DNA from: Tubulanus polymorphus
Taxonomy: Eukaryota; Nemertea; Palaeonemertea; Tubulaniformes; Tubulanidae
Reading direction: 5' to 3'
DNA length: 53,062 nt
NCBI RefSeq assembly: GCF_964204645.1
Contig: NW_027437480.1
Coordinates: 1-53,062 of the forward strand
The notes under the pieces are model-generated. The model saw nothing but the letters and a program-made list of their open reading frames with translations, ran no database searches and was not told where the DNA came from. Within the stretch, counting starts at the first letter, position 1. Every line of letters begins with the position of its first letter. Below, piece after piece: positions 1-53,062 of the stretch. A program made the translations under genes and the position numbers.

Positions 1-58
1 CTAGTGAAATGTTCGATATAAACGACTACGATGCCCCCTGGTGGCGGTCGTCGCTATT

Positions 59-1207
59 ATGGATCATTACGGAAAAACTCGCGATGACGTCATCATCGAT
101 CAGCCGTCGCAGCCGACGACAGTTGAAGATAACGCTGTCGCCATAGTGATTAAACTGACTTCCCTGTTGGTGATTATTTTGATAAGTGTTGCCGGTAACA
201 CGTGGATTATCTTTATAATTGTTCGCAATATCAAGTTTCGCCGTCTGCCATATTACTACGCCATCAATTTGGCCATTGCCGATTCCATGCGCGCCGTTTT
301 CTGTCTACCGGTTTCCATGGCAACTATAATGGAAGGCTCAACGTGGAAGTACGGTGTAATTGGTTGTCGATTATTTGCGTCTGTAAACGTGTTATTCACG
401 TTCTGTTGTATTTATACTTTATTCGCGCTTTCTGTTGATCGCTATACCTGTAATATCTACCATAGATATTACACTCGCACTATGACGTCACCGATCGCTA
501 GTTCTATATCTATTACTGTCATCTGGTGCAGCGCTTTCTTCACCGCACTGCCACCTATATTCGGGGTGGGAACCTATAGTTATATACCCCTGGAAGCGCA
601 ATGTACACTGGAGTATCGATACTACAGGAATAACGATACTCTTGGATTTATGTTGATTTCTGTGATTACACTCGGAACTATCTTAACGGTTTATTCGAGG
701 GTTTTTGTTTTTATGCGCGCGCATCGCAGAATGAGACCGGTACTATACACCCCTGCATCGAGTAGAGACTGGACATTTTTTGGACCGGGAGCCACCGGTC
801 AGGCTTTAGCTAATTGGATGAACGGGTTCGCTTCCGGTCCACCACATCCAGCTGTATTAGGACTCAGGAGCCAATCAAATCTCTCCAGTCGACTTCATAG
901 TTTAAACAAACACCACCAGGGGGAGCGACTTACCCGATTATTTTTAGTAATCACGTTATGTTACGTAGTTTTATGGACTCCTTACGTCATCATGCAATTC
1001 TGGAATATGTTCGATATACAGAGACTAACGCCACCTATATTAGTCACATGTTCCACGTGGTTGACGTACATACAATTAATGTGTAACCCTGTTATACATG
1101 TTTTATTGAATAGCGCTTTCAGACAAGTCGCGCTTCCCTTTCGCAGGCGGCGCCACCGTCGCCGTCAAAATCAGCGTTACATTCTCGAAAAAACAATACG
1201 CGACTGA
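59..1207 (+). CDS. SREB-like orphan class A GPCR (GPR27/GPR85/GPR173 type)
   Basis: This is a seven-transmembrane receptor of about 382 aa, apparently in one exon. The start is the first ATG at 59: the frame has stops at 2-7, and the reading frame between them and 59 has no ATG. Counting from this ATG, TM1 carries the G-N pair near 46-47, TM2 has LAIAD near 71-75, TM3 has a conserved Cys near 103 and an SVDRY motif near 125-129, and TM6 has WTPYV. TM7 has NPVIH in place of NPxxY. The third intracellular loop contains GPGATGQALANW, which closely resembles the GPGA-GQA-ANW signature of vertebrate GPR85/GPR173 and is the basis for the SREB call. The C-tail is very basic. The receptor should sit in the plasma membrane; vertebrate SREB receptors are brain-enriched orphans with no agreed ligand. 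A divergent peptide receptor is the main alternative, but the loop motif argues against it. Confidence 0.82.
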   Translation: MDHYGKTRDDVIIDQPSQPTTVEDNAVAIVIKLTSLLVIILISVAGNTWIIFIIVRNIKFRRLPYYYAINLAIADSMRAVFCLPVSMATIMEGSTWKYGVIGCRLFASVNVLFTFCCIYTLFALSVDRYTCNIYHRYYTRTMTSPIASSISITVIWCSAFFTALPPIFGVGTYSYIPLEAQCTLEYRYYRNNDTLGFMLISVITLGTILTVYSRVFVFMRAHRRMRPVLYTPASSRDWTFFGPGATGQALANWMNGFASGPPHPAVLGLRSQSNLSSRLHSLNKHHQGERLTRLFLVITLCYVVLWTPYVIMQFWNMFDIQRLTPPILVTCSTWLTYIQLMCNPVIHVLLNSAFRQVALPFRRRRHRRRQNQRYILEKTIRD

Positions 1208-1328
1208 TCAGAGAAATAATTATCGATAACTGATTAATTTTACAATTTTACTGATCAGAGAAATAATTATCGATAACTGATTAATTCTACAATTTTACTG
1301 GTCAGTGAAATAATTATCGATAACTGTA
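1203..1328. repeat. 48-bp tandem repeat, about 2.6 copies, over the GPCR stop codon
   Basis: Three successive copies of a unit beginning ACTGATCAGAGAAATAATTA are visible at 1203, 1251 and 1299, the last one shortened. The first copy begins at the receptor stop codon, so the repeat forms the proximal 3' UTR. Confidence 0.85.
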
Positions 1329-1448
1329 TTGTATAGTAATTTGTTGGACACCCTGTAGAATTACAACAGATTACTAGATTTTGCGGTGCTGGGTTAATCA
1401 TTTATACGTGTCGCCATTTTGTGGTTTTATAAATCGTTGTCAGTGCGA

Positions 1449-1454
1449 AATAAA
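1449..1454 (+). terminator. Polyadenylation signal AATAAA for the SREB-like GPCR
   Basis: A canonical AATAAA lies in GCGAAATAAAGAAAC about 240 bp after the receptor stop codon, a sensible 3' UTR length. Confidence 0.55.
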
Positions 1455-2339
1455 GAAACAAGATCTAAATGGCTCGTTATTGCATCTTATCAAACTCGGA
1501 GTTGGGGAGTGTAGGGGAGAATGATTCCTCAAGTTCCACAAAAACAATCAGTAAAACAGAAAATAAATCTCACAGTTAATTATTTAGACAATTTTGTGAA
1601 AGTGGGCACCTGACTGGTCACCTGTCACCGCGAAGGGTCACCAAACAAACTGACAAACTCAGTCAGTCACAACTGATCTATTGTCTAGTGGTTAGCATGC
1701 TCTGCTCGTAGGTTTCTAGTCTTGGCTAGGTTAAGGGTTAGCATCTTAGGGTTAGATATTCATGCACTCTTCATTTCCATAGGGGCCGCCATTTAGAATT
1801 CATTTAAAAAAACTTGAAGGTTATCATATCTGCCACCAGATGTCACCATAGTATGCCCATATGTCTCCCTATGAGCTTTCTGAGTGACTTTTTAAATTTG
1901 TCCGTGATACTGAATGGTGTCAGGGGGTCAAAGTGGCTGGGACAAATATGACCCCATGATTCTCTTGGGTAATAATAAAATATAGACTCATTATTATTAA
2001 CATATTTTACATCTTTCTTTCCTGAATTCAATAGAGAGACCTAATTATCATTTGTTTTTAAAGTCTAGTCACCTGAAACCACCACTAGTTCACTGATATA
2101 GCGTGACTCAAATATACAAAGTTCTACTATTTCTCGCATATACAAATCTATTCTATTGGAGACTAGTGAATAAAAAGTATTTCAGAAAGTTTCTTGCATG
2201 ACAATTTCCTGAACAGTGTAGATGGGTGTTACCACATGTAGATAGATAATAGCAGGCTAGCGTATCACATGCGTTATTGCACCATTGAAGAGAGTTGAAC
2301 GCGGTCTGAAGTATCTCTTGTTATTTCACTGGGAGCTGA
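1455..2339. other. Intergenic DNA without a recognised gene
   Basis: This is AT-rich spacer between the two receptor loci. I see no conserved protein, RNA gene or mobile element. A 62-codon minus-strand open frame at 1843-2031 has no recognisable content and is taken as chance. Confidence 0.6.
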
Positions 2340-2536
<197 letters not shown>

Positions 2537-2593
2537 AAATGCTATGAATTTCACATCTCAACTCACATCCACCACCACGACTGAGTCTCATCA

Positions 2594-3573
2594 ATGTGTT
2601 TTACCACCAGATCGATGGGATCACGTGTTTCTATTGTTATATTCAGAAGGATCGGTCGTTCCACTTATCAAACTATTATAATTCTTGCCTGGTTTGATTT
2701 ACTGTTTCTTGTTTCAGTGTTTCTTCTTTATCCGTTTCGTATACTTGTTATCCAGATCACCAGGACCACTGAATTAAGCACACTCTGGCTTATTGATGAT
2801 TGGTATTTTGGATACGAAATCATAATATGGGTGCTACCATTATTCTATACATTTCAAACTGCCAGAAATTGGACCGTTGTGATTGTTACTGGCCGCATTA
2901 TTTTCCACTTTATTTACCCGGAAGGGCCACACATCCTTGCGCAAGGGATTATTCACAATGGGAGCTTTTGGAGCCACAACAACTAGAACTCCGTTTAAAT
3001 ATAATTCTGCTCTTGCGGATTACATCACTTTTAATACCCACATCTTCTTGACTGTAATTGTTCCTTTTAGTGTCTTGATAGTGTTAAATCTGACTTTATT
3101 TGGAGTCATGATATACAGAAAACGAAATCAAAAGAAACAATTTCACACGGACACAGCGGCGACCAGTGAGAAAACTCAAAATACATCCGCTGAATTTAAA
3201 ATATTAAGAATGGTTCTCATGATTGTATTGATGTATTTTATATTTGAAATACCGGCATCTTTAGATCGTGTCTCGCAAATCGATATATGACGTCATGCGC
3301 AACAGCGCCAGTAATGAAATCACGCTTCGTGAGGCCAGGGGGCTAGGGTGGAAGCGAGTTCGGGAGTGATACCGGACCCCTGGCAACCGAGGATGATACG
3401 GATTACGCTTTGGTTTATCTGAAGATGAAAAAATGGTCATGCGTAAAGTAGGAATTCTGCTCAGTGTTTTTGACTCATCCGCAAATTTCTTTATTTATTG
3501 CGCAACGAATAAAACATTTAGAAAAACAGCTAAACAAGTTTTACTTATCAATTATTTGTGTGATTCACAGTAG
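2594..3573 (+). pseudogene. Broken class A peptide-receptor-like GPCR
   Basis: Fragments of one receptor occur in order but in three different frames. The first (from 2594) gives TM2-TM3-like sequence with LFLVSVFLLYPFR and TARNWTVVIVT, typical of FMRFamide/peptide-type receptors near the third helix. The second (about 2883-3290) gives TM4-TM6 including FNTHIFLTVIVPF, IYRKRNQKK and FKILRMVLMIVLMY, and ends in a stop. The third (about 3397-3573) gives the end of TM7 and helix 8 with SSANFFIYCATNKTFRKT. TM1 and the start are missing and replaced by the CTG tract. No GT-AG pair obviously joins the pieces, and the first break falls exactly at the DRY-region position, so frameshifts are more likely than introns. 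An AATAAA follows at 3593. It could still be a recently decayed or mis-assembled gene. Confidence 0.75.
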
Positions 3574-3592
3574 AATTATCATATGCTGGGAC

Positions 3593-3598
3593 AATAAA
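3593..3598 (+). terminator. Polyadenylation signal of the broken GPCR
   Basis: AATAAA lies 20 bp after the last receptor-like codon, suggesting the original 3' end of the locus is retained. Confidence 0.4.
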
Positions 3599-4325
3599 GA
3601 TAAAAGAATTTCGCTGTGACGACCAGTCTTTCCATAAGCGGCTTGTGATCACTTCAACACTTTGATTCAAAAATAAAACAAATATGTGTCGAGAAAATGG
3701 AAATAAATCAGTTTACGGTGGAACCTCGCAGTGACGACCTCACGGAACTCGTCAATATCGCTTCTTACAAACGCAATAAATGCAGCTAAAATACCTCTAA
3801 TAACCGACATATTTAGTTACTTAATATGAACCGGGGCGACCTTGACCGGATCACAACATTTGCCGGTCATGTTTCATTTTTTGACGTAATATAGTAAATA
3901 TCATGCTAAATTTCCTATTCAAACTAGTATCATCTTGGCGTCTTGGTGTGTTTCTCCTTCCGCCGGCACTGCTTATAATCGTGGAGCTTGGGGTCCTCTC
4001 CAGAAAATTTCTCGTGCAAGCAGGCCCGTTCTGGTGCAATCTGAGGCCGATAGGTAGACTGGGCCTAATTTGGATGTATCGATGTTATTTTGCTATGCAG
4101 ACCATGTGCTGACGCTTCGTCGTCGTTTGAAAATTCAAGAGGAGGTTGCGTTCCGAACTACCGTACCAAACGCAACCCCCCCCCCGTATATGGTTCCACG
4201 GCGCACAAAAGCCCAGTGGTGGTTAACGTGAAACAAGCAGAAAAAGTATAATTTACCCGAAATAATAAGACGCGCGCGGTTGTAAATATTGCGGCTTCTC
4301 TCAAGAACGCAAACCCGATAATGCG

Positions 4326-4362
4326 TAGACTGGTTCCCTGTCGTGTGCCGGTAACCAGTCTA
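4326..4362. repeat. Palindromic GACTGGTT element, copy A
   Basis: A perfect 10-bp inverted repeat, TAGACTGGTT against AACCAGTCTA, encloses a 17-bp loop. The same core recurs at 4506-4577 and twice in each retroelement unit of this window. Confidence 0.75.
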
Positions 4363-4505
4363 CGGTGCCTCCTTTTTCAAACGGGTTTCAAACCTGAAAT
4401 GAGATTTTTTATAGGGCCTTTGTAAATGTTAGCAATTTATTCAGGGTTTTGTGATGAATATACCTTCTATTTCGTTTCTTTCATAGAATTTGTTTGTAGA
4501 AATAT

Positions 4506-4577
4506 TAGACTGGTTGCCGGTCTCTACCGTCTGACTGCGAATGCAGGTGGCGCAGAATTTGACAGGCGACCAGTCTA
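4506..4577. repeat. Palindromic GACTGGTT element, copy B
   Basis: The ends TAGACTGGTTGCCGGTC and GACAGGCGACCAGTCTA pair over about 17 bp with few mismatches, around a 38-bp middle. It is longer than copy A but has the same terminal core. Confidence 0.7.
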
Positions 4578-4689
4578 TAGAAATATATGTCATCATCAAT
4601 TTTGATTCGCGCGACTTCGCAAGGTCGTCAATATCGGGGATTCCCTAAAAATGCGGGAATACCCCTCAGCTTAAAAGAAAGCGAACGAA

Positions 4690-7600
4690 ATGGCGACCAC
4701 AAAGTCAGATTTCCTGACAGTAAAGAAGAAATTAAAGGACTGGGAAAATAAATTCTCTTTAGAAAATAAAGTTAAACCAAGAAAAGTATGAAAAACATCG
4801 ATTTTAAAACCGGTTTTTGATTCCATCTTTAGATTTGTAGTACTTAGTAGTAGTACTGTTGTAGAAATCGCTCCTTTTTCAGCTACTTACTACTACCCCT
4901 CACTGTTGTCAAAACCCCCTGTCCATCATCTTCTCAGACCCTGTCCCTTAATCTGTCTCTCAGTCTCATCTGACCTGCCCTCAGTCACGTTGTCTACCCA
5001 CACCCTGCATCACCACACTACTCTCCGCATTGCTGCAGCTGTAACCCTCTCACATTTACTGTTTTCATTTTATTCAGGAGGACATAAAAAATGCACCAAC
5101 AGATATAAAAGGTGTGTACCATTATGTATTTGTAGGGTATATATTAGGGAGGGGTGATATTGGCAGCATAGAGGGTGTCATCAGGAGTGGGGCGGCGAGA
5201 GGGGGGGGGTGGGGGATATAAAGAGAGAGGAGAGTGTTTAATGTGTTTTGATGTTATTTTGTTGTAGATTTGTACCGTCGTTTTAATGAGTTAAAGAAAT
5301 CTCATGAACAAATACAGCAAAAACAGCAGGTACAACAAACCTGGGTCTAATGAGAGGTCACTAACCTCCTCCTGGGTCTAATGAGGAGAGGTCAATGACC
5401 TCCTCCTGGGTCTAATGAGAGGTCACTGACCTCCCCTTGGGTCTAATGAGGAGAGGTCACTGATCTCCTGGGTCTAATGAGGAGAGGTCACTGACCTCCT
5501 CCTGGTTCTAAATTGAAATAATTTTGATTTATATTTTAGGATGATTTGTGGAATTCAGCGAATCAAAAACAATCTCCAGTCACAGCCACAGGAGCAGCTC
5601 ACACAGGAGCAGCAGCTCGAGGAGCAGCTCGAGGAGCAGCTCGAGGAGCAGCTCGAGGAGCAGCAGCTGCAGCTTCATTCTCTGAAAAACTACGCAAAAA
5701 TCTCATGAAAGTATCACTGGCTAATTCTACTGGGAAGGTGTGATATTTTTACAATCCAGGGGCCAGTTGCACAGTTGTGACTTAAGTCCAAAAGTGGTCT
5801 TAAATCTTGAGACTGGTCTTAAGTTGTTAGATTGGCTATAGAACTAAGTTGGTCTTAGACTGGTCTTAAGTCTAAGCCATGACTATGGAACCAGCCACAG
5901 GGGTCGGTTGCATAGTCAGGGCTTAGACTTAAGACCAACTTAGTTCTAACCCTAGGACCAATCTAAAGATTTAAGACCACTTTTGGTCTTAAGTCTTGAT
6001 TATGTAACCGGCCCCAGAGGTCTCTAGTGTGGTGGTGATGGTTTGAATAAAATGATCTCTTGTTTTTTTTCAGATAAAGAAAACTTGCATGAAATTATCG
6101 AAAAAAGAGAATGAGGAGAATAAAGATGAAATGGAGAATGATTTCGCTGCAGAGGCAACACTGAAAAGTAATGATGATATTTTTAAGAAAGCTCTAAGTT
6201 TAAGTAAAAAGACTGAAATCCATCAAAAAATTGCAACTCAAGAGAAAGATGTGATCAGTTACAAACGCAATGAGGCTGATCAACTTTTAAAAACTATTCA
6301 AATTATTTCTGGTAATAAAACAGAAGTTTGTGTTCCGAGCAGTTTAACACAACACTGTGACATACAACTTATACCACCGCAAACTGAGAGTACACGAGTA
6401 CCACCGCAAACTGAGAGTACACGAGTACCACCGCAAACTGAGAGTACACGAGTACCACCGCAAACTGAGAGTACACGAGTACCACAGCAAACTGAGAGTA
6501 CACGAGTACCACAGCAAACTGAGAGTACACGAGTACCACAGCAAACTGAGAGTACACGAGTACCACCGCAAACTGAGAGTACACGAGTACCACAGCAAAC
6601 TGAGAGTACACGAGTACCACAGCAAACTGAGAGTACACGAGTACCACAGCAAACTGAGAGTACACGAGTACCACCGCAAACTGAGAGTACACGAGTACCA
6701 CAGCAAACTGAGAGTACACGAGTACCACCGCAAACTGAGAGTACACGAGTACCACAGCAAACTGAGAGTACACGAGTACCACCGCAAACTGAGAGTACAC
6801 GAGTACCACAGCAAACTGACAGAGTACCACCGCAAAGTGAGAGTTTAAGTGAATCTAAAAGTACAATCAGTGAAATTCTGTCCATTGAATCAAGCCAACC
6901 AGGAAATTGTCATACTAATTATGAAATAAATCAGTTAAAAACACAGGTAGATGATTACGACGTTCCTGATGGATTCTGGGAAGATGAATTCCCAGCCGCG
7001 AGTTCAGAAAATAAACAGAAAACTTTCCTGGCAGAACAGCTCATAAACAGCATGAAACTAGATACTAAAACTGACAATGAGAGGAAGGAGGAAAGCTTTA
7101 TTAAACGTGGTCAGAGAAAGAGGAAAGCTGTGAGTGGAAGTAAAGAGGAAAGAGTTCAGAAAAGACAACGGAAGAGAACGTTAGATGAAAGTGAAGATGA
7201 TCAACAGGAAGTTGTCTGGAATAATGAGGTAAAATTGTCATTTGTATTTTCAGATTTTTCATCCATTGTTGGTAATTAATCAATAACTCTTTGCTGCTGC
7301 TGCTGCTGCTGCTGCTATTTACAGGAGATGGAATATGAAACGGAGGAGGAGTCATTAGCTGTCAATCATATTGATTCATCTGCCAATCAAATGACTTCAT
7401 CAAATACAAGCAGAAAATCGAACAATAAAAAGTCAGTATTTGTTGACATTTTATTTGATTTCAGGTTTTAGTTGTTTTAATAAGTTGTTTATTTTAGGAT
7501 GAATGATAATTTTGTGCGTTTAAATATGAAACTGAAAACGTATCGAAGGAAAGGTCAATCAATAACTGGATCGAAATATAAACGACAACAATGGAAGAAT

Positions 7601-10600
7601 CGTATGAAAGCAAGAAGTAATGATTTCGGTCGCGATAAATGTTTTAAATGCGGTGAATCGGGACATTGGGCGAATAAATGTACGAATCAACGTAAAAAAC
7701 AGAAAGAGGAAGATGAGGAGGATTTAGAGAATGAACAGCCGTTTAAAGATGAAGATTTCCTTTCATTAAGAGATACTGCTTTAATGGTCGCAGGAGTTCA
7801 ATCTGCTTCAGGATCAGGAGTTCAAACAACTACTGGAGCTACATCAGGAGTTCAATCAGGTAATTCTTTATTTGTGATGAAAAAAATTATTAAAAAATTG
7901 GATTAATTTTTGAATTCATTAGAAATTGATTTTACCAGAAGAAAACAAAAAACCAGGGACTGATGCGGAATCAGCTGATGTGGAACCTTCTGTTGTGGAA
8001 CCTGCTGTTGTGGAACGAGGTGATGTGGAACTGGATGAAGATGACATTGAAGATTATATTATTAGAACAAAGTTCATAAATCAGAAACCACCGGAGCCTG
8101 TAAAACCACTTTATCCACTTAATGAGCTCGGAGAAATACAAGGTACAATTTACATCATCACTTAACTAATTACAATGTTATTCAACTAGATTCGATGTAA
8201 TTTAACTAGATTCGATGTAATTTAACTAGATTCGATGTAATTTAACTATTTTCAGTTCCTATGAAAGAAGTGAAGCGAGTATTGAATCAGTTTGGATTTG
8301 ATTCATTCCGTCCCGGTCAGGAAGAGGCAGTTAAGAGAATCCTATCAGGTTTATCCACCCTCGTTGTTTTATCCACTGGAGCGGGTAAATCACTGTGTTA
8401 TCAGTTACCCGCCTACATGTACGCCACCTATACACAATCTATTACACTAGTCATTTCACCACTAGTTTCATTGATGGAGGATCAGGTAATTCACCTGCAC
8501 GCCACCTGGTGGTCGACATTCATATTCATATATTTGATTCTTATATGTATGTTTATATATACTATAGGTGACAGGTCTGCCCCCTGGTGTTAACGGCGCG
8601 TGTTTACACACTAATATGACTCCCGCTCAACGTGAGAAAGTAGTGAATAATCTAAAAGAAGGAAATATCCATTTTTTACTGTTATCCCCGGAGGCGCTAG
8701 TCGGAGGAGGAAGTCGTAGTTCTGGATGTTTACCTCCGTTCTCTCAGTTACCTCCGATTGCATTCGCTTGTATCGATGAAGCTCATTGCGTGTCTGAATG
8801 GTCGCATCATTTCCGTCCGTCTTATCTAAGAGTGTGTCGGGTAATTACTTACACAACGGTTCCACAGTTCCACAGTTTTCCACTCTTCTCTTTCTAATGT
8901 ATTATTATATTACAGGTATTGAAGGAAAGATTAGGCGTGAATTGTATTCTAGGATTAACTGCTACTGCTACGTTAACTACCGCCGCTAGTGTCGCTCAAC
9001 ATTTAGGAATAGTTAATTATGAACGGTCTATGATTCGAGGGGCTCCGGTTCCGTTAAATCTGACTCTATCGGTTTCTAGAGACGAGGATAAAGAACAGGT
9101 AACTACACCATCACATCTTTAACTGTTACTAGGGTCGTGGTCAGATTTATAAATAGTGTTTATTTATTACAGGCTTTATTAAATCTGTTACAAGGTGAAA
9201 GATTTACGTCATGTGACTCAATAATTATATATTGTACACGAAGAGAACAGACGGAGCGCCTAGCAACCGTTATTAGAACGTGTTTAAAAGATCTTCCATC
9301 TACACAGAAAGAAATGGACGTTAAAACTAAAACCAAAACTAAGAACAAGAAAAGTAAGAATAATAGTGAATTTACACTGATTCACCGCTGCTGCTGCTGC
9401 TGCTGTTGTAGGTAGCTGCTGCTGCTGCTATAGGTAGCTGTAATGTTTGTATTGTTTTATATAATCAGGTAAAGGTGACTGGTACGCTGAGAGTTATCAC
9501 GCTGGAATGCCAGCCCCTCGCAGACGACGCATTCAAAATTCATTCATGTCCGGTAAATTACGTATCGTCGTGGCAACAGTAGCGTTTGGAATGGGTTTAG
9601 ATAAACCGGATGTTCGAGCCGTTATTCATTACAACATGCCGAAAAGTTTTGAAAGTTACGTTCAAGAGATCGGTCGCGCCGGTCGTGATGGTAACACTTC
9701 TCATTGTCACGTATTCTTAGATCCGCAGGTAATTATTGATTCGAGTCTCTACGGTATTAAACTGATTGCGATGTTATTAAACTGATTGTGAGATTGTGAT
9801 TGTTATTTATAGGGTGATGATATGTGTGAATTGAAGCGTCATACATATGCTAACACTGTCGATAGATACACGATTAAAAAACTACTGAAACACGTTTTTC
9901 CACCTTGTTCCTGCCATCGCAAACATTCTACTGCCGATACTGAAAGGTCGTGTCAAGGTCATGAAAGAGCTATACCTATTGATAAAACAGTTCAACAGTT
10001 AGATATGAAATCAGAAGGTGAATAAGAATCTATCTTCAGTATGCTGTTGTGTTATTTTAGAAGTTTTACGGTATAATCGTTTGATTTATTAGGTATCAGT
10101 ACGCTGTTGTGTTATTTTAGAAGTTTTACGGTATAATCGTTTGATTTATTAGGTATCAGTACGCTGTTGTGTTATTTAGAATTACATTCTAAACAATGGA
10201 TCGATAATCTACAACCTGTTTACGGTATTTGTTCTTTAAAGTGTTACGGAGGAGTTCAACTTTTCCGTCAAATCGCTAAAAAGGTTTGTTATCAAAATAT
10301 ATCACTGTTGTCTTTATGAATGTGAGTATGTATATATGAGACTGTAGTCGCCCCCTGGTGTTGTATATTTGTAGTGTCCCCCGGTTGCTGCGGCGATAGC
10401 TATAGATAAGAAACGAGGAGTCAGCCACGTTAAGAGCAGCGGAATAGAATTTGAAGTGGTTCGAGTCAGTGATAAAATGGGTTGGGATTCAGGATTAGTG
10501 AAACGACAACTGAAAAACTTACAGTGGAATCAAACTGGTAAAATATCCATCAATATTCATCAATATCCATCAATATTGGTGAATATCTTTCAATATCCAT

Positions 10601-11478
10601 CGATATTCATCAGTATTCATAAATATTCTTTGATATTGATGAATATCTTTCGATATTAATCAATATCCTTCAATATCTACTGATACTAGTTTTGAAGTGG
10701 TTGTTATAACAAAAACTGGTATAATGATTAATTGGATAAAACCAATTTTATCTCAAGACAATTAATTATCTTCATACCAGATATAACGAGTAACCCTGAC
10801 CCTAACGAGTAACCCTAACTCTAAAGAGTAACCCTAACGAGTAACCCTGATCCTAACGAGTAACCCTGACCCTAACGAGTAACCCTGACCCCAACGAGCT
10901 ATCATCCGACATAACAAACTATGTAGTGTAATAGTGGTTTAACAACTTTGTATTTTATAGAATCTGGATATCGTAAAAGTGGAGTGATAGTTGAATTCAC
11001 TGATCTCAGCTATCACCTACGTTCACCGGGAGATTTAAACGATGATGAGTTAGATGAAATATTACAGTTTCTCGACGGTCGAGTTCAAATGCAAGAAAAA
11101 ACTGAAATCGATCAATTACAAAAAATACACGCAGCGTTCAAAAGGTATTTTGACTCACCTGCAGCAGGTCGCTTCATATTTATCTCCTCACATGTCGCAG
11201 GTCGCTTCATCTTTACCTCCTCACATGCCGCAGGTCGCTTCATCTTTACTGAAATAATGAAATGAATTGTATTTTACAGCATTTCATTTAAGAATTATTG
11301 GTTGTGTTCGGAAGATGTTGATATAAGTCGAAGCGATAAATTAAAACAGATTCTCATCGAATATTTCGAGAAACAGCCGGATATCGATATTTCACAAATC
11401 ACTAAATTATCATTCGCTCGAGAAATTGATGATTCACAACATACAAATATTTTAGATGAAAAGGTAATAATAATTTCA

Positions 11479-11514
<36 letters not shown>

Positions 11515-11795
11515 GAACGATTCAGTATAATTAAAACGGTTGTATTTATGTATTTCAGGTTGAATGTTGTAATGAATCTCAGATTCGTGCTGATATTCGA
11601 GGATTTATAAACCTATATTCGAATGATCACACATTTACTGGCAGGTCAATCGCTCGGATATTTCATGGAATCGCTAGTCCGTGTTTCCCTGCTGAAATCT
11701 GGGGTCGCGTTCGTCGCTATTGGAGATCACATCTCAACACTGACTTCAATATTCTCCGTAAAATCGCCACTCAGGAATGTGTTCGAATGAAATAA
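4690..11795 (+). CDS. RECQL4: RECQL4-type RecQ helicase with Sld2-like N-terminus, 19 exons
   Basis: This is an ATP-dependent 3'-5' DNA helicase of the RecQ4 family, nuclear, which acts in replication origin firing (its N-terminus is Sld2-related) and in repair. Exons with matching phases: 4690-4785, 5078-5111, 5268-5329, 5540-5737, 6074-7228, 7325-7431, 7498-7859, 7939-8142, 8256-8485, 8568-8840, 8916-9098, 9173-9353, 9469-9728, 9813-10017, 10153-10283, 10375-10537, 10961-11144, 11280-11463, 11559-11795. They total 4449 nt, about 1482 aa, against about 1200 in human. The Sld2-like segment (residues 1-65) has LKDWENKF and [12 protein letters not shown] zinc knuckle [14 protein letters not shown] lies near 595-610. 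The helicase has Walker [19 protein letters not shown] and EIGRAGRDG. The C-terminus keeps [13 protein letters not shown]. Extra length comes from a 27-bp coding minisatellite in exon 5 and a GAAR repeat in exon 4. Exon 8 uses an acceptor at 7937-7938 rather than an out-of-phase one at 7921. Splice sites are read by eye. Confidence 0.93.
5338..5510. repeat. ~33-bp tandem repeat in RECQL4 intron 3
   Basis: Five to six imperfect copies of a unit containing CCTGGGTCTAATGAG and GAGGTCACTGACC follow exon 3. Copies differ by small indels. Confidence 0.8.
5592..5664. repeat. 12-bp coding repeat in RECQL4 exon 4
   Basis: GGAGCAGCTCGA is repeated about four times and encodes an A-A-R-G repeat (GAARGAAR) in the linker after the Sld2-like region. 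The reading frame is preserved. Confidence 0.8.
5756..6017. mobile_element. Foldback MITE-like element in RECQL4 intron 4
   Basis: Two arms of about 120-140 bp are imperfect reverse complements. The left begins GGGGCCAGTTGCACAG and the right ends ATGTAACCGGCCCC. Both carry the AAAGTGGTCTTAAAT and AACTAAGTTGGTCTTA blocks in opposite orientation. There is no ORF. The GGGGCC-GTTGCA-type terminus resembles the non-autonomous foldback elements common in marine invertebrates. It lies wholly within the intron, and no clear target-site duplication was resolved. Confidence 0.7.
6374..6805 (+). repeat. 27-bp coding minisatellite in RECQL4 exon 5 (16 copies)
   Basis: Sixteen in-frame copies of a 9-residue unit read PPQTESTRV or PQQTESTRV, then a degenerate [12 protein letters not shown]. 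The only regular difference is CCG versus CAG at one codon, so P and Q alternate along the array. It adds about 144 residues between the Sld2-like region and the zinc knuckle. The minus-strand open frames here are only reflections of the repeat. Confidence 0.95.
7290..7316. repeat. CTG microsatellite in RECQL4 intron 5
   Basis: A short GCTGCTG run of about eight units lies just before the exon 6 acceptor, within its polypyrimidine region. Confidence 0.85.
8180..8248. repeat. 20-bp tandem repeat in RECQL4 intron 8
   Basis: TAACTAGATTCGATGTAATT is repeated three to four times up to the exon 9 acceptor. Confidence 0.8.
9388..9430. repeat. CTG microsatellite in RECQL4 intron 12
   Basis: Two short CTG runs separated by TTGTAGGTAG lie in the intron between the exon ending at 9353 and the exon starting at 9469. 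Confidence 0.85.
10036..10175. repeat. 60-bp tandem duplication of the exon 15 acceptor
   Basis: An exact 60-bp period is visible: AGTAYGCTGTTGTGTTATTT recurs at 10038, 10098 and 10158, and TTGATTTATTAGGTATC at 10081 and 10141. The duplicated block contains the 3' splice site and the first coding bases of exon 15, so three acceptor-like sites stand in tandem. Only the last (AG at 10151-10152) continues into a full open exon. Confidence 0.9.
10545..10690. repeat. CAATATCCAT-type short repeats in RECQL4 intron 16
   Basis: Degenerate ~10-15-bp units such as CAATATCCAT and AATATTCATC fill the start of this intron. Confidence 0.7.
10785..10900. repeat. Telomere-like degenerate repeat in RECQL4 intron 16
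   Basis: A ~21-bp unit, AACGAGTAACCCTGACCCT, is repeated about five times. The CCCTAA/CCCTGA content resembles degenerate telomeric sequence but the period is 21 bp, not 6. Confidence 0.75.
11155..11250. repeat. ~33-bp tandem repeat in RECQL4 intron 17
   Basis: Three copies of a unit with GCAGGTCGCTTCATCTTTAC and CCTCACATG follow the exon 17 donor directly. Confidence 0.8.
11479..11513. repeat. CAG microsatellite in RECQL4 intron 18
   Basis: An uninterrupted CAG run of about 11 units lies 15 bp after the exon 18 donor. Confidence 0.9.
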
Positions 11796-11857
11796 TCTCC
11801 ACTTCAGGAATGTGACGTTTAAATTCATTACTATTTATATTCATGAAAGAAGTTTGC

Positions 11858-11863
11858 AATAAA
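11858..11863 (+). terminator. Polyadenylation signal of RECQL4
   Basis: AATAAA lies 63 bp after the RECQL4 stop codon at 11793-11795. Confidence 0.6.
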
Positions 11864-12218
11864 TATACTATCATATTGTTCCTTAGCTACATGTGTCTAT
11901 GTCATGTTATTCTATAAGTCAACTCACATTCAGCGAGAAGTGGCTGGTCATGTGGTCCACCTAGGGTTACGAGTAATGGCTGTTGCCCCACCGAGGGTTA
12001 GAGTTACGGCAACTGTTGTGTCACTAATTTCCGATATCTATTTCATAATACAGACCTGCAACCTTTCAGTAAATCATTCCTCCAATATTTGATAATTTGC
12101 AGTTAATGATATGTTCAGTCAGATGTCAACAGAGATATCTGTGGCAAATGAATAGGAGAAACAATTATTTACACTTCAAACTAATAGAATAAACAATATA
12201 TATGTAGGAAATGTTAAG
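11864..12218. other. Spacer between the convergent 3' ends of RECQL4 and TP53RK
   Basis: This is short AT-rich DNA with no recognised gene or mobile element. The two flanking genes converge here. Confidence 0.6.
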
Positions 12219-12224
12219 TTTATT
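12219..12224 (-). terminator. Polyadenylation signal of TP53RK
   Basis: TTTATT on the plus strand is AATAAA on the minus strand, 10 bp past the stop codon, implying a very short 3' UTR. Confidence 0.5.
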
Positions 12225-12233
12225 GATTATATT

Positions 12234-13000
12234 TCATCCAATCATTGTTCTTTTTCTTCCTCTCATTCGAACTTCATTGAGTTTTTTAATGACTTCATTT
12301 GCAGTTTGAGGATTATATGAGATATAACTGTTTAAAATACAATCGAATATTTCTTCAGTGTTTGGATGAGTGCTTAAAAATGCACGTTCTAATACGTATA
12401 AATCGACACCTTTATCTTCTGTTAGATTTTCAATATAACTCAAACCAAAATCTATAAATACTACATCGATATTATTAGACTTGAGTAAAATGTTTGATGT
12501 TGTAAGATCTCCGTGAATGATGTTGTTTTCGTGCATTTTCGCGATATTTCGTCCTATATTTTCTGCGATTGGTTTCAGTTTATCGATAAATTGCGGCGAC
12601 TTCAACTGTTTTCGTATAAAATCTCGAACTGTCATCGAATCCGAGATGAATTCCATATAAATCTTGTAAGATTGAAGATCGACCAAGTATAAAGCCGGCG
12701 TGGGAATACCTGCAATAATCACATCGGTTACAAGATGTAAATATAAAAAACACGACTGATTGAAGAGTTTAATTTACCGTGAGCTCTGCATCTCATCATT
12801 GATCTAATTTCTGATCTAGTTCGAGTTAAAGTTAAAGTTTTATCCAACGTTGGATGTCGATACGTTTTAGAAAATCTTTCTTTGATTATCACGGCATTCC
12901 CATAGAATGAACCGGAGTAAATCTTAGCTTCGGCTCCTTGTTTCATCAATACACCACCGGTAACCTGCTGCTGCTGCTGCTGCTGCTGTACTGAACACAT
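12234..13000 (-). CDS. TP53RK: EKC/KEOPS complex atypical kinase PRPK (Bud32 family), 2 exons
   Basis: This is the small atypical Ser/Thr kinase/ATPase subunit of the KEOPS complex, which makes the t6A modification of tRNAs; it is also known as p53-related protein kinase. Exon 1 is 13000-12778 and exon 2 is 12709-12234, joined at phase 1 with a 68-bp GT-AG intron, giving about 232 aa (human about 253). Exon 1 has KQGAEAKIY and IIKERFSKTYRHP with the ATP-binding Lys. Exon 2 has the catalytic loop IIHGDLTTSNILL, DFG as VFIDFGLS, EDKGVDLYVLERAFLSTHP and the C-terminal GRKRTMIG. Start choice: an in-frame TAA lies shortly upstream of the ATG at 13000, so the N-terminus is shorter than in vertebrates unless a 5' exon exists. 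The N-terminus has a run of eight Gln from a CAG repeat. Confidence 0.93.
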
Positions 13001-13028
13001 CTCTTCTAGCTGCTGCTGCTGCTGCTGT
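12965..13028. repeat. CTG/CAG runs at the TP53RK start
   Basis: Two CTG runs flank the start codon. The one at 12966-12988 encodes poly-Gln residues 5-12; the one at 13010-13027 lies upstream of the ATG. Confidence 0.85.
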
Positions 13029-13663
13029 TAGAAATATGAAGACATAGTGTGAGTGGAACACTTCCGGGCCGTCACTTTCACAGGCTGAAGGGACACATTT
13101 AGGGCCTAGTTCAAGTTTTATCCAGATGTTGATGTTATAGAAAATCTTCCTTAAACTCAGTCTGCTTACGAGCAGTAGATAGAAAGATGGATGTTTCAAC
13201 AAAACAGATCAATAAAGTTTAAATTGAATTGAACATAACTTTTAGGCTTAACTGGGTCACGGGCAGCTGGGTTTGCGGAATATTACACATATTCTGCATC
13301 TATAAGTGCGTATTTTAGATAAGGTCTCATTGTCTCTATATTACGCATCAATTCATACCTAGAAGTTTGTTAAAAACCGCGGTGTTAATGGGTAGAATTT
13401 CTGAATTGCATTGAATTGAATCAGGAAGTAGGATTTCAGTCGATTGTAAACCGAACGCAGATATATCCCTACATCGACGGTAAACAGTCACATTAATATC
13501 CATGCACTGCTATATAGATCCACACGTTCTGTATAATATTCACAAACAAATGTTCTCCGTTTACCATAATTTATTTTCTCTATTCTTTCGATTTTGATTT
13601 ATTTATTTGCTTGTTGCTGTAAATATTTTATGTTTTCTATTTAAATTGAATTGAATTTACAAT
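13029..13663. promoter_or_regulatory. Shared head-to-head interval between TP53RK and GDAP1
   Basis: The two genes start in opposite directions about 660 bp apart, so this interval should hold both promoters. I see no TATA box at a convincing distance and no conserved element I can name. It is AT-rich towards GDAP1. Confidence 0.45.
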
Positions 13664-15422
13664 ATGGCGACTGCTATGCATTTTGCGGGTGACTCCGCAT
13701 CGAACACTGTGAAATACGTTCAATTAGCTGATTTTTCCATACATTATCAACCTTTTGATGTCGATTCTCAAAAGGTTTGAACCATATTTTATTTTTCTCT
13801 TAAATCGTTTTTCAGTAAAAAGTGAAAAAACGATGTTTAAACTTCGATATTGAGAAGTCGTGTTATTTAGCGACTGAAACCGATTGATAATTGTACTGGT
13901 ATAATGTTATTGTAGGTACTACTCGGTTTAGAAGAGCTCGGGTTACTGTGTGGTCATATGAATATTATACACGGTTGGAGTCGCTATGATTGTGATTATT
14001 TGAGTTTTGTAACTGATGGTAAAATTCCCGTGTTATTTGACGGAGCTCATCTTATATCAGATACTCAAACTATTCTACATCACATTGATAATACTGCAGC
14101 TGCCTGTAATAGTGCAGGTACTGAAATACGGGTGTCTGTGATGTCATAGGGGGATTGTGGAGGTGACCGACATTTCTGTATTTATTTTCTATATTTCAGA
14201 GGCAAGCTATCAACAGCAGCAACAGCAGATACAGCAGGTGCAGCGTAGATTATTTCCAGAAAGTCACACAATCGAAGGTCAAAGAGTGAAACATTTCACT
14301 GAATTATTAGAGAATATTTCATTAGAATTAATACAATATGGATCAATAAAACACCCTTCAGCAGGTGCGCAATCAGGTGCAGAACGAAAGCAGCTGCGTA
14401 GACTGATGTCAAACTGTGCATTTAAAAAAATCAAAGGTTTGTTTCTCCCTAAATTATCAATTGGTGATTCGTAAATAATCAGTAAATCTTAACGAATTCT
14501 GTATAATTAGTGTTTATTTTTATTTCAGGTTTTTACGACAATCGACGACAGAAATTAGAATTTTATCGCGAAAAGAATCCGGAATTTGAACAAATTTACG
14601 AAAAACTCATTAAAAACGTGAAAAAAATCAACGGCGATTGCGAAAATTGTGATAAACTTTTAAAACATCTAGAAATTCTACAAAAAGTTTTCGATGAAAT
14701 AGAAAAGGAATTACAACATAGACAAAAAGGTTTGTTTTGAGAATCAGGTTTAATGAATCCCTAACCCTGTATTCACTTGCCAGAACTAGTCAACAACGCA
14801 TCTGATTGGCTTAATACATAGACTGGTGGGCGCTGAGTGGCAACCTGTCTGCCCGAGAAATCTTGTGCGGTGTAATGGACCAATGAAAGGCGTGTTGGTG
14901 TGAGCAATGAAGAACCGGCACACACCAGCTATCCCATCAGATGGCGCCACTGAGATCCCCAGAACTCTGAGCTGTAGAACTGTTATTGATGATTATTGAT
15001 TGATATTTTTTTGTAGAGTTTGAAGATCGTGAATTTTGGTTAATCACTGGTTTTATCACAAACGCTGATTTATCTCTTGCCGTTGTTTTATCAACTCTTC
15101 ATTTATTCGGATTTTCATCGAATTTTTGGTCGCGGGAAAAACGACCGTTTCTGAATAGATATTTCAACAAGGTACGAATTCAATTCTTCTCCCTCCTCCT
15201 TCTTTTCATCAGACAATAACTAAAAACTGTTTTGTATGTTTGTATATTTTCTAGTTGTATAAACGCAGGTCGTTCTATAACTCATGTATTTGGCCTTATA
15301 CTCGTCGCGGTGCTGTTCTGATGTTTATACGGAGAAGGCCGACTATTGTTATTTCATTGTTTACTGGTTTCACTATTCTATCTACTATCGCTATTACTTA
15401 TTTATGGTATTATTCTAGTTGA
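13664..15422 (+). CDS. GDAP1: GDAP1, tail-anchored mitochondrial GST-like protein, 6 exons
   Basis: This is a glutathione-S-transferase-fold protein of the outer mitochondrial membrane; in vertebrates it affects mitochondrial fission and membrane contacts. Exons: 13664-13774, 13916-14117, 14200-14436, 14529-14729, 15017-15171, 15255-15422. They total 1074 nt, 357 aa (human 358), with all phases consistent. The N-terminal thioredoxin-like half has SQKVLLGLEELGL and GKIPVLFDGAHLISDTQTILHHI. The alpha-loop region specific to GDAP1 includes LEILQKVFDEIEKELQ. The C-terminal half has WLITGFITNADLSLAVVLSTLH and GFSSNFWSREKRP. The last 25 residues form a hydrophobic helix (VISLFTGFTILSTIAITYLW) with YYSS after it, a tail anchor. 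Exon 3 contains a Gln-rich stretch from a CAG-like repeat. It lies head-to-head with TP53RK. GDAP1L1 is the alternative name, but invertebrates usually carry one gene. Confidence 0.92.
14819..14850. repeat. Degenerate GACTGGTT palindrome in GDAP1 intron 4
   Basis: TAGACTGGTGGGC pairs imperfectly with GCAACCTGTCT. It is a weak relative of the palindromes at 4326 and 4506. Confidence 0.35.
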
Positions 15423-15513
15423 GATTCATAGAAACTGTAGACTTGTATCTAGTCATTTGATACTCACTTGCCAGTGTAGTTTTTAATATATATTATGAAC
15501 AATTTTATGTACG

Positions 15514-15519
15514 AATAAA
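15514..15519 (+). terminator. Polyadenylation signal of GDAP1
   Basis: AATAAA about 92 bp after the GDAP1 stop, shortly before the 54-bp minisatellite. Confidence 0.6.
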
Positions 15520-15559
15520 GATGGGTCAATAGTTGAATGTTTTATCTGATGTTTCTCTC

Positions 15560-16077
15560 CATCCCGGAAGACACCCCCTGTAATAAACCATCAGCTCCCA
15601 TCCCGGAAGACACCCGTAGCTGTAGACACCTCCTGTAATAAACCATCAGCTAGATCCCGGAAGACACCCCCTGTAATAAACCATCAGCTCCCATCCCGGA
15701 AGACACCCGTAGCTGTAGACACCTCCTGTAATAAACCATCAGCTCCATCCCGGAAGACACCCGTAGCTGTAGACACCCCCAGTTATAAACCATCAGCTCC
15801 ATCCCGGAAGACACCCGTAGCTGTAGACACCCCCAGTTATAAACCATCAGCTCCATCCCGGAAGACACCCGTAGCTGTAGACACCCCCTGTAATAAACCA
15901 TCAGCTCCATCCCGGAAGACACCCGTAGCTGTAGACACCCCCAGTTATAAACCATCAGCTCCATCCCGGAAGACACCCGTAGCTGTAGACACCCCCAGTT
16001 ATAAACCATCAGCTCCATCCCGGAAGACACCCGTAGCTGTAGACACCCCCTGTAATAAACCATCAGCTCCATCCCCG
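15560..16077. repeat. 54-bp minisatellite between GDAP1 and FITM2
   Basis: About nine copies of a 54-bp unit contain CATCCCGGAAGACACCCGTA and AAACCATCAGCT, with a CCCAGTTA/CCCTGTAATA variant. Because 54 is a multiple of three it leaves a long open frame on the minus strand, which I do not regard as a gene. Confidence 0.92.
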
Positions 16078-16150
16078 GCCGATACACATCCAGTCCTTTG
16101 AACAACTGTAGACAATAGAAATTGAAAAGTGAATTCCATTGAACCTTATA

Positions 16151-16156
16151 TTTATT
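16151..16156 (-). terminator. Polyadenylation signal of FITM2
   Basis: TTTATT on the plus strand (AATAAA on the minus) lies 172 bp after the FITM2 stop codon. Confidence 0.5.
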
Positions 16157-16327
16157 TTTATGAAATCCATTGTAAAATTACAAGTTACAGATTTTTATAA
16201 AGGCTTAAAAACATTCCAGAAATAGATTTCAGTATTTATAGAGTGATATAGCGAGAGGAGGAGGGGTGAACTAATAAAACACAACTTATTTAACCACAAA
16301 CCAAAATCATCGAGACAAGAATTAGAA

Positions 16328-17284
16328 TTATTTGATATGTTGATATCTGATGCCTAAATCACCGGGACGACCGGGAGATAGGTCGCAATAAAACCAAATG
16401 TGATATGTAATGAACCAATTACAAACAGCGATTAAAGCAGCGATCAATTTCTGAGGCATATTGTGAAAATATACAACCGTAGCAATTAACATTAATTCCC
16501 ATAGTAACAATAACAACGTCAATATTATAAACAATATTCTGATATAAATAGTGAATTGATTGAATGAATCTTTGAGTACAATCAACTCTGACTCATTCAA
16601 ATTCTTCATTTCTTTCTCTTCTTCAAATATAAAGTTTCTGATTTTGTCCCATTTTTTCAGCGGTTTTACTTCCTCTGATATTATCAATAAACAGTGAATC
16701 AGTAAAAATGTGTGTCCCGATAAATCGAAACCGAACCAGTTAAATTTACTTTTAACGCATAAAATCTTGTTGGTGATTTGTGTATTTGAGCACATTCCTG
16801 TGGCTTGTTCCACTTTATGAAATACGATTTGAGTCCAGAAATACCAGGACGCCGTTCCGACTAATAGTCTCGACAGATGACGCGTTATTTTGTAAACATT
16901 TCCGCAACAATAAACGAAACTGGTCAAATAGATGAAGATCGCTACTAGGATACTCGTCCAGCCCCAACTCAACTTCACGAAATACTGATTTAACGCGTTA
17001 TTTTTATCGGAAAAGTAAGTTTTCGGGAATCGAAATACGTCGAATACAACTGAACCACAACAAACTAATATCAGATAAATTCCCAGTTTTACAGATGTTT
17101 CCATAAACAGCGACTTTTTGCATAAATAGAATATAAACATCGTAATAAAACTGTAAATATTCCACGGTTCTGCTCCGCCTACAATACGCTTTTTCTTCTC
17201 TTCGTTTCCAGTCGCATTCTCGCGCTGATTTTCTCGTAAATTTGTCGATTTTCTCAAAGAAAACTTTCTCACGGGCCCAGACAT
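16328..17284 (-). CDS. FITM2: Fat storage-inducing transmembrane protein (FIT2 family)
   Basis: This is an endoplasmic-reticulum multi-pass membrane enzyme, an acyl-CoA diphosphatase-type protein needed for lipid-droplet budding and ER homeostasis. It has 318 aa from the ATG at 17284. The frame continues upstream to a likely splice acceptor (GATTGCAG at about 17302-17309 on the minus strand), so a 5' exon, perhaps only UTR, is likely. About six hydrophobic segments are visible. The two family histidines are present: FDLSGHTFLLIHC, and VVYFHNMPQKL further on. A basic N-terminus precedes the first membrane span. It converges on GDAP1. The family assignment is firm from the two His motifs; the exact start and number of exons are less certain. 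Confidence 0.9.
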   Translation of the reverse strand: MSGPVRKFSLRKSTNLRENQRENATGNEEKKKRIVGGAEPWNIYSFITMFIFYLCKKSLFMETSVKLGIYLILVCCGSVVFDVFRFPKTYFSDKNNALNQYFVKLSWGWTSILVAIFIYLTSFVYCCGNVYKITRHLSRLLVGTASWYFWTQIVFHKVEQATGMCSNTQITNKILCVKSKFNWFGFDLSGHTFLLIHCLLIISEEVKPLKKWDKIRNFIFEEEKEMKNLNESELIVLKDSFNQFTIYIRILFIILTLLLLLWELMLIATVVYFHNMPQKLIAALIAVCNWFITYHIWFYCDLSPGRPGDLGIRYQHIK

Positions 17285-17309
17285 TTTCGCCGCTAGTGCC
17301 ACCTGCAAT

Positions 17310-17980
17310 CAATACAATTCAAATTCAAATGACTTTATTGAACCTTTATGCAACAAAACATCATCGGGAGACGAGAAGATACACAATCTATCCGTGTATG
17401 ATGATAACGAAAGAAATCCCACAATAACGAAGTTAAAACGAGAAACTTAAATATGTATATCAGGCTGAGAACTGAGAACAGGAGAATATTACAAGATATT
17501 TATAAAAGACCAAAAATAATAGAAACAGAGTGAGTGATTCAAATATTGAAAGGGGAATAGATTAACGTAATGACATAACAGCTGGAAAACAATGGTAAAG
17601 TAAGCAAAGACAAACTAAATATAGATTAAAGTAATGTATTAACAAAAGACACAAACTGAATTGATAAAAACGTAAGGACAAGCTAAGGGTTACTATCAGA
17701 TGAAAACAACGAGGAGGAACATGAAAGGCGATAATCAGTGCGTGAGTGGAAACAACAAAGCAAACAATGGAGGGAATTAATATAACGGGGATACATCGAT
17801 ATCCTCGATATATCATATATCATCGATACGTATAAGTACTTAAGTTCACAATGAGGGAAATAGAAACTTTTTTAAATAGTTTATTGTTAATTGTTATTTT
17901 TTTTAATTAATTAATTGAGGGACTGTGTGTCAATTAATTAATTGGGGGACTGTGTTGCAATCACACTCGCCATCTGGTAA
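17310..17980. other. Gene-free AT-rich DNA right of FITM2
   Basis: It contains simple sequence such as TTAATTAATTAATTG with GGGACTGTGT given twice near 17905-17955, and a CGATATATCATATATC-like palindromic stretch near 17800. The 5' end of FITM2 may extend into it. No protein is recognised. Confidence 0.5.
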
Positions 17981-17983
17981 TTA

Positions 17984-18112
17984 CTGGGTTCGAACCCGGG
18001 ACACCCCTGTAAATCCTCTATTCAGTATCAAGACCACTCTGAACCAATATCATTAATCAATGGGTTCGAACCAGGGACAGCCCTGTAAATCCTCCATTCA
18101 GCATCGACCATG
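17984..18112. repeat. Two copies of a ~77-bp unit with a tRNA T-arm-like motif
   Basis: TGGGTTCGAACC occurs twice, about 77 bp apart, each followed by CCCTGTAAATCCTC and ATTCAG. The GGTTCGAACC core matches a Pol III B box, so tRNA-derived SINE fragments are a fair guess, but no full tRNA is present. Confidence 0.5.
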
Positions 18113-18119
18113 AAAACTT

Positions 18120-19140
18120 TAGGTCTCCTCGGTGCACGGCATTTCGTTGGCCGGGGGTCAACTTGGACCCAGGCCCTCGGAGCCATCGGGCACGGTAGGA
18201 CCTCGAAACTCGCTGGCCCCGTAGAACTCCTCGTATACTACGGGCAGGGGTAATTCAGAGGTTCCAAGTCGACCGGAAGCGCGCCAGTAGCCCTCGGAAA
18301 TGGCTCCCTCGAGAGGTTTTTCTCGCCCGAAAAAATGACTAAGTCGATACATTTTTATAAAATTTGGCCTCGAACCGTTCTTAACGGGATTAAAAATGAA
18401 GTAAATCTATGCTGGAACGCGATAAAAATAGTTTCGTATCGATCGGATTTACCGGAAGCTATTTATAGCCGTTTGATTCCACTAACGAGATTGGCCTTGG
18501 GGCACGACCTTAACGCCACCTATTATCGAAATTCGACCACCACCACGACGTAGTCCGGATAGCCCTACCCCTAGAGTTCGGCGTGGGAGCGCTGAAAAAT
18601 GACCGGAAGTAGGGGAAGTAGGTGATACTCACCTTTACCTCATTTTTTGGCTGATTCAGGGCAGACCTGGGCTATTTTTGGGCGTCTATAAACCGGATTT
18701 TCCGGTAGTACAGGTCTTTCTAGACGTTTTGGCCTAGGTAACTCAAAAATCGGTCCAGGGGTTTAGGAGCGGTGACCCCCGAAAGGTGGGGGGTCGATGT
18801 GCGTAAGGGCCAAATCGGTTTCTCGAAAAAGCTCTTACGCCGGAAGTGTTGGGTGTGGAGATTTGAACTTCCGGTCACGCGTTAAGGGTCCCACAGGGAA
18901 TCTATACACGAAAAATTGGGCGTCGTCGGACGTATCCTTCCGGAGTTATTTCGTTTATTTTACAGCCCTGAATATTGTTTGACCCCTCAAAACGGTACCC
19001 GGCCTATTCATGAGACCCAGCTCACGTTAGTAGCGGACGAGGCATCTAGACGCCGCTCGAGGTCGTCAGGAGTCCGCGCATGCGCGGCACGACGCGTTAG
19101 ACCCCAGGGTTCGGCTCCGGGACCGGGTACTCGAAAAAGG
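18120..19140. other. GC-richer unassigned segment
   Basis: This kilobase is more GC-rich than its neighbours and carries several short open frames (for example 18335-18553 +), none with recognisable protein content. CCGGAAG recurs several times. It may be a degraded mobile element or a satellite monomer; I cannot name it. Confidence 0.35.
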
Positions 19141-19153
19141 CTTTTGAAATAGA

Positions 19154-19540
19154 GTGTGCGTAAAAGCCATCCTATTAGAGGTATCCCTATACTGACAGCC
19201 TCAAAGTAGAATGTGCGTAAAGTCCATCCTATTAGAAGTATCCCTATACAATCATGTTCGAATCCCGAATTAAATTATTAGCGTGTGCGTAAAGTCCATA
19301 TTATCAGAAGTATCCCTATACAATCAGGTTCGAATCCCGAATTAAATTATGAGCGTGTGCGTAAAGTCCATCCTATTAGAAGTATCCCTATACAATCAGG
19401 TTCGAATCCCGAATAAAGTAATTGCCGTGTGTCTCAATGCCATTCTTCCCAGCAGTAGCCCTTTTCAATCAAGTTCGAACCCCTAATTAAGTAACTGCCG
19501 TGTGCACATAAGCCATCTCCGATTAGAAGCATCCCTAAAA
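19154..19540. repeat. 72-bp tandem repeat with tRNA T-arm-like core
   Basis: Units start with GTGTGCGTAAAGTCCAT at about 19154, 19211, 19283, 19355, 19427 and 19500, mostly exactly 72 bp apart. Most carry GGTTCGAATCCCGAA, a B-box/T-arm match. The outer copies are diverged. No complete tRNA cloverleaf was found by eye. Confidence 0.85.
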
Positions 19541-19730
19541 TGGCGTCGAGTACCCCAGAAAGTGAATTTTTTTTAATTTTTTTTTCTTCAAAAATTCATT
19601 TCAGAGCATTATATTCAGGGTATTTTGTGTGCGTAGGATCGCCTCGTGCCATCGGTTTGTCGGGAACATAGTTCTCGAACTAGAAGCTTGTCGGTCTACT
19701 TGGGGAGTAAAGAAAGGACCGTTTGGGCAT
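19541..19730. other. Unassigned spacer between satellites
   Basis: It contains a T-run near 19570 and no recognisable gene or repeat unit. Confidence 0.4.
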
Positions 19731-20090
19731 ATCTCAAGGAACAAGATTGGGCCAATAAGTTCGAAATGAGGATATCATCATATCATTATGCCAATGGTGC
19801 CTGGCTCTAAACTGCAAAACAAACAATGGATATGCGTATCTCGAGGAACAAGCTAGAACCATTAAAACACCAAAATGTTTATCCTCTATTAGTTTAAAAT
19901 GAGGATATAATTTCGGCGTTTCAATGTTGCCTGGCTCTAAACTGCAAAAGAATAGGCGTATCTCGTGGAACAAGCCGTGGCCATGAGGCCCTAACCAAAC
20001 CGCTATGAATATCCTCTATTAATTCAGAATGAGAATATCATATCGGTATGGCCGTGGTGCATGGCTCTAAACTTTAATACAACAATGACT
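19731..20090. repeat. Diverged ~125-bp tandem repeat
   Basis: About three units share TGGCTCTAAACT-CAAAA, GGAACAAG and ATGAGGATATCAT blocks in the same order. Divergence is high, so it is older than the neighbouring arrays. Confidence 0.75.
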
Positions 20091-20094
20091 AAAC

Positions 20095-20345
20095 AGTGCA
20101 CAGGTTAGCAGTTGCAGTGCAAGTAGAATGTGCACAAACGCCGGGAATTAATATCAGTATACGGTGCCCAAGGTTAGGGAGTTAGGGCTAAAAGGTGCGC
20201 AAAGTCAACCGAGTGTGAGTTCAACTGAGTGTGCTCAAGGTTAGGGTTAGTAGTTTTAACGGAGTGTGCACAAGGTTAGGGAAAGTAGTTTAAGTTCAAG
20301 TAGAATGTGCACAAACACCGGGAGCTAATACCAGTATACAATGCA
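20095..20345. repeat. Degenerate GTGCACAAGGTTAGGG repeats
   Basis: Short related segments with GTGTGCACAAGGTTAGGG and AGTAGAATGTGCACAAAC recur four to five times without a strict period. The GGTTAGGG content is telomere-like but scattered. Confidence 0.55.
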
Positions 20346-20384
20346 CAAGGGATTTTATATGGCATTTGTGGTATTTTTCTACGT

Positions 20385-20562
20385 AGGTGATATCATATTT
20401 TGGAAAGACGTTTTCTTATACGAGGGTGATATCACTCTATGGGAAGCCAGTTTATAATACGTGGGTGATTTCACTCTATGGGAAGCCGGTTTCTTATACG
20501 TGGGTGATTTCACTCTATGGGAAGCCGGTTTCTTATACGTGGGTGATTTCACACTATGTACT
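20385..20562. repeat. 39-bp tandem repeat
   Basis: About four copies of GGGTGATTTCACTCTATGGG followed by AAGCCGGTTTCTTATACGT. Period 39 leaves short open frames that are repeat artefacts. Confidence 0.9.
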
Positions 20563-20719
20563 GTATTCTTTCTGTTGTTGATTCAATTAGAAGATAAACA
20601 TGTTCTAACATTACACCAGTTTTTCATGAACAATTTTACGAAGTTGAATGTCACAAAAGCTAAAAGGAAATCCAAGTAGTGGAATTTTCAAAAGGAAAGA
20701 CTCTAATTATTGCTTTAAA

Positions 20720-21152
20720 TTGGTGATTCGACTAGAATGTAGACTTTTCATACTTTTTCACTCTTTTCACGAGTTTTCCCCGGGGTGAAAAAGTGTGAAA
20801 AGCCAAACTTGTGTCCAAGTGGTTGGTGATTCGACTAGAATATAGACTTTTCATACTTTTTCACTCTTTTCATTAGTTTTCACCGGGGTGAAAAGGTGTG
20901 AATTCACCCAGAGTGAAAAGTGTGAATTCACCCGGAGAGAAAAGTGTGAATTCACCCGGAAAAAGTGTGAATTCCCACCAGAATGCAGACTTTTCATACT
21001 TTTTCACTCTTTTCACGAGTTTTCCCCGGGGTGAAAAAGTGTGAAAAGCCAAACTTGTGTCCAAGTGGTTGGTGATTCGACTAGAATGTAGACTTTTCAT
21101 ACTTTTTCACTCTTTTCACGAGTTTTCCCCGGGGTGAAAAAGTGTGAAAAGA
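20720..21152. repeat. ~103-bp tandem repeat containing a foldback
   Basis: Units begin TTGGTGATTCGACTAGAAT at 20720, 20823 and 21068, with a rearranged copy between. Each has CTTTTCATACTTTTTCAC facing GTGAAAAAGTGTGAAAAG around a CCCCGGGG centre, so it can fold into a ~19-bp stem. A sub-array of TGTGAATTCACCC(A/G)GA lies at about 20895-20965. Confidence 0.85.
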
Positions 21153-21399
21153 CTCTAATTATTGCTTTAAATTTTCTAAATTAAATACAATTCATTCTTA
21201 ATTAATTCTATTTATTTTAACAACGACACAGTTTGTACCACTCTATTCTTTTGCGTTTTATGACGAAACTCACGTTTCACTCGATGTACGTGTTTGATTT
21301 AATTGACCGAAACGGCTAATTGTAAAACACAATGCCTGTAATAAATTCCCTTTTTGTCGTTCAATGTGTGTGAAATAACATTTGAATCTAACCCGTCTC

Positions 21400-21830
21400 T
21401 CTCTCGATGATCTCCGTTCAATCTATCGCGCTGGTTGTCATGGGCTACAATTTCGTAAATCAAAGTCATTGAAAAATCTCAGTTCGTTAAGAGATATTTC
21501 ACAAAAACTAATTTGACAACTCGCGAATGCAATGTGCATTTTCTACTTTCCCTTCTAAGACAACTTGCGAATGCAATGTGTAATTTCTACGTTACTTTCT
21601 AAGAAGATTTTGACAACTCTTTGCTACAATATGCAATTTCTACGTTTCACTTCTAAGGAGATTTTGCCAAGTTGCGACTGCTGACCATGATCGACGGTCC
21701 GATGTTGGAGAAAAAAAGTTTAGTATGATCTCCTTTCAATCTATCTCGCTGGTTGTCATGGGCTACATTTTTGTAATTCAAAGTCATTGAAAAATCTCAG
21801 TTCGTGAGGGGATATTTCACAAAAACCAAT
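21400..21830. repeat. ~320-bp direct duplication before the 53-bp satellite
   Basis: A block with CGCTGGTTGTCATGGGCTAC and AGTCATTGAAAAATCTCAG occurs near 21410 and again near 21727. Diverged 53-bp-like units with GCAATTTCTAC lie between. Confidence 0.75.
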
Positions 21831-22985
21831 TTGACAACCACTCGCAACTACAATATGCAATTTCTACTTTCCCTTCTAAGTAGATTTCGACGACTTGCAC
21901 CTGCAATGTGTAATTTCTACTTTCCCTTTTAAAAGATTTTGACAACTTGCACCTGCAATAATCAATTTCTACTTTCCCTTCTAAGTAGATTTCGACAATT
22001 TGCATCTGCAATATGTAATTTCTACAAAAAAATACTGTGAAAATATTCCGGTGATGTAAAATGTTTTCTCCTCTAAGTAGATTTCGACGACTTGCATCTG
22101 CAATGTGTAATTTCTACTTTCTCCTCTAAGTAGATTTTGATAATTTGCATCTGCAATGTGTAATTTTTACTTTCCCTTCTAAGTAGATTTCGACAACTTG
22201 CACCTGCAATAATCAATTTCTACTTTCCCATCTAAGTAGATTTCGACAATTTGCATCTGCAATGTGTAATTTTTACTTTCCCTTCTAAGTAGATTTCGAC
22301 AACTTGCACCTGCAATAAGCAATTTCTACTTTCCCTTCTAAGTAGATTTCGACAATTTGCACCTGCAATAAGCAATTTCTACTTTCCCATCTAAGTAGAT
22401 TTCGACAATTTGCACCTGCAATAAGCAATTTCTACTTTCCCTTCTAAGTAGATTTCGACAACTTGCAGCTGCAATAAGCAATTTCTACTTTCCCATCTAA
22501 GTAGATTTCGACAATTTGCACCTGCAATAAGCAATTTCTACTTTCCCTTCTAAGTAGATTTCGACAACTTGCAGCTGCAATAAGCAATTTCTACTTTCCC
22601 ATCTAAGTAGATTTCGACAATTTGCACCTGCAATAAGCAATTTCTACTTTCCCATCTAAGTAGATTTCGACAATTTGCACCTGCAATAAGCAATTTCTAC
22701 TTTCCCTTCTAAGTAGATTTCGACAACTTGCACCTGCAATATGTAATTTCTACAAAAAAATACTGTGAAAATATTCCGGTGATGTAAAATGTTTTCTCCT
22801 CTAAGTAGATTTCGACGACTTGCATCTGCAATGTGTAATTTCTACTTTCTCCTCTAAGTAGATTTTGATAATTTGCATCTGCAATGTGTAATTTTTACTT
22901 TCCCTTCTAAGTAGATTTCGACAACTTGCACCTGCAATAATCAATTTCTACTTTCCCTTCTAAGTAGATTTCGACAATTTGCAGG
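21825..22985. repeat. 53-bp hairpin satellite with higher-order repeat
   Basis: About 20 copies of a 53-bp unit contain TTTCTACTTTCCCTTCTAAG then TAGATTTCGACAATTTGCAC and CTGCAATAAG. TCTACTT and AAGTAGA are perfect reverse complements, so each unit can form a 7-bp stem. A ~200-bp variant block with ATACTGTGAAAATATTCCGG occurs at about 22013 and again at 22741, 728 bp apart, showing segmental duplication within the array. The satellite ends abruptly at the TTAGGG tract. Confidence 0.92.
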
Positions 22986-23002
22986 GTTAGGGTTAGGGTT
23001 AG
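22984..23002 (+). repeat. Short telomeric-type (TTAGGG)n tract
   Basis: GGGTTAGGGTTAGGGTTAGG lies exactly between the satellite and the 3' end of the first retroelement fragment. The G-rich strand is the plus strand. Confidence 0.9.
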
Positions 23003-23020
23003 GTTTAGAGATAGAGGTTA

Positions 23021-23049
23021 GGGGACCAAACCGAAGGTTTGGAGACCCC
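23021..23049 (-). promoter_or_regulatory. Conserved 3'-terminal hairpin of the PLE RNA (copy 0)
   Basis: CCAAACC and GGTTTGG form a 7-bp stem with a UUC loop in RNA sense, extended by GGGG against CCCC across an internal loop. The same hairpin ends every unit: 23252-23280, 29597-29625, 35939-35967, 42281-42309 and 48623-48651. It stands about 20 nt before the C-rich telomere-like 3' end, a good place for RT recognition. Confidence 0.7.
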
Positions 23050-23348
23050 ACTAGTGCACGGGCAGCGGGTTATCCCTGTAAAAAAGTAGTGAGAGTTAAT
23101 TGTTGTAGTGAGGCGGTCTACGGGACGTTCATGCCTCGGGGCGTGTTCGTGTCGAGTCGTCGTATCCAGTCTTGTTCGGCTGCTTCGCGGATCGGTCTCG
23201 TGGAGCCTGGTAGGTGTTGGAGACTAGGGTTAGGTTTAGAGATAGAGGTTAGGGGACCAAACCGAAGGTTTGGAGACCCCACTAGTGCACGGGCAGCGGG
23301 TTATCCCTGTAAAAAAGTAGTGAGAGTTAATTGTTGTAGTGAGGCGGT

Positions 23349-25808
23349 CTACGGGACGTTCATGCCTCGGGGCGTGTTCGTGTCGAGTCGTCGTATCCAG
23401 TCTTGTTCGGCTGCTTCGCGGATCGGTCTCGTGGAGCCTGGTAGGTGTTGGAGACCGTACACCCGAAAGTGTTCGCGGGTGTGGTCGACTTGGTTGAAGT
23501 GGTCCGAGACTGGAGTCGAATTCTTCGTTCTGATGCGTGAGACGTGATGAGTGACGCGTTCTCGTAGAGACATTCCGGTTTGGCCGACGTACAGCATGTT
23601 GCACTTGGTGCATTCGATGCAGTATACAATTTCACGGGTCGCGCAATTAATTGTGCTGCGGATCGCGTGCATTTTGTTGTGGCTGCGGCAAACGGTTGTT
23701 TCTCGGACGAGTGGACACGTACGACATCTCGGTGTTCTGCATTTCTCGGTGCCTCGACGTCGGGTTGACGGAGTTCTTTGAGTAGACCTGGAAATAGAAG
23801 AATTGGAAACAACGGAAGTATTTCTGTTACGATGCGGTGAAGAGGGGACTCGGGGTGGGGGTGGCTCCGTGGGTTTGAGCTGCGACGAAGTTAGGAGATC
23901 TTTGAGACTCTTGTGCTTGGTGTAGGCGGTGACCGTGGTTACCTCGTCAGACCGGCCGGTGGCCGTAGCCAGTTCCGTAAATCTGGTTCGGATGTTACGG
24001 GCTAGGGTTCGGTTGGCTTCGGAGTGAGGTAAGATAAGCGGTAAACGCTTTTTCGGCGGTTCGTCGGCCCGTTGTTGTTCTCGTAGATCTCGTTCGGCGT
24101 GGTGCCGTAGAGCTTGGCTTTTGATGTGTCGCAGTTCGCGGTCTTTGTAGCCACGACCTCTGAGTACTTTAAGGACGGTTCCGGACGCTGCGTGTAAGTC
24201 CGAATCGTTATTGCAGATGCGCCGGAACCGGAGAATTTGACTTTTAACTATACCGGAAAATGTGTGTTTAGGGTGAAACGAGGATCGATGTAGTAATTGA
24301 TGCGAATCGGTTGGTTTGAAGTAGACTTTGGTGTCTACTGTGCCACTTGTCTCGAATCGCGGGCCTTTGAAAGTGGTTACGTCCAGGAAGTTGACGCTGG
24401 TGTCGCTGATTTCGAACTTGAGTTTGATGGATCGGCTCACTGTTTGTAGGACGTCGATGAATTGCATCAACGTTTCGCGGCCGTGTTCCCAAACTATGTA
24501 GATGTCGTCGATGAACCGAGCGTATAGCGATGGTTGGAGTTCGCTTCTGGACAGACCTTCTTTTTCCCATTCGGCTACAAAGATATTGGCATAAGAAGGA
24601 GCAAAACGCTTACCCATTGCGGTACCTTTTACCTGTAAATATGTGTTATCGTTAAAGTTAAAGTCATTTTTCTTCAGGCTGATTTCGAGTAGTTTCAGCA
24701 GCTCGGCATCCGGGCGTCCCGGGTTTGGGTTATCTCGGAGAGCTTGTCGGATGCTGGCGATACCCTCTTCGTGGGGGATGTTGGTGTAGAGCGAATCGAT
24801 GTCCATGGTGACGAGTAACGCATCGGCGCTAAATTGTTTACCGGCCAAAATATCTAGAAAGTGGTTGGTATCTTTGACGTACGACGGGTGACCGCGGGCG
24901 ATCGGCTGCAAATAGTAGTCGATCCATTCCGAAATTTCGTAGGTTTCGGAGCCGCAGTCGGAGACGATCGGTCTCCCCGGCGGTACGCGATCGGGTACCG
25001 TCCACTTCTCGCGTTCTTTATGGATTTTGGGAAGCAGATAGAACTGCCTCTGTTTCGGATTATCGGGCGGTAATAGATATTCGGCGGTTTTTAGCGGGAT
25101 GATTTTTCGTCGAGCCATATTTTCGATGATTTCGCGAATTTCTTCCCCGGTCTGTTCGAAGATCGGTTGCTGCAGCGGCTGATAATACTCGAGATCGGCT
25201 AGTTGGCGCATGGCTTCGTGGACGTAGTCGTCGCGGTCCATGATAACCGTAGCGGAACCCTTATCGGCGGCTTTGATGACAATATTAGTGTTGTCACGCA
25301 GCTGCTGGAGGGCTTCGCGTTCCTGTTTAGTGAGGTTATCATTTACGCGACGCGTATCCCTGGTTTGTTGAGCCAATTCGTGCGCGTCGTTGCAGAACCC
25401 GGCGATTACTGGTTCTATTTCATCCGGAGCCCAACTGCTGGGCAGACGGAAACGCGGAGCCTCGCGGTCCGGTTTGTCTCGGAAGTGATGGTCGAGTTTC
25501 ACTAGCCGGTTGAATCGGCACACTCCCTTGGTGCGCTCGGTCGCGGCGGCATCAGAACCGATTTTTGGAGTCGGGCAATAAGTGAGGCCCTTTCGGAGTA
25601 GCTGATGTTGCGCCGGACTTAGGCGGAGTGAACGTGTGAGGTTGACCACCGGGCTCCCGAGAGCGGTGACCGGATCGCGTCGCGCTTGGTTTGGTGCCGG
25701 TTCTTCGTGTTCGTCGGACCTGGAAATGGAAGAAATCAGAGAAGCATTGGTTAATTCCGGTTGATTTAACTCACCAATAGTGGACCCGTTGGTCTCACTA
25801 ATACTTAG
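23349..25808 (-). CDS. PLE ORF2: reverse transcriptase with GIY-YIG endonuclease (copy 1), entered by -1 frameshift
   Basis: This is the retroelement polymerase: it copies element RNA into DNA and, through its C-terminal endonuclease, can nick target DNA. The coordinates start at the codon after the slippery site; the frame is open back to about 25840. Counting residue 1 at 25649: the PLE-specific DKG motif at 129-131; YLLPKIHK at 204-211; GRPIVSDCGSETYE at 225-238; catalytic Asp in TMDIDSLYTNIP at 281-292; VKGTAMGKRFAPSYAN at 340-355; catalytic FIDD at 379-382; FLDVT at 421-425. A CX4CX2C motif lies at 637-645. The endonuclease has IVYCIECTKC with Y676, YVG at 687, Arg 696/698, a Glu near 745-748 and Asn 764. 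The first ATG is residue 137, beyond DKG, so independent initiation would delete conserved sequence. An ORF1-ORF2 fusion of about 1339 aa is expected. Confidence 0.93.
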   Translation of the reverse strand, partial: LSISETNGSTIGELNQPELTNASLISSISRSDEHEEPAPNQARRDPVTALGSPVVNLTRSLRLSPAQHQLLRKGLTYCPTPKIGSDAAATERTKGVCRFNRLVKLDHHFRDKPDREAPRFRLPSSWAPDEIEPVIAGFCNDAHELAQQTRDTRRVNDNLTKQEREALQQLRDNTNIVIKAADKGSATVIMDRDDYVHEAMRQLADLEYYQPLQQPIFEQTGEEIREIIENMARRKIIPLKTAEYLLPPDNPKQRQFYLLPKIHKEREKWTVPDRVPPGRPIVSDCGSETYEISEWIDYYLQPIARGHPSYVKDTNHFLDILAGKQFSADALLVTMDIDSLYTNIPHEEGIASIRQALRDNPNPGRPDAELLKLLEISLKKNDFNFNDNTYLQVKGTAMGKRFAPSYANIFVAEWEKEGLSRSELQPSLYARFIDDIYIVWEHGRETLMQFIDVLQTVSRSIKLKFEISDTSVNFLDVTTFKGPRFETSGTVDTKVYFKPTDSHQLLHRSSFHPKHTFSGIVKSQILRFRRICNNDSDLHAASGTVLKVLRGRGYKDRELRHIKSQALRHHAERDLREQQRADEPPKKRLPLILPHSEANRTLARNIRTRFTELATATGRSDEVTTVTAYTKHKSLKDLLTSSQLKPTEPPPPRVPSSPHRNRNTSVVSNSSISRSTQRTPSTRRRGTEKCRTPRCRTCPLVRETTVCRSHNKMHAIRSTINCATREIVYCIECTKCNMLYVGQTGMSLRERVTHHVSRIRTKNSTPVSDHFNQVDHTREHFRVYGLQHLPGSTRPIREAAEQDWIRRLDTNTPRGMNVP

Positions 25809-25814
25809 TTTAAA
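25778..25814 (-). promoter_or_regulatory. Putative -1 programmed ribosomal frameshift signal (copy 1)
   Basis: In the ORF1 frame the mRNA reads AGU GGU UUA AAC UAA, so U UUA AAC (25814-25808) is a perfect X XXY YYZ slippery heptamer directly before the ORF1 stop. After 7 nt (25807-25801), 25800-25778 can fold as UAGUG-A-GACC, loop AACG, GGUC-CACUA: nine base pairs with one bulged A. The -1 frame then reads UUU AAA CUA AGU and stays open into ORF2. The same heptamer, spacer and stem are present in all copies. Confidence 0.82.
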
Positions 25815-27367
25815 CCACTGAGCCAGTGGTCCAGCAGGGTGTTAGCTGTACCACGGTTCCAGTGGATCCCGTCTCCAACAACTCTGAAGCGTCGATCATC
25901 GATGGGTGGTATCGCGGTGACGTCGTCGTTATTCTCGAGGAATTCGTTGAACTTCCGGGCGAACTGCTGGTGTTCGCGGGTCGTGTTGAGTTGAACGAAG
26001 TGGACGAACGAGTGCTGATACTTCTTGACTGCGGCGTTGATCAGGCGCTGTGTGGTCTTCCTGGCGGTCGCTTCGAAGTTGTTGTCGCGGTTGTTGATTC
26101 CGACGCTGATGATCACCGTATCCGGGCGATCTCGGCGCTCCGGTACAGCATCGATCAGGTCGGCGAGATGAGCTATCTTGCAGCCGGGGAAGCTCTCGAT
26201 CTGGACGTCATCCGGACGGCGGCTTAATGTGATGTTACTCAGATTTGAGTCACCAATCACCAGAATGGGTCGCCGGGTTGGTGGCAGACTCCAATCCTGT
26301 TTCTTCCGACCCGTATTCGGATGACGGCGAACTTCCTGGGGCGCCATCGGTCTCGGTGTTGGCGTCGGACTTCGCGCTGGCAGTAGGCGCCCTGGTGACC
26401 TGTAATGAGACGGAGAGCTGGAAAGAGAAGAAGAGAGAGACGGCGTCGGACTGCTGGTTGGTGCGGTCGGCGTTCTCTGCGGCGGCGGCGGCGGCGTCGG
26501 GTTTCGAGGCGGCGGCGTCGGACTTCTCGGTGGCGTCGGACTTCTTGGTGGCGGCGGCGGCGTCGGCATCGGATTTCTCGGTGGTGGCGCCATTCTGGGT
26601 GGTGGCGTCCTGGTGACATCCGCGTAGCTTCTCGGTGACCTGGAATCAGAAAAAGAAGGAGGCGCTGTGGGCGCGGCGGGCGCGGCTGCGGTTGGTGCAG
26701 GCGTCCTCGGCGTCGCGGGCTTTCGAATCTTCCGGCTCGGTCTCGGCGGCGGACGAATCTTCGGCTCCGTGGGTGCCTCCTGGTGGTGTGACCTGAAATG
26801 AGAAGGGGAAGAAGGTGGGTTAGATAGGACATTTCTGAGTTTGTCAGACAGAGCCTGACCGCGGAATTTCGACCGCAAATCCAGCGCGATGTTGAAAAGC
26901 CGGATCGTTCCGGGGCTCAGACGGGAGCCGAAATTCCTCCGGGCCCATGTCAGGGCGACATCCTGTGCTGATAGACAGTCCGGCAGAGGATCACCCATTA
27001 GCTCAACAAATGTGGCAGCGTAATGGATGGTCAGCTCTTTCGAAACTGTCTCCATCCAGACGTCCGCGGCAGCGTGCAGCTGCACCGTTACTGCTTCGGT
27101 GCAAGCCGCCGGCCGCAGGAACATCTTCAGATGGTCCTTCTTCCTCCGAATCGCTTTCGGACCAGAGCTCAACTGGGCAAGGTGGTGCGCCACTTGAAGA
27201 GCTCTATAATAGGTTTTCGGCGACATCCCGGGTTGCTGGTGTCGCTCAGGGCGTCCTCCGCCCTTGCTGGTCTTCTCAGCTGGTGGTCGTTTCTTCTTTC
27301 GAGTAGATCGCTCCATTGACAGATATTTCGGCGAGGTTGCCTTCGTCAGTGTCAGTGCAGGAATCAT
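25805..27367 (-). CDS. PLE ORF1: basic, proline-rich protein with C-terminal GDSL/SGNH esterase domain (copy 1)
   Basis: This is a 520-aa protein of unproven function in the element cycle, from the ATG at 27367. Residues 20-30 are strongly basic (STRKKKRPP), a likely nuclear localisation or nucleic-acid-binding segment. Residues 50-182 look globular and helical but match nothing I recognise. Residues 183-350 are Pro/Ser/Arg-rich and low-complexity. Residues 365-520 form an SGNH hydrolase: block I VIGDSN with the nucleophile Ser at 374, a Gly block SFPGCK near 395, GINNRD with the Asn near 426, and block V DGIHWN with Asp 499 and His 502. Related esterase domains are known in ORF1 of CR1-like retrotransposons and as separate ORFs in rotifer terminons. 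It ends UUA AAC UAA, the frameshift site. Start caveat: a TATA-like box lies only about 25-31 bp upstream, so Met18 might be used. Confidence 0.9.
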   Translation of the reverse strand: MIPALTLTKATSPKYLSMERSTRKKKRPPAEKTSKGGGRPERHQQPGMSPKTYYRALQVAHHLAQLSSGPKAIRRKKDHLKMFLRPAACTEAVTVQLHAAADVWMETVSKELTIHYAATFVELMGDPLPDCLSAQDVALTWARRNFGSRLSPGTIRLFNIALDLRSKFRGQALSDKLRNVLSNPPSSPSHFRSHHQEAPTEPKIRPPPRPSRKIRKPATPRTPAPTAAAPAAPTAPPSFSDSRSPRSYADVTRTPPPRMAPPPRNPMPTPPPPPRSPTPPRSPTPPPRNPTPPPPPQRTPTAPTSSPTPSLSSSLSSSPSHYRSPGRLLPARSPTPTPRPMAPQEVRRHPNTGRKKQDWSLPPTRRPILVIGDSNLSNITLSRRPDDVQIESFPGCKIAHLADLIDAVPERRDRPDTVIISVGINNRDNNFEATARKTTQRLINAAVKKYQHSFVHFVQLNTTREHQQFARKFNEFLENNDDVTAIPPIDDRRFRVVGDGIHWNRGTANTLLDHWLSGLN

Positions 27368-29572
27368 GCTGAACTAGGATTAGACACGGGTTTTTATACA
27401 CGCAGCGCGCAACAAGTGAACAGTATTCGAGTTAGAAGTTAAGTGACCATATGAGACCTTGTGATCTAGACTAATTGTACTTCTGTGATCAAGCTAATAG
27501 ACAAACTAGGGGTCTGACTAATTATGCCTTTGATCCAGAGTGACTAGAAAACAGCACTAATTATAGCCCTTGATCTAGCTGTTGAATAGTTTGCTTTGAT
27601 GTATAGTTCTAAAGATCTAAAGAGCGGCGTGTCTAATATAGAATTGAAAAGTTTATTTCGATATAACCTAATAAATACTCAAAGTGTTTTCTATAAAGAG
27701 AAATCTAGAATATGTATTATTAATATACGTGAACCGGAATGTTCGAAATATGTCCGAGTTCAGTTTCAAAATTGCTTAATTCCTAATTAGTTTAGACGCG
27801 TTAATTAGCGGTGCGCGGCCGAGGCGTATTCCGATATACGCGTGTTTACTAGATAGTCGTAAATGGTGAAATCCGGTTCTTAGTTAATCGAGTTTTCTCC
27901 GTATTCTAAAGCTTTTAAGAGCGGATTTTGAAATATCTACGCGGTATTCTACCGAAAATTGGATGAATTAGACAGCGCGGCGTCGGCGATTTAGTAGGAA
28001 GTTATAACCCGTAAGATCTAAATTACTGAGTGAGCGCGGGTGGTTAATTAGCCCTAATTATGGGTGACGAGTTTTGATAGAAATGTCTTACTAATACGTC
28101 TGTTTTAATTCTACGTTCTTAAATATAATTCTATTAGATAAACTACGCTTATTTAGAGTTATTAGGATCGAGTAAAGCTATGTGAACTTAAACATGTCAC
28201 AAATATATTCAGACCGGAGCGCGGGTATTCAGTCAATCGGTTTAAGCTTGCGTAGTTTGAGTGGTTCAAAAACACTATGATCTCTTCTTTAATCCGAAGG
28301 TTGAAATATATACGTGATATAAAACTCTTTTTGAATCGGGAATATTGGGCTGTGTTCTTTGAAAAAAACTGATGAGTTTGAAGGCGTCGTAACTGCGATT
28401 TTGTATAGAATTGAGTCGGATAATTAGTCAAGAGGCGCAGGTGGCCGATCGGTCACTAATTATGAGTGACTTGTAAACAGTGATTGATGTCCGTGGACTA
28501 TTATTTATCCTATAAACTTCTTATACTTCTACAACCTATAGTGCGGTTTTTGAATATAGCTACTAATACTTTTGAGCGATCTCATTAGAATTGTTATCCG
28601 AAAATAAACTGTCTGTTTTAGAGAAATTTGAAACTTGACACCCGGATCTATATAGAGTATGTTCCAAGAGTTGGCGCGTAGATACGATAATAGTTAATTA
28701 GGACGTAGCGGGTTAGGTCCCCGACCGAACGTAATAGATTAAACGGAGGTTAATTAGGGTGCCGCGGGTTCGAGTCCCGACCAGGCGCCGTTTAGTAATT
28801 GAATAGTTCTATTCTAAATGTTTTTTACCTATTCTGGATTCCTTTTAATTCTGAATCTTTGACGGATACAATAGTACTTTTCAGATGTTTCTACGATATA
28901 ATCTTAGTGCCGACGCATATTTTCAAAATAAATAAGAGCGGTGGACTGGTTACCGGTATCTAACGCGGGGCACCGGCAACCCGTCAGTACTAGCGGTTAA
29001 TTTCGGAGCGGCGGGTACGGTTCCCGAGTATTCTCCGGAGCTTAATTCGGGTGCCGCGGGTTCGAGTCCCGATCAGGCGCGCCGTTTTAGTAATTGAGTA
29101 TATTCTTACCTATTCTAGATTCCCTTTCTTTCTAAATTTATAATAGATTAATTAATACTTTTCGGGTGTTTCTATGATATAATCTCAGTGCTGACGCATA
29201 TTTTCGAAATAGATAATAGCGGTGGACTGGTTACCGGTTTCTATCGTCCTGGGACAGGCAACCAGTCTGTACTAGCGGTTAGGGTTCGGTTCCCGATATC
29301 GCGCTTTTGTTTATTTTTCTAACTGTTTCTGATATTTGATCTGTCTTCTTACTTACTGAATTTCGATTGAGTTTTCAAAGTAAAGCAGAGAGAACTAATT
29401 AAAAGATAAAAGGTTAATGATTCCTGTGGAGCTTGTGATCTTGGAGTTTGTTTTGTACTCTGTCTCTGAGCGGGTTTCTGCTTCAGGCGACGGAGGATGA
29501 TTCTGCAAATAGATTGATGATTAATAATTAATCAGTTAAGATAATTTACGAGGGAAACCTGGCACGGGCTAA
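27368..29572 (-). other. PLE 5' region (copy 1): non-coding, with internal duplication and T-arm-like motifs
   Basis: About 2.2 kb separate ORF1 from the 3' end of the next unit. No long conserved ORF is seen. TGATCNAG followed by a CTAAT-like sequence occurs four times at 27462, 27486, 27531 and 27571. A ~230-bp block starting GCGGGTTCGAGTCCCGA at 28764 is directly repeated at 29056, and each copy ends in a GACTGGTTACCGGT hairpin (28944 and 29224). Five GGTTCGAGTCCC-like T-arm motifs lie between 28708 and 29296 on the plus strand. Function unknown; it could hold the promoter or act as a pLTR. Confidence 0.6.
27391..27398 (-). promoter_or_regulatory. TATA-like box upstream of PLE ORF1 (copy 1)
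   Basis: On the minus strand GTGTATAAAAACCCG gives TATAAAAA. It is repeated at 33733-33740, 40075-40082, 46417-46424 and 52759-52766. Transcription starting about 30 bp downstream would begin close to the first ATG. Confidence 0.5.
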
Positions 29573-29693
29573 GGTTAGGTTTAGAGATAGAGGTTAGGGG
29601 ACCAAACCGAAGGTTTGGAGACCCCACTAGTGCACGGGCAGCGGGTTATCCCTGTAAAAAAGTAGTGAGAGTTAATTGTTGTAGTGAGGCGGT

Positions 29694-32153
29694 CTACGGG
29701 ACGTTCATGCCTCGGGGCGTGTTCGTGTCGAGTCGTCGTATCCAGTCTTGTTCGGCTGCTTCGCGGATCGGTCTCGTGGAGCCTGGTAGGTGTTGGAGAC
29801 CGTACACCCGAAAGTGTTCGCGGGTGTGGTCGACTTGGTTGAAGTGGTCCGAGACTGGAGTCGAATTCTTCGTTCTGATGCGTGAGACGTGATGAGTGAC
29901 GCGTTCTCGTAGAGACATTCCGGTTTGGCCGACGTACAGCATGTTGCACTTGGTGCATTCGATGCAGTATACAATTTCACGGGTCGCGCAATTAATTGTG
30001 CTGCGGATCGCGTGCATTTTGTTGTGGCTGCGGCAAACGGTTGTTTCTCGGACGAGTGGACACGTACGACATCTCGGTGTTCTGCATTTCTCGGTGCCTC
30101 GACGTCGGGTTGACGGAGTTCTTTGAGTAGACCTGGAAATAGAAGAATTGGAAACAACGGAAGTATTTCTGTTACGATGCGGTGAAGAGGGGACTCGGGG
30201 AGGGGGTGGCTCCGTGGGTTTGAGCTGCGACGAAGTTAGGAGATCTTTGAGACTCTTGTGCTTGGTGTAGGCGGTGACCGTGGTTACCTCGTCCGACCGG
30301 CCGGTGGCCGTAGCCAGTTCCGTAAATCTGGTTCGGATGTTACGGGCTAGGGTTCGGTTGGCTTCGGAGTGAGGTAAGATAAGCGGTAAACGCTTTTTCG
30401 GCGGTTCGTCGGCCCGTTGTTGTTCTCGTAGATCTCGTTCGGCGTGGTGCCGTAGAGCTTGACTTTTGATGTGTCGCAGTTCGCGGTCTTTGTAGCCACG
30501 ACCTCTGAGTACTTTAAGGACGGTTCCGGACGCTGCGTGTAAGTCCGAATCGTTATTGCAGATGCGCCGGAACCGGAGAATTTGACTTTTAACTATACCG
30601 GAAAATGTGTGTTTAGGGTGAAACGAGGATCGATGTAGTAATTGATGCGAATCGGTTGGTTTGAAGTAGACTTTGGTGTCTACTGTGCCACTTGTCTCGA
30701 ATCGCGGGCCTTTGAAAGTGGTTACGTCCAGGAAGTTGACGCTGGTGTCGCTGATTTCGAACTTGAGTTTGATGGATCGGCTCACTGTTTGTAGGACGTC
30801 GATGAATTGCATCAACGTTTCGCGGCCGTGTTCCCAAACTATGTAGATGTCGTCGATGAACCGAGCGTATAGCGATGGTTGGAGTTCGCTTCTGGACAGA
30901 CCTTCTTTTTCCCATTCGGCTACAAAGATATTGGCATAAGAAGGAGCAAAACGCTTACCCATTGCGGTACCTTTTACCTGTAAATATGTGTTTTCGTTAA
31001 AGTTAAAGTCATTTTTCTTCAGGCTGATTTCGAGTAGTTTCAGCAGCTCGGCATCCGGGCGTCCCGGGTTCGGGTTATCTCGGAGAGCTTGTCGGATGCT
31101 GGCGATACCCTCTTCGTGGGGGATGTTGGTGTAGAGCGAATCGATGTCCATGGTGACGAGTAACGCATCGGCGCTAAATTGTTTACCGGCCAAAATATCT
31201 AGAAAGTGGTTGGTATCTTTGACGTACGACGGGTGACCGCGGGCGATCGGCTGCAAATAGTAGTCGATCCATTCCGAAATTTCGTAGGTTTCGGAGCCGC
31301 AGTCGGAGACGATCGGTCTCCCCGGCGGTACGCGATCGGGTACCGTCCACTTCTCGCGTTCTTTATGGATTTTGGGAAGCAGATAGAACTGCCTCTGTTT
31401 CGGATTATCGGGCGGTAATAGATATTCGGCGGTTTTTAGCGGGATGATTTTTCGTCGAGCCATATTTTCGATGATTTCGCGAATTTCTTCCCCGGTCTGT
31501 TCGAAGATCGGTTGCTGCAGCGGCTGATAATACTCGAGATCGGCTAGTTGGCGCATGGCTTCGAGGACGTAGTCGTCGCGGTCCATGATAACCGTAGCGG
31601 AACCCTTATCGGCGGCTTTGATGACAATATTAGTGTTGTCACGCAGCTGCTGGAGGGCTTCGCGTTCCTGTTTAGTGAGGTTATCATTTACGCGACGCGT
31701 ATCCCTGGTTTGTTGAGCCAATTCGTGCGCGTCGTTGCAGAACCCGGCGATTACTGGTTCTATTTCATCCGGAGCCCAACTGCTGGGCAGACGGAAACGC
31801 GGAGCCTCGCGGTCCGGTTTGTCTCGGAAGTGATGGTCGAGTTTCACTAGCCGGTTGAATCGGCACACTCCCTTGGTGCGCTCGGTCGCGGCGGCATCAG
31901 AACCGATTTTTGGAGTCGGGCAATAAGTGAGGCCCTTTCGGAGTAGCTGATGTTGCGCCGGACTTAGGCGGAGTGAACGTGTGAGGTTGACCACCGGGCT
32001 CCCGAGAGCGGTGACCGGATCGCGTCGCGCTTGGTTTGGTGCCGGTTCTTCGTGTTCGTCGGACCTGGAAACGGAAGAAATCAGAGAAGCATTGGTTAAT
32101 TCCGGTTGATTTAACTCACCAATAGTGGACCCGTTGGTCTCACTAATACTTAG
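29694..32153 (-). CDS. PLE ORF2: RT plus GIY-YIG endonuclease (copy 2)
   Basis: It has the same domains and intact catalytic residues as copy 1, entered by the -1 shift at UUUAAAC (32153-32159) with the stem-loop at 32123-32145. It differs from copy 1 at residue 144 (L for H, in DDYVLEAM) and residue 334 (E for D, in NFNENTY). No ATG precedes the DKG motif. Confidence 0.92.
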   Translation of the reverse strand, partial: LSISETNGSTIGELNQPELTNASLISSVSRSDEHEEPAPNQARRDPVTALGSPVVNLTRSLRLSPAQHQLLRKGLTYCPTPKIGSDAAATERTKGVCRFNRLVKLDHHFRDKPDREAPRFRLPSSWAPDEIEPVIAGFCNDAHELAQQTRDTRRVNDNLTKQEREALQQLRDNTNIVIKAADKGSATVIMDRDDYVLEAMRQLADLEYYQPLQQPIFEQTGEEIREIIENMARRKIIPLKTAEYLLPPDNPKQRQFYLLPKIHKEREKWTVPDRVPPGRPIVSDCGSETYEISEWIDYYLQPIARGHPSYVKDTNHFLDILAGKQFSADALLVTMDIDSLYTNIPHEEGIASIRQALRDNPNPGRPDAELLKLLEISLKKNDFNFNENTYLQVKGTAMGKRFAPSYANIFVAEWEKEGLSRSELQPSLYARFIDDIYIVWEHGRETLMQFIDVLQTVSRSIKLKFEISDTSVNFLDVTTFKGPRFETSGTVDTKVYFKPTDSHQLLHRSSFHPKHTFSGIVKSQILRFRRICNNDSDLHAASGTVLKVLRGRGYKDRELRHIKSQALRHHAERDLREQQRADEPPKKRLPLILPHSEANRTLARNIRTRFTELATATGRSDEVTTVTAYTKHKSLKDLLTSSQLKPTEPPPPRVPSSPHRNRNTSVVSNSSISRSTQRTPSTRRRGTEKCRTPRCRTCPLVRETTVCRSHNKMHAIRSTINCATREIVYCIECTKCNMLYVGQTGMSLRERVTHHVSRIRTKNSTPVSDHFNQVDHTREHFRVYGLQHLPGSTRPIREAAEQDWIRRLDTNTPRGMNVP

Positions 32154-33709
32154 TTTAAACCACTGAGCCAGTGGTCCAGCAGGGTGTTAGCTGTACCACG
32201 GTTCCAGTGGATCCCGTCTCCAACAACTCTGAAGCGTCGATCATCGATGGGTGGTATCGCGGTGACGTCGTCGTTATTCTCGAGGAATTCGTTGAACTTC
32301 CGGGCGAACTGCTGGTGTTCGCGGGTCGTGTTGAGTTGAACGAAGTGGACGAACGAGTGCTGATACTTCTTGACTGCGGCGTTGATCAGGCGCTGTGTGG
32401 TCTTCCTGGCGGTCGCTTCGAAGTTGTTGTCGCGGTTGTTGATTCCGACGCTGATGATCACCGTATCCGGGCGATCTCGGCGCTCCGGTACAGCATCGAT
32501 CAGGTCGGCGAGATGAGCTATCTTGCAGCCGGGGAAGCTCTCGATCTGGACGTCATCCGGACGGCGGCTTGATGTGATGTTACTCAGATTTGAGTCACCA
32601 ATCACCAGAATGGGTCGCCGGGTTGGTGGCAGACTCCAATCCTGTTTCTTCCGACCCGTATTCGGATGACGGCGAACTTCCTGGGGCGCCATCGGTCTCG
32701 GTGTTGGCGTCGGACTTCGCGCTGGCAGTAGGCGCCCTGGTGACCTGTAATGAGACGGAGAGCTGGAAAGAGAAGAAGAGAGAGACGGCGTCGGACTGCT
32801 GGTTGGTGCGGTCGGCGTTCTCTGCGGCGGCGGCGGCGTCGGGTTTCGAGGCGGCGGCGTCGGACTTCTCGGTGGCGTCGGACTTCTTGGTGGCGGCGGC
32901 GGCGTCGGCATCGGACTTCTCGGTGGTGGCGCCATTCTGGTTGGTGGCGTCCTGGTGACATCCGCGTAGCTTCTCGGTGACCTGGAATCAGAAAAAGAAG
33001 GAGGCGCTGTGGGCGCGGCGGGCGCGGCTGCGGTTGGTGCAGGCGTCCTCGGCGTCGCGGGCTTTCGAATCTTCCGGCTCGGTCTCGGCGGCGGACGAAT
33101 CTTCGGCTCCGTGGGTGCCTCCTGGTGGTGTGACCTGAAATGAGAAGGGGAAGAAGGTGGGTTAGATAGGACATTTCTGAGTTTGTCAGACAGAGCCTGA
33201 CCGCGGAATTTCGACCGCAAATCCAGCGCGATGTTGAAAAGCCGGATCGTTCCGGGGCTCAGACGGGAGCCGAAATTCCTCCGGGCCCATGTCAGGGCGA
33301 CATCCTGTGCTGATAGACAGTCCGGCAGAGGATCACCCATTAGCTCAACAAATGTGGCAGCGTAATGGATGGTCAGCTCTTTCGAAACTGTCTCCATCCA
33401 GACGTCCGCGGCAGCGTGCAGCTGCACCGTTACTGCTTCGGTGCAAGCCGCCGGCCGCAGGAACATCTTCAGATGGTCCTTCTTCCTCCGAATCGCTTTC
33501 GGACCAGAGCTCAACTGGGCAAGGTGGTGCGCCACTTGAAGAGCTCTATAATAGGTTTTCGGCGACATCCCGGGTTGCTGGTGTCGCTCAGGGCGTCCTC
33601 CGCCCTTGCTGGTCTTCTCAGCTGGTGGTCGTTTCTTCTTTCGAGTAGATCGCTCCATTGACAGATATTTCGGCGAGGTTGCCTTCGTCAGTGTCAGTGC
33701 AGGAATCAT
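32150..33709 (-). CDS. PLE ORF1: GDSL/SGNH esterase protein (copy 2)
   Basis: 519 aa, one residue shorter than copy 1 through loss of one codon in the proline-rich stretch (GCGGCGGCGG run). The SGNH blocks GDSN, GINNRD and DGIHWN are intact. It carries NITSSRRP where copy 1 has NITLSRRP. Confidence 0.9.
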   Translation of the reverse strand: MIPALTLTKATSPKYLSMERSTRKKKRPPAEKTSKGGGRPERHQQPGMSPKTYYRALQVAHHLAQLSSGPKAIRRKKDHLKMFLRPAACTEAVTVQLHAAADVWMETVSKELTIHYAATFVELMGDPLPDCLSAQDVALTWARRNFGSRLSPGTIRLFNIALDLRSKFRGQALSDKLRNVLSNPPSSPSHFRSHHQEAPTEPKIRPPPRPSRKIRKPATPRTPAPTAAAPAAPTAPPSFSDSRSPRSYADVTRTPPTRMAPPPRSPMPTPPPPPRSPTPPRSPTPPPRNPTPPPPQRTPTAPTSSPTPSLSSSLSSSPSHYRSPGRLLPARSPTPTPRPMAPQEVRRHPNTGRKKQDWSLPPTRRPILVIGDSNLSNITSSRRPDDVQIESFPGCKIAHLADLIDAVPERRDRPDTVIISVGINNRDNNFEATARKTTQRLINAAVKKYQHSFVHFVQLNTTREHQQFARKFNEFLENNDDVTAIPPIDDRRFRVVGDGIHWNRGTANTLLDHWLSGLN

Positions 33710-35914
33710 GCTGAACTAGGATTAGACACGGGTTTTTATACACGCAGCGCGCAACAAGTGAACAGTATTCGAGTTAGAAGTTAAGTGACCATATGAGACC
33801 TTGTGATCTAGACTAATTGTACTTCTGTGATCAAGCTAATAGACAAACTAGGGGTCTGACTAATTATGCCTTTGATCCAGAGTGACTAGAAAACAGCACT
33901 AATTATAGCCCTTGATCTAGCTGTTGAATAGTTTGCTTTGATGTATAGTTCTAAAGATCTAAAGAGCGGCGTGTCTAATATAGAATTGAAAAGTTTATTT
34001 CGATATAACCTAATAAATACTCAAAGTGTTTTCTATAAAGAGAAATCTAGAATATGTATTATTAATATACGTGAACCGGAATGTTCGAAATATGTCCGAG
34101 TTCAGTTTCAAAATTGCTTAATTCCTAATTAGTTTAGACGCGTTAATTAGCGGTGCGCGGCCGAGGCGTATTCCGATATACGCGTGTTTACTAGATAGTC
34201 GTAAATGGTGAAATCCGGTTCTTAGTTAATCGAGTTTTCTCCGTATTCTAAAGCTTTTAAGAGCGGATTTTGAAATATCTACGCGGTATTCTACCGAAAA
34301 TTGGATGAATTAGACAGCGCGGCGTCGGCGATTTAGTAGGAAGTTATAACCCGTAAGATCTAAATTACTGAGTGAGCGCGGGTGGTTAATTAGCCCTAAT
34401 TATGGGTGACGAGTTTTGATAGAAATGTCTTACTAATACGTCTGTTTTAATTCTACGTTCTTAAATATAATTCTATTAGATAAACTACGCTTATTTAGAG
34501 TTATTAGGATCGAGTAAAGCTATGTGAACTTAAACATGTCACAAATATATTCAGACCGGAGCGCGGGTATTCAGTCAATCGGTTTAAGCTTGCGTAGTTT
34601 GAGTGGTTCAAAAACACTATGATCTCTTCTTTAATCCGAAGGTTGAAATATATACGTGATATAAAACTCTTTTTGAATCGGGAATATTGGGCTGTGTTCT
34701 TTGAAAAAAACTGATGAGTTTGAAGGCGTCGTAACTGCGATTTTGTATAGAATTGAGTCGGATAATTAGTCAAGAGGCGCAGGTGGCCGATCGGTCACTA
34801 ATTATGAGTGACTTGTAAACAGTGATTGATGTCCGTGGACTATTATTTATCCTATAAACTTCTTATACTTCTACAACCTATAGTGCGGTTTTTGAATATA
34901 GCTACTAATACTTTTGAGCGATCTCATTAGAATTGTTATCCGAAAATAAACTGTCTGTTTTAGAGAAATTTGAAACTTGACACCCGGATCTATATAGAGT
35001 ATGTTCCAAGAGTTGGCGCGTAGATACGATAATAGTTAATTAGGACGTAGCGGGTTAGGTCCCCGACCGAACGTAATAGATTAAACGGAGGTTAATTAGG
35101 GTGCCGCGGGTTCGAGTCCCGACCAGGCGCCGTTTAGTAATTGAATAGTTCTATTCTAAATGTTTTTTACCTATTCTGGATTCCTTTTAATTCTGAATCT
35201 TTGACGGATACAATAGTACTTTTCAGATGTTTCTACGATATAATCTTAGTGCCGACGCATATTTTCAAAATAAATAAGAGCGGTGGACTGGTTACCGGTA
35301 TCTAACGCGGGGCACCGGCAACCCGTCAGTACTAGCGGTTAATTTCGGAGCGGCGGGTACGGTTCCCGAGTATTCTCCGGAGCTTAATTCGGGTGCCGCG
35401 GGTTCGAGTCCCGATCAGGCGCGCCGTTTTAGTAATTGAGTATATTCTTACCTATTCTAGATTCCCTTTCTTTCTAAATTTATAATAGATTAATTAATAC
35501 TTTTCGGGTGTTTCTATGATATAATCTCAGTGCTGACGCATATTTTCGAAATAGATAATAGCGGTGGACTGGTTACCGGTTTCTATCGTCCTGGGACAGG
35601 CAACCAGTCTGTACTAGCGGTTAGGGTTCGGTTCCCGATATCGCGCTTTTGTTTATTTTTCTAACTGTTTCTGATATTTGATCTGTCTTCTTACTTACTG
35701 AATTTCGATTGAGTTTTCAAAGTAAAGCAGAGAGAACTAATTAAAAGATAAAAGGTTAATGATTCCTGTGGAGCTTGTGATCTTGGAGTTTGTTTTGTAC
35801 TCTGTCTCTGAGCGGGTTTCTGCTTCAGGCGACGGAGGATGATTCTGCAAATAGATTGATGATTAATAATTAATCAGTTAAGATAATTTACGAGGGAAAC
35901 CTGGCACGGGCTAA
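33710..35914 (-). other. PLE 5' region (copy 2)
   Basis: Same non-coding layout as in copy 1: TATA-like box, TGATCNAG sites, duplicated block and T-arm-like motifs, at a +6342 offset. Confidence 0.6.
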
Positions 35915-36035
35915 GGTTAGGTTTAGAGATAGAGGTTAGGGGACCAAACCGAAGGTTTGGAGACCCCACTAGTGCACGGGCAGCGGGTTATCCCTGTAAA
36001 AAAGTAGTGAGAGTTAATTGTTGTAGTGAGGCGGT

Positions 36036-38495
36036 CTACGGGACGTTCATGCCTCGGGGCGTGTTCGTGTCGAGTCGTCGTATCCAGTCTTGTTCGGCTG
36101 CTTCGCGGATCGGTCTCGTGGAGCCTGGTAGGTGTTGGAGACCGTACACCCGAAAGTGTTCGCGGGTGTGGTCGACTTGGTTGAAGTGGTCCGAGACTGG
36201 AGTCGAATTCTTCGTTCTGATGCGTGAGACGTGATGAGTGACGCGTTCTCGTAGAGACATTCCGGTTTGGCCGACGTACAGCATGTTGCACTTGGTGCAT
36301 TCGATGCAGTATACAATTTCACGGGTCGCGCAATTAATTGTGCTGCGGATCGCGTGCATTTTGTTGTGGCTGCGGCAAACGGTTGTTTCTCGGACGAGTG
36401 GACACGTACGACATCTCGGTGTTCTGCATTTCTCGGTGCCTCGACGTCGGGTTGACGGAGTTCTTTGAGTAGACCTGGAAATAGAAGAATTGGAAACAAC
36501 GGAAGTATTTCTGTTACGATGCGGTGAAGAGGGGACTCGGGGAGGGGGTGGCTCCGTGGGTTTGAGCTGCGACGAAGTTAGGAGATCTTTGAGACTCTTG
36601 TGCTTGGTGTAGGCGGTGACCGTGGTTACCTCGTCCGACCGGCCGGTGGCCGTAGCCAGTTCCGTAAATCTGGTTCGGATGTTACGGGCTAGGGTTCGGT
36701 TGGCTTCGGAGTGAGGTAAGATAAGCGGTAAACGCTTTTTCGGCGGTTCGTCGGCCCGTTGTTGTTCTCGTAGATCTCGTTCGGCGTGGTGCCGTAGAGC
36801 TTGACTTTTGATGTGTCGCAGTTCGCGGTCTTTGTAGCCACGACCTCTGAGTACTTTAAGGACGGTTCCGGACGCTGCGTGTAAGTCCGAATCGTTATTG
36901 CAGATGCGCCGGAACCGGAGAATTTGACTTTTAACTATACCGGAAAATGTGTGTTTAGGGTGAAACGAGGATCGATGTAGTAATTGATGCGAATCGGTTG
37001 GTTTGAAGTAGACTTTGGTGTCTACTGTGCCACTTGTCTCGAATCGCGGGCCTTTGAAAGTGGTTACGTCCAGGAAGTTGACGCTGGTGTCGCTGATTTC
37101 GAACTTGAGTTTGATGGATCGGCTCACTGTTTGTAGGACGTCGATGAATTGCATCAACGTTTCGCGGCCGTGTTCCCAAACTATGTAGATGTCGTCGATG
37201 AACCGAGCGTATAGCGATGGTTGGAGTTCGCTTCTGGACAGACCTTCTTTTTCCCATTCGGCTACAAAGATATTGGCATAAGAAGGAGCAAAACGCTTAC
37301 CCATTGCGGTACCTTTTACCTGTAAATATGTGTTTTCGTTAAAGTTAAAGTCATTTTTCTTCAGGCTGATTTCGAGTAGTTTCAGCAGCTCGGCATCCGG
37401 GCGTCCCGGGTTCGGGTTATCTCGGAGAGCTTGTCGGATGCTGGCGATACCCTCTTCGTGGGGGATGTTGGTGTAGAGCGAATCGATGTCCATGGTGACG
37501 AGTAACGCATCGGCGCTAAATTGTTTACCGGCCAAAATATCTAGAAAGTGGTTGGTATCTTTGACGTACGACGGGTGACCGCGGGCGATCGGCTGCAAAT
37601 AGTAGTCGATCCATTCCGAAATTTCGTAGGTTTCGGAGCCGCAGTCGGAGACGATCGGTCTCCCCGGCGGTACGCGATCGGGTACCGTCCACTTCTCGCG
37701 TTCTTTATGGATTTTGGGAAGCAGATAGAACTGCCTCTGTTTCGGATTATCGGGCGGTAATAGATATTCGGCGGTTTTTAGCGGGATGATTTTTCGTCGA
37801 GCCATATTTTCGATGATTTCGCGAATTTCTTCCCCGGTCTGTTCGAAGATCGGTTGCTGCAGCGGCTGATAATACTCGAGATCGGCTAGTTGGCGCATGG
37901 CTTCGAGGACGTAGTCGTCGCGGTCCATGATAACCGTAGCGGAACCCTTATCGGCGGCTTTGATGACAATATTAGTGTTGTCACGCAGCTGCTGGAGGGC
38001 TTCGCGTTCCTGTTTAGTGAGGTTATCATTTACGCGACGCGTATCCCTGGTTTGTTGAGCCAATTCGTGCGCGTCGTTGCAGAACCCGGCGATTACTGGT
38101 TCTATTTCATCCGGAGCCCAACTGCTGGGCAGACGGAAACGCGGAGCCTCGCGGTCCGGTTTGTCTCGGAAGTGATGGTCGAGTTTCACTAGCCGGTTGA
38201 ATCGGCACACTCCCTTGGTGCGCTCGGTCGCGGCGGCATCAGAACCGATTTTTGGAGTCGGGCAATAAGTGAGGCCCTTTCGGAGTAGCTGATGTTGCGC
38301 CGGACTTAGGCGGAGTGAACGTGTGAGGTTGACCACCGGGCTCCCGAGAGCGGTGACCGGATCGCGTCGCGCTTGGTTTGGTGCCGGTTCTTCGTGTTCG
38401 TCGGACCTGGAAACGGAAGAAATCAGAGAAGCATTGGTTAATTCCGGTTGATTTAACTCACCAATAGTGGACCCGTTGGTCTCACTAATACTTAG
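36036..38495 (-). CDS. PLE ORF2: RT plus GIY-YIG endonuclease (copy 3)
   Basis: The protein is identical to copy 2, with all RT and endonuclease signatures intact. The slippery heptamer is at 38495-38501 and the stem-loop at 38465-38487. Confidence 0.92.
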   Translation of the reverse strand, partial: LSISETNGSTIGELNQPELTNASLISSVSRSDEHEEPAPNQARRDPVTALGSPVVNLTRSLRLSPAQHQLLRKGLTYCPTPKIGSDAAATERTKGVCRFNRLVKLDHHFRDKPDREAPRFRLPSSWAPDEIEPVIAGFCNDAHELAQQTRDTRRVNDNLTKQEREALQQLRDNTNIVIKAADKGSATVIMDRDDYVLEAMRQLADLEYYQPLQQPIFEQTGEEIREIIENMARRKIIPLKTAEYLLPPDNPKQRQFYLLPKIHKEREKWTVPDRVPPGRPIVSDCGSETYEISEWIDYYLQPIARGHPSYVKDTNHFLDILAGKQFSADALLVTMDIDSLYTNIPHEEGIASIRQALRDNPNPGRPDAELLKLLEISLKKNDFNFNENTYLQVKGTAMGKRFAPSYANIFVAEWEKEGLSRSELQPSLYARFIDDIYIVWEHGRETLMQFIDVLQTVSRSIKLKFEISDTSVNFLDVTTFKGPRFETSGTVDTKVYFKPTDSHQLLHRSSFHPKHTFSGIVKSQILRFRRICNNDSDLHAASGTVLKVLRGRGYKDRELRHIKSQALRHHAERDLREQQRADEPPKKRLPLILPHSEANRTLARNIRTRFTELATATGRSDEVTTVTAYTKHKSLKDLLTSSQLKPTEPPPPRVPSSPHRNRNTSVVSNSSISRSTQRTPSTRRRGTEKCRTPRCRTCPLVRETTVCRSHNKMHAIRSTINCATREIVYCIECTKCNMLYVGQTGMSLRERVTHHVSRIRTKNSTPVSDHFNQVDHTREHFRVYGLQHLPGSTRPIREAAEQDWIRRLDTNTPRGMNVP

Positions 38496-40051
38496 TTTAA
38501 ACCACTGAGCCAGTGGTCCAGCAGGGTGTTAGCTGTACCACGGTTCCAGTGGATCCCGTCTCCAACAACTCTGAAGCGTCGATCATCGATGGGTGGTATC
38601 GCGGTGACGTCGTCGTTATTCTCGAGGAATTCGTTGAACTTCCGGGCGAACTGCTGGTGTTCGCGGGTCGTGTTGAGTTGAACGAAGTGGACGAACGAGT
38701 GCTGATACTTCTTGACTGCGGCGTTGATCAGGCGCTGTGTGGTCTTCCTGGCGGTCGCTTCGAAGTTGTTGTCGCGGTTGTTGATTCCGACGCTGATGAT
38801 CACCGTATCCGGGCGATCTCGGCGCTCCGGTACAGCATCGATCAGGTCGGCGAGATGAGCTATCTTGCAGCCGGGGAAGCTCTCGATCTGGACGTCATCC
38901 GGACGGCGGCTTGATGTGATGTTACTCAGATTTGAGTCACCAATCACCAGAATGGGTCGCCGGGTTGGTGGCAGACTCCAATCCTGTTTCTTCCGACCCG
39001 TATTCGGATGACGGCGAACTTCCTGGGGCGCCATCGGTCTCGGTGTTGGCGTCGGACTTCGCGCTGGCAGTAGGCGCCCTGGTGACCTGTAATGAGACGG
39101 AGAGCTGGAAAGAGAAGAAGAGAGAGACGGCGTCGGACTGCTGGTTGGTGCGGTCGGCGTTCTCTGCGGCGGCGGCGGCGTCGGGTTTCGAGGCGGCGGC
39201 GTCGGACTTCTCGGTGGCGTCGGACTTCTTGGTGGCGGCGGCGGCGTCGGCATCGGACTTCTCGGTGGTGGCGCCATTCTGGTTGGTGGCGTCCTGGTGA
39301 CATCCGCGTAGCTTCTCGGTGACCTGGAATCAGAAAAAGAAGGAGGCGCTGTGGGCGCGGCGGGCGCGGCTGCGGTTGGTGCAGGCGTCCTCGGCGTCGC
39401 GGGCTTTCGAATCTTCCGGCTCGGTCTCGGCGGCGGACGAATCTTCGGCTCCGTGGGTGCCTCCTGGTGGTGTGACCTGAAATGAGAAGGGGAAGAAGGT
39501 GGGTTAGATAGGACATTTCTGAGTTTGTCAGACAGAGCCTGACCGCGGAATTTCGACCGCAAATCCAGCGCGATGTTGAAAAGCCGGATCGTTCCGGGGC
39601 TCAGACGGGAGCCGAAATTCCTCCGGGCCCATGTCAGGGCGACATCCTGTGCTGATAGACAGTCCGGCAGAGGATCACCCATTAGCTCAACAAATGTGGC
39701 AGCGTAATGGATGGTCAGCTCTTTCGAAACTGTCTCCATCCAGACGTCCGCGGCAGCGTGCAGCTGCACCGTTACTGCTTCGGTGCAAGCCGCCGGCCGC
39801 AGGAACATCTTCAGATGGTCCTTCTTCCTCCGAATCGCTTTCGGACCAGAGCTCAACTGGGCAAGGTGGTGCGCCACTTGAAGAGCTCTATAATAGGTTT
39901 TCGGCGACATCCCGGGTTGCTGGTGTCGCTCAGGGCGTCCTCCGCCCTTGCTGGTCTTCTCAGCTGGTGGTCGTTTCTTCTTTCGAGTAGATCGCTCCAT
40001 TGACAGATATTTCGGCGAGGTTGCCTTCGTCAGTGTCAGTGCAGGAATCAT
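38492..40051 (-). CDS. PLE ORF1: GDSL/SGNH esterase protein (copy 3)
   Basis: 519 aa, identical to copy 2, with intact Ser-Asp-His signature blocks and the UUA AAC UAA end. Confidence 0.9.
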   Translation of the reverse strand: MIPALTLTKATSPKYLSMERSTRKKKRPPAEKTSKGGGRPERHQQPGMSPKTYYRALQVAHHLAQLSSGPKAIRRKKDHLKMFLRPAACTEAVTVQLHAAADVWMETVSKELTIHYAATFVELMGDPLPDCLSAQDVALTWARRNFGSRLSPGTIRLFNIALDLRSKFRGQALSDKLRNVLSNPPSSPSHFRSHHQEAPTEPKIRPPPRPSRKIRKPATPRTPAPTAAAPAAPTAPPSFSDSRSPRSYADVTRTPPTRMAPPPRSPMPTPPPPPRSPTPPRSPTPPPRNPTPPPPQRTPTAPTSSPTPSLSSSLSSSPSHYRSPGRLLPARSPTPTPRPMAPQEVRRHPNTGRKKQDWSLPPTRRPILVIGDSNLSNITSSRRPDDVQIESFPGCKIAHLADLIDAVPERRDRPDTVIISVGINNRDNNFEATARKTTQRLINAAVKKYQHSFVHFVQLNTTREHQQFARKFNEFLENNDDVTAIPPIDDRRFRVVGDGIHWNRGTANTLLDHWLSGLN

Positions 40052-42256
40052 GCTGAACTAGGATTAGACACGGGTTTTTATACACGCAGCGCGCAACAAG
40101 TGAACAGTATTCGAGTTAGAAGTTAAGTGACCATATGAGACCTTGTGATCTAGACTAATTGTACTTCTGTGATCAAGCTAATAGACAAACTAGGGGTCTG
40201 ACTAATTATGCCTTTGATCCAGAGTGACTAGAAAACAGCACTAATTATAGCCCTTGATCTAGCTGTTGAATAGTTTGCTTTGATGTATAGTTCTAAAGAT
40301 CTAAAGAGCGGCGTGTCTAATATAGAATTGAAAAGTTTATTTCGATATAACCTAATAAATACTCAAAGTGTTTTCTATAAAGAGAAATCTAGAATATGTA
40401 TTATTAATATACGTGAACCGGAATGTTCGAAATATGTCCGAGTTCAGTTTCAAAATTGCTTAATTCCTAATTAGTTTAGACGCGTTAATTAGCGGTGCGC
40501 GGCCGAGGCGTATTCCGATATACGCGTGTTTACTAGATAGTCGTAAATGGTGAAATCCGGTTCTTAGTTAATCGAGTTTTCTCCGTATTCTAAAGCTTTT
40601 AAGAGCGGATTTTGAAATATCTACGCGGTATTCTACCGAAAATTGGATGAATTAGACAGCGCGGCGTCGGCGATTTAGTAGGAAGTTATAACCCGTAAGA
40701 TCTAAATTACTGAGTGAGCGCGGGTGGTTAATTAGCCCTAATTATGGGTGACGAGTTTTGATAGAAATGTCTTACTAATACGTCTGTTTTAATTCTACGT
40801 TCTTAAATATAATTCTATTAGATAAACTACGCTTATTTAGAGTTATTAGGATCGAGTAAAGCTATGTGAACTTAAACATGTCACAAATATATTCAGACCG
40901 GAGCGCGGGTATTCAGTCAATCGGTTTAAGCTTGCGTAGTTTGAGTGGTTCAAAAACACTATGATCTCTTCTTTAATCCGAAGGTTGAAATATATACGTG
41001 ATATAAAACTCTTTTTGAATCGGGAATATTGGGCTGTGTTCTTTGAAAAAAACTGATGAGTTTGAAGGCGTCGTAACTGCGATTTTGTATAGAATTGAGT
41101 CGGATAATTAGTCAAGAGGCGCAGGTGGCCGATCGGTCACTAATTATGAGTGACTTGTAAACAGTGATTGATGTCCGTGGACTATTATTTATCCTATAAA
41201 CTTCTTATACTTCTACAACCTATAGTGCGGTTTTTGAATATAGCTACTAATACTTTTGAGCGATCTCATTAGAATTGTTATCCGAAAATAAACTGTCTGT
41301 TTTAGAGAAATTTGAAACTTGACACCCGGATCTATATAGAGTATGTTCCAAGAGTTGGCGCGTAGATACGATAATAGTTAATTAGGACGTAGCGGGTTAG
41401 GTCCCCGACCGAACGTAATAGATTAAACGGAGGTTAATTAGGGTGCCGCGGGTTCGAGTCCCGACCAGGCGCCGTTTAGTAATTGAATAGTTCTATTCTA
41501 AATGTTTTTTACCTATTCTGGATTCCTTTTAATTCTGAATCTTTGACGGATACAATAGTACTTTTCAGATGTTTCTACGATATAATCTTAGTGCCGACGC
41601 ATATTTTCAAAATAAATAAGAGCGGTGGACTGGTTACCGGTATCTAACGCGGGGCACCGGCAACCCGTCAGTACTAGCGGTTAATTTCGGAGCGGCGGGT
41701 ACGGTTCCCGAGTATTCTCCGGAGCTTAATTCGGGTGCCGCGGGTTCGAGTCCCGATCAGGCGCGCCGTTTTAGTAATTGAGTATATTCTTACCTATTCT
41801 AGATTCCCTTTCTTTCTAAATTTATAATAGATTAATTAATACTTTTCGGGTGTTTCTATGATATAATCTCAGTGCTGACGCATATTTTCGAAATAGATAA
41901 TAGCGGTGGACTGGTTACCGGTTTCTATCGTCCTGGGACAGGCAACCAGTCTGTACTAGCGGTTAGGGTTCGGTTCCCGATATCGCGCTTTTGTTTATTT
42001 TTCTAACTGTTTCTGATATTTGATCTGTCTTCTTACTTACTGAATTTCGATTGAGTTTTCAAAGTAAAGCAGAGAGAACTAATTAAAAGATAAAAGGTTA
42101 ATGATTCCTGTGGAGCTTGTGATCTTGGAGTTTGTTTTGTACTCTGTCTCTGAGCGGGTTTCTGCTTCAGGCGACGGAGGATGATTCTGCAAATAGATTG
42201 ATGATTAATAATTAATCAGTTAAGATAATTTACGAGGGAAACCTGGCACGGGCTAA
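40052..42256 (-). other. PLE 5' region (copy 3)
   Basis: Non-coding, same motifs and order as copies 1 and 2. Confidence 0.6.
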
Positions 42257-42377
42257 GGTTAGGTTTAGAGATAGAGGTTAGGGGACCAAACCGAAGGTTT
42301 GGAGACCCCACTAGTGCACGGGCAGCGGGTTATCCCTGTAAAAAAGTAGTGAGAGTTAATTGTTGTAGTGAGGCGGT

Positions 42378-44837
42378 CTACGGGACGTTCATGCCTCGGG
42401 GCGTGTTCGTGTCGAGTCGTCGTATCCAGTCTTGTTCGGCTGCTTCGCGGATCGGTCTCGTGGAGCCTGGTAGGTGTTGGAGACCGTACACCCGAAAGTG
42501 TTCGCGGGTGTGGTCGACTTGGTTGAAGTGGTCCGAGACTGGAGTCGAATTCTTCGTTCTGATGCGTGAGACGTGATGAGTGACGCGTTCTCGTAGAGAC
42601 ATTCCGGTTTGGCCGACGTACAGCATGTTGCACTTGGTGCATTCGATGCAGTATACAATTTCACGGGTCGCGCAATTAATTGTGCTGCGGATCGCGTGCA
42701 TTTTGTTGTGGCTGCGGCAAACGGTTGTTTCTCGGACGAGTGGACACGTACGACATCTCGGTGTTCTGCATTTCTCGGTGCCTCGACGTCGGGTTGACGG
42801 AGTTCTTTGAGTAGACCTGGAAATAGAAGAATTGGAAACAACGGAAGTATTTCTGTTACGATGCGGTGAAGAGGGGACTCGGGGAGGGGGTGGCTCCGTG
42901 GGTTTGAGCTGCGACGAAGTTAGGAGATCTTTGAGACTCTTGTGCTTGGTGTAGGCGGTGACCGTGGTTACCTCGTCCGACCGGCCGGTGGCCGTAGCCA
43001 GTTCCGTAAATCTGGTTCGGATGTTACGGGCTAGGGTTCGGTTGGCTTCGGAGTGAGGTAAGATAAGCGGTAAACGCTTTTTCGGCGGTTCGTCGGCCCG
43101 TTGTTGTTCTCGTAGATCTCGTTCGGCGTGGTGCCGTAGAGCTTGACTTTTGATGTGTCGCAGTTCGCGGTCTTTGTAGCCACGACCTCTGAGTACTTTA
43201 AGGACGGTTCCGGACGCTGCGTGTAAGTCCGAATCGTTATTGCAGATGCGCCGGAACCGGAGAATTTGACTTTTAACTATACCGGAAAATGTGTGTTTAG
43301 GGTGAAACGAGGATCGATGTAGTAATTGATGCGAATCGGTTGGTTTGAAGTAGACTTTGGTGTCTACTGTGCCACTTGTCTCGAATCGCGGGCCTTTGAA
43401 AGTGGTTACGTCCAGGAAGTTGACGCTGGTGTCGCTGATTTCGAACTTGAGTTTGATGGATCGGCTCACTGTTTGTAGGACGTCGATGAATTGCATCAAC
43501 GTTTCGCGGCCGTGTTCCCAAACTATGTAGATGTCGTCGATGAACCGAGCGTATAGCGATGGTTGGAGTTCGCTTCTGGACAGACCTTCTTTTTCCCATT
43601 CGGCTACAAAGATATTGGCATAAGAAGGAGCAAAACGCTTACCCATTGCGGTACCTTTTACCTGTAAATATGTGTTTTCGTTAAAGTTAAAGTCATTTTT
43701 CTTCAGGCTGATTTCGAGTAGTTTCAGCAGCTCGGCATCCGGGCGTCCCGGGTTCGGGTTATCTCGGAGAGCTTGTCGGATGCTGGCGATACCCTCTTCG
43801 TGGGGGATGTTGGTGTAGAGCGAATCGATGTCCATGGTGACGAGTAACGCATCGGCGCTAAATTGTTTACCGGCCAAAATATCTAGAAAGTGGTTGGTAT
43901 CTTTGACGTACGACGGGTGACCGCGGGCGATCGGCTGCAAATAGTAGTCGATCCATTCCGAAATTTCGTAGGTTTCGGAGCCGCAGTCGGAGACGATCGG
44001 TCTCCCCGGCGGTACGCGATCGGGTACCGTCCACTTCTCGCGTTCTTTATGGATTTTGGGAAGCAGATAGAACTGCCTCTGTTTCGGATTATCGGGCGGT
44101 AATAGATATTCGGCGGTTTTTAGCGGGATGATTTTTCGTCGAGCCATATTTTCGATGATTTCGCGAATTTCTTCCCCGGTCTGTTCGAAGATCGGTTGCT
44201 GCAGCGGCTGATAATACTCGAGATCGGCTAGTTGGCGCATGGCTTCGAGGACGTAGTCGTCGCGGTCCATGATAACCGTAGCGGAACCCTTATCGGCGGC
44301 TTTGATGACAATATTAGTGTTGTCACGCAGCTGCTGGAGGGCTTCGCGTTCCTGTTTAGTGAGGTTATCATTTACGCGACGCGTATCCCTGGTTTGTTGA
44401 GCCAATTCGTGCGCGTCGTTGCAGAACCCGGCGATTACTGGTTCTATTTCATCCGGAGCCCAACTGCTGGGCAGACGGAAACGCGGAGCCTCGCGGTCCG
44501 GTTTGTCTCGGAAGTGATGGTCGAGTTTCACTAGCCGGTTGAATCGGCACACTCCCTTGGTGCGCTCGGTCGCGGCGGCATCAGAACCGATTTTTGGAGT
44601 CGGGCAATAAGTGAGGCCCTTTCGGAGTAGCTGATGTTGCGCCGGACTTAGGCGGAGTGAACGTGTGAGGTTGACCACCGGGCTCCCGAGAGCGGTGACC
44701 GGATCGCGTCGCGCTTGGTTTGGTGCCGGTTCTTCGTGTTCGTCGGACCTGGAAACGGAAGAAATCAGAGAAGCATTGGTTAATTCCGGTTGATTTAACT
44801 CACCAATAGTGGACCCGTTGGTCTCACTAATACTTAG
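42378..44837 (-). CDS. PLE ORF2: RT plus GIY-YIG endonuclease (copy 4)
   Basis: The protein is identical to copies 2 and 3. Slippery heptamer at 44837-44843, stem-loop at 44807-44829. Confidence 0.92.
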   Translation of the reverse strand, partial: LSISETNGSTIGELNQPELTNASLISSVSRSDEHEEPAPNQARRDPVTALGSPVVNLTRSLRLSPAQHQLLRKGLTYCPTPKIGSDAAATERTKGVCRFNRLVKLDHHFRDKPDREAPRFRLPSSWAPDEIEPVIAGFCNDAHELAQQTRDTRRVNDNLTKQEREALQQLRDNTNIVIKAADKGSATVIMDRDDYVLEAMRQLADLEYYQPLQQPIFEQTGEEIREIIENMARRKIIPLKTAEYLLPPDNPKQRQFYLLPKIHKEREKWTVPDRVPPGRPIVSDCGSETYEISEWIDYYLQPIARGHPSYVKDTNHFLDILAGKQFSADALLVTMDIDSLYTNIPHEEGIASIRQALRDNPNPGRPDAELLKLLEISLKKNDFNFNENTYLQVKGTAMGKRFAPSYANIFVAEWEKEGLSRSELQPSLYARFIDDIYIVWEHGRETLMQFIDVLQTVSRSIKLKFEISDTSVNFLDVTTFKGPRFETSGTVDTKVYFKPTDSHQLLHRSSFHPKHTFSGIVKSQILRFRRICNNDSDLHAASGTVLKVLRGRGYKDRELRHIKSQALRHHAERDLREQQRADEPPKKRLPLILPHSEANRTLARNIRTRFTELATATGRSDEVTTVTAYTKHKSLKDLLTSSQLKPTEPPPPRVPSSPHRNRNTSVVSNSSISRSTQRTPSTRRRGTEKCRTPRCRTCPLVRETTVCRSHNKMHAIRSTINCATREIVYCIECTKCNMLYVGQTGMSLRERVTHHVSRIRTKNSTPVSDHFNQVDHTREHFRVYGLQHLPGSTRPIREAAEQDWIRRLDTNTPRGMNVP

Positions 44838-46393
44838 TTTAAACCACTGAGCCAGTGGTCCAGCAGGGTGTTAGCTGTACCACGGTTCCAGTGGATCCCG
44901 TCTCCAACAACTCTGAAGCGTCGATCATCGATGGGTGGTATCGCGGTGACGTCGTCGTTATTCTCGAGGAATTCGTTGAACTTCCGGGCGAACTGCTGGT
45001 GTTCGCGGGTCGTGTTGAGTTGAACGAAGTGGACGAACGAGTGCTGATACTTCTTGACTGCGGCGTTGATCAGGCGCTGTGTGGTCTTCCTGGCGGTCGC
45101 TTCGAAGTTGTTGTCGCGGTTGTTGATTCCGACGCTGATGATCACCGTATCCGGGCGATCTCGGCGCTCCGGTACAGCATCGATCAGGTCGGCGAGATGA
45201 GCTATCTTGCAGCCGGGGAAGCTCTCGATCTGGACGTCATCCGGACGGCGGCTTGATGTGATGTTACTCAGATTTGAGTCACCAATCACCAGAATGGGTC
45301 GCCGGGTTGGTGGCAGACTCCAATCCTGTTTCTTCCGACCCGTATTCGGATGACGGCGAACTTCCTGGGGCGCCATCGGTCTCGGTGTTGGCGTCGGACT
45401 TCGCGCTGGCAGTAGGCGCCCTGGTGACCTGTAATGAGACGGAGAGCTGGAAAGAGAAGAAGAGAGAGACGGCGTCGGACTGCTGGTTGGTGCGGTCGGC
45501 GTTCTCTGCGGCGGCGGCGGCGTCGGGTTTCGAGGCGGCGGCGTCGGACTTCTCGGTGGCGTCGGACTTCTTGGTGGCGGCGGCGGCGTCGGCATCGGAC
45601 TTCTCGGTGGTGGCGCCATTCTGGTTGGTGGCGTCCTGGTGACATCCGCGTAGCTTCTCGGTGACCTGGAATCAGAAAAAGAAGGAGGCGCTGTGGGCGC
45701 GGCGGGCGCGGCTGCGGTTGGTGCAGGCGTCCTCGGCGTCGCGGGCTTTCGAATCTTCCGGCTCGGTCTCGGCGGCGGACGAATCTTCGGCTCCGTGGGT
45801 GCCTCCTGGTGGTGTGACCTGAAATGAGAAGGGGAAGAAGGTGGGTTAGATAGGACATTTCTGAGTTTGTCAGACAGAGCCTGACCGCGGAATTTCGACC
45901 GCAAATCCAGCGCGATGTTGAAAAGCCGGATCGTTCCGGGGCTCAGACGGGAGCCGAAATTCCTCCGGGCCCATGTCAGGGCGACATCCTGTGCTGATAG
46001 ACAGTCCGGCAGAGGATCACCCATTAGCTCAACAAATGTGGCAGCGTAATGGATGGTCAGCTCTTTCGAAACTGTCTCCATCCAGACGTCCGCGGCAGCG
46101 TGCAGCTGCACCGTTACTGCTTCGGTGCAAGCCGCCGGCCGCAGGAACATCTTCAGATGGTCCTTCTTCCTCCGAATCGCTTTCGGACCAGAGCTCAACT
46201 GGGCAAGGTGGTGCGCCACTTGAAGAGCTCTATAATAGGTTTTCGGCGACATCCCGGGTTGCTGGTGTCGCTCAGGGCGTCCTCCGCCCTTGCTGGTCTT
46301 CTCAGCTGGTGGTCGTTTCTTCTTTCGAGTAGATCGCTCCATTGACAGATATTTCGGCGAGGTTGCCTTCGTCAGTGTCAGTGCAGGAATCAT
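44834..46393 (-). CDS. PLE ORF1: GDSL/SGNH esterase protein (copy 4)
   Basis: 519 aa, identical to copies 2 and 3, esterase signature intact. Confidence 0.9.
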   Translation of the reverse strand: MIPALTLTKATSPKYLSMERSTRKKKRPPAEKTSKGGGRPERHQQPGMSPKTYYRALQVAHHLAQLSSGPKAIRRKKDHLKMFLRPAACTEAVTVQLHAAADVWMETVSKELTIHYAATFVELMGDPLPDCLSAQDVALTWARRNFGSRLSPGTIRLFNIALDLRSKFRGQALSDKLRNVLSNPPSSPSHFRSHHQEAPTEPKIRPPPRPSRKIRKPATPRTPAPTAAAPAAPTAPPSFSDSRSPRSYADVTRTPPTRMAPPPRSPMPTPPPPPRSPTPPRSPTPPPRNPTPPPPQRTPTAPTSSPTPSLSSSLSSSPSHYRSPGRLLPARSPTPTPRPMAPQEVRRHPNTGRKKQDWSLPPTRRPILVIGDSNLSNITSSRRPDDVQIESFPGCKIAHLADLIDAVPERRDRPDTVIISVGINNRDNNFEATARKTTQRLINAAVKKYQHSFVHFVQLNTTREHQQFARKFNEFLENNDDVTAIPPIDDRRFRVVGDGIHWNRGTANTLLDHWLSGLN

Positions 46394-48598
46394 GCTGAAC
46401 TAGGATTAGACACGGGTTTTTATACACGCAGCGCGCAACAAGTGAACAGTATTCGAGTTAGAAGTTAAGTGACCATATGAGACCTTGTGATCTAGACTAA
46501 TTGTACTTCTGTGATCAAGCTAATAGACAAACTAGGGGTCTGACTAATTATGCCTTTGATCCAGAGTGACTAGAAAACAGCACTAATTATAGCCCTTGAT
46601 CTAGCTGTTGAATAGTTTGCTTTGATGTATAGTTCTAAAGATCTAAAGAGCGGCGTGTCTAATATAGAATTGAAAAGTTTATTTCGATATAACCTAATAA
46701 ATACTCAAAGTGTTTTCTATAAAGAGAAATCTAGAATATGTATTATTAATATACGTGAACCGGAATGTTCGAAATATGTCCGAGTTCAGTTTCAAAATTG
46801 CTTAATTCCTAATTAGTTTAGACGCGTTAATTAGCGGTGCGCGGCCGAGGCGTATTCCGATATACGCGTGTTTACTAGATAGTCGTAAATGGTGAAATCC
46901 GGTTCTTAGTTAATCGAGTTTTCTCCGTATTCTAAAGCTTTTAAGAGCGGATTTTGAAATATCTACGCGGTATTCTACCGAAAATTGGATGAATTAGACA
47001 GCGCGGCGTCGGCGATTTAGTAGGAAGTTATAACCCGTAAGATCTAAATTACTGAGTGAGCGCGGGTGGTTAATTAGCCCTAATTATGGGTGACGAGTTT
47101 TGATAGAAATGTCTTACTAATACGTCTGTTTTAATTCTACGTTCTTAAATATAATTCTATTAGATAAACTACGCTTATTTAGAGTTATTAGGATCGAGTA
47201 AAGCTATGTGAACTTAAACATGTCACAAATATATTCAGACCGGAGCGCGGGTATTCAGTCAATCGGTTTAAGCTTGCGTAGTTTGAGTGGTTCAAAAACA
47301 CTATGATCTCTTCTTTAATCCGAAGGTTGAAATATATACGTGATATAAAACTCTTTTTGAATCGGGAATATTGGGCTGTGTTCTTTGAAAAAAACTGATG
47401 AGTTTGAAGGCGTCGTAACTGCGATTTTGTATAGAATTGAGTCGGATAATTAGTCAAGAGGCGCAGGTGGCCGATCGGTCACTAATTATGAGTGACTTGT
47501 AAACAGTGATTGATGTCCGTGGACTATTATTTATCCTATAAACTTCTTATACTTCTACAACCTATAGTGCGGTTTTTGAATATAGCTACTAATACTTTTG
47601 AGCGATCTCATTAGAATTGTTATCCGAAAATAAACTGTCTGTTTTAGAGAAATTTGAAACTTGACACCCGGATCTATATAGAGTATGTTCCAAGAGTTGG
47701 CGCGTAGATACGATAATAGTTAATTAGGACGTAGCGGGTTAGGTCCCCGACCGAACGTAATAGATTAAACGGAGGTTAATTAGGGTGCCGCGGGTTCGAG
47801 TCCCGACCAGGCGCCGTTTAGTAATTGAATAGTTCTATTCTAAATGTTTTTTACCTATTCTGGATTCCTTTTAATTCTGAATCTTTGACGGATACAATAG
47901 TACTTTTCAGATGTTTCTACGATATAATCTTAGTGCCGACGCATATTTTCAAAATAAATAAGAGCGGTGGACTGGTTACCGGTATCTAACGCGGGGCACC
48001 GGCAACCCGTCAGTACTAGCGGTTAATTTCGGAGCGGCGGGTACGGTTCCCGAGTATTCTCCGGAGCTTAATTCGGGTGCCGCGGGTTCGAGTCCCGATC
48101 AGGCGCGCCGTTTTAGTAATTGAGTATATTCTTACCTATTCTAGATTCCCTTTCTTTCTAAATTTATAATAGATTAATTAATACTTTTCGGGTGTTTCTA
48201 TGATATAATCTCAGTGCTGACGCATATTTTCGAAATAGATAATAGCGGTGGACTGGTTACCGGTTTCTATCGTCCTGGGACAGGCAACCAGTCTGTACTA
48301 GCGGTTAGGGTTCGGTTCCCGATATCGCGCTTTTGTTTATTTTTCTAACTGTTTCTGATATTTGATCTGTCTTCTTACTTACTGAATTTCGATTGAGTTT
48401 TCAAAGTAAAGCAGAGAGAACTAATTAAAAGATAAAAGGTTAATGATTCCTGTGGAGCTTGTGATCTTGGAGTTTGTTTTGTACTCTGTCTCTGAGCGGG
48501 TTTCTGCTTCAGGCGACGGAGGATGATTCTGCAAATAGATTGATGATTAATAATTAATCAGTTAAGATAATTTACGAGGGAAACCTGGCACGGGCTAA
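46394..48598 (-). other. PLE 5' region (copy 4)
   Basis: Non-coding, same motifs and order as the other units. Confidence 0.6.
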
Positions 48599-48719
48599 GG
48601 TTAGGTTTAGAGATAGAGGTTAGGGGACCAAACCGAAGGTTTGGAGACCCCACTAGTGCACGGGCAGCGGGTTATCCCTGTAAAAAAGTAGTGAGAGTTA
48701 ATTGTTGTAGTGAGGCGGT

Positions 48720-51179
48720 CTACGGGACGTTCATGCCTCGGGGCGTGTTCGTGTCGAGTCGTCGTATCCAGTCTTGTTCGGCTGCTTCGCGGATCGGTCT
48801 CGTGGAGCCTGGTAGGTGTTGGAGACCGTACACCCGAAAGTGTTCGCGGGTGTGGTCGACTTGGTTGAAGTGGTCCGAGACTGGAGTCGAATTCTTCGTT
48901 CTGATGCGTGAGACGTGATGAGTGACGCGTTCTCGTAGAGACATTCCGGTTTGGCCGACGTACAGCATGTTGCACTTGGTGCATTCGATGCAGTATACAA
49001 TTTCACGGGTCGCGCAATTAATTGTGCTGCGGATCGCGTGCATTTTGTTGTGGCTGCGGCAAACGGTTGTTTCTCGGACGAGTGGACACGTACGACATCT
49101 CGGTGTTCTGCATTTCTCGGTGCCTCGACGTCGGGTTGACGGAGTTCTTTGAGTAGACCTGGAAATAGAAGAATTGGAAACAACGGAAGTATTTCTGTTA
49201 CGATGCGGTGAAGAGGGGACTCGGGGAGGGGGTGGCTCCGTGGGTTTGAGCTGCGACGAAGTTAGGAGATCTTTGAGACTCTTGTGCTTGGTGTAGGCGG
49301 TGACCGTGGTTACCTCGTCCGACCGGCCGGTGGCCGTAGCCAGTTCCGTAAATCTGGTTCGGATGTTACGGGCTAGGGTTCGGTTGGCTTCGGAGTGAGG
49401 TAAGATAAGCGGTAAACGCTTTTTCGGCGGTTCGTCGGCCCGTTGTTGTTCTCGTAGATCTCGTTCGGCGTGGTGCCGTAGAGCTTGACTTTTGATGTGT
49501 CGCAGTTCGCGGTCTTTGTAGCCACGACCTCTGAGTACTTTAAGGACGGTTCCGGACGCTGCGTGTAAGTCCGAATCGTTATTGCAGATGCGCCGGAACC
49601 GGAGAATTTGACTTTTAACTATACCGGAAAATGTGTGTTTAGGGTGAAACGAGGATCGATGTAGTAATTGATGCGAATCGGTTGGTTTGAAGTAGACTTT
49701 GGTGTCTACTGTGCCACTTGTCTCGAATCGCGGGCCTTTGAAAGTGGTTACGTCCAGGAAGTTGACGCTGGTGTCGCTGATTTCGAACTTGAGTTTGATG
49801 GATCGGCTCACTGTTTGTAGGACGTCGATGAATTGCATCAACGTTTCGCGGCCGTGTTCCCAAACTATGTAGATGTCGTCGATGAACCGAGCGTATAGCG
49901 ATGGTTGGAGTTCGCTTCTGGACAGACCTTCTTTTTCCCATTCGGCTACAAAGATATTGGCATAAGAAGGAGCAAAACGCTTACCCATTGCGGTACCTTT
50001 TACCTGTAAATATGTGTTTTCGTTAAAGTTAAAGTCATTTTTCTTCAGGCTGATTTCGAGTAGTTTCAGCAGCTCGGCATCCGGGCGTCCCGGGTTCGGG
50101 TTATCTCGGAGAGCTTGTCGGATGCTGGCGATACCCTCTTCGTGGGGGATGTTGGTGTAGAGCGAATCGATGTCCATGGTGACGAGTAACGCATCGGCGC
50201 TAAATTGTTTACCGGCCAAAATATCTAGAAAGTGGTTGGTATCTTTGACGTACGACGGGTGACCGCGGGCGATCGGCTGCAAATAGTAGTCGATCCATTC
50301 CGAAATTTCGTAGGTTTCGGAGCCGCAGTCGGAGACGATCGGTCTCCCCGGCGGTACGCGATCGGGTACCGTCCACTTCTCGCGTTCTTTATGGATTTTG
50401 GGAAGCAGATAGAACTGCCTCTGTTTCGGATTATCGGGCGGTAATAGATATTCGGCGGTTTTTAGCGGGATGATTTTTCGTCGAGCCATATTTTCGATGA
50501 TTTCGCGAATTTCTTCCCCGGTCTGTTCGAAGATCGGTTGCTGCAGCGGCTGATAATACTCGAGATCGGCTAGTTGGCGCATGGCTTCGTGGACGTAGTC
50601 GTCGCGGTCCATGATAACCGTAGCGGAACCCTTATCGGCGGCTTTGATGACAATATTAGTGTTGTCACGCAGCTGCTGGAGGGCTTCGCGTTCCTGTTTA
50701 GTGAGGTTATCATTTACGCGACGCGTATCCCTGGTTTGTTGAGCCAATTCGTGCGCGTCGTTGCAGAACCCGGCGATTACTGGTTCTATTTCATCCGGAG
50801 CCCAACTGCTGGGCAGACGGAAACGCGGAGCCTCGCGGTCCGGTTTGTCTCGGAAGTGATGGTCGAGTTTCACTAGCCGGTTGAATCGGCACACTCCCTT
50901 GGTGCGCTCGGTCGCGGCGGCATCAGAACCGATTTTTGGAGTCGGGCAATAAGTGAGGCCCTTTCGGAGTAGCTGATGTTGCGCCGGACTTAGGCGGAGT
51001 GAACGTGTGAGGTTGACCACCGGGCTCCCGAGAGCGGTGACCGGATCGCGTCGCGCTTGGTTTGGTGCCGGTTCTTCGTGTTCGTCGGACCTGGAAATGG
51101 AAGAAATCAGAGAAGCATTGGTTAATTCCGGTTGATTTAACTCACCAATAGTGGACCCGTTGGTCTCACTAATACTTAG
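48720..51179 (-). CDS. PLE ORF2: RT plus GIY-YIG endonuclease (copy 5)
   Basis: Intact. It shares H at residue 144 (DDYVHEAM) with copy 1 but has the NFNENTY form of copies 2-4, so it is a mosaic or intermediate of the two types. Heptamer at 51179-51185, stem-loop at 51149-51171. Confidence 0.92.
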   Translation of the reverse strand, partial: LSISETNGSTIGELNQPELTNASLISSISRSDEHEEPAPNQARRDPVTALGSPVVNLTRSLRLSPAQHQLLRKGLTYCPTPKIGSDAAATERTKGVCRFNRLVKLDHHFRDKPDREAPRFRLPSSWAPDEIEPVIAGFCNDAHELAQQTRDTRRVNDNLTKQEREALQQLRDNTNIVIKAADKGSATVIMDRDDYVHEAMRQLADLEYYQPLQQPIFEQTGEEIREIIENMARRKIIPLKTAEYLLPPDNPKQRQFYLLPKIHKEREKWTVPDRVPPGRPIVSDCGSETYEISEWIDYYLQPIARGHPSYVKDTNHFLDILAGKQFSADALLVTMDIDSLYTNIPHEEGIASIRQALRDNPNPGRPDAELLKLLEISLKKNDFNFNENTYLQVKGTAMGKRFAPSYANIFVAEWEKEGLSRSELQPSLYARFIDDIYIVWEHGRETLMQFIDVLQTVSRSIKLKFEISDTSVNFLDVTTFKGPRFETSGTVDTKVYFKPTDSHQLLHRSSFHPKHTFSGIVKSQILRFRRICNNDSDLHAASGTVLKVLRGRGYKDRELRHIKSQALRHHAERDLREQQRADEPPKKRLPLILPHSEANRTLARNIRTRFTELATATGRSDEVTTVTAYTKHKSLKDLLTSSQLKPTEPPPPRVPSSPHRNRNTSVVSNSSISRSTQRTPSTRRRGTEKCRTPRCRTCPLVRETTVCRSHNKMHAIRSTINCATREIVYCIECTKCNMLYVGQTGMSLRERVTHHVSRIRTKNSTPVSDHFNQVDHTREHFRVYGLQHLPGSTRPIREAAEQDWIRRLDTNTPRGMNVP

Positions 51180-52735
51180 TTTAAACCACTGAGCCAGTGG
51201 TCCAGCAGGGTGTTAGCTGTACCACGGTTCCAGTGGATCCCGTCTCCAACAACTCTGAAGCGTCGATCATCGATGGGTGGTATCGCGGTGACGTCGTCGT
51301 GAATCTCGAGGAATTCGTTGAACTTCCGGGCGAACTGCTGGTGTTCGCGGGTCGTGTTGAGTTGAACGAAGTGGACGAACGAGTGCTGATACTTCTTGAC
51401 TGCGGCGTTGATCAGGCGCTGTGTGGTCTTCTTGGCGGTCGCTTCGAAGTTGTTGTCGCGGTTGTTGATTCCGACGCTGATGATCACCGTATCCGGGCGA
51501 TCTCGGCGCTCCGGTACAGCATCGATCAGGTCGGCGAGATGAGCTATCTTGCAGCCGGGGAAGCTCTCGATCTGGACGTCATCCGGACGGCGGCTTGATG
51601 TGATGTTACTCAGATTTGAGTCACCAATCACCAGAATGGGTCGCCGGGTTGGTGGCAGACTCCAATCCTGTTTCTTCCGACCAGTATTCGGATGACGGCG
51701 AACTTCCTGGGGCGCCATCGGTCTCGGTGTTGGCGTCGGACTTCGCGCTGGCAGTAGGCGCCCTGGTGACCTGTAATGAGACGGAGAGCTGGAAAGAGAA
51801 GAAGAGAGAGACGGCGTCGGACTGCTGGTTGGTGCGGTCGGCGTTCTCTGCGGCGGCGGCGGCGTCGGGTTTCGAGGCGGCGGCGTCGGACTTCTCGGTG
51901 GCGTCGGACTTCTTGGTGGCGGCGGCGGCGTCGGCATCGGACTTCTCGGTGGTGGCGCCATTCTGGTTGGTGGCGTCCTGGTGACATCCGCGTAGCTTCT
52001 CGGTGACCTGGAATCAGAAAAAGAAGGAGGCGCTGTGGGCGCGGCGGGCGCGGCTGCGGTTGGTGCAGGCGTCCTCGGCGTCGCGGGCTTTCGAATCTTC
52101 CGGCTCGGTCTCGGCGGCGGACGAATCTTCGGCTCCGTGGGTGCCTCCTGGTGGTGTGACCTGAAATGAGAAGGGGAAGAAGGTGGGTTAGATAGGACAT
52201 TTCTGAGTTTGTCAGACAGAGCCTGACCGCGGAATTTCGACCGCAAATCCAGCGCGATGTTGAAAAGCCGGATCGTTCCGGGGCTCAGACGGGAGCCGAA
52301 ATTCCTCCGGGCCCATGTCAGGGCGACATCCTGTGCTGATAGACAGTCCGGCAGAGGATCACCCATTAGCTCAACAAATGTGGCAGCGTAATGGATGGTC
52401 AGCTCTTTCGAAACTGTCTCCATCCAGACGTCCGCGGCAGCGTGCAGCCGCACCGTTACTGCTTCGGTGCAAGCCGCCGGCCGCAGGAACATCTTCAGAT
52501 GGTCCTTCTTCCTCCGAATCGCTTTCGGACCAGAGCTCAACTGGGCAAGGTGGTGCGCCACTTGAAGAGCTCTATAGTAATTTTTCGGCGACATCCCGGG
52601 TTGCTGGTGTCGCTCAGGGCGTCCTCCGCCCTTGCTGGTCTTCTCAGCTGGTGGTCGTTTCTTCTTTCGAGTAGATCGCTCCATTGACAGATATTTCGGC
52701 GAGGTTGCCTTCGTCAGTGTCAGTGCAGGAATCAT
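51176..52735 (-). CDS. PLE ORF1: GDSL/SGNH esterase protein (copy 5)
   Basis: 519 aa with intact esterase blocks. Private changes include KNYYRAL for KTYYRAL, VTVRLHAA for VTVQLHAA, TAKKTT for TARKTT and EIHDD for ENNDD; none touches the catalytic blocks. Confidence 0.9.
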   Translation of the reverse strand: MIPALTLTKATSPKYLSMERSTRKKKRPPAEKTSKGGGRPERHQQPGMSPKNYYRALQVAHHLAQLSSGPKAIRRKKDHLKMFLRPAACTEAVTVRLHAAADVWMETVSKELTIHYAATFVELMGDPLPDCLSAQDVALTWARRNFGSRLSPGTIRLFNIALDLRSKFRGQALSDKLRNVLSNPPSSPSHFRSHHQEAPTEPKIRPPPRPSRKIRKPATPRTPAPTAAAPAAPTAPPSFSDSRSPRSYADVTRTPPTRMAPPPRSPMPTPPPPPRSPTPPRSPTPPPRNPTPPPPQRTPTAPTSSPTPSLSSSLSSSPSHYRSPGRLLPARSPTPTPRPMAPQEVRRHPNTGRKKQDWSLPPTRRPILVIGDSNLSNITSSRRPDDVQIESFPGCKIAHLADLIDAVPERRDRPDTVIISVGINNRDNNFEATAKKTTQRLINAAVKKYQHSFVHFVQLNTTREHQQFARKFNEFLEIHDDVTAIPPIDDRRFRVVGDGIHWNRGTANTLLDHWLSGLN

Positions 52736-53062
52736 GCTGAACTAGGATTAGACACGGGTTTTTATACACGCAGCGCGCAACAAGTGAACAGTATTTGAGT
52801 TAGAAGTTAAGTGACCATATGAGACCTTGTGATCTAGACTAATTGTACTTCTGTGATCAAGCTAATAGACAAACTAGGGGTCTGACTAATTATGCCTTTG
52901 ATCCAGAGTGACTAGAAAACAGCACTAATTATGGCCCTTGATCTAGCTGTTGAATAGTTTGCTTTGATGTATAGTTCTAAAGATCTAAAGAACGGCGTGT
53001 CTAATATAGAATTGAAAAGTTTATTTCGATATAACCTGATAAATACTCAAAGTGTTTGCTAT
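52736..53062 (-). other. PLE 5' region (copy 5, partial)
   Basis: The TATA-like box and TGATCNAG sites are present; the sequence is cut by the window end. Confidence 0.6.

Follow-up and report, generated by a model that had tools for sequence, protein, structure and literature searches.

The window analysed here is the whole 53,062-nucleotide stretch at positions 1 to 53,062 of contig NW_027437480.1 of the nemertean Tubulanus polymorphus, and it holds five tandem Penelope-like units, each with an ORF1 ending in U UUA AAC UAA. Penelope-like elements are mobile relatives of telomerase. In copy 1, ORF1 (minus strand, 25808..27373, 522 aa stop-to-stop) comprises a conserved N-terminal region, a Pro/Ser-rich middle and a C-terminal SGNH/GDSL-type esterase, and ends in HWLSGLN. 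The Pfam match of ORF1 to Lipase_GDSL_2 was below the cut-off (E 0.05), and a profile built from seven ORF1s matched the solved ORF1-encoded protein 4c1b_A (E 7e-6). ORF2 (minus strand, 23349..25841, an 830-aa open frame plus stop) encodes a Penelope-type reverse transcriptase (RT) with a C-terminal GIY-YIG endonuclease. It matched RVT_1 (E 2e-7) and, 1.5 bits short of the cut-off, GIY-YIG (E 4e-4); both Pfam domains are present in many ORF2 homologues, and no solved structure matching ORF2 was found. The DKG motif, a feature of Penelope-like elements, lies upstream of the RT core, and KCRTPRCRTC, read by eye, fits the Cys motif CX2-5CXXC found before GIY-YIG in the Neptune clade, for which CX4CX2C before the endonuclease has been used as a family feature. 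Judged from its sequence, the element is a Penelope-like retrotransposon with a GIY-YIG endonuclease, probably of Neptune type.

The innermost copy, which is partial, has at its 3′ end (minus strand, 22980..23042) CCAAACC-TTCG-GGTTTGG, a nearly constant tail and about three CCCTAA repeats, followed by a 53-bp satellite. Telomeric CCCTAA repeats were present at 8 of the 19 3′ ends listed, and many of the arrays are situated close to the end of a contig (C4, C8, C10, C34, C54 and C63); the C30 array has the opposite orientation. A search for a hammerhead ribozyme motif gave no match in Rfam, which diverged motifs could escape.

On the minus strand, ORF1 of copy 1 ends in CAC TGG CTC AGT GGT TTA AAC TAA. 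The slippery heptamer U UUA AAC (25808..25814) lies in the ORF1 frame and abuts the stop TAA (25805..25807), and a 7-nt spacer (25807-25801) separates it from a 9-bp hairpin with one bulged A (minus strand, 25778..25800; TAGTG(A)GACC, loop AACG, GGTCCACTA), all as described in the original prediction. UUUAAAC is the coronavirus heptamer. ORF2 overlaps ORF1 in the −1 frame and is open from 25841, in agreement with the predicted limit of about 25840, and the junction thus contains both X XXY YYZ in the 0 frame and an overlapping open −1 ORF, as in a canonical −1 site. Among the 521 ORF1 codon positions tested in the window's family (family A), the only in-frame canonical heptamer was exactly that at the junction, suggesting that its presence there is beyond chance. 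The first Met of ORF2 had been placed at residue 137, beyond DKG; counted along the open frame it is residue 201, with DKG at 193, so that the number was wrong and the placement beyond DKG correct.

The same heptamer was found on the minus strand in copy 2 (32153..32159; ORF1 32150-33715, ORF2 29694-32186), copy 3 (38495..38501; ORF1 38492-40057, ORF2 36036-38528), copy 4 (44837..44843; ORF1 44834-46399, ORF2 42378-44870) and copy 5 (51179..51185; ORF1 51176-52741, ORF2 48720-51212). No difference was seen among the five copies in the first 60 nt counted from the heptamer, so the three parts are indeed kept in five of five copies; because these copies are nearly identical, such conservation carries little weight, and the evidential weight rests on divergent families. 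Across the assembly, 54 of 928 candidates were scored and 48 (a lower bound) were full-length and stop-free; UUUAAAC lies 27-33 nt into the ORF2 frame in 46 of the 48, and the other two have UUUAAAU, a change silent in both frames. In these two copies a second change disrupts the hairpin, yet ORF2 is intact, a point counted against the frameshift reading. UUUAAAC was also retained at ten family A places without a full-length ORF2 alongside, implying that its presence in family A copies is partly mere descent. Three dead fragments with a junction in the same genome have TTTAAAG (L043), TTAAAAC (L044) and TCTAAAC (L048).

Beyond the window family, the DNA-level test set comprised three families having an esterase-type ORF1 and an ORF2 (B, L052 and L053). 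Family B, from the same genome, is about 35% (ORF1) and about 49% (ORF2) identical to family A; its junction GTA AAA AAC GAA TAG contains the heptamer A AAA AAC with ORF2 in the −1 frame, and its first ORF2 Met is residue 208, with DKG at 200. L052, from a fish-gut contig, has the junction TAT TTA AAC TTC AAA GCC CCT TAA, with U UUA AAC, ORF2 in the −1 frame and no ORF2 Met ahead of residue 392. The heptamer in the divergent families lies two to three codons 3′ of the conserved HW(L/I/M) of ORF1. L053 keeps the −1 offset without a heptamer, and its ATG overlaps the ORF1 stop (ATGTTAG). The expectation that relatives keep the heptamer, the −1 offset and an ATG-less ORF2 was borne out by B and L052 and failed in L053, which keeps the offset only. 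Three families only (A, B and L052) carry the signal in DNA, which was counted against a frameshift. Judged by coordinates and identities, ORF1 and ORF2 queries of the same genome returned only families A and B, fragments of these and a small number of pieces with ORF1 alone; L041, L042, L045, L046 and L051 had no ORF2 match and hence no junction, and scanning of viral contigs found no DNA of relatives. A second family at L047 has A AAA AAA, but with a deletion and a stop right after it (by eye), and was excluded from the counts. L054 and L055 were rejected as relatives, being too distant and without a match to the ORF1 profile.

In-frame heptamers are nearly absent from ORF1 outside the overlap (0 of 510 codons in A, 1 of 632 in B, 0 of 588 in L052), and the arrangement is common to the 48 family A copies with an intact ORF2 and to two further families. 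Both findings argue against the view that ORF1 and ORF2 are one frame broken by chance or by a decayed stop, with a meaningless heptamer; its chance is virtually nil, although P0092, a natural in-frame esterase-RT-GIY-YIG fusion protein, indicates that a single frame is possible.

The probability that Met is absent from the start of ORF2 by chance was 0.04 in A, 0.18 in B and 0.015 in L052, and Met absence alone is only suggestive evidence on the ORF2 start. Separate ORF2 synthesis, whether through reinitiation at a stop-start, from an internal entry site or at a non-AUG codon, has a slim chance. The start/stop overlap of L053 suggests that one relative may use reinitiation, and many listed homologues start with Met near a conserved NLS motif, though gene callers pick such starts. 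However, the first ORF2 Met lies past DKG in A (201), B (208) and L052 (392), and separate synthesis does not predict a heptamer.

Traces of the junction were also seen in homologues known as protein only. Of the eight ORF1 homologues whose C-terminus is apparently reached, five (P0121 and P0125-P0128) end in HW(L/M)xxLN; the ORF1 ends of P0122 and P0123 are not clearly slippery. Read in the −1 frame, UUUAAACU gives FKL, a tripeptide present in both deep clades of ORF2 homologues and in 19 of the 38 that reach the FKL zone (12 of the 25 clusters formed at 60%). The density of FKL, with zone boundaries fixed only after FKL had been spotted, was 19 per 639 zone residues versus 6 per 28,045 elsewhere. 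P0003, P0012 and P0094 extend to the zone without FKL or FF, and P0084 has PPPKL there. The Trp of HW was encodable in the 0 frame at the family A offset in six of the nine FKL proteins that extend far enough upstream (control 4%), and a stop directly after the heptamer was possible in 17 of 21, compared with 68% after other leucines, which is not informative. FKL might instead be a conserved N-terminal RT peptide, with UUUAAAC a by-product of its codons: it is the most frequent tripeptide in the zone, and the DNA families having it (A and L052) both spell TTT AAA CTN. Against this, the corresponding stretch of family B reads AAA AAA (KK) and FF occurs in the zone in 4 of the 25 clusters, implying that the shared property is slipperiness and not chemistry; moreover, the motif falls where the two ORFs overlap, and LN is retained at the end of the 0-frame proteins. 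Peptide conservation is thus an extremely improbable origin of the heptamer.

Hairpins begin 5-7 nt downstream of the heptamer in A, B and L052; at a canonical −1 site the stimulatory structure is expected at 5-9 nt. Compared with 300 dinucleotide shuffles, the family A hairpin had a z of −2.4 over a 50-nt span (lowest 1.3%) and −1.2 over an 80-nt span (lowest 12%). Over 50 nt, B was likewise in the lowest 1.3% and L052 at 8.7%; over 80 nt none stands out (A and B 12%, L052 25%). When 200 random positions of the same element were used, 12.5% (A), 23% (B) and 0.5% (L052) were as stable, and only L052 stands out. The two tests of hairpin stability disagree; RNAfold gave hairpins only, simple hairpins being folded.

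An intron-like stretch of 55 nt (minus strand, 25720..25774, TTG|GTGAGT ... TTTCCAG|G) lies within ORF2, and splicing could in principle remove the ORF1 stop and join ORF1 to ORF2 in frame. Scored with a splice matrix that was not fitted to T. polymorphus, the sites of family A include a strong acceptor-like one (TTTCCAG|G, score 12.6, +88 nt from the stop) and a good donor-like one (GTGAGT, score 8.4, +33), and Penelope-like elements are known to retain introns, according to a title cited by PMC6431247. The best frame-fusing pairs total 15.8 in A, owing to its strong acceptor-like site, 14.5 in B (donor 9.0 at −531) and 12.1 in L052, and weaker frame-fusing pairs may exist in the window family. 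However, the top-scoring complete intron of family A is located entirely 3′ of the ORF1 stop, is 55 nt and thus not a multiple of 3, and would link ORF2 to a frame having TAG TGA just upstream; as a fusing device it is ruled out by frame, and its splicing would break the ORF1-ORF2 coupling. Donors within ORF1 of A able to fuse the frames score at most 3.3, the fusing pairs sit at different places from family to family, and no copy without the 55 nt was found in the assembly with up to two mismatches allowed. Splicing also leaves the heptamers, the FKL and the LN ends unexplained, and is regarded as very unlikely to fuse the frames.

The conservation of heptamers among divergent relatives (A, B, L052 and protein traces; exceptions L053 and P0122/P0123), together with the LN ends and FKL in both deep clades, supports a conserved −1 frameshift, and the RT-endonuclease is very probably expressed as an extension of ORF1 at U UUA AAC. 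Ribosomes would translate the esterase ORF1, the majority terminating at UAA. A smaller number, whose P-site and A-site tRNAs are paired with UUA and AAC respectively, would slip one base back, re-pair on UUU AAA and read on through ...LSGLN-LSISETN... into ORF2, giving an esterase-RT-GIY-YIG fusion of about 1340 aa. Slippage and the ratio at which it happens, a part for the hairpin and the existence of the fused protein are what we infer from these sequence features. On a wider view, to which we give even chances, a branch of animal Penelope-like elements would be expressed in retroviral style: an ancestral −1 site in an esterase ORF1 ending in HWxxxLN-stop would have given an ORF1-RT-endonuclease fusion, and lineages would later have replaced the heptamer by another (A AAA AAC, possibly U UUU UUN), merged the frames or taken up a start-stop overlap, with ORF1 and RT staying coupled; in T. 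polymorphus the element would also add itself to telomeres, and splicing of the intron-like stretch may switch the fusion off.

Little is known of how proteins are produced from Penelope-like elements. Should frameshifting be the source of the fusion, RT would arrive attached to ORF1 in a fixed proportion, as it does in retroviruses, predicting an ORF1-rich particle or RNP with few RT molecules and offering a testable explanation of why the RT frame has no Met over so long a stretch at its start. For annotators, an RT frame that begins close to FKL may represent the second half of a gene that is recoded. No published report of −1 frameshifting in Penelope-like elements was found in the openly licensed literature, judged mostly from listings, in line with the belief, stated with the original prediction, that the strategy was undescribed.

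Among known systems, the Neptune-like elements of fish and molluscs, according to excerpts of PMC5408684, share RT and GIY-YIG and an associated esterase; these excerpts do not mention how ORF1 and RT are joined, and the sole 'frameshift' in them is that of gag-pol of an LTR element. Athena/Terminon elements of bdelloid rotifers, as seen in parts of PMC6431247, share head-to-tail arrays at chromosome ends, reverse-complement telomeric repeats at 3′ ends and GDSL esterase ORFs, but Terminons are described as endonuclease-deficient and as carrying a hammerhead motif, whereas the window element has GIY-YIG and no hammerhead match in Rfam. Penelope/Poseidon elements share RT, GIY-YIG and tandem copies, but are described with a single ORF in the relevant parts of PMC3846280 and PMC11167929, in contrast to the ORF1 and ORF2 found here. 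HeT-A, a telomeric non-LTR retroelement whose gag gene requires a frameshift (excerpts of PMC5009743), is unrelated to the window element and lacks an RT of its own. The −1 frameshifting of retroviral/LTR gag-pol and of coronavirus ORF1a/1b shares X XXY YYZ in the 0 frame, a short spacer, a hairpin and a first ORF fused to a polymerase; here, however, the frames belong to a Penelope-like element whose RT is telomerase-like and accompanied by GIY-YIG, and ORF1, an esterase, takes the upstream place of Gag.

The window, which is the whole of contig C63 (53,062 bases within a 267.8-Mb assembly), carries five units of a Penelope-like family, designated family A, on the minus strand from ~23 to 53 kb, with a spacing of 6,342–6,345 bases. 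The esterase-type frame, ORF1, terminates in GGT TTA AAC TAA. As the original prediction had stated, the frame encoding the reverse transcriptase (RT) and GIY-YIG domain, ORF2, lies in the −1 frame and overlaps ORF1, being open from 25841. Folding reproduced the predicted 7-nt spacer followed by a hairpin with nine pairs and one bulge, and the junction was kept in all five copies, the first 60 nt from the heptamer being identical in each. The claim that ORF2 lacks an early ATG stood insofar as the first Met lies past the DKG motif (193), but this Met is residue 201, not 137. The best-supported reading of these sequences is that a −1 frameshift at U UUA AAC joins ORF1 to ORF2. We infer that a slip there, presumably in a certain ratio, would give a fused product of ~1340 aa, to which ORF1 would contribute 520 (counted from its first Met up to Asn) and ORF2 819.

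Across the genome, 54 of 928 candidate ORF2 copies were scored, hence the counts are a lower bound. The results showed that 48 of the 54 had a full-length ORF2 without stops (intactness being judged on ORF2) and that UUUAAAC stood exactly 27–33 nt into the ORF2 frame in 46 of these 48. The remaining two, both on contig C10, had UUUAAAT, which is still canonical; the change is silent in both frames (AAC to AAT in ORF1, CTA to TTA in ORF2), and in the same two copies a T-to-C substitution breaks up the hairpin. Ten further exact matches to the pattern adjoin no full-length ORF2, dead copies L049 and L047 included, indicating that the constancy of UUUAAAC is partly due to descent. The heptamer had drifted in three dead copies, to TTTAAAG (L043), TTAAAAC (L044) and TCTAAAC (L048).

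A second family, B, lies on contig C4 in the same array as A, with identities to A of ~34–36% (ORF1) and ~49–54% (ORF2). Its ORF1 terminus, GTA AAA AAC GAA TAG, contains A AAA AAC, which is likewise canonical but differs from the heptamer of A and sits one codon further on. As in A, ORF2 occupies the −1 frame, with the first Met at residue 208, past DKG at 200. Locus L052 comprises two tandem Penelope units on a contig catalogued as Epulopiscium, a bacterium living in the gut of surgeonfish; the contig presumably originates from the host of Epulopiscium, another animal. The L052 ORF1 ends in ...HWI SY LN FKAP stop and contains T TTA AAC in its own frame; the L052 ORF2, in the −1 frame, has its first Met at residue 392. 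In L053, a further family, the two frames stand in the same −1 relation and an ATG overlaps the ORF1 stop (ATGTTAG), the pattern expected of reinitiation. The overlap holds one in-frame canonical heptamer each in A, B and L052 (11, 23 and 27 codons, respectively) and none in the 16 codons examined in L053, while ORF1 outside the overlap holds 0 in 510 codons (A), 1 in 632 (B), 0 in 588 (L052) and 1 in 347 (L053). The expectation that relatives keep the heptamer, the offset and an ORF2 without ATG was thus borne out by B and L052, but L053 has kept the offset only. Loci L054 and L055 had no recognizable esterase-type ORF1 and are uninformative on the junction. It is very improbable that the ORF2 of family A is started separately; the Met-free stretches speak against AUG, though not against other start codons.

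Hairpins are present 5–7 nt downstream of the heptamer in A, B and L052 and are candidate stimulators of the proposed frameshift. Compared with 300 dinucleotide shuffles, the 50 nt after the heptamer fell in the lowest 1.3% for A and B and at 8.7% for L052, and the 80 nt at 12%, 12% and 25%, respectively; when 200 positions were drawn at random from the element itself, 12.5% (A), 23% (B) and 0.5% (L052) were equally stable.

Splicing that fuses the two frames is hardly to be expected. On scores from a generic splice matrix, fusion-capable donors in the ORF1 of A reach at most 3.3, versus 8.4 for the good donor, although a strong acceptor (12.6) lets the best fusing pair total 15.8. The donor scores higher in B (9.0, paired with 5.5), and the L052 pair is of medium strength (6.3 and 5.7). 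In A, the highest-scoring complete intron spans 55 nt past the ORF1 stop, and its removal would not couple the frames; a search of the genome that allowed up to two mismatches across the junction found no copy without these 55 nt. This intron-like stretch (25720–25774, minus strand, GTGAGT...TTTCCAG) lies inside the start of ORF2, and L043, a dead relative, retains a similar one of 58 nt (counted by eye). If it were spliced, RT would be uncoupled, a possible switch.

The frameshift reading was also examined in homologous proteins. Nine ORF1 homologues were found and eight were used, their ends being taken as stops; P0129 (397 aa; contig 1,824) was left out because it ends ahead of the esterase. 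Five of the eight end in HWLLNLN, HWLLHLN, HWLLHLN, HWMAHLN and HWMQHLN and, judged by sequence, resemble two groups of close relatives. P0124 ends in HWLSTAKKTPGFFV, compatible with A AAA AAN, and the ends of P0122 and P0123 (LPNF, LPHF) are not clearly slippery. The residue ahead of LN is N, H, H, H and H in the homologues, G in A and Y in L052, each of which can be encoded by a codon ending in U.

ORF2 homologues at E ≤ 1e-10 numbered 2,698 of 7,990 scored candidates, and the analyses rest on the best 120, of which 38 extend upstream of the GLxFxP anchor by 32 residues or more. FKL, the −1-frame reading of UUU AAA CUN, occurs in 19 of the 38 and, after clustering at 60% identity, in 12 of 25 clusters; FF occurs in the same zone in 4 of the 25. 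The frequency of FKL is 19 per 639 residues in the zone, which was delimited after FKL had been noticed, versus 6 per 28,045 in the rest of these proteins. Most of the 19 homologues without FKL have their first residue beyond the place where it would lie; neither FKL nor FF is present in P0003, P0012 and P0094, and P0084 has PPPKL. A 0-frame TGG (the W of the conserved HW pair) is possible at the offset of family A in six of nine FKL proteins with at least six upstream residues, against a control rate of 4% of 6,410 pairs; the nine wrongly include P0108, in which FKL is positioned elsewhere, and among the six, P0085, P0098 and P0112 are close relatives. That FKL is a conserved peptide motif rather than slippery codons is contradicted by family B and by FF.

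In a tree of 44 rows (the 38 homologues, A, B, L052, L053, P0002 and P0092), drawn midpoint-rooted, both deep clades contain FKL or UUUAAAC. A and P0002 together form the sister group of B, L053 groups with P0094, which is without the motif, and P0092 can be placed only to the half holding A. Losses of the motif are not countable because the sequences of many homologues start only at a later Met. The proposed frameshift site is probably old in the group and has probably been replaced several times.

ORF2 matched the Pfam families RVT_1 (2e-7) and GIY-YIG (4e-4, slightly under its cut-off). The closest named protein among the matches listed was P0001 of Tubulanus polymorphus, a palaeonemertean ribbon worm (97% over 71% of ORF2), and no solved structure related to ORF2 by sequence was found. 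ORF1 singly gave a weak match to the GDSL family (0.05, under cut-off), and a profile of seven ORF1s matched an ORF1-encoded protein, 4c1b_A, at 7e-6, which we take to be the zebrafish L2-type esterase of PMC3905857. The ORF1 homologues P0121–P0123 and P0125–P0129 have an extra PF08719 (ribA/ribD-fused, NADAR) domain. P0092 (951 aa) is an esterase-RT-GIY-YIG protein in one single frame, implying that nature has also made the esterase-RT fusion directly. As a guess, ORF1 in the proposed frameshift product might bring RT together with the RNA, in one particle or at one membrane site.

Titles and abstract openings of the papers listed on Penelope-like elements (PLEs), esterases and frameshifting yielded no report of frameshifting between ORFs of a PLE, in agreement with the original prediction, which is no proof of novelty. 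Text was consulted of PMC3846280, PMC6431247, PMC5408684, PMC11167929, PMC5718144, PMC10294476, PMC4465651, PMC2678813 and PMC5009743. In the available text, the frameshifts mentioned in PMC3846280 and PMC4465651 are mutations, and "Penelope" does not occur in that of PMC5009743.

Other features of the window were also noted. Perfect Pol III B-box-like matches (GGTTCGAGTCC) lie at 28767 and 29059 and at the same places in the next three units, on the plus strand; these, two per unit and antisense to the element, are 8 of the window's 10 matches, versus 0.09 expected, and no tRNA gene was called. Outside the arrays, open frames at 6056–7279 and 15550–16101 (plus strand) consist of 27-nt and 54-nt tandem repeats (peptides STRVPPQTE... 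and RKTPVAVDT...).

The 3′ end of the element is nearly constant as far as AACCTAA, and two or more CCCTAA repeats follow in 8 of the 19 3′ ends listed (one of the 19, L040, is incomplete), L006 and L039 having nine or more. These variable repeats were noted at 22980–23042 of the window (minus strand) and in L006, L039, L002, L003, L005, L007 and L008; also L058 1–1500. The window's innermost partial copy adjoins ~three CCCTAA repeats, with a 53-bp satellite beyond them, and C10 starts with ~1.3 kb of CCCTAA followed by a short inverted ORF2 piece and an element 3′ end. On C4, C8, C10, C34, C54 and C63 the arrays are close to a contig end, with the 5′ end facing outward; that on C30 has the opposite orientation, the C7 copy is ~56 kb from an end, and C1, C2, C3, C5 and C6 have interior copies. 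The telomere repeat was not found at the one contig end examined of C4 and C7, and the first 1.5 kb of C8 is N. It is possible that the element is a telomere-attaching PLE retaining its GIY-YIG domain. According to the available text of PMC6431247, rotifer Terminons attach to telomeres and have similar telomeric repeats at the 3′ end, but lack an endonuclease, whereas GIY-YIG is present here.
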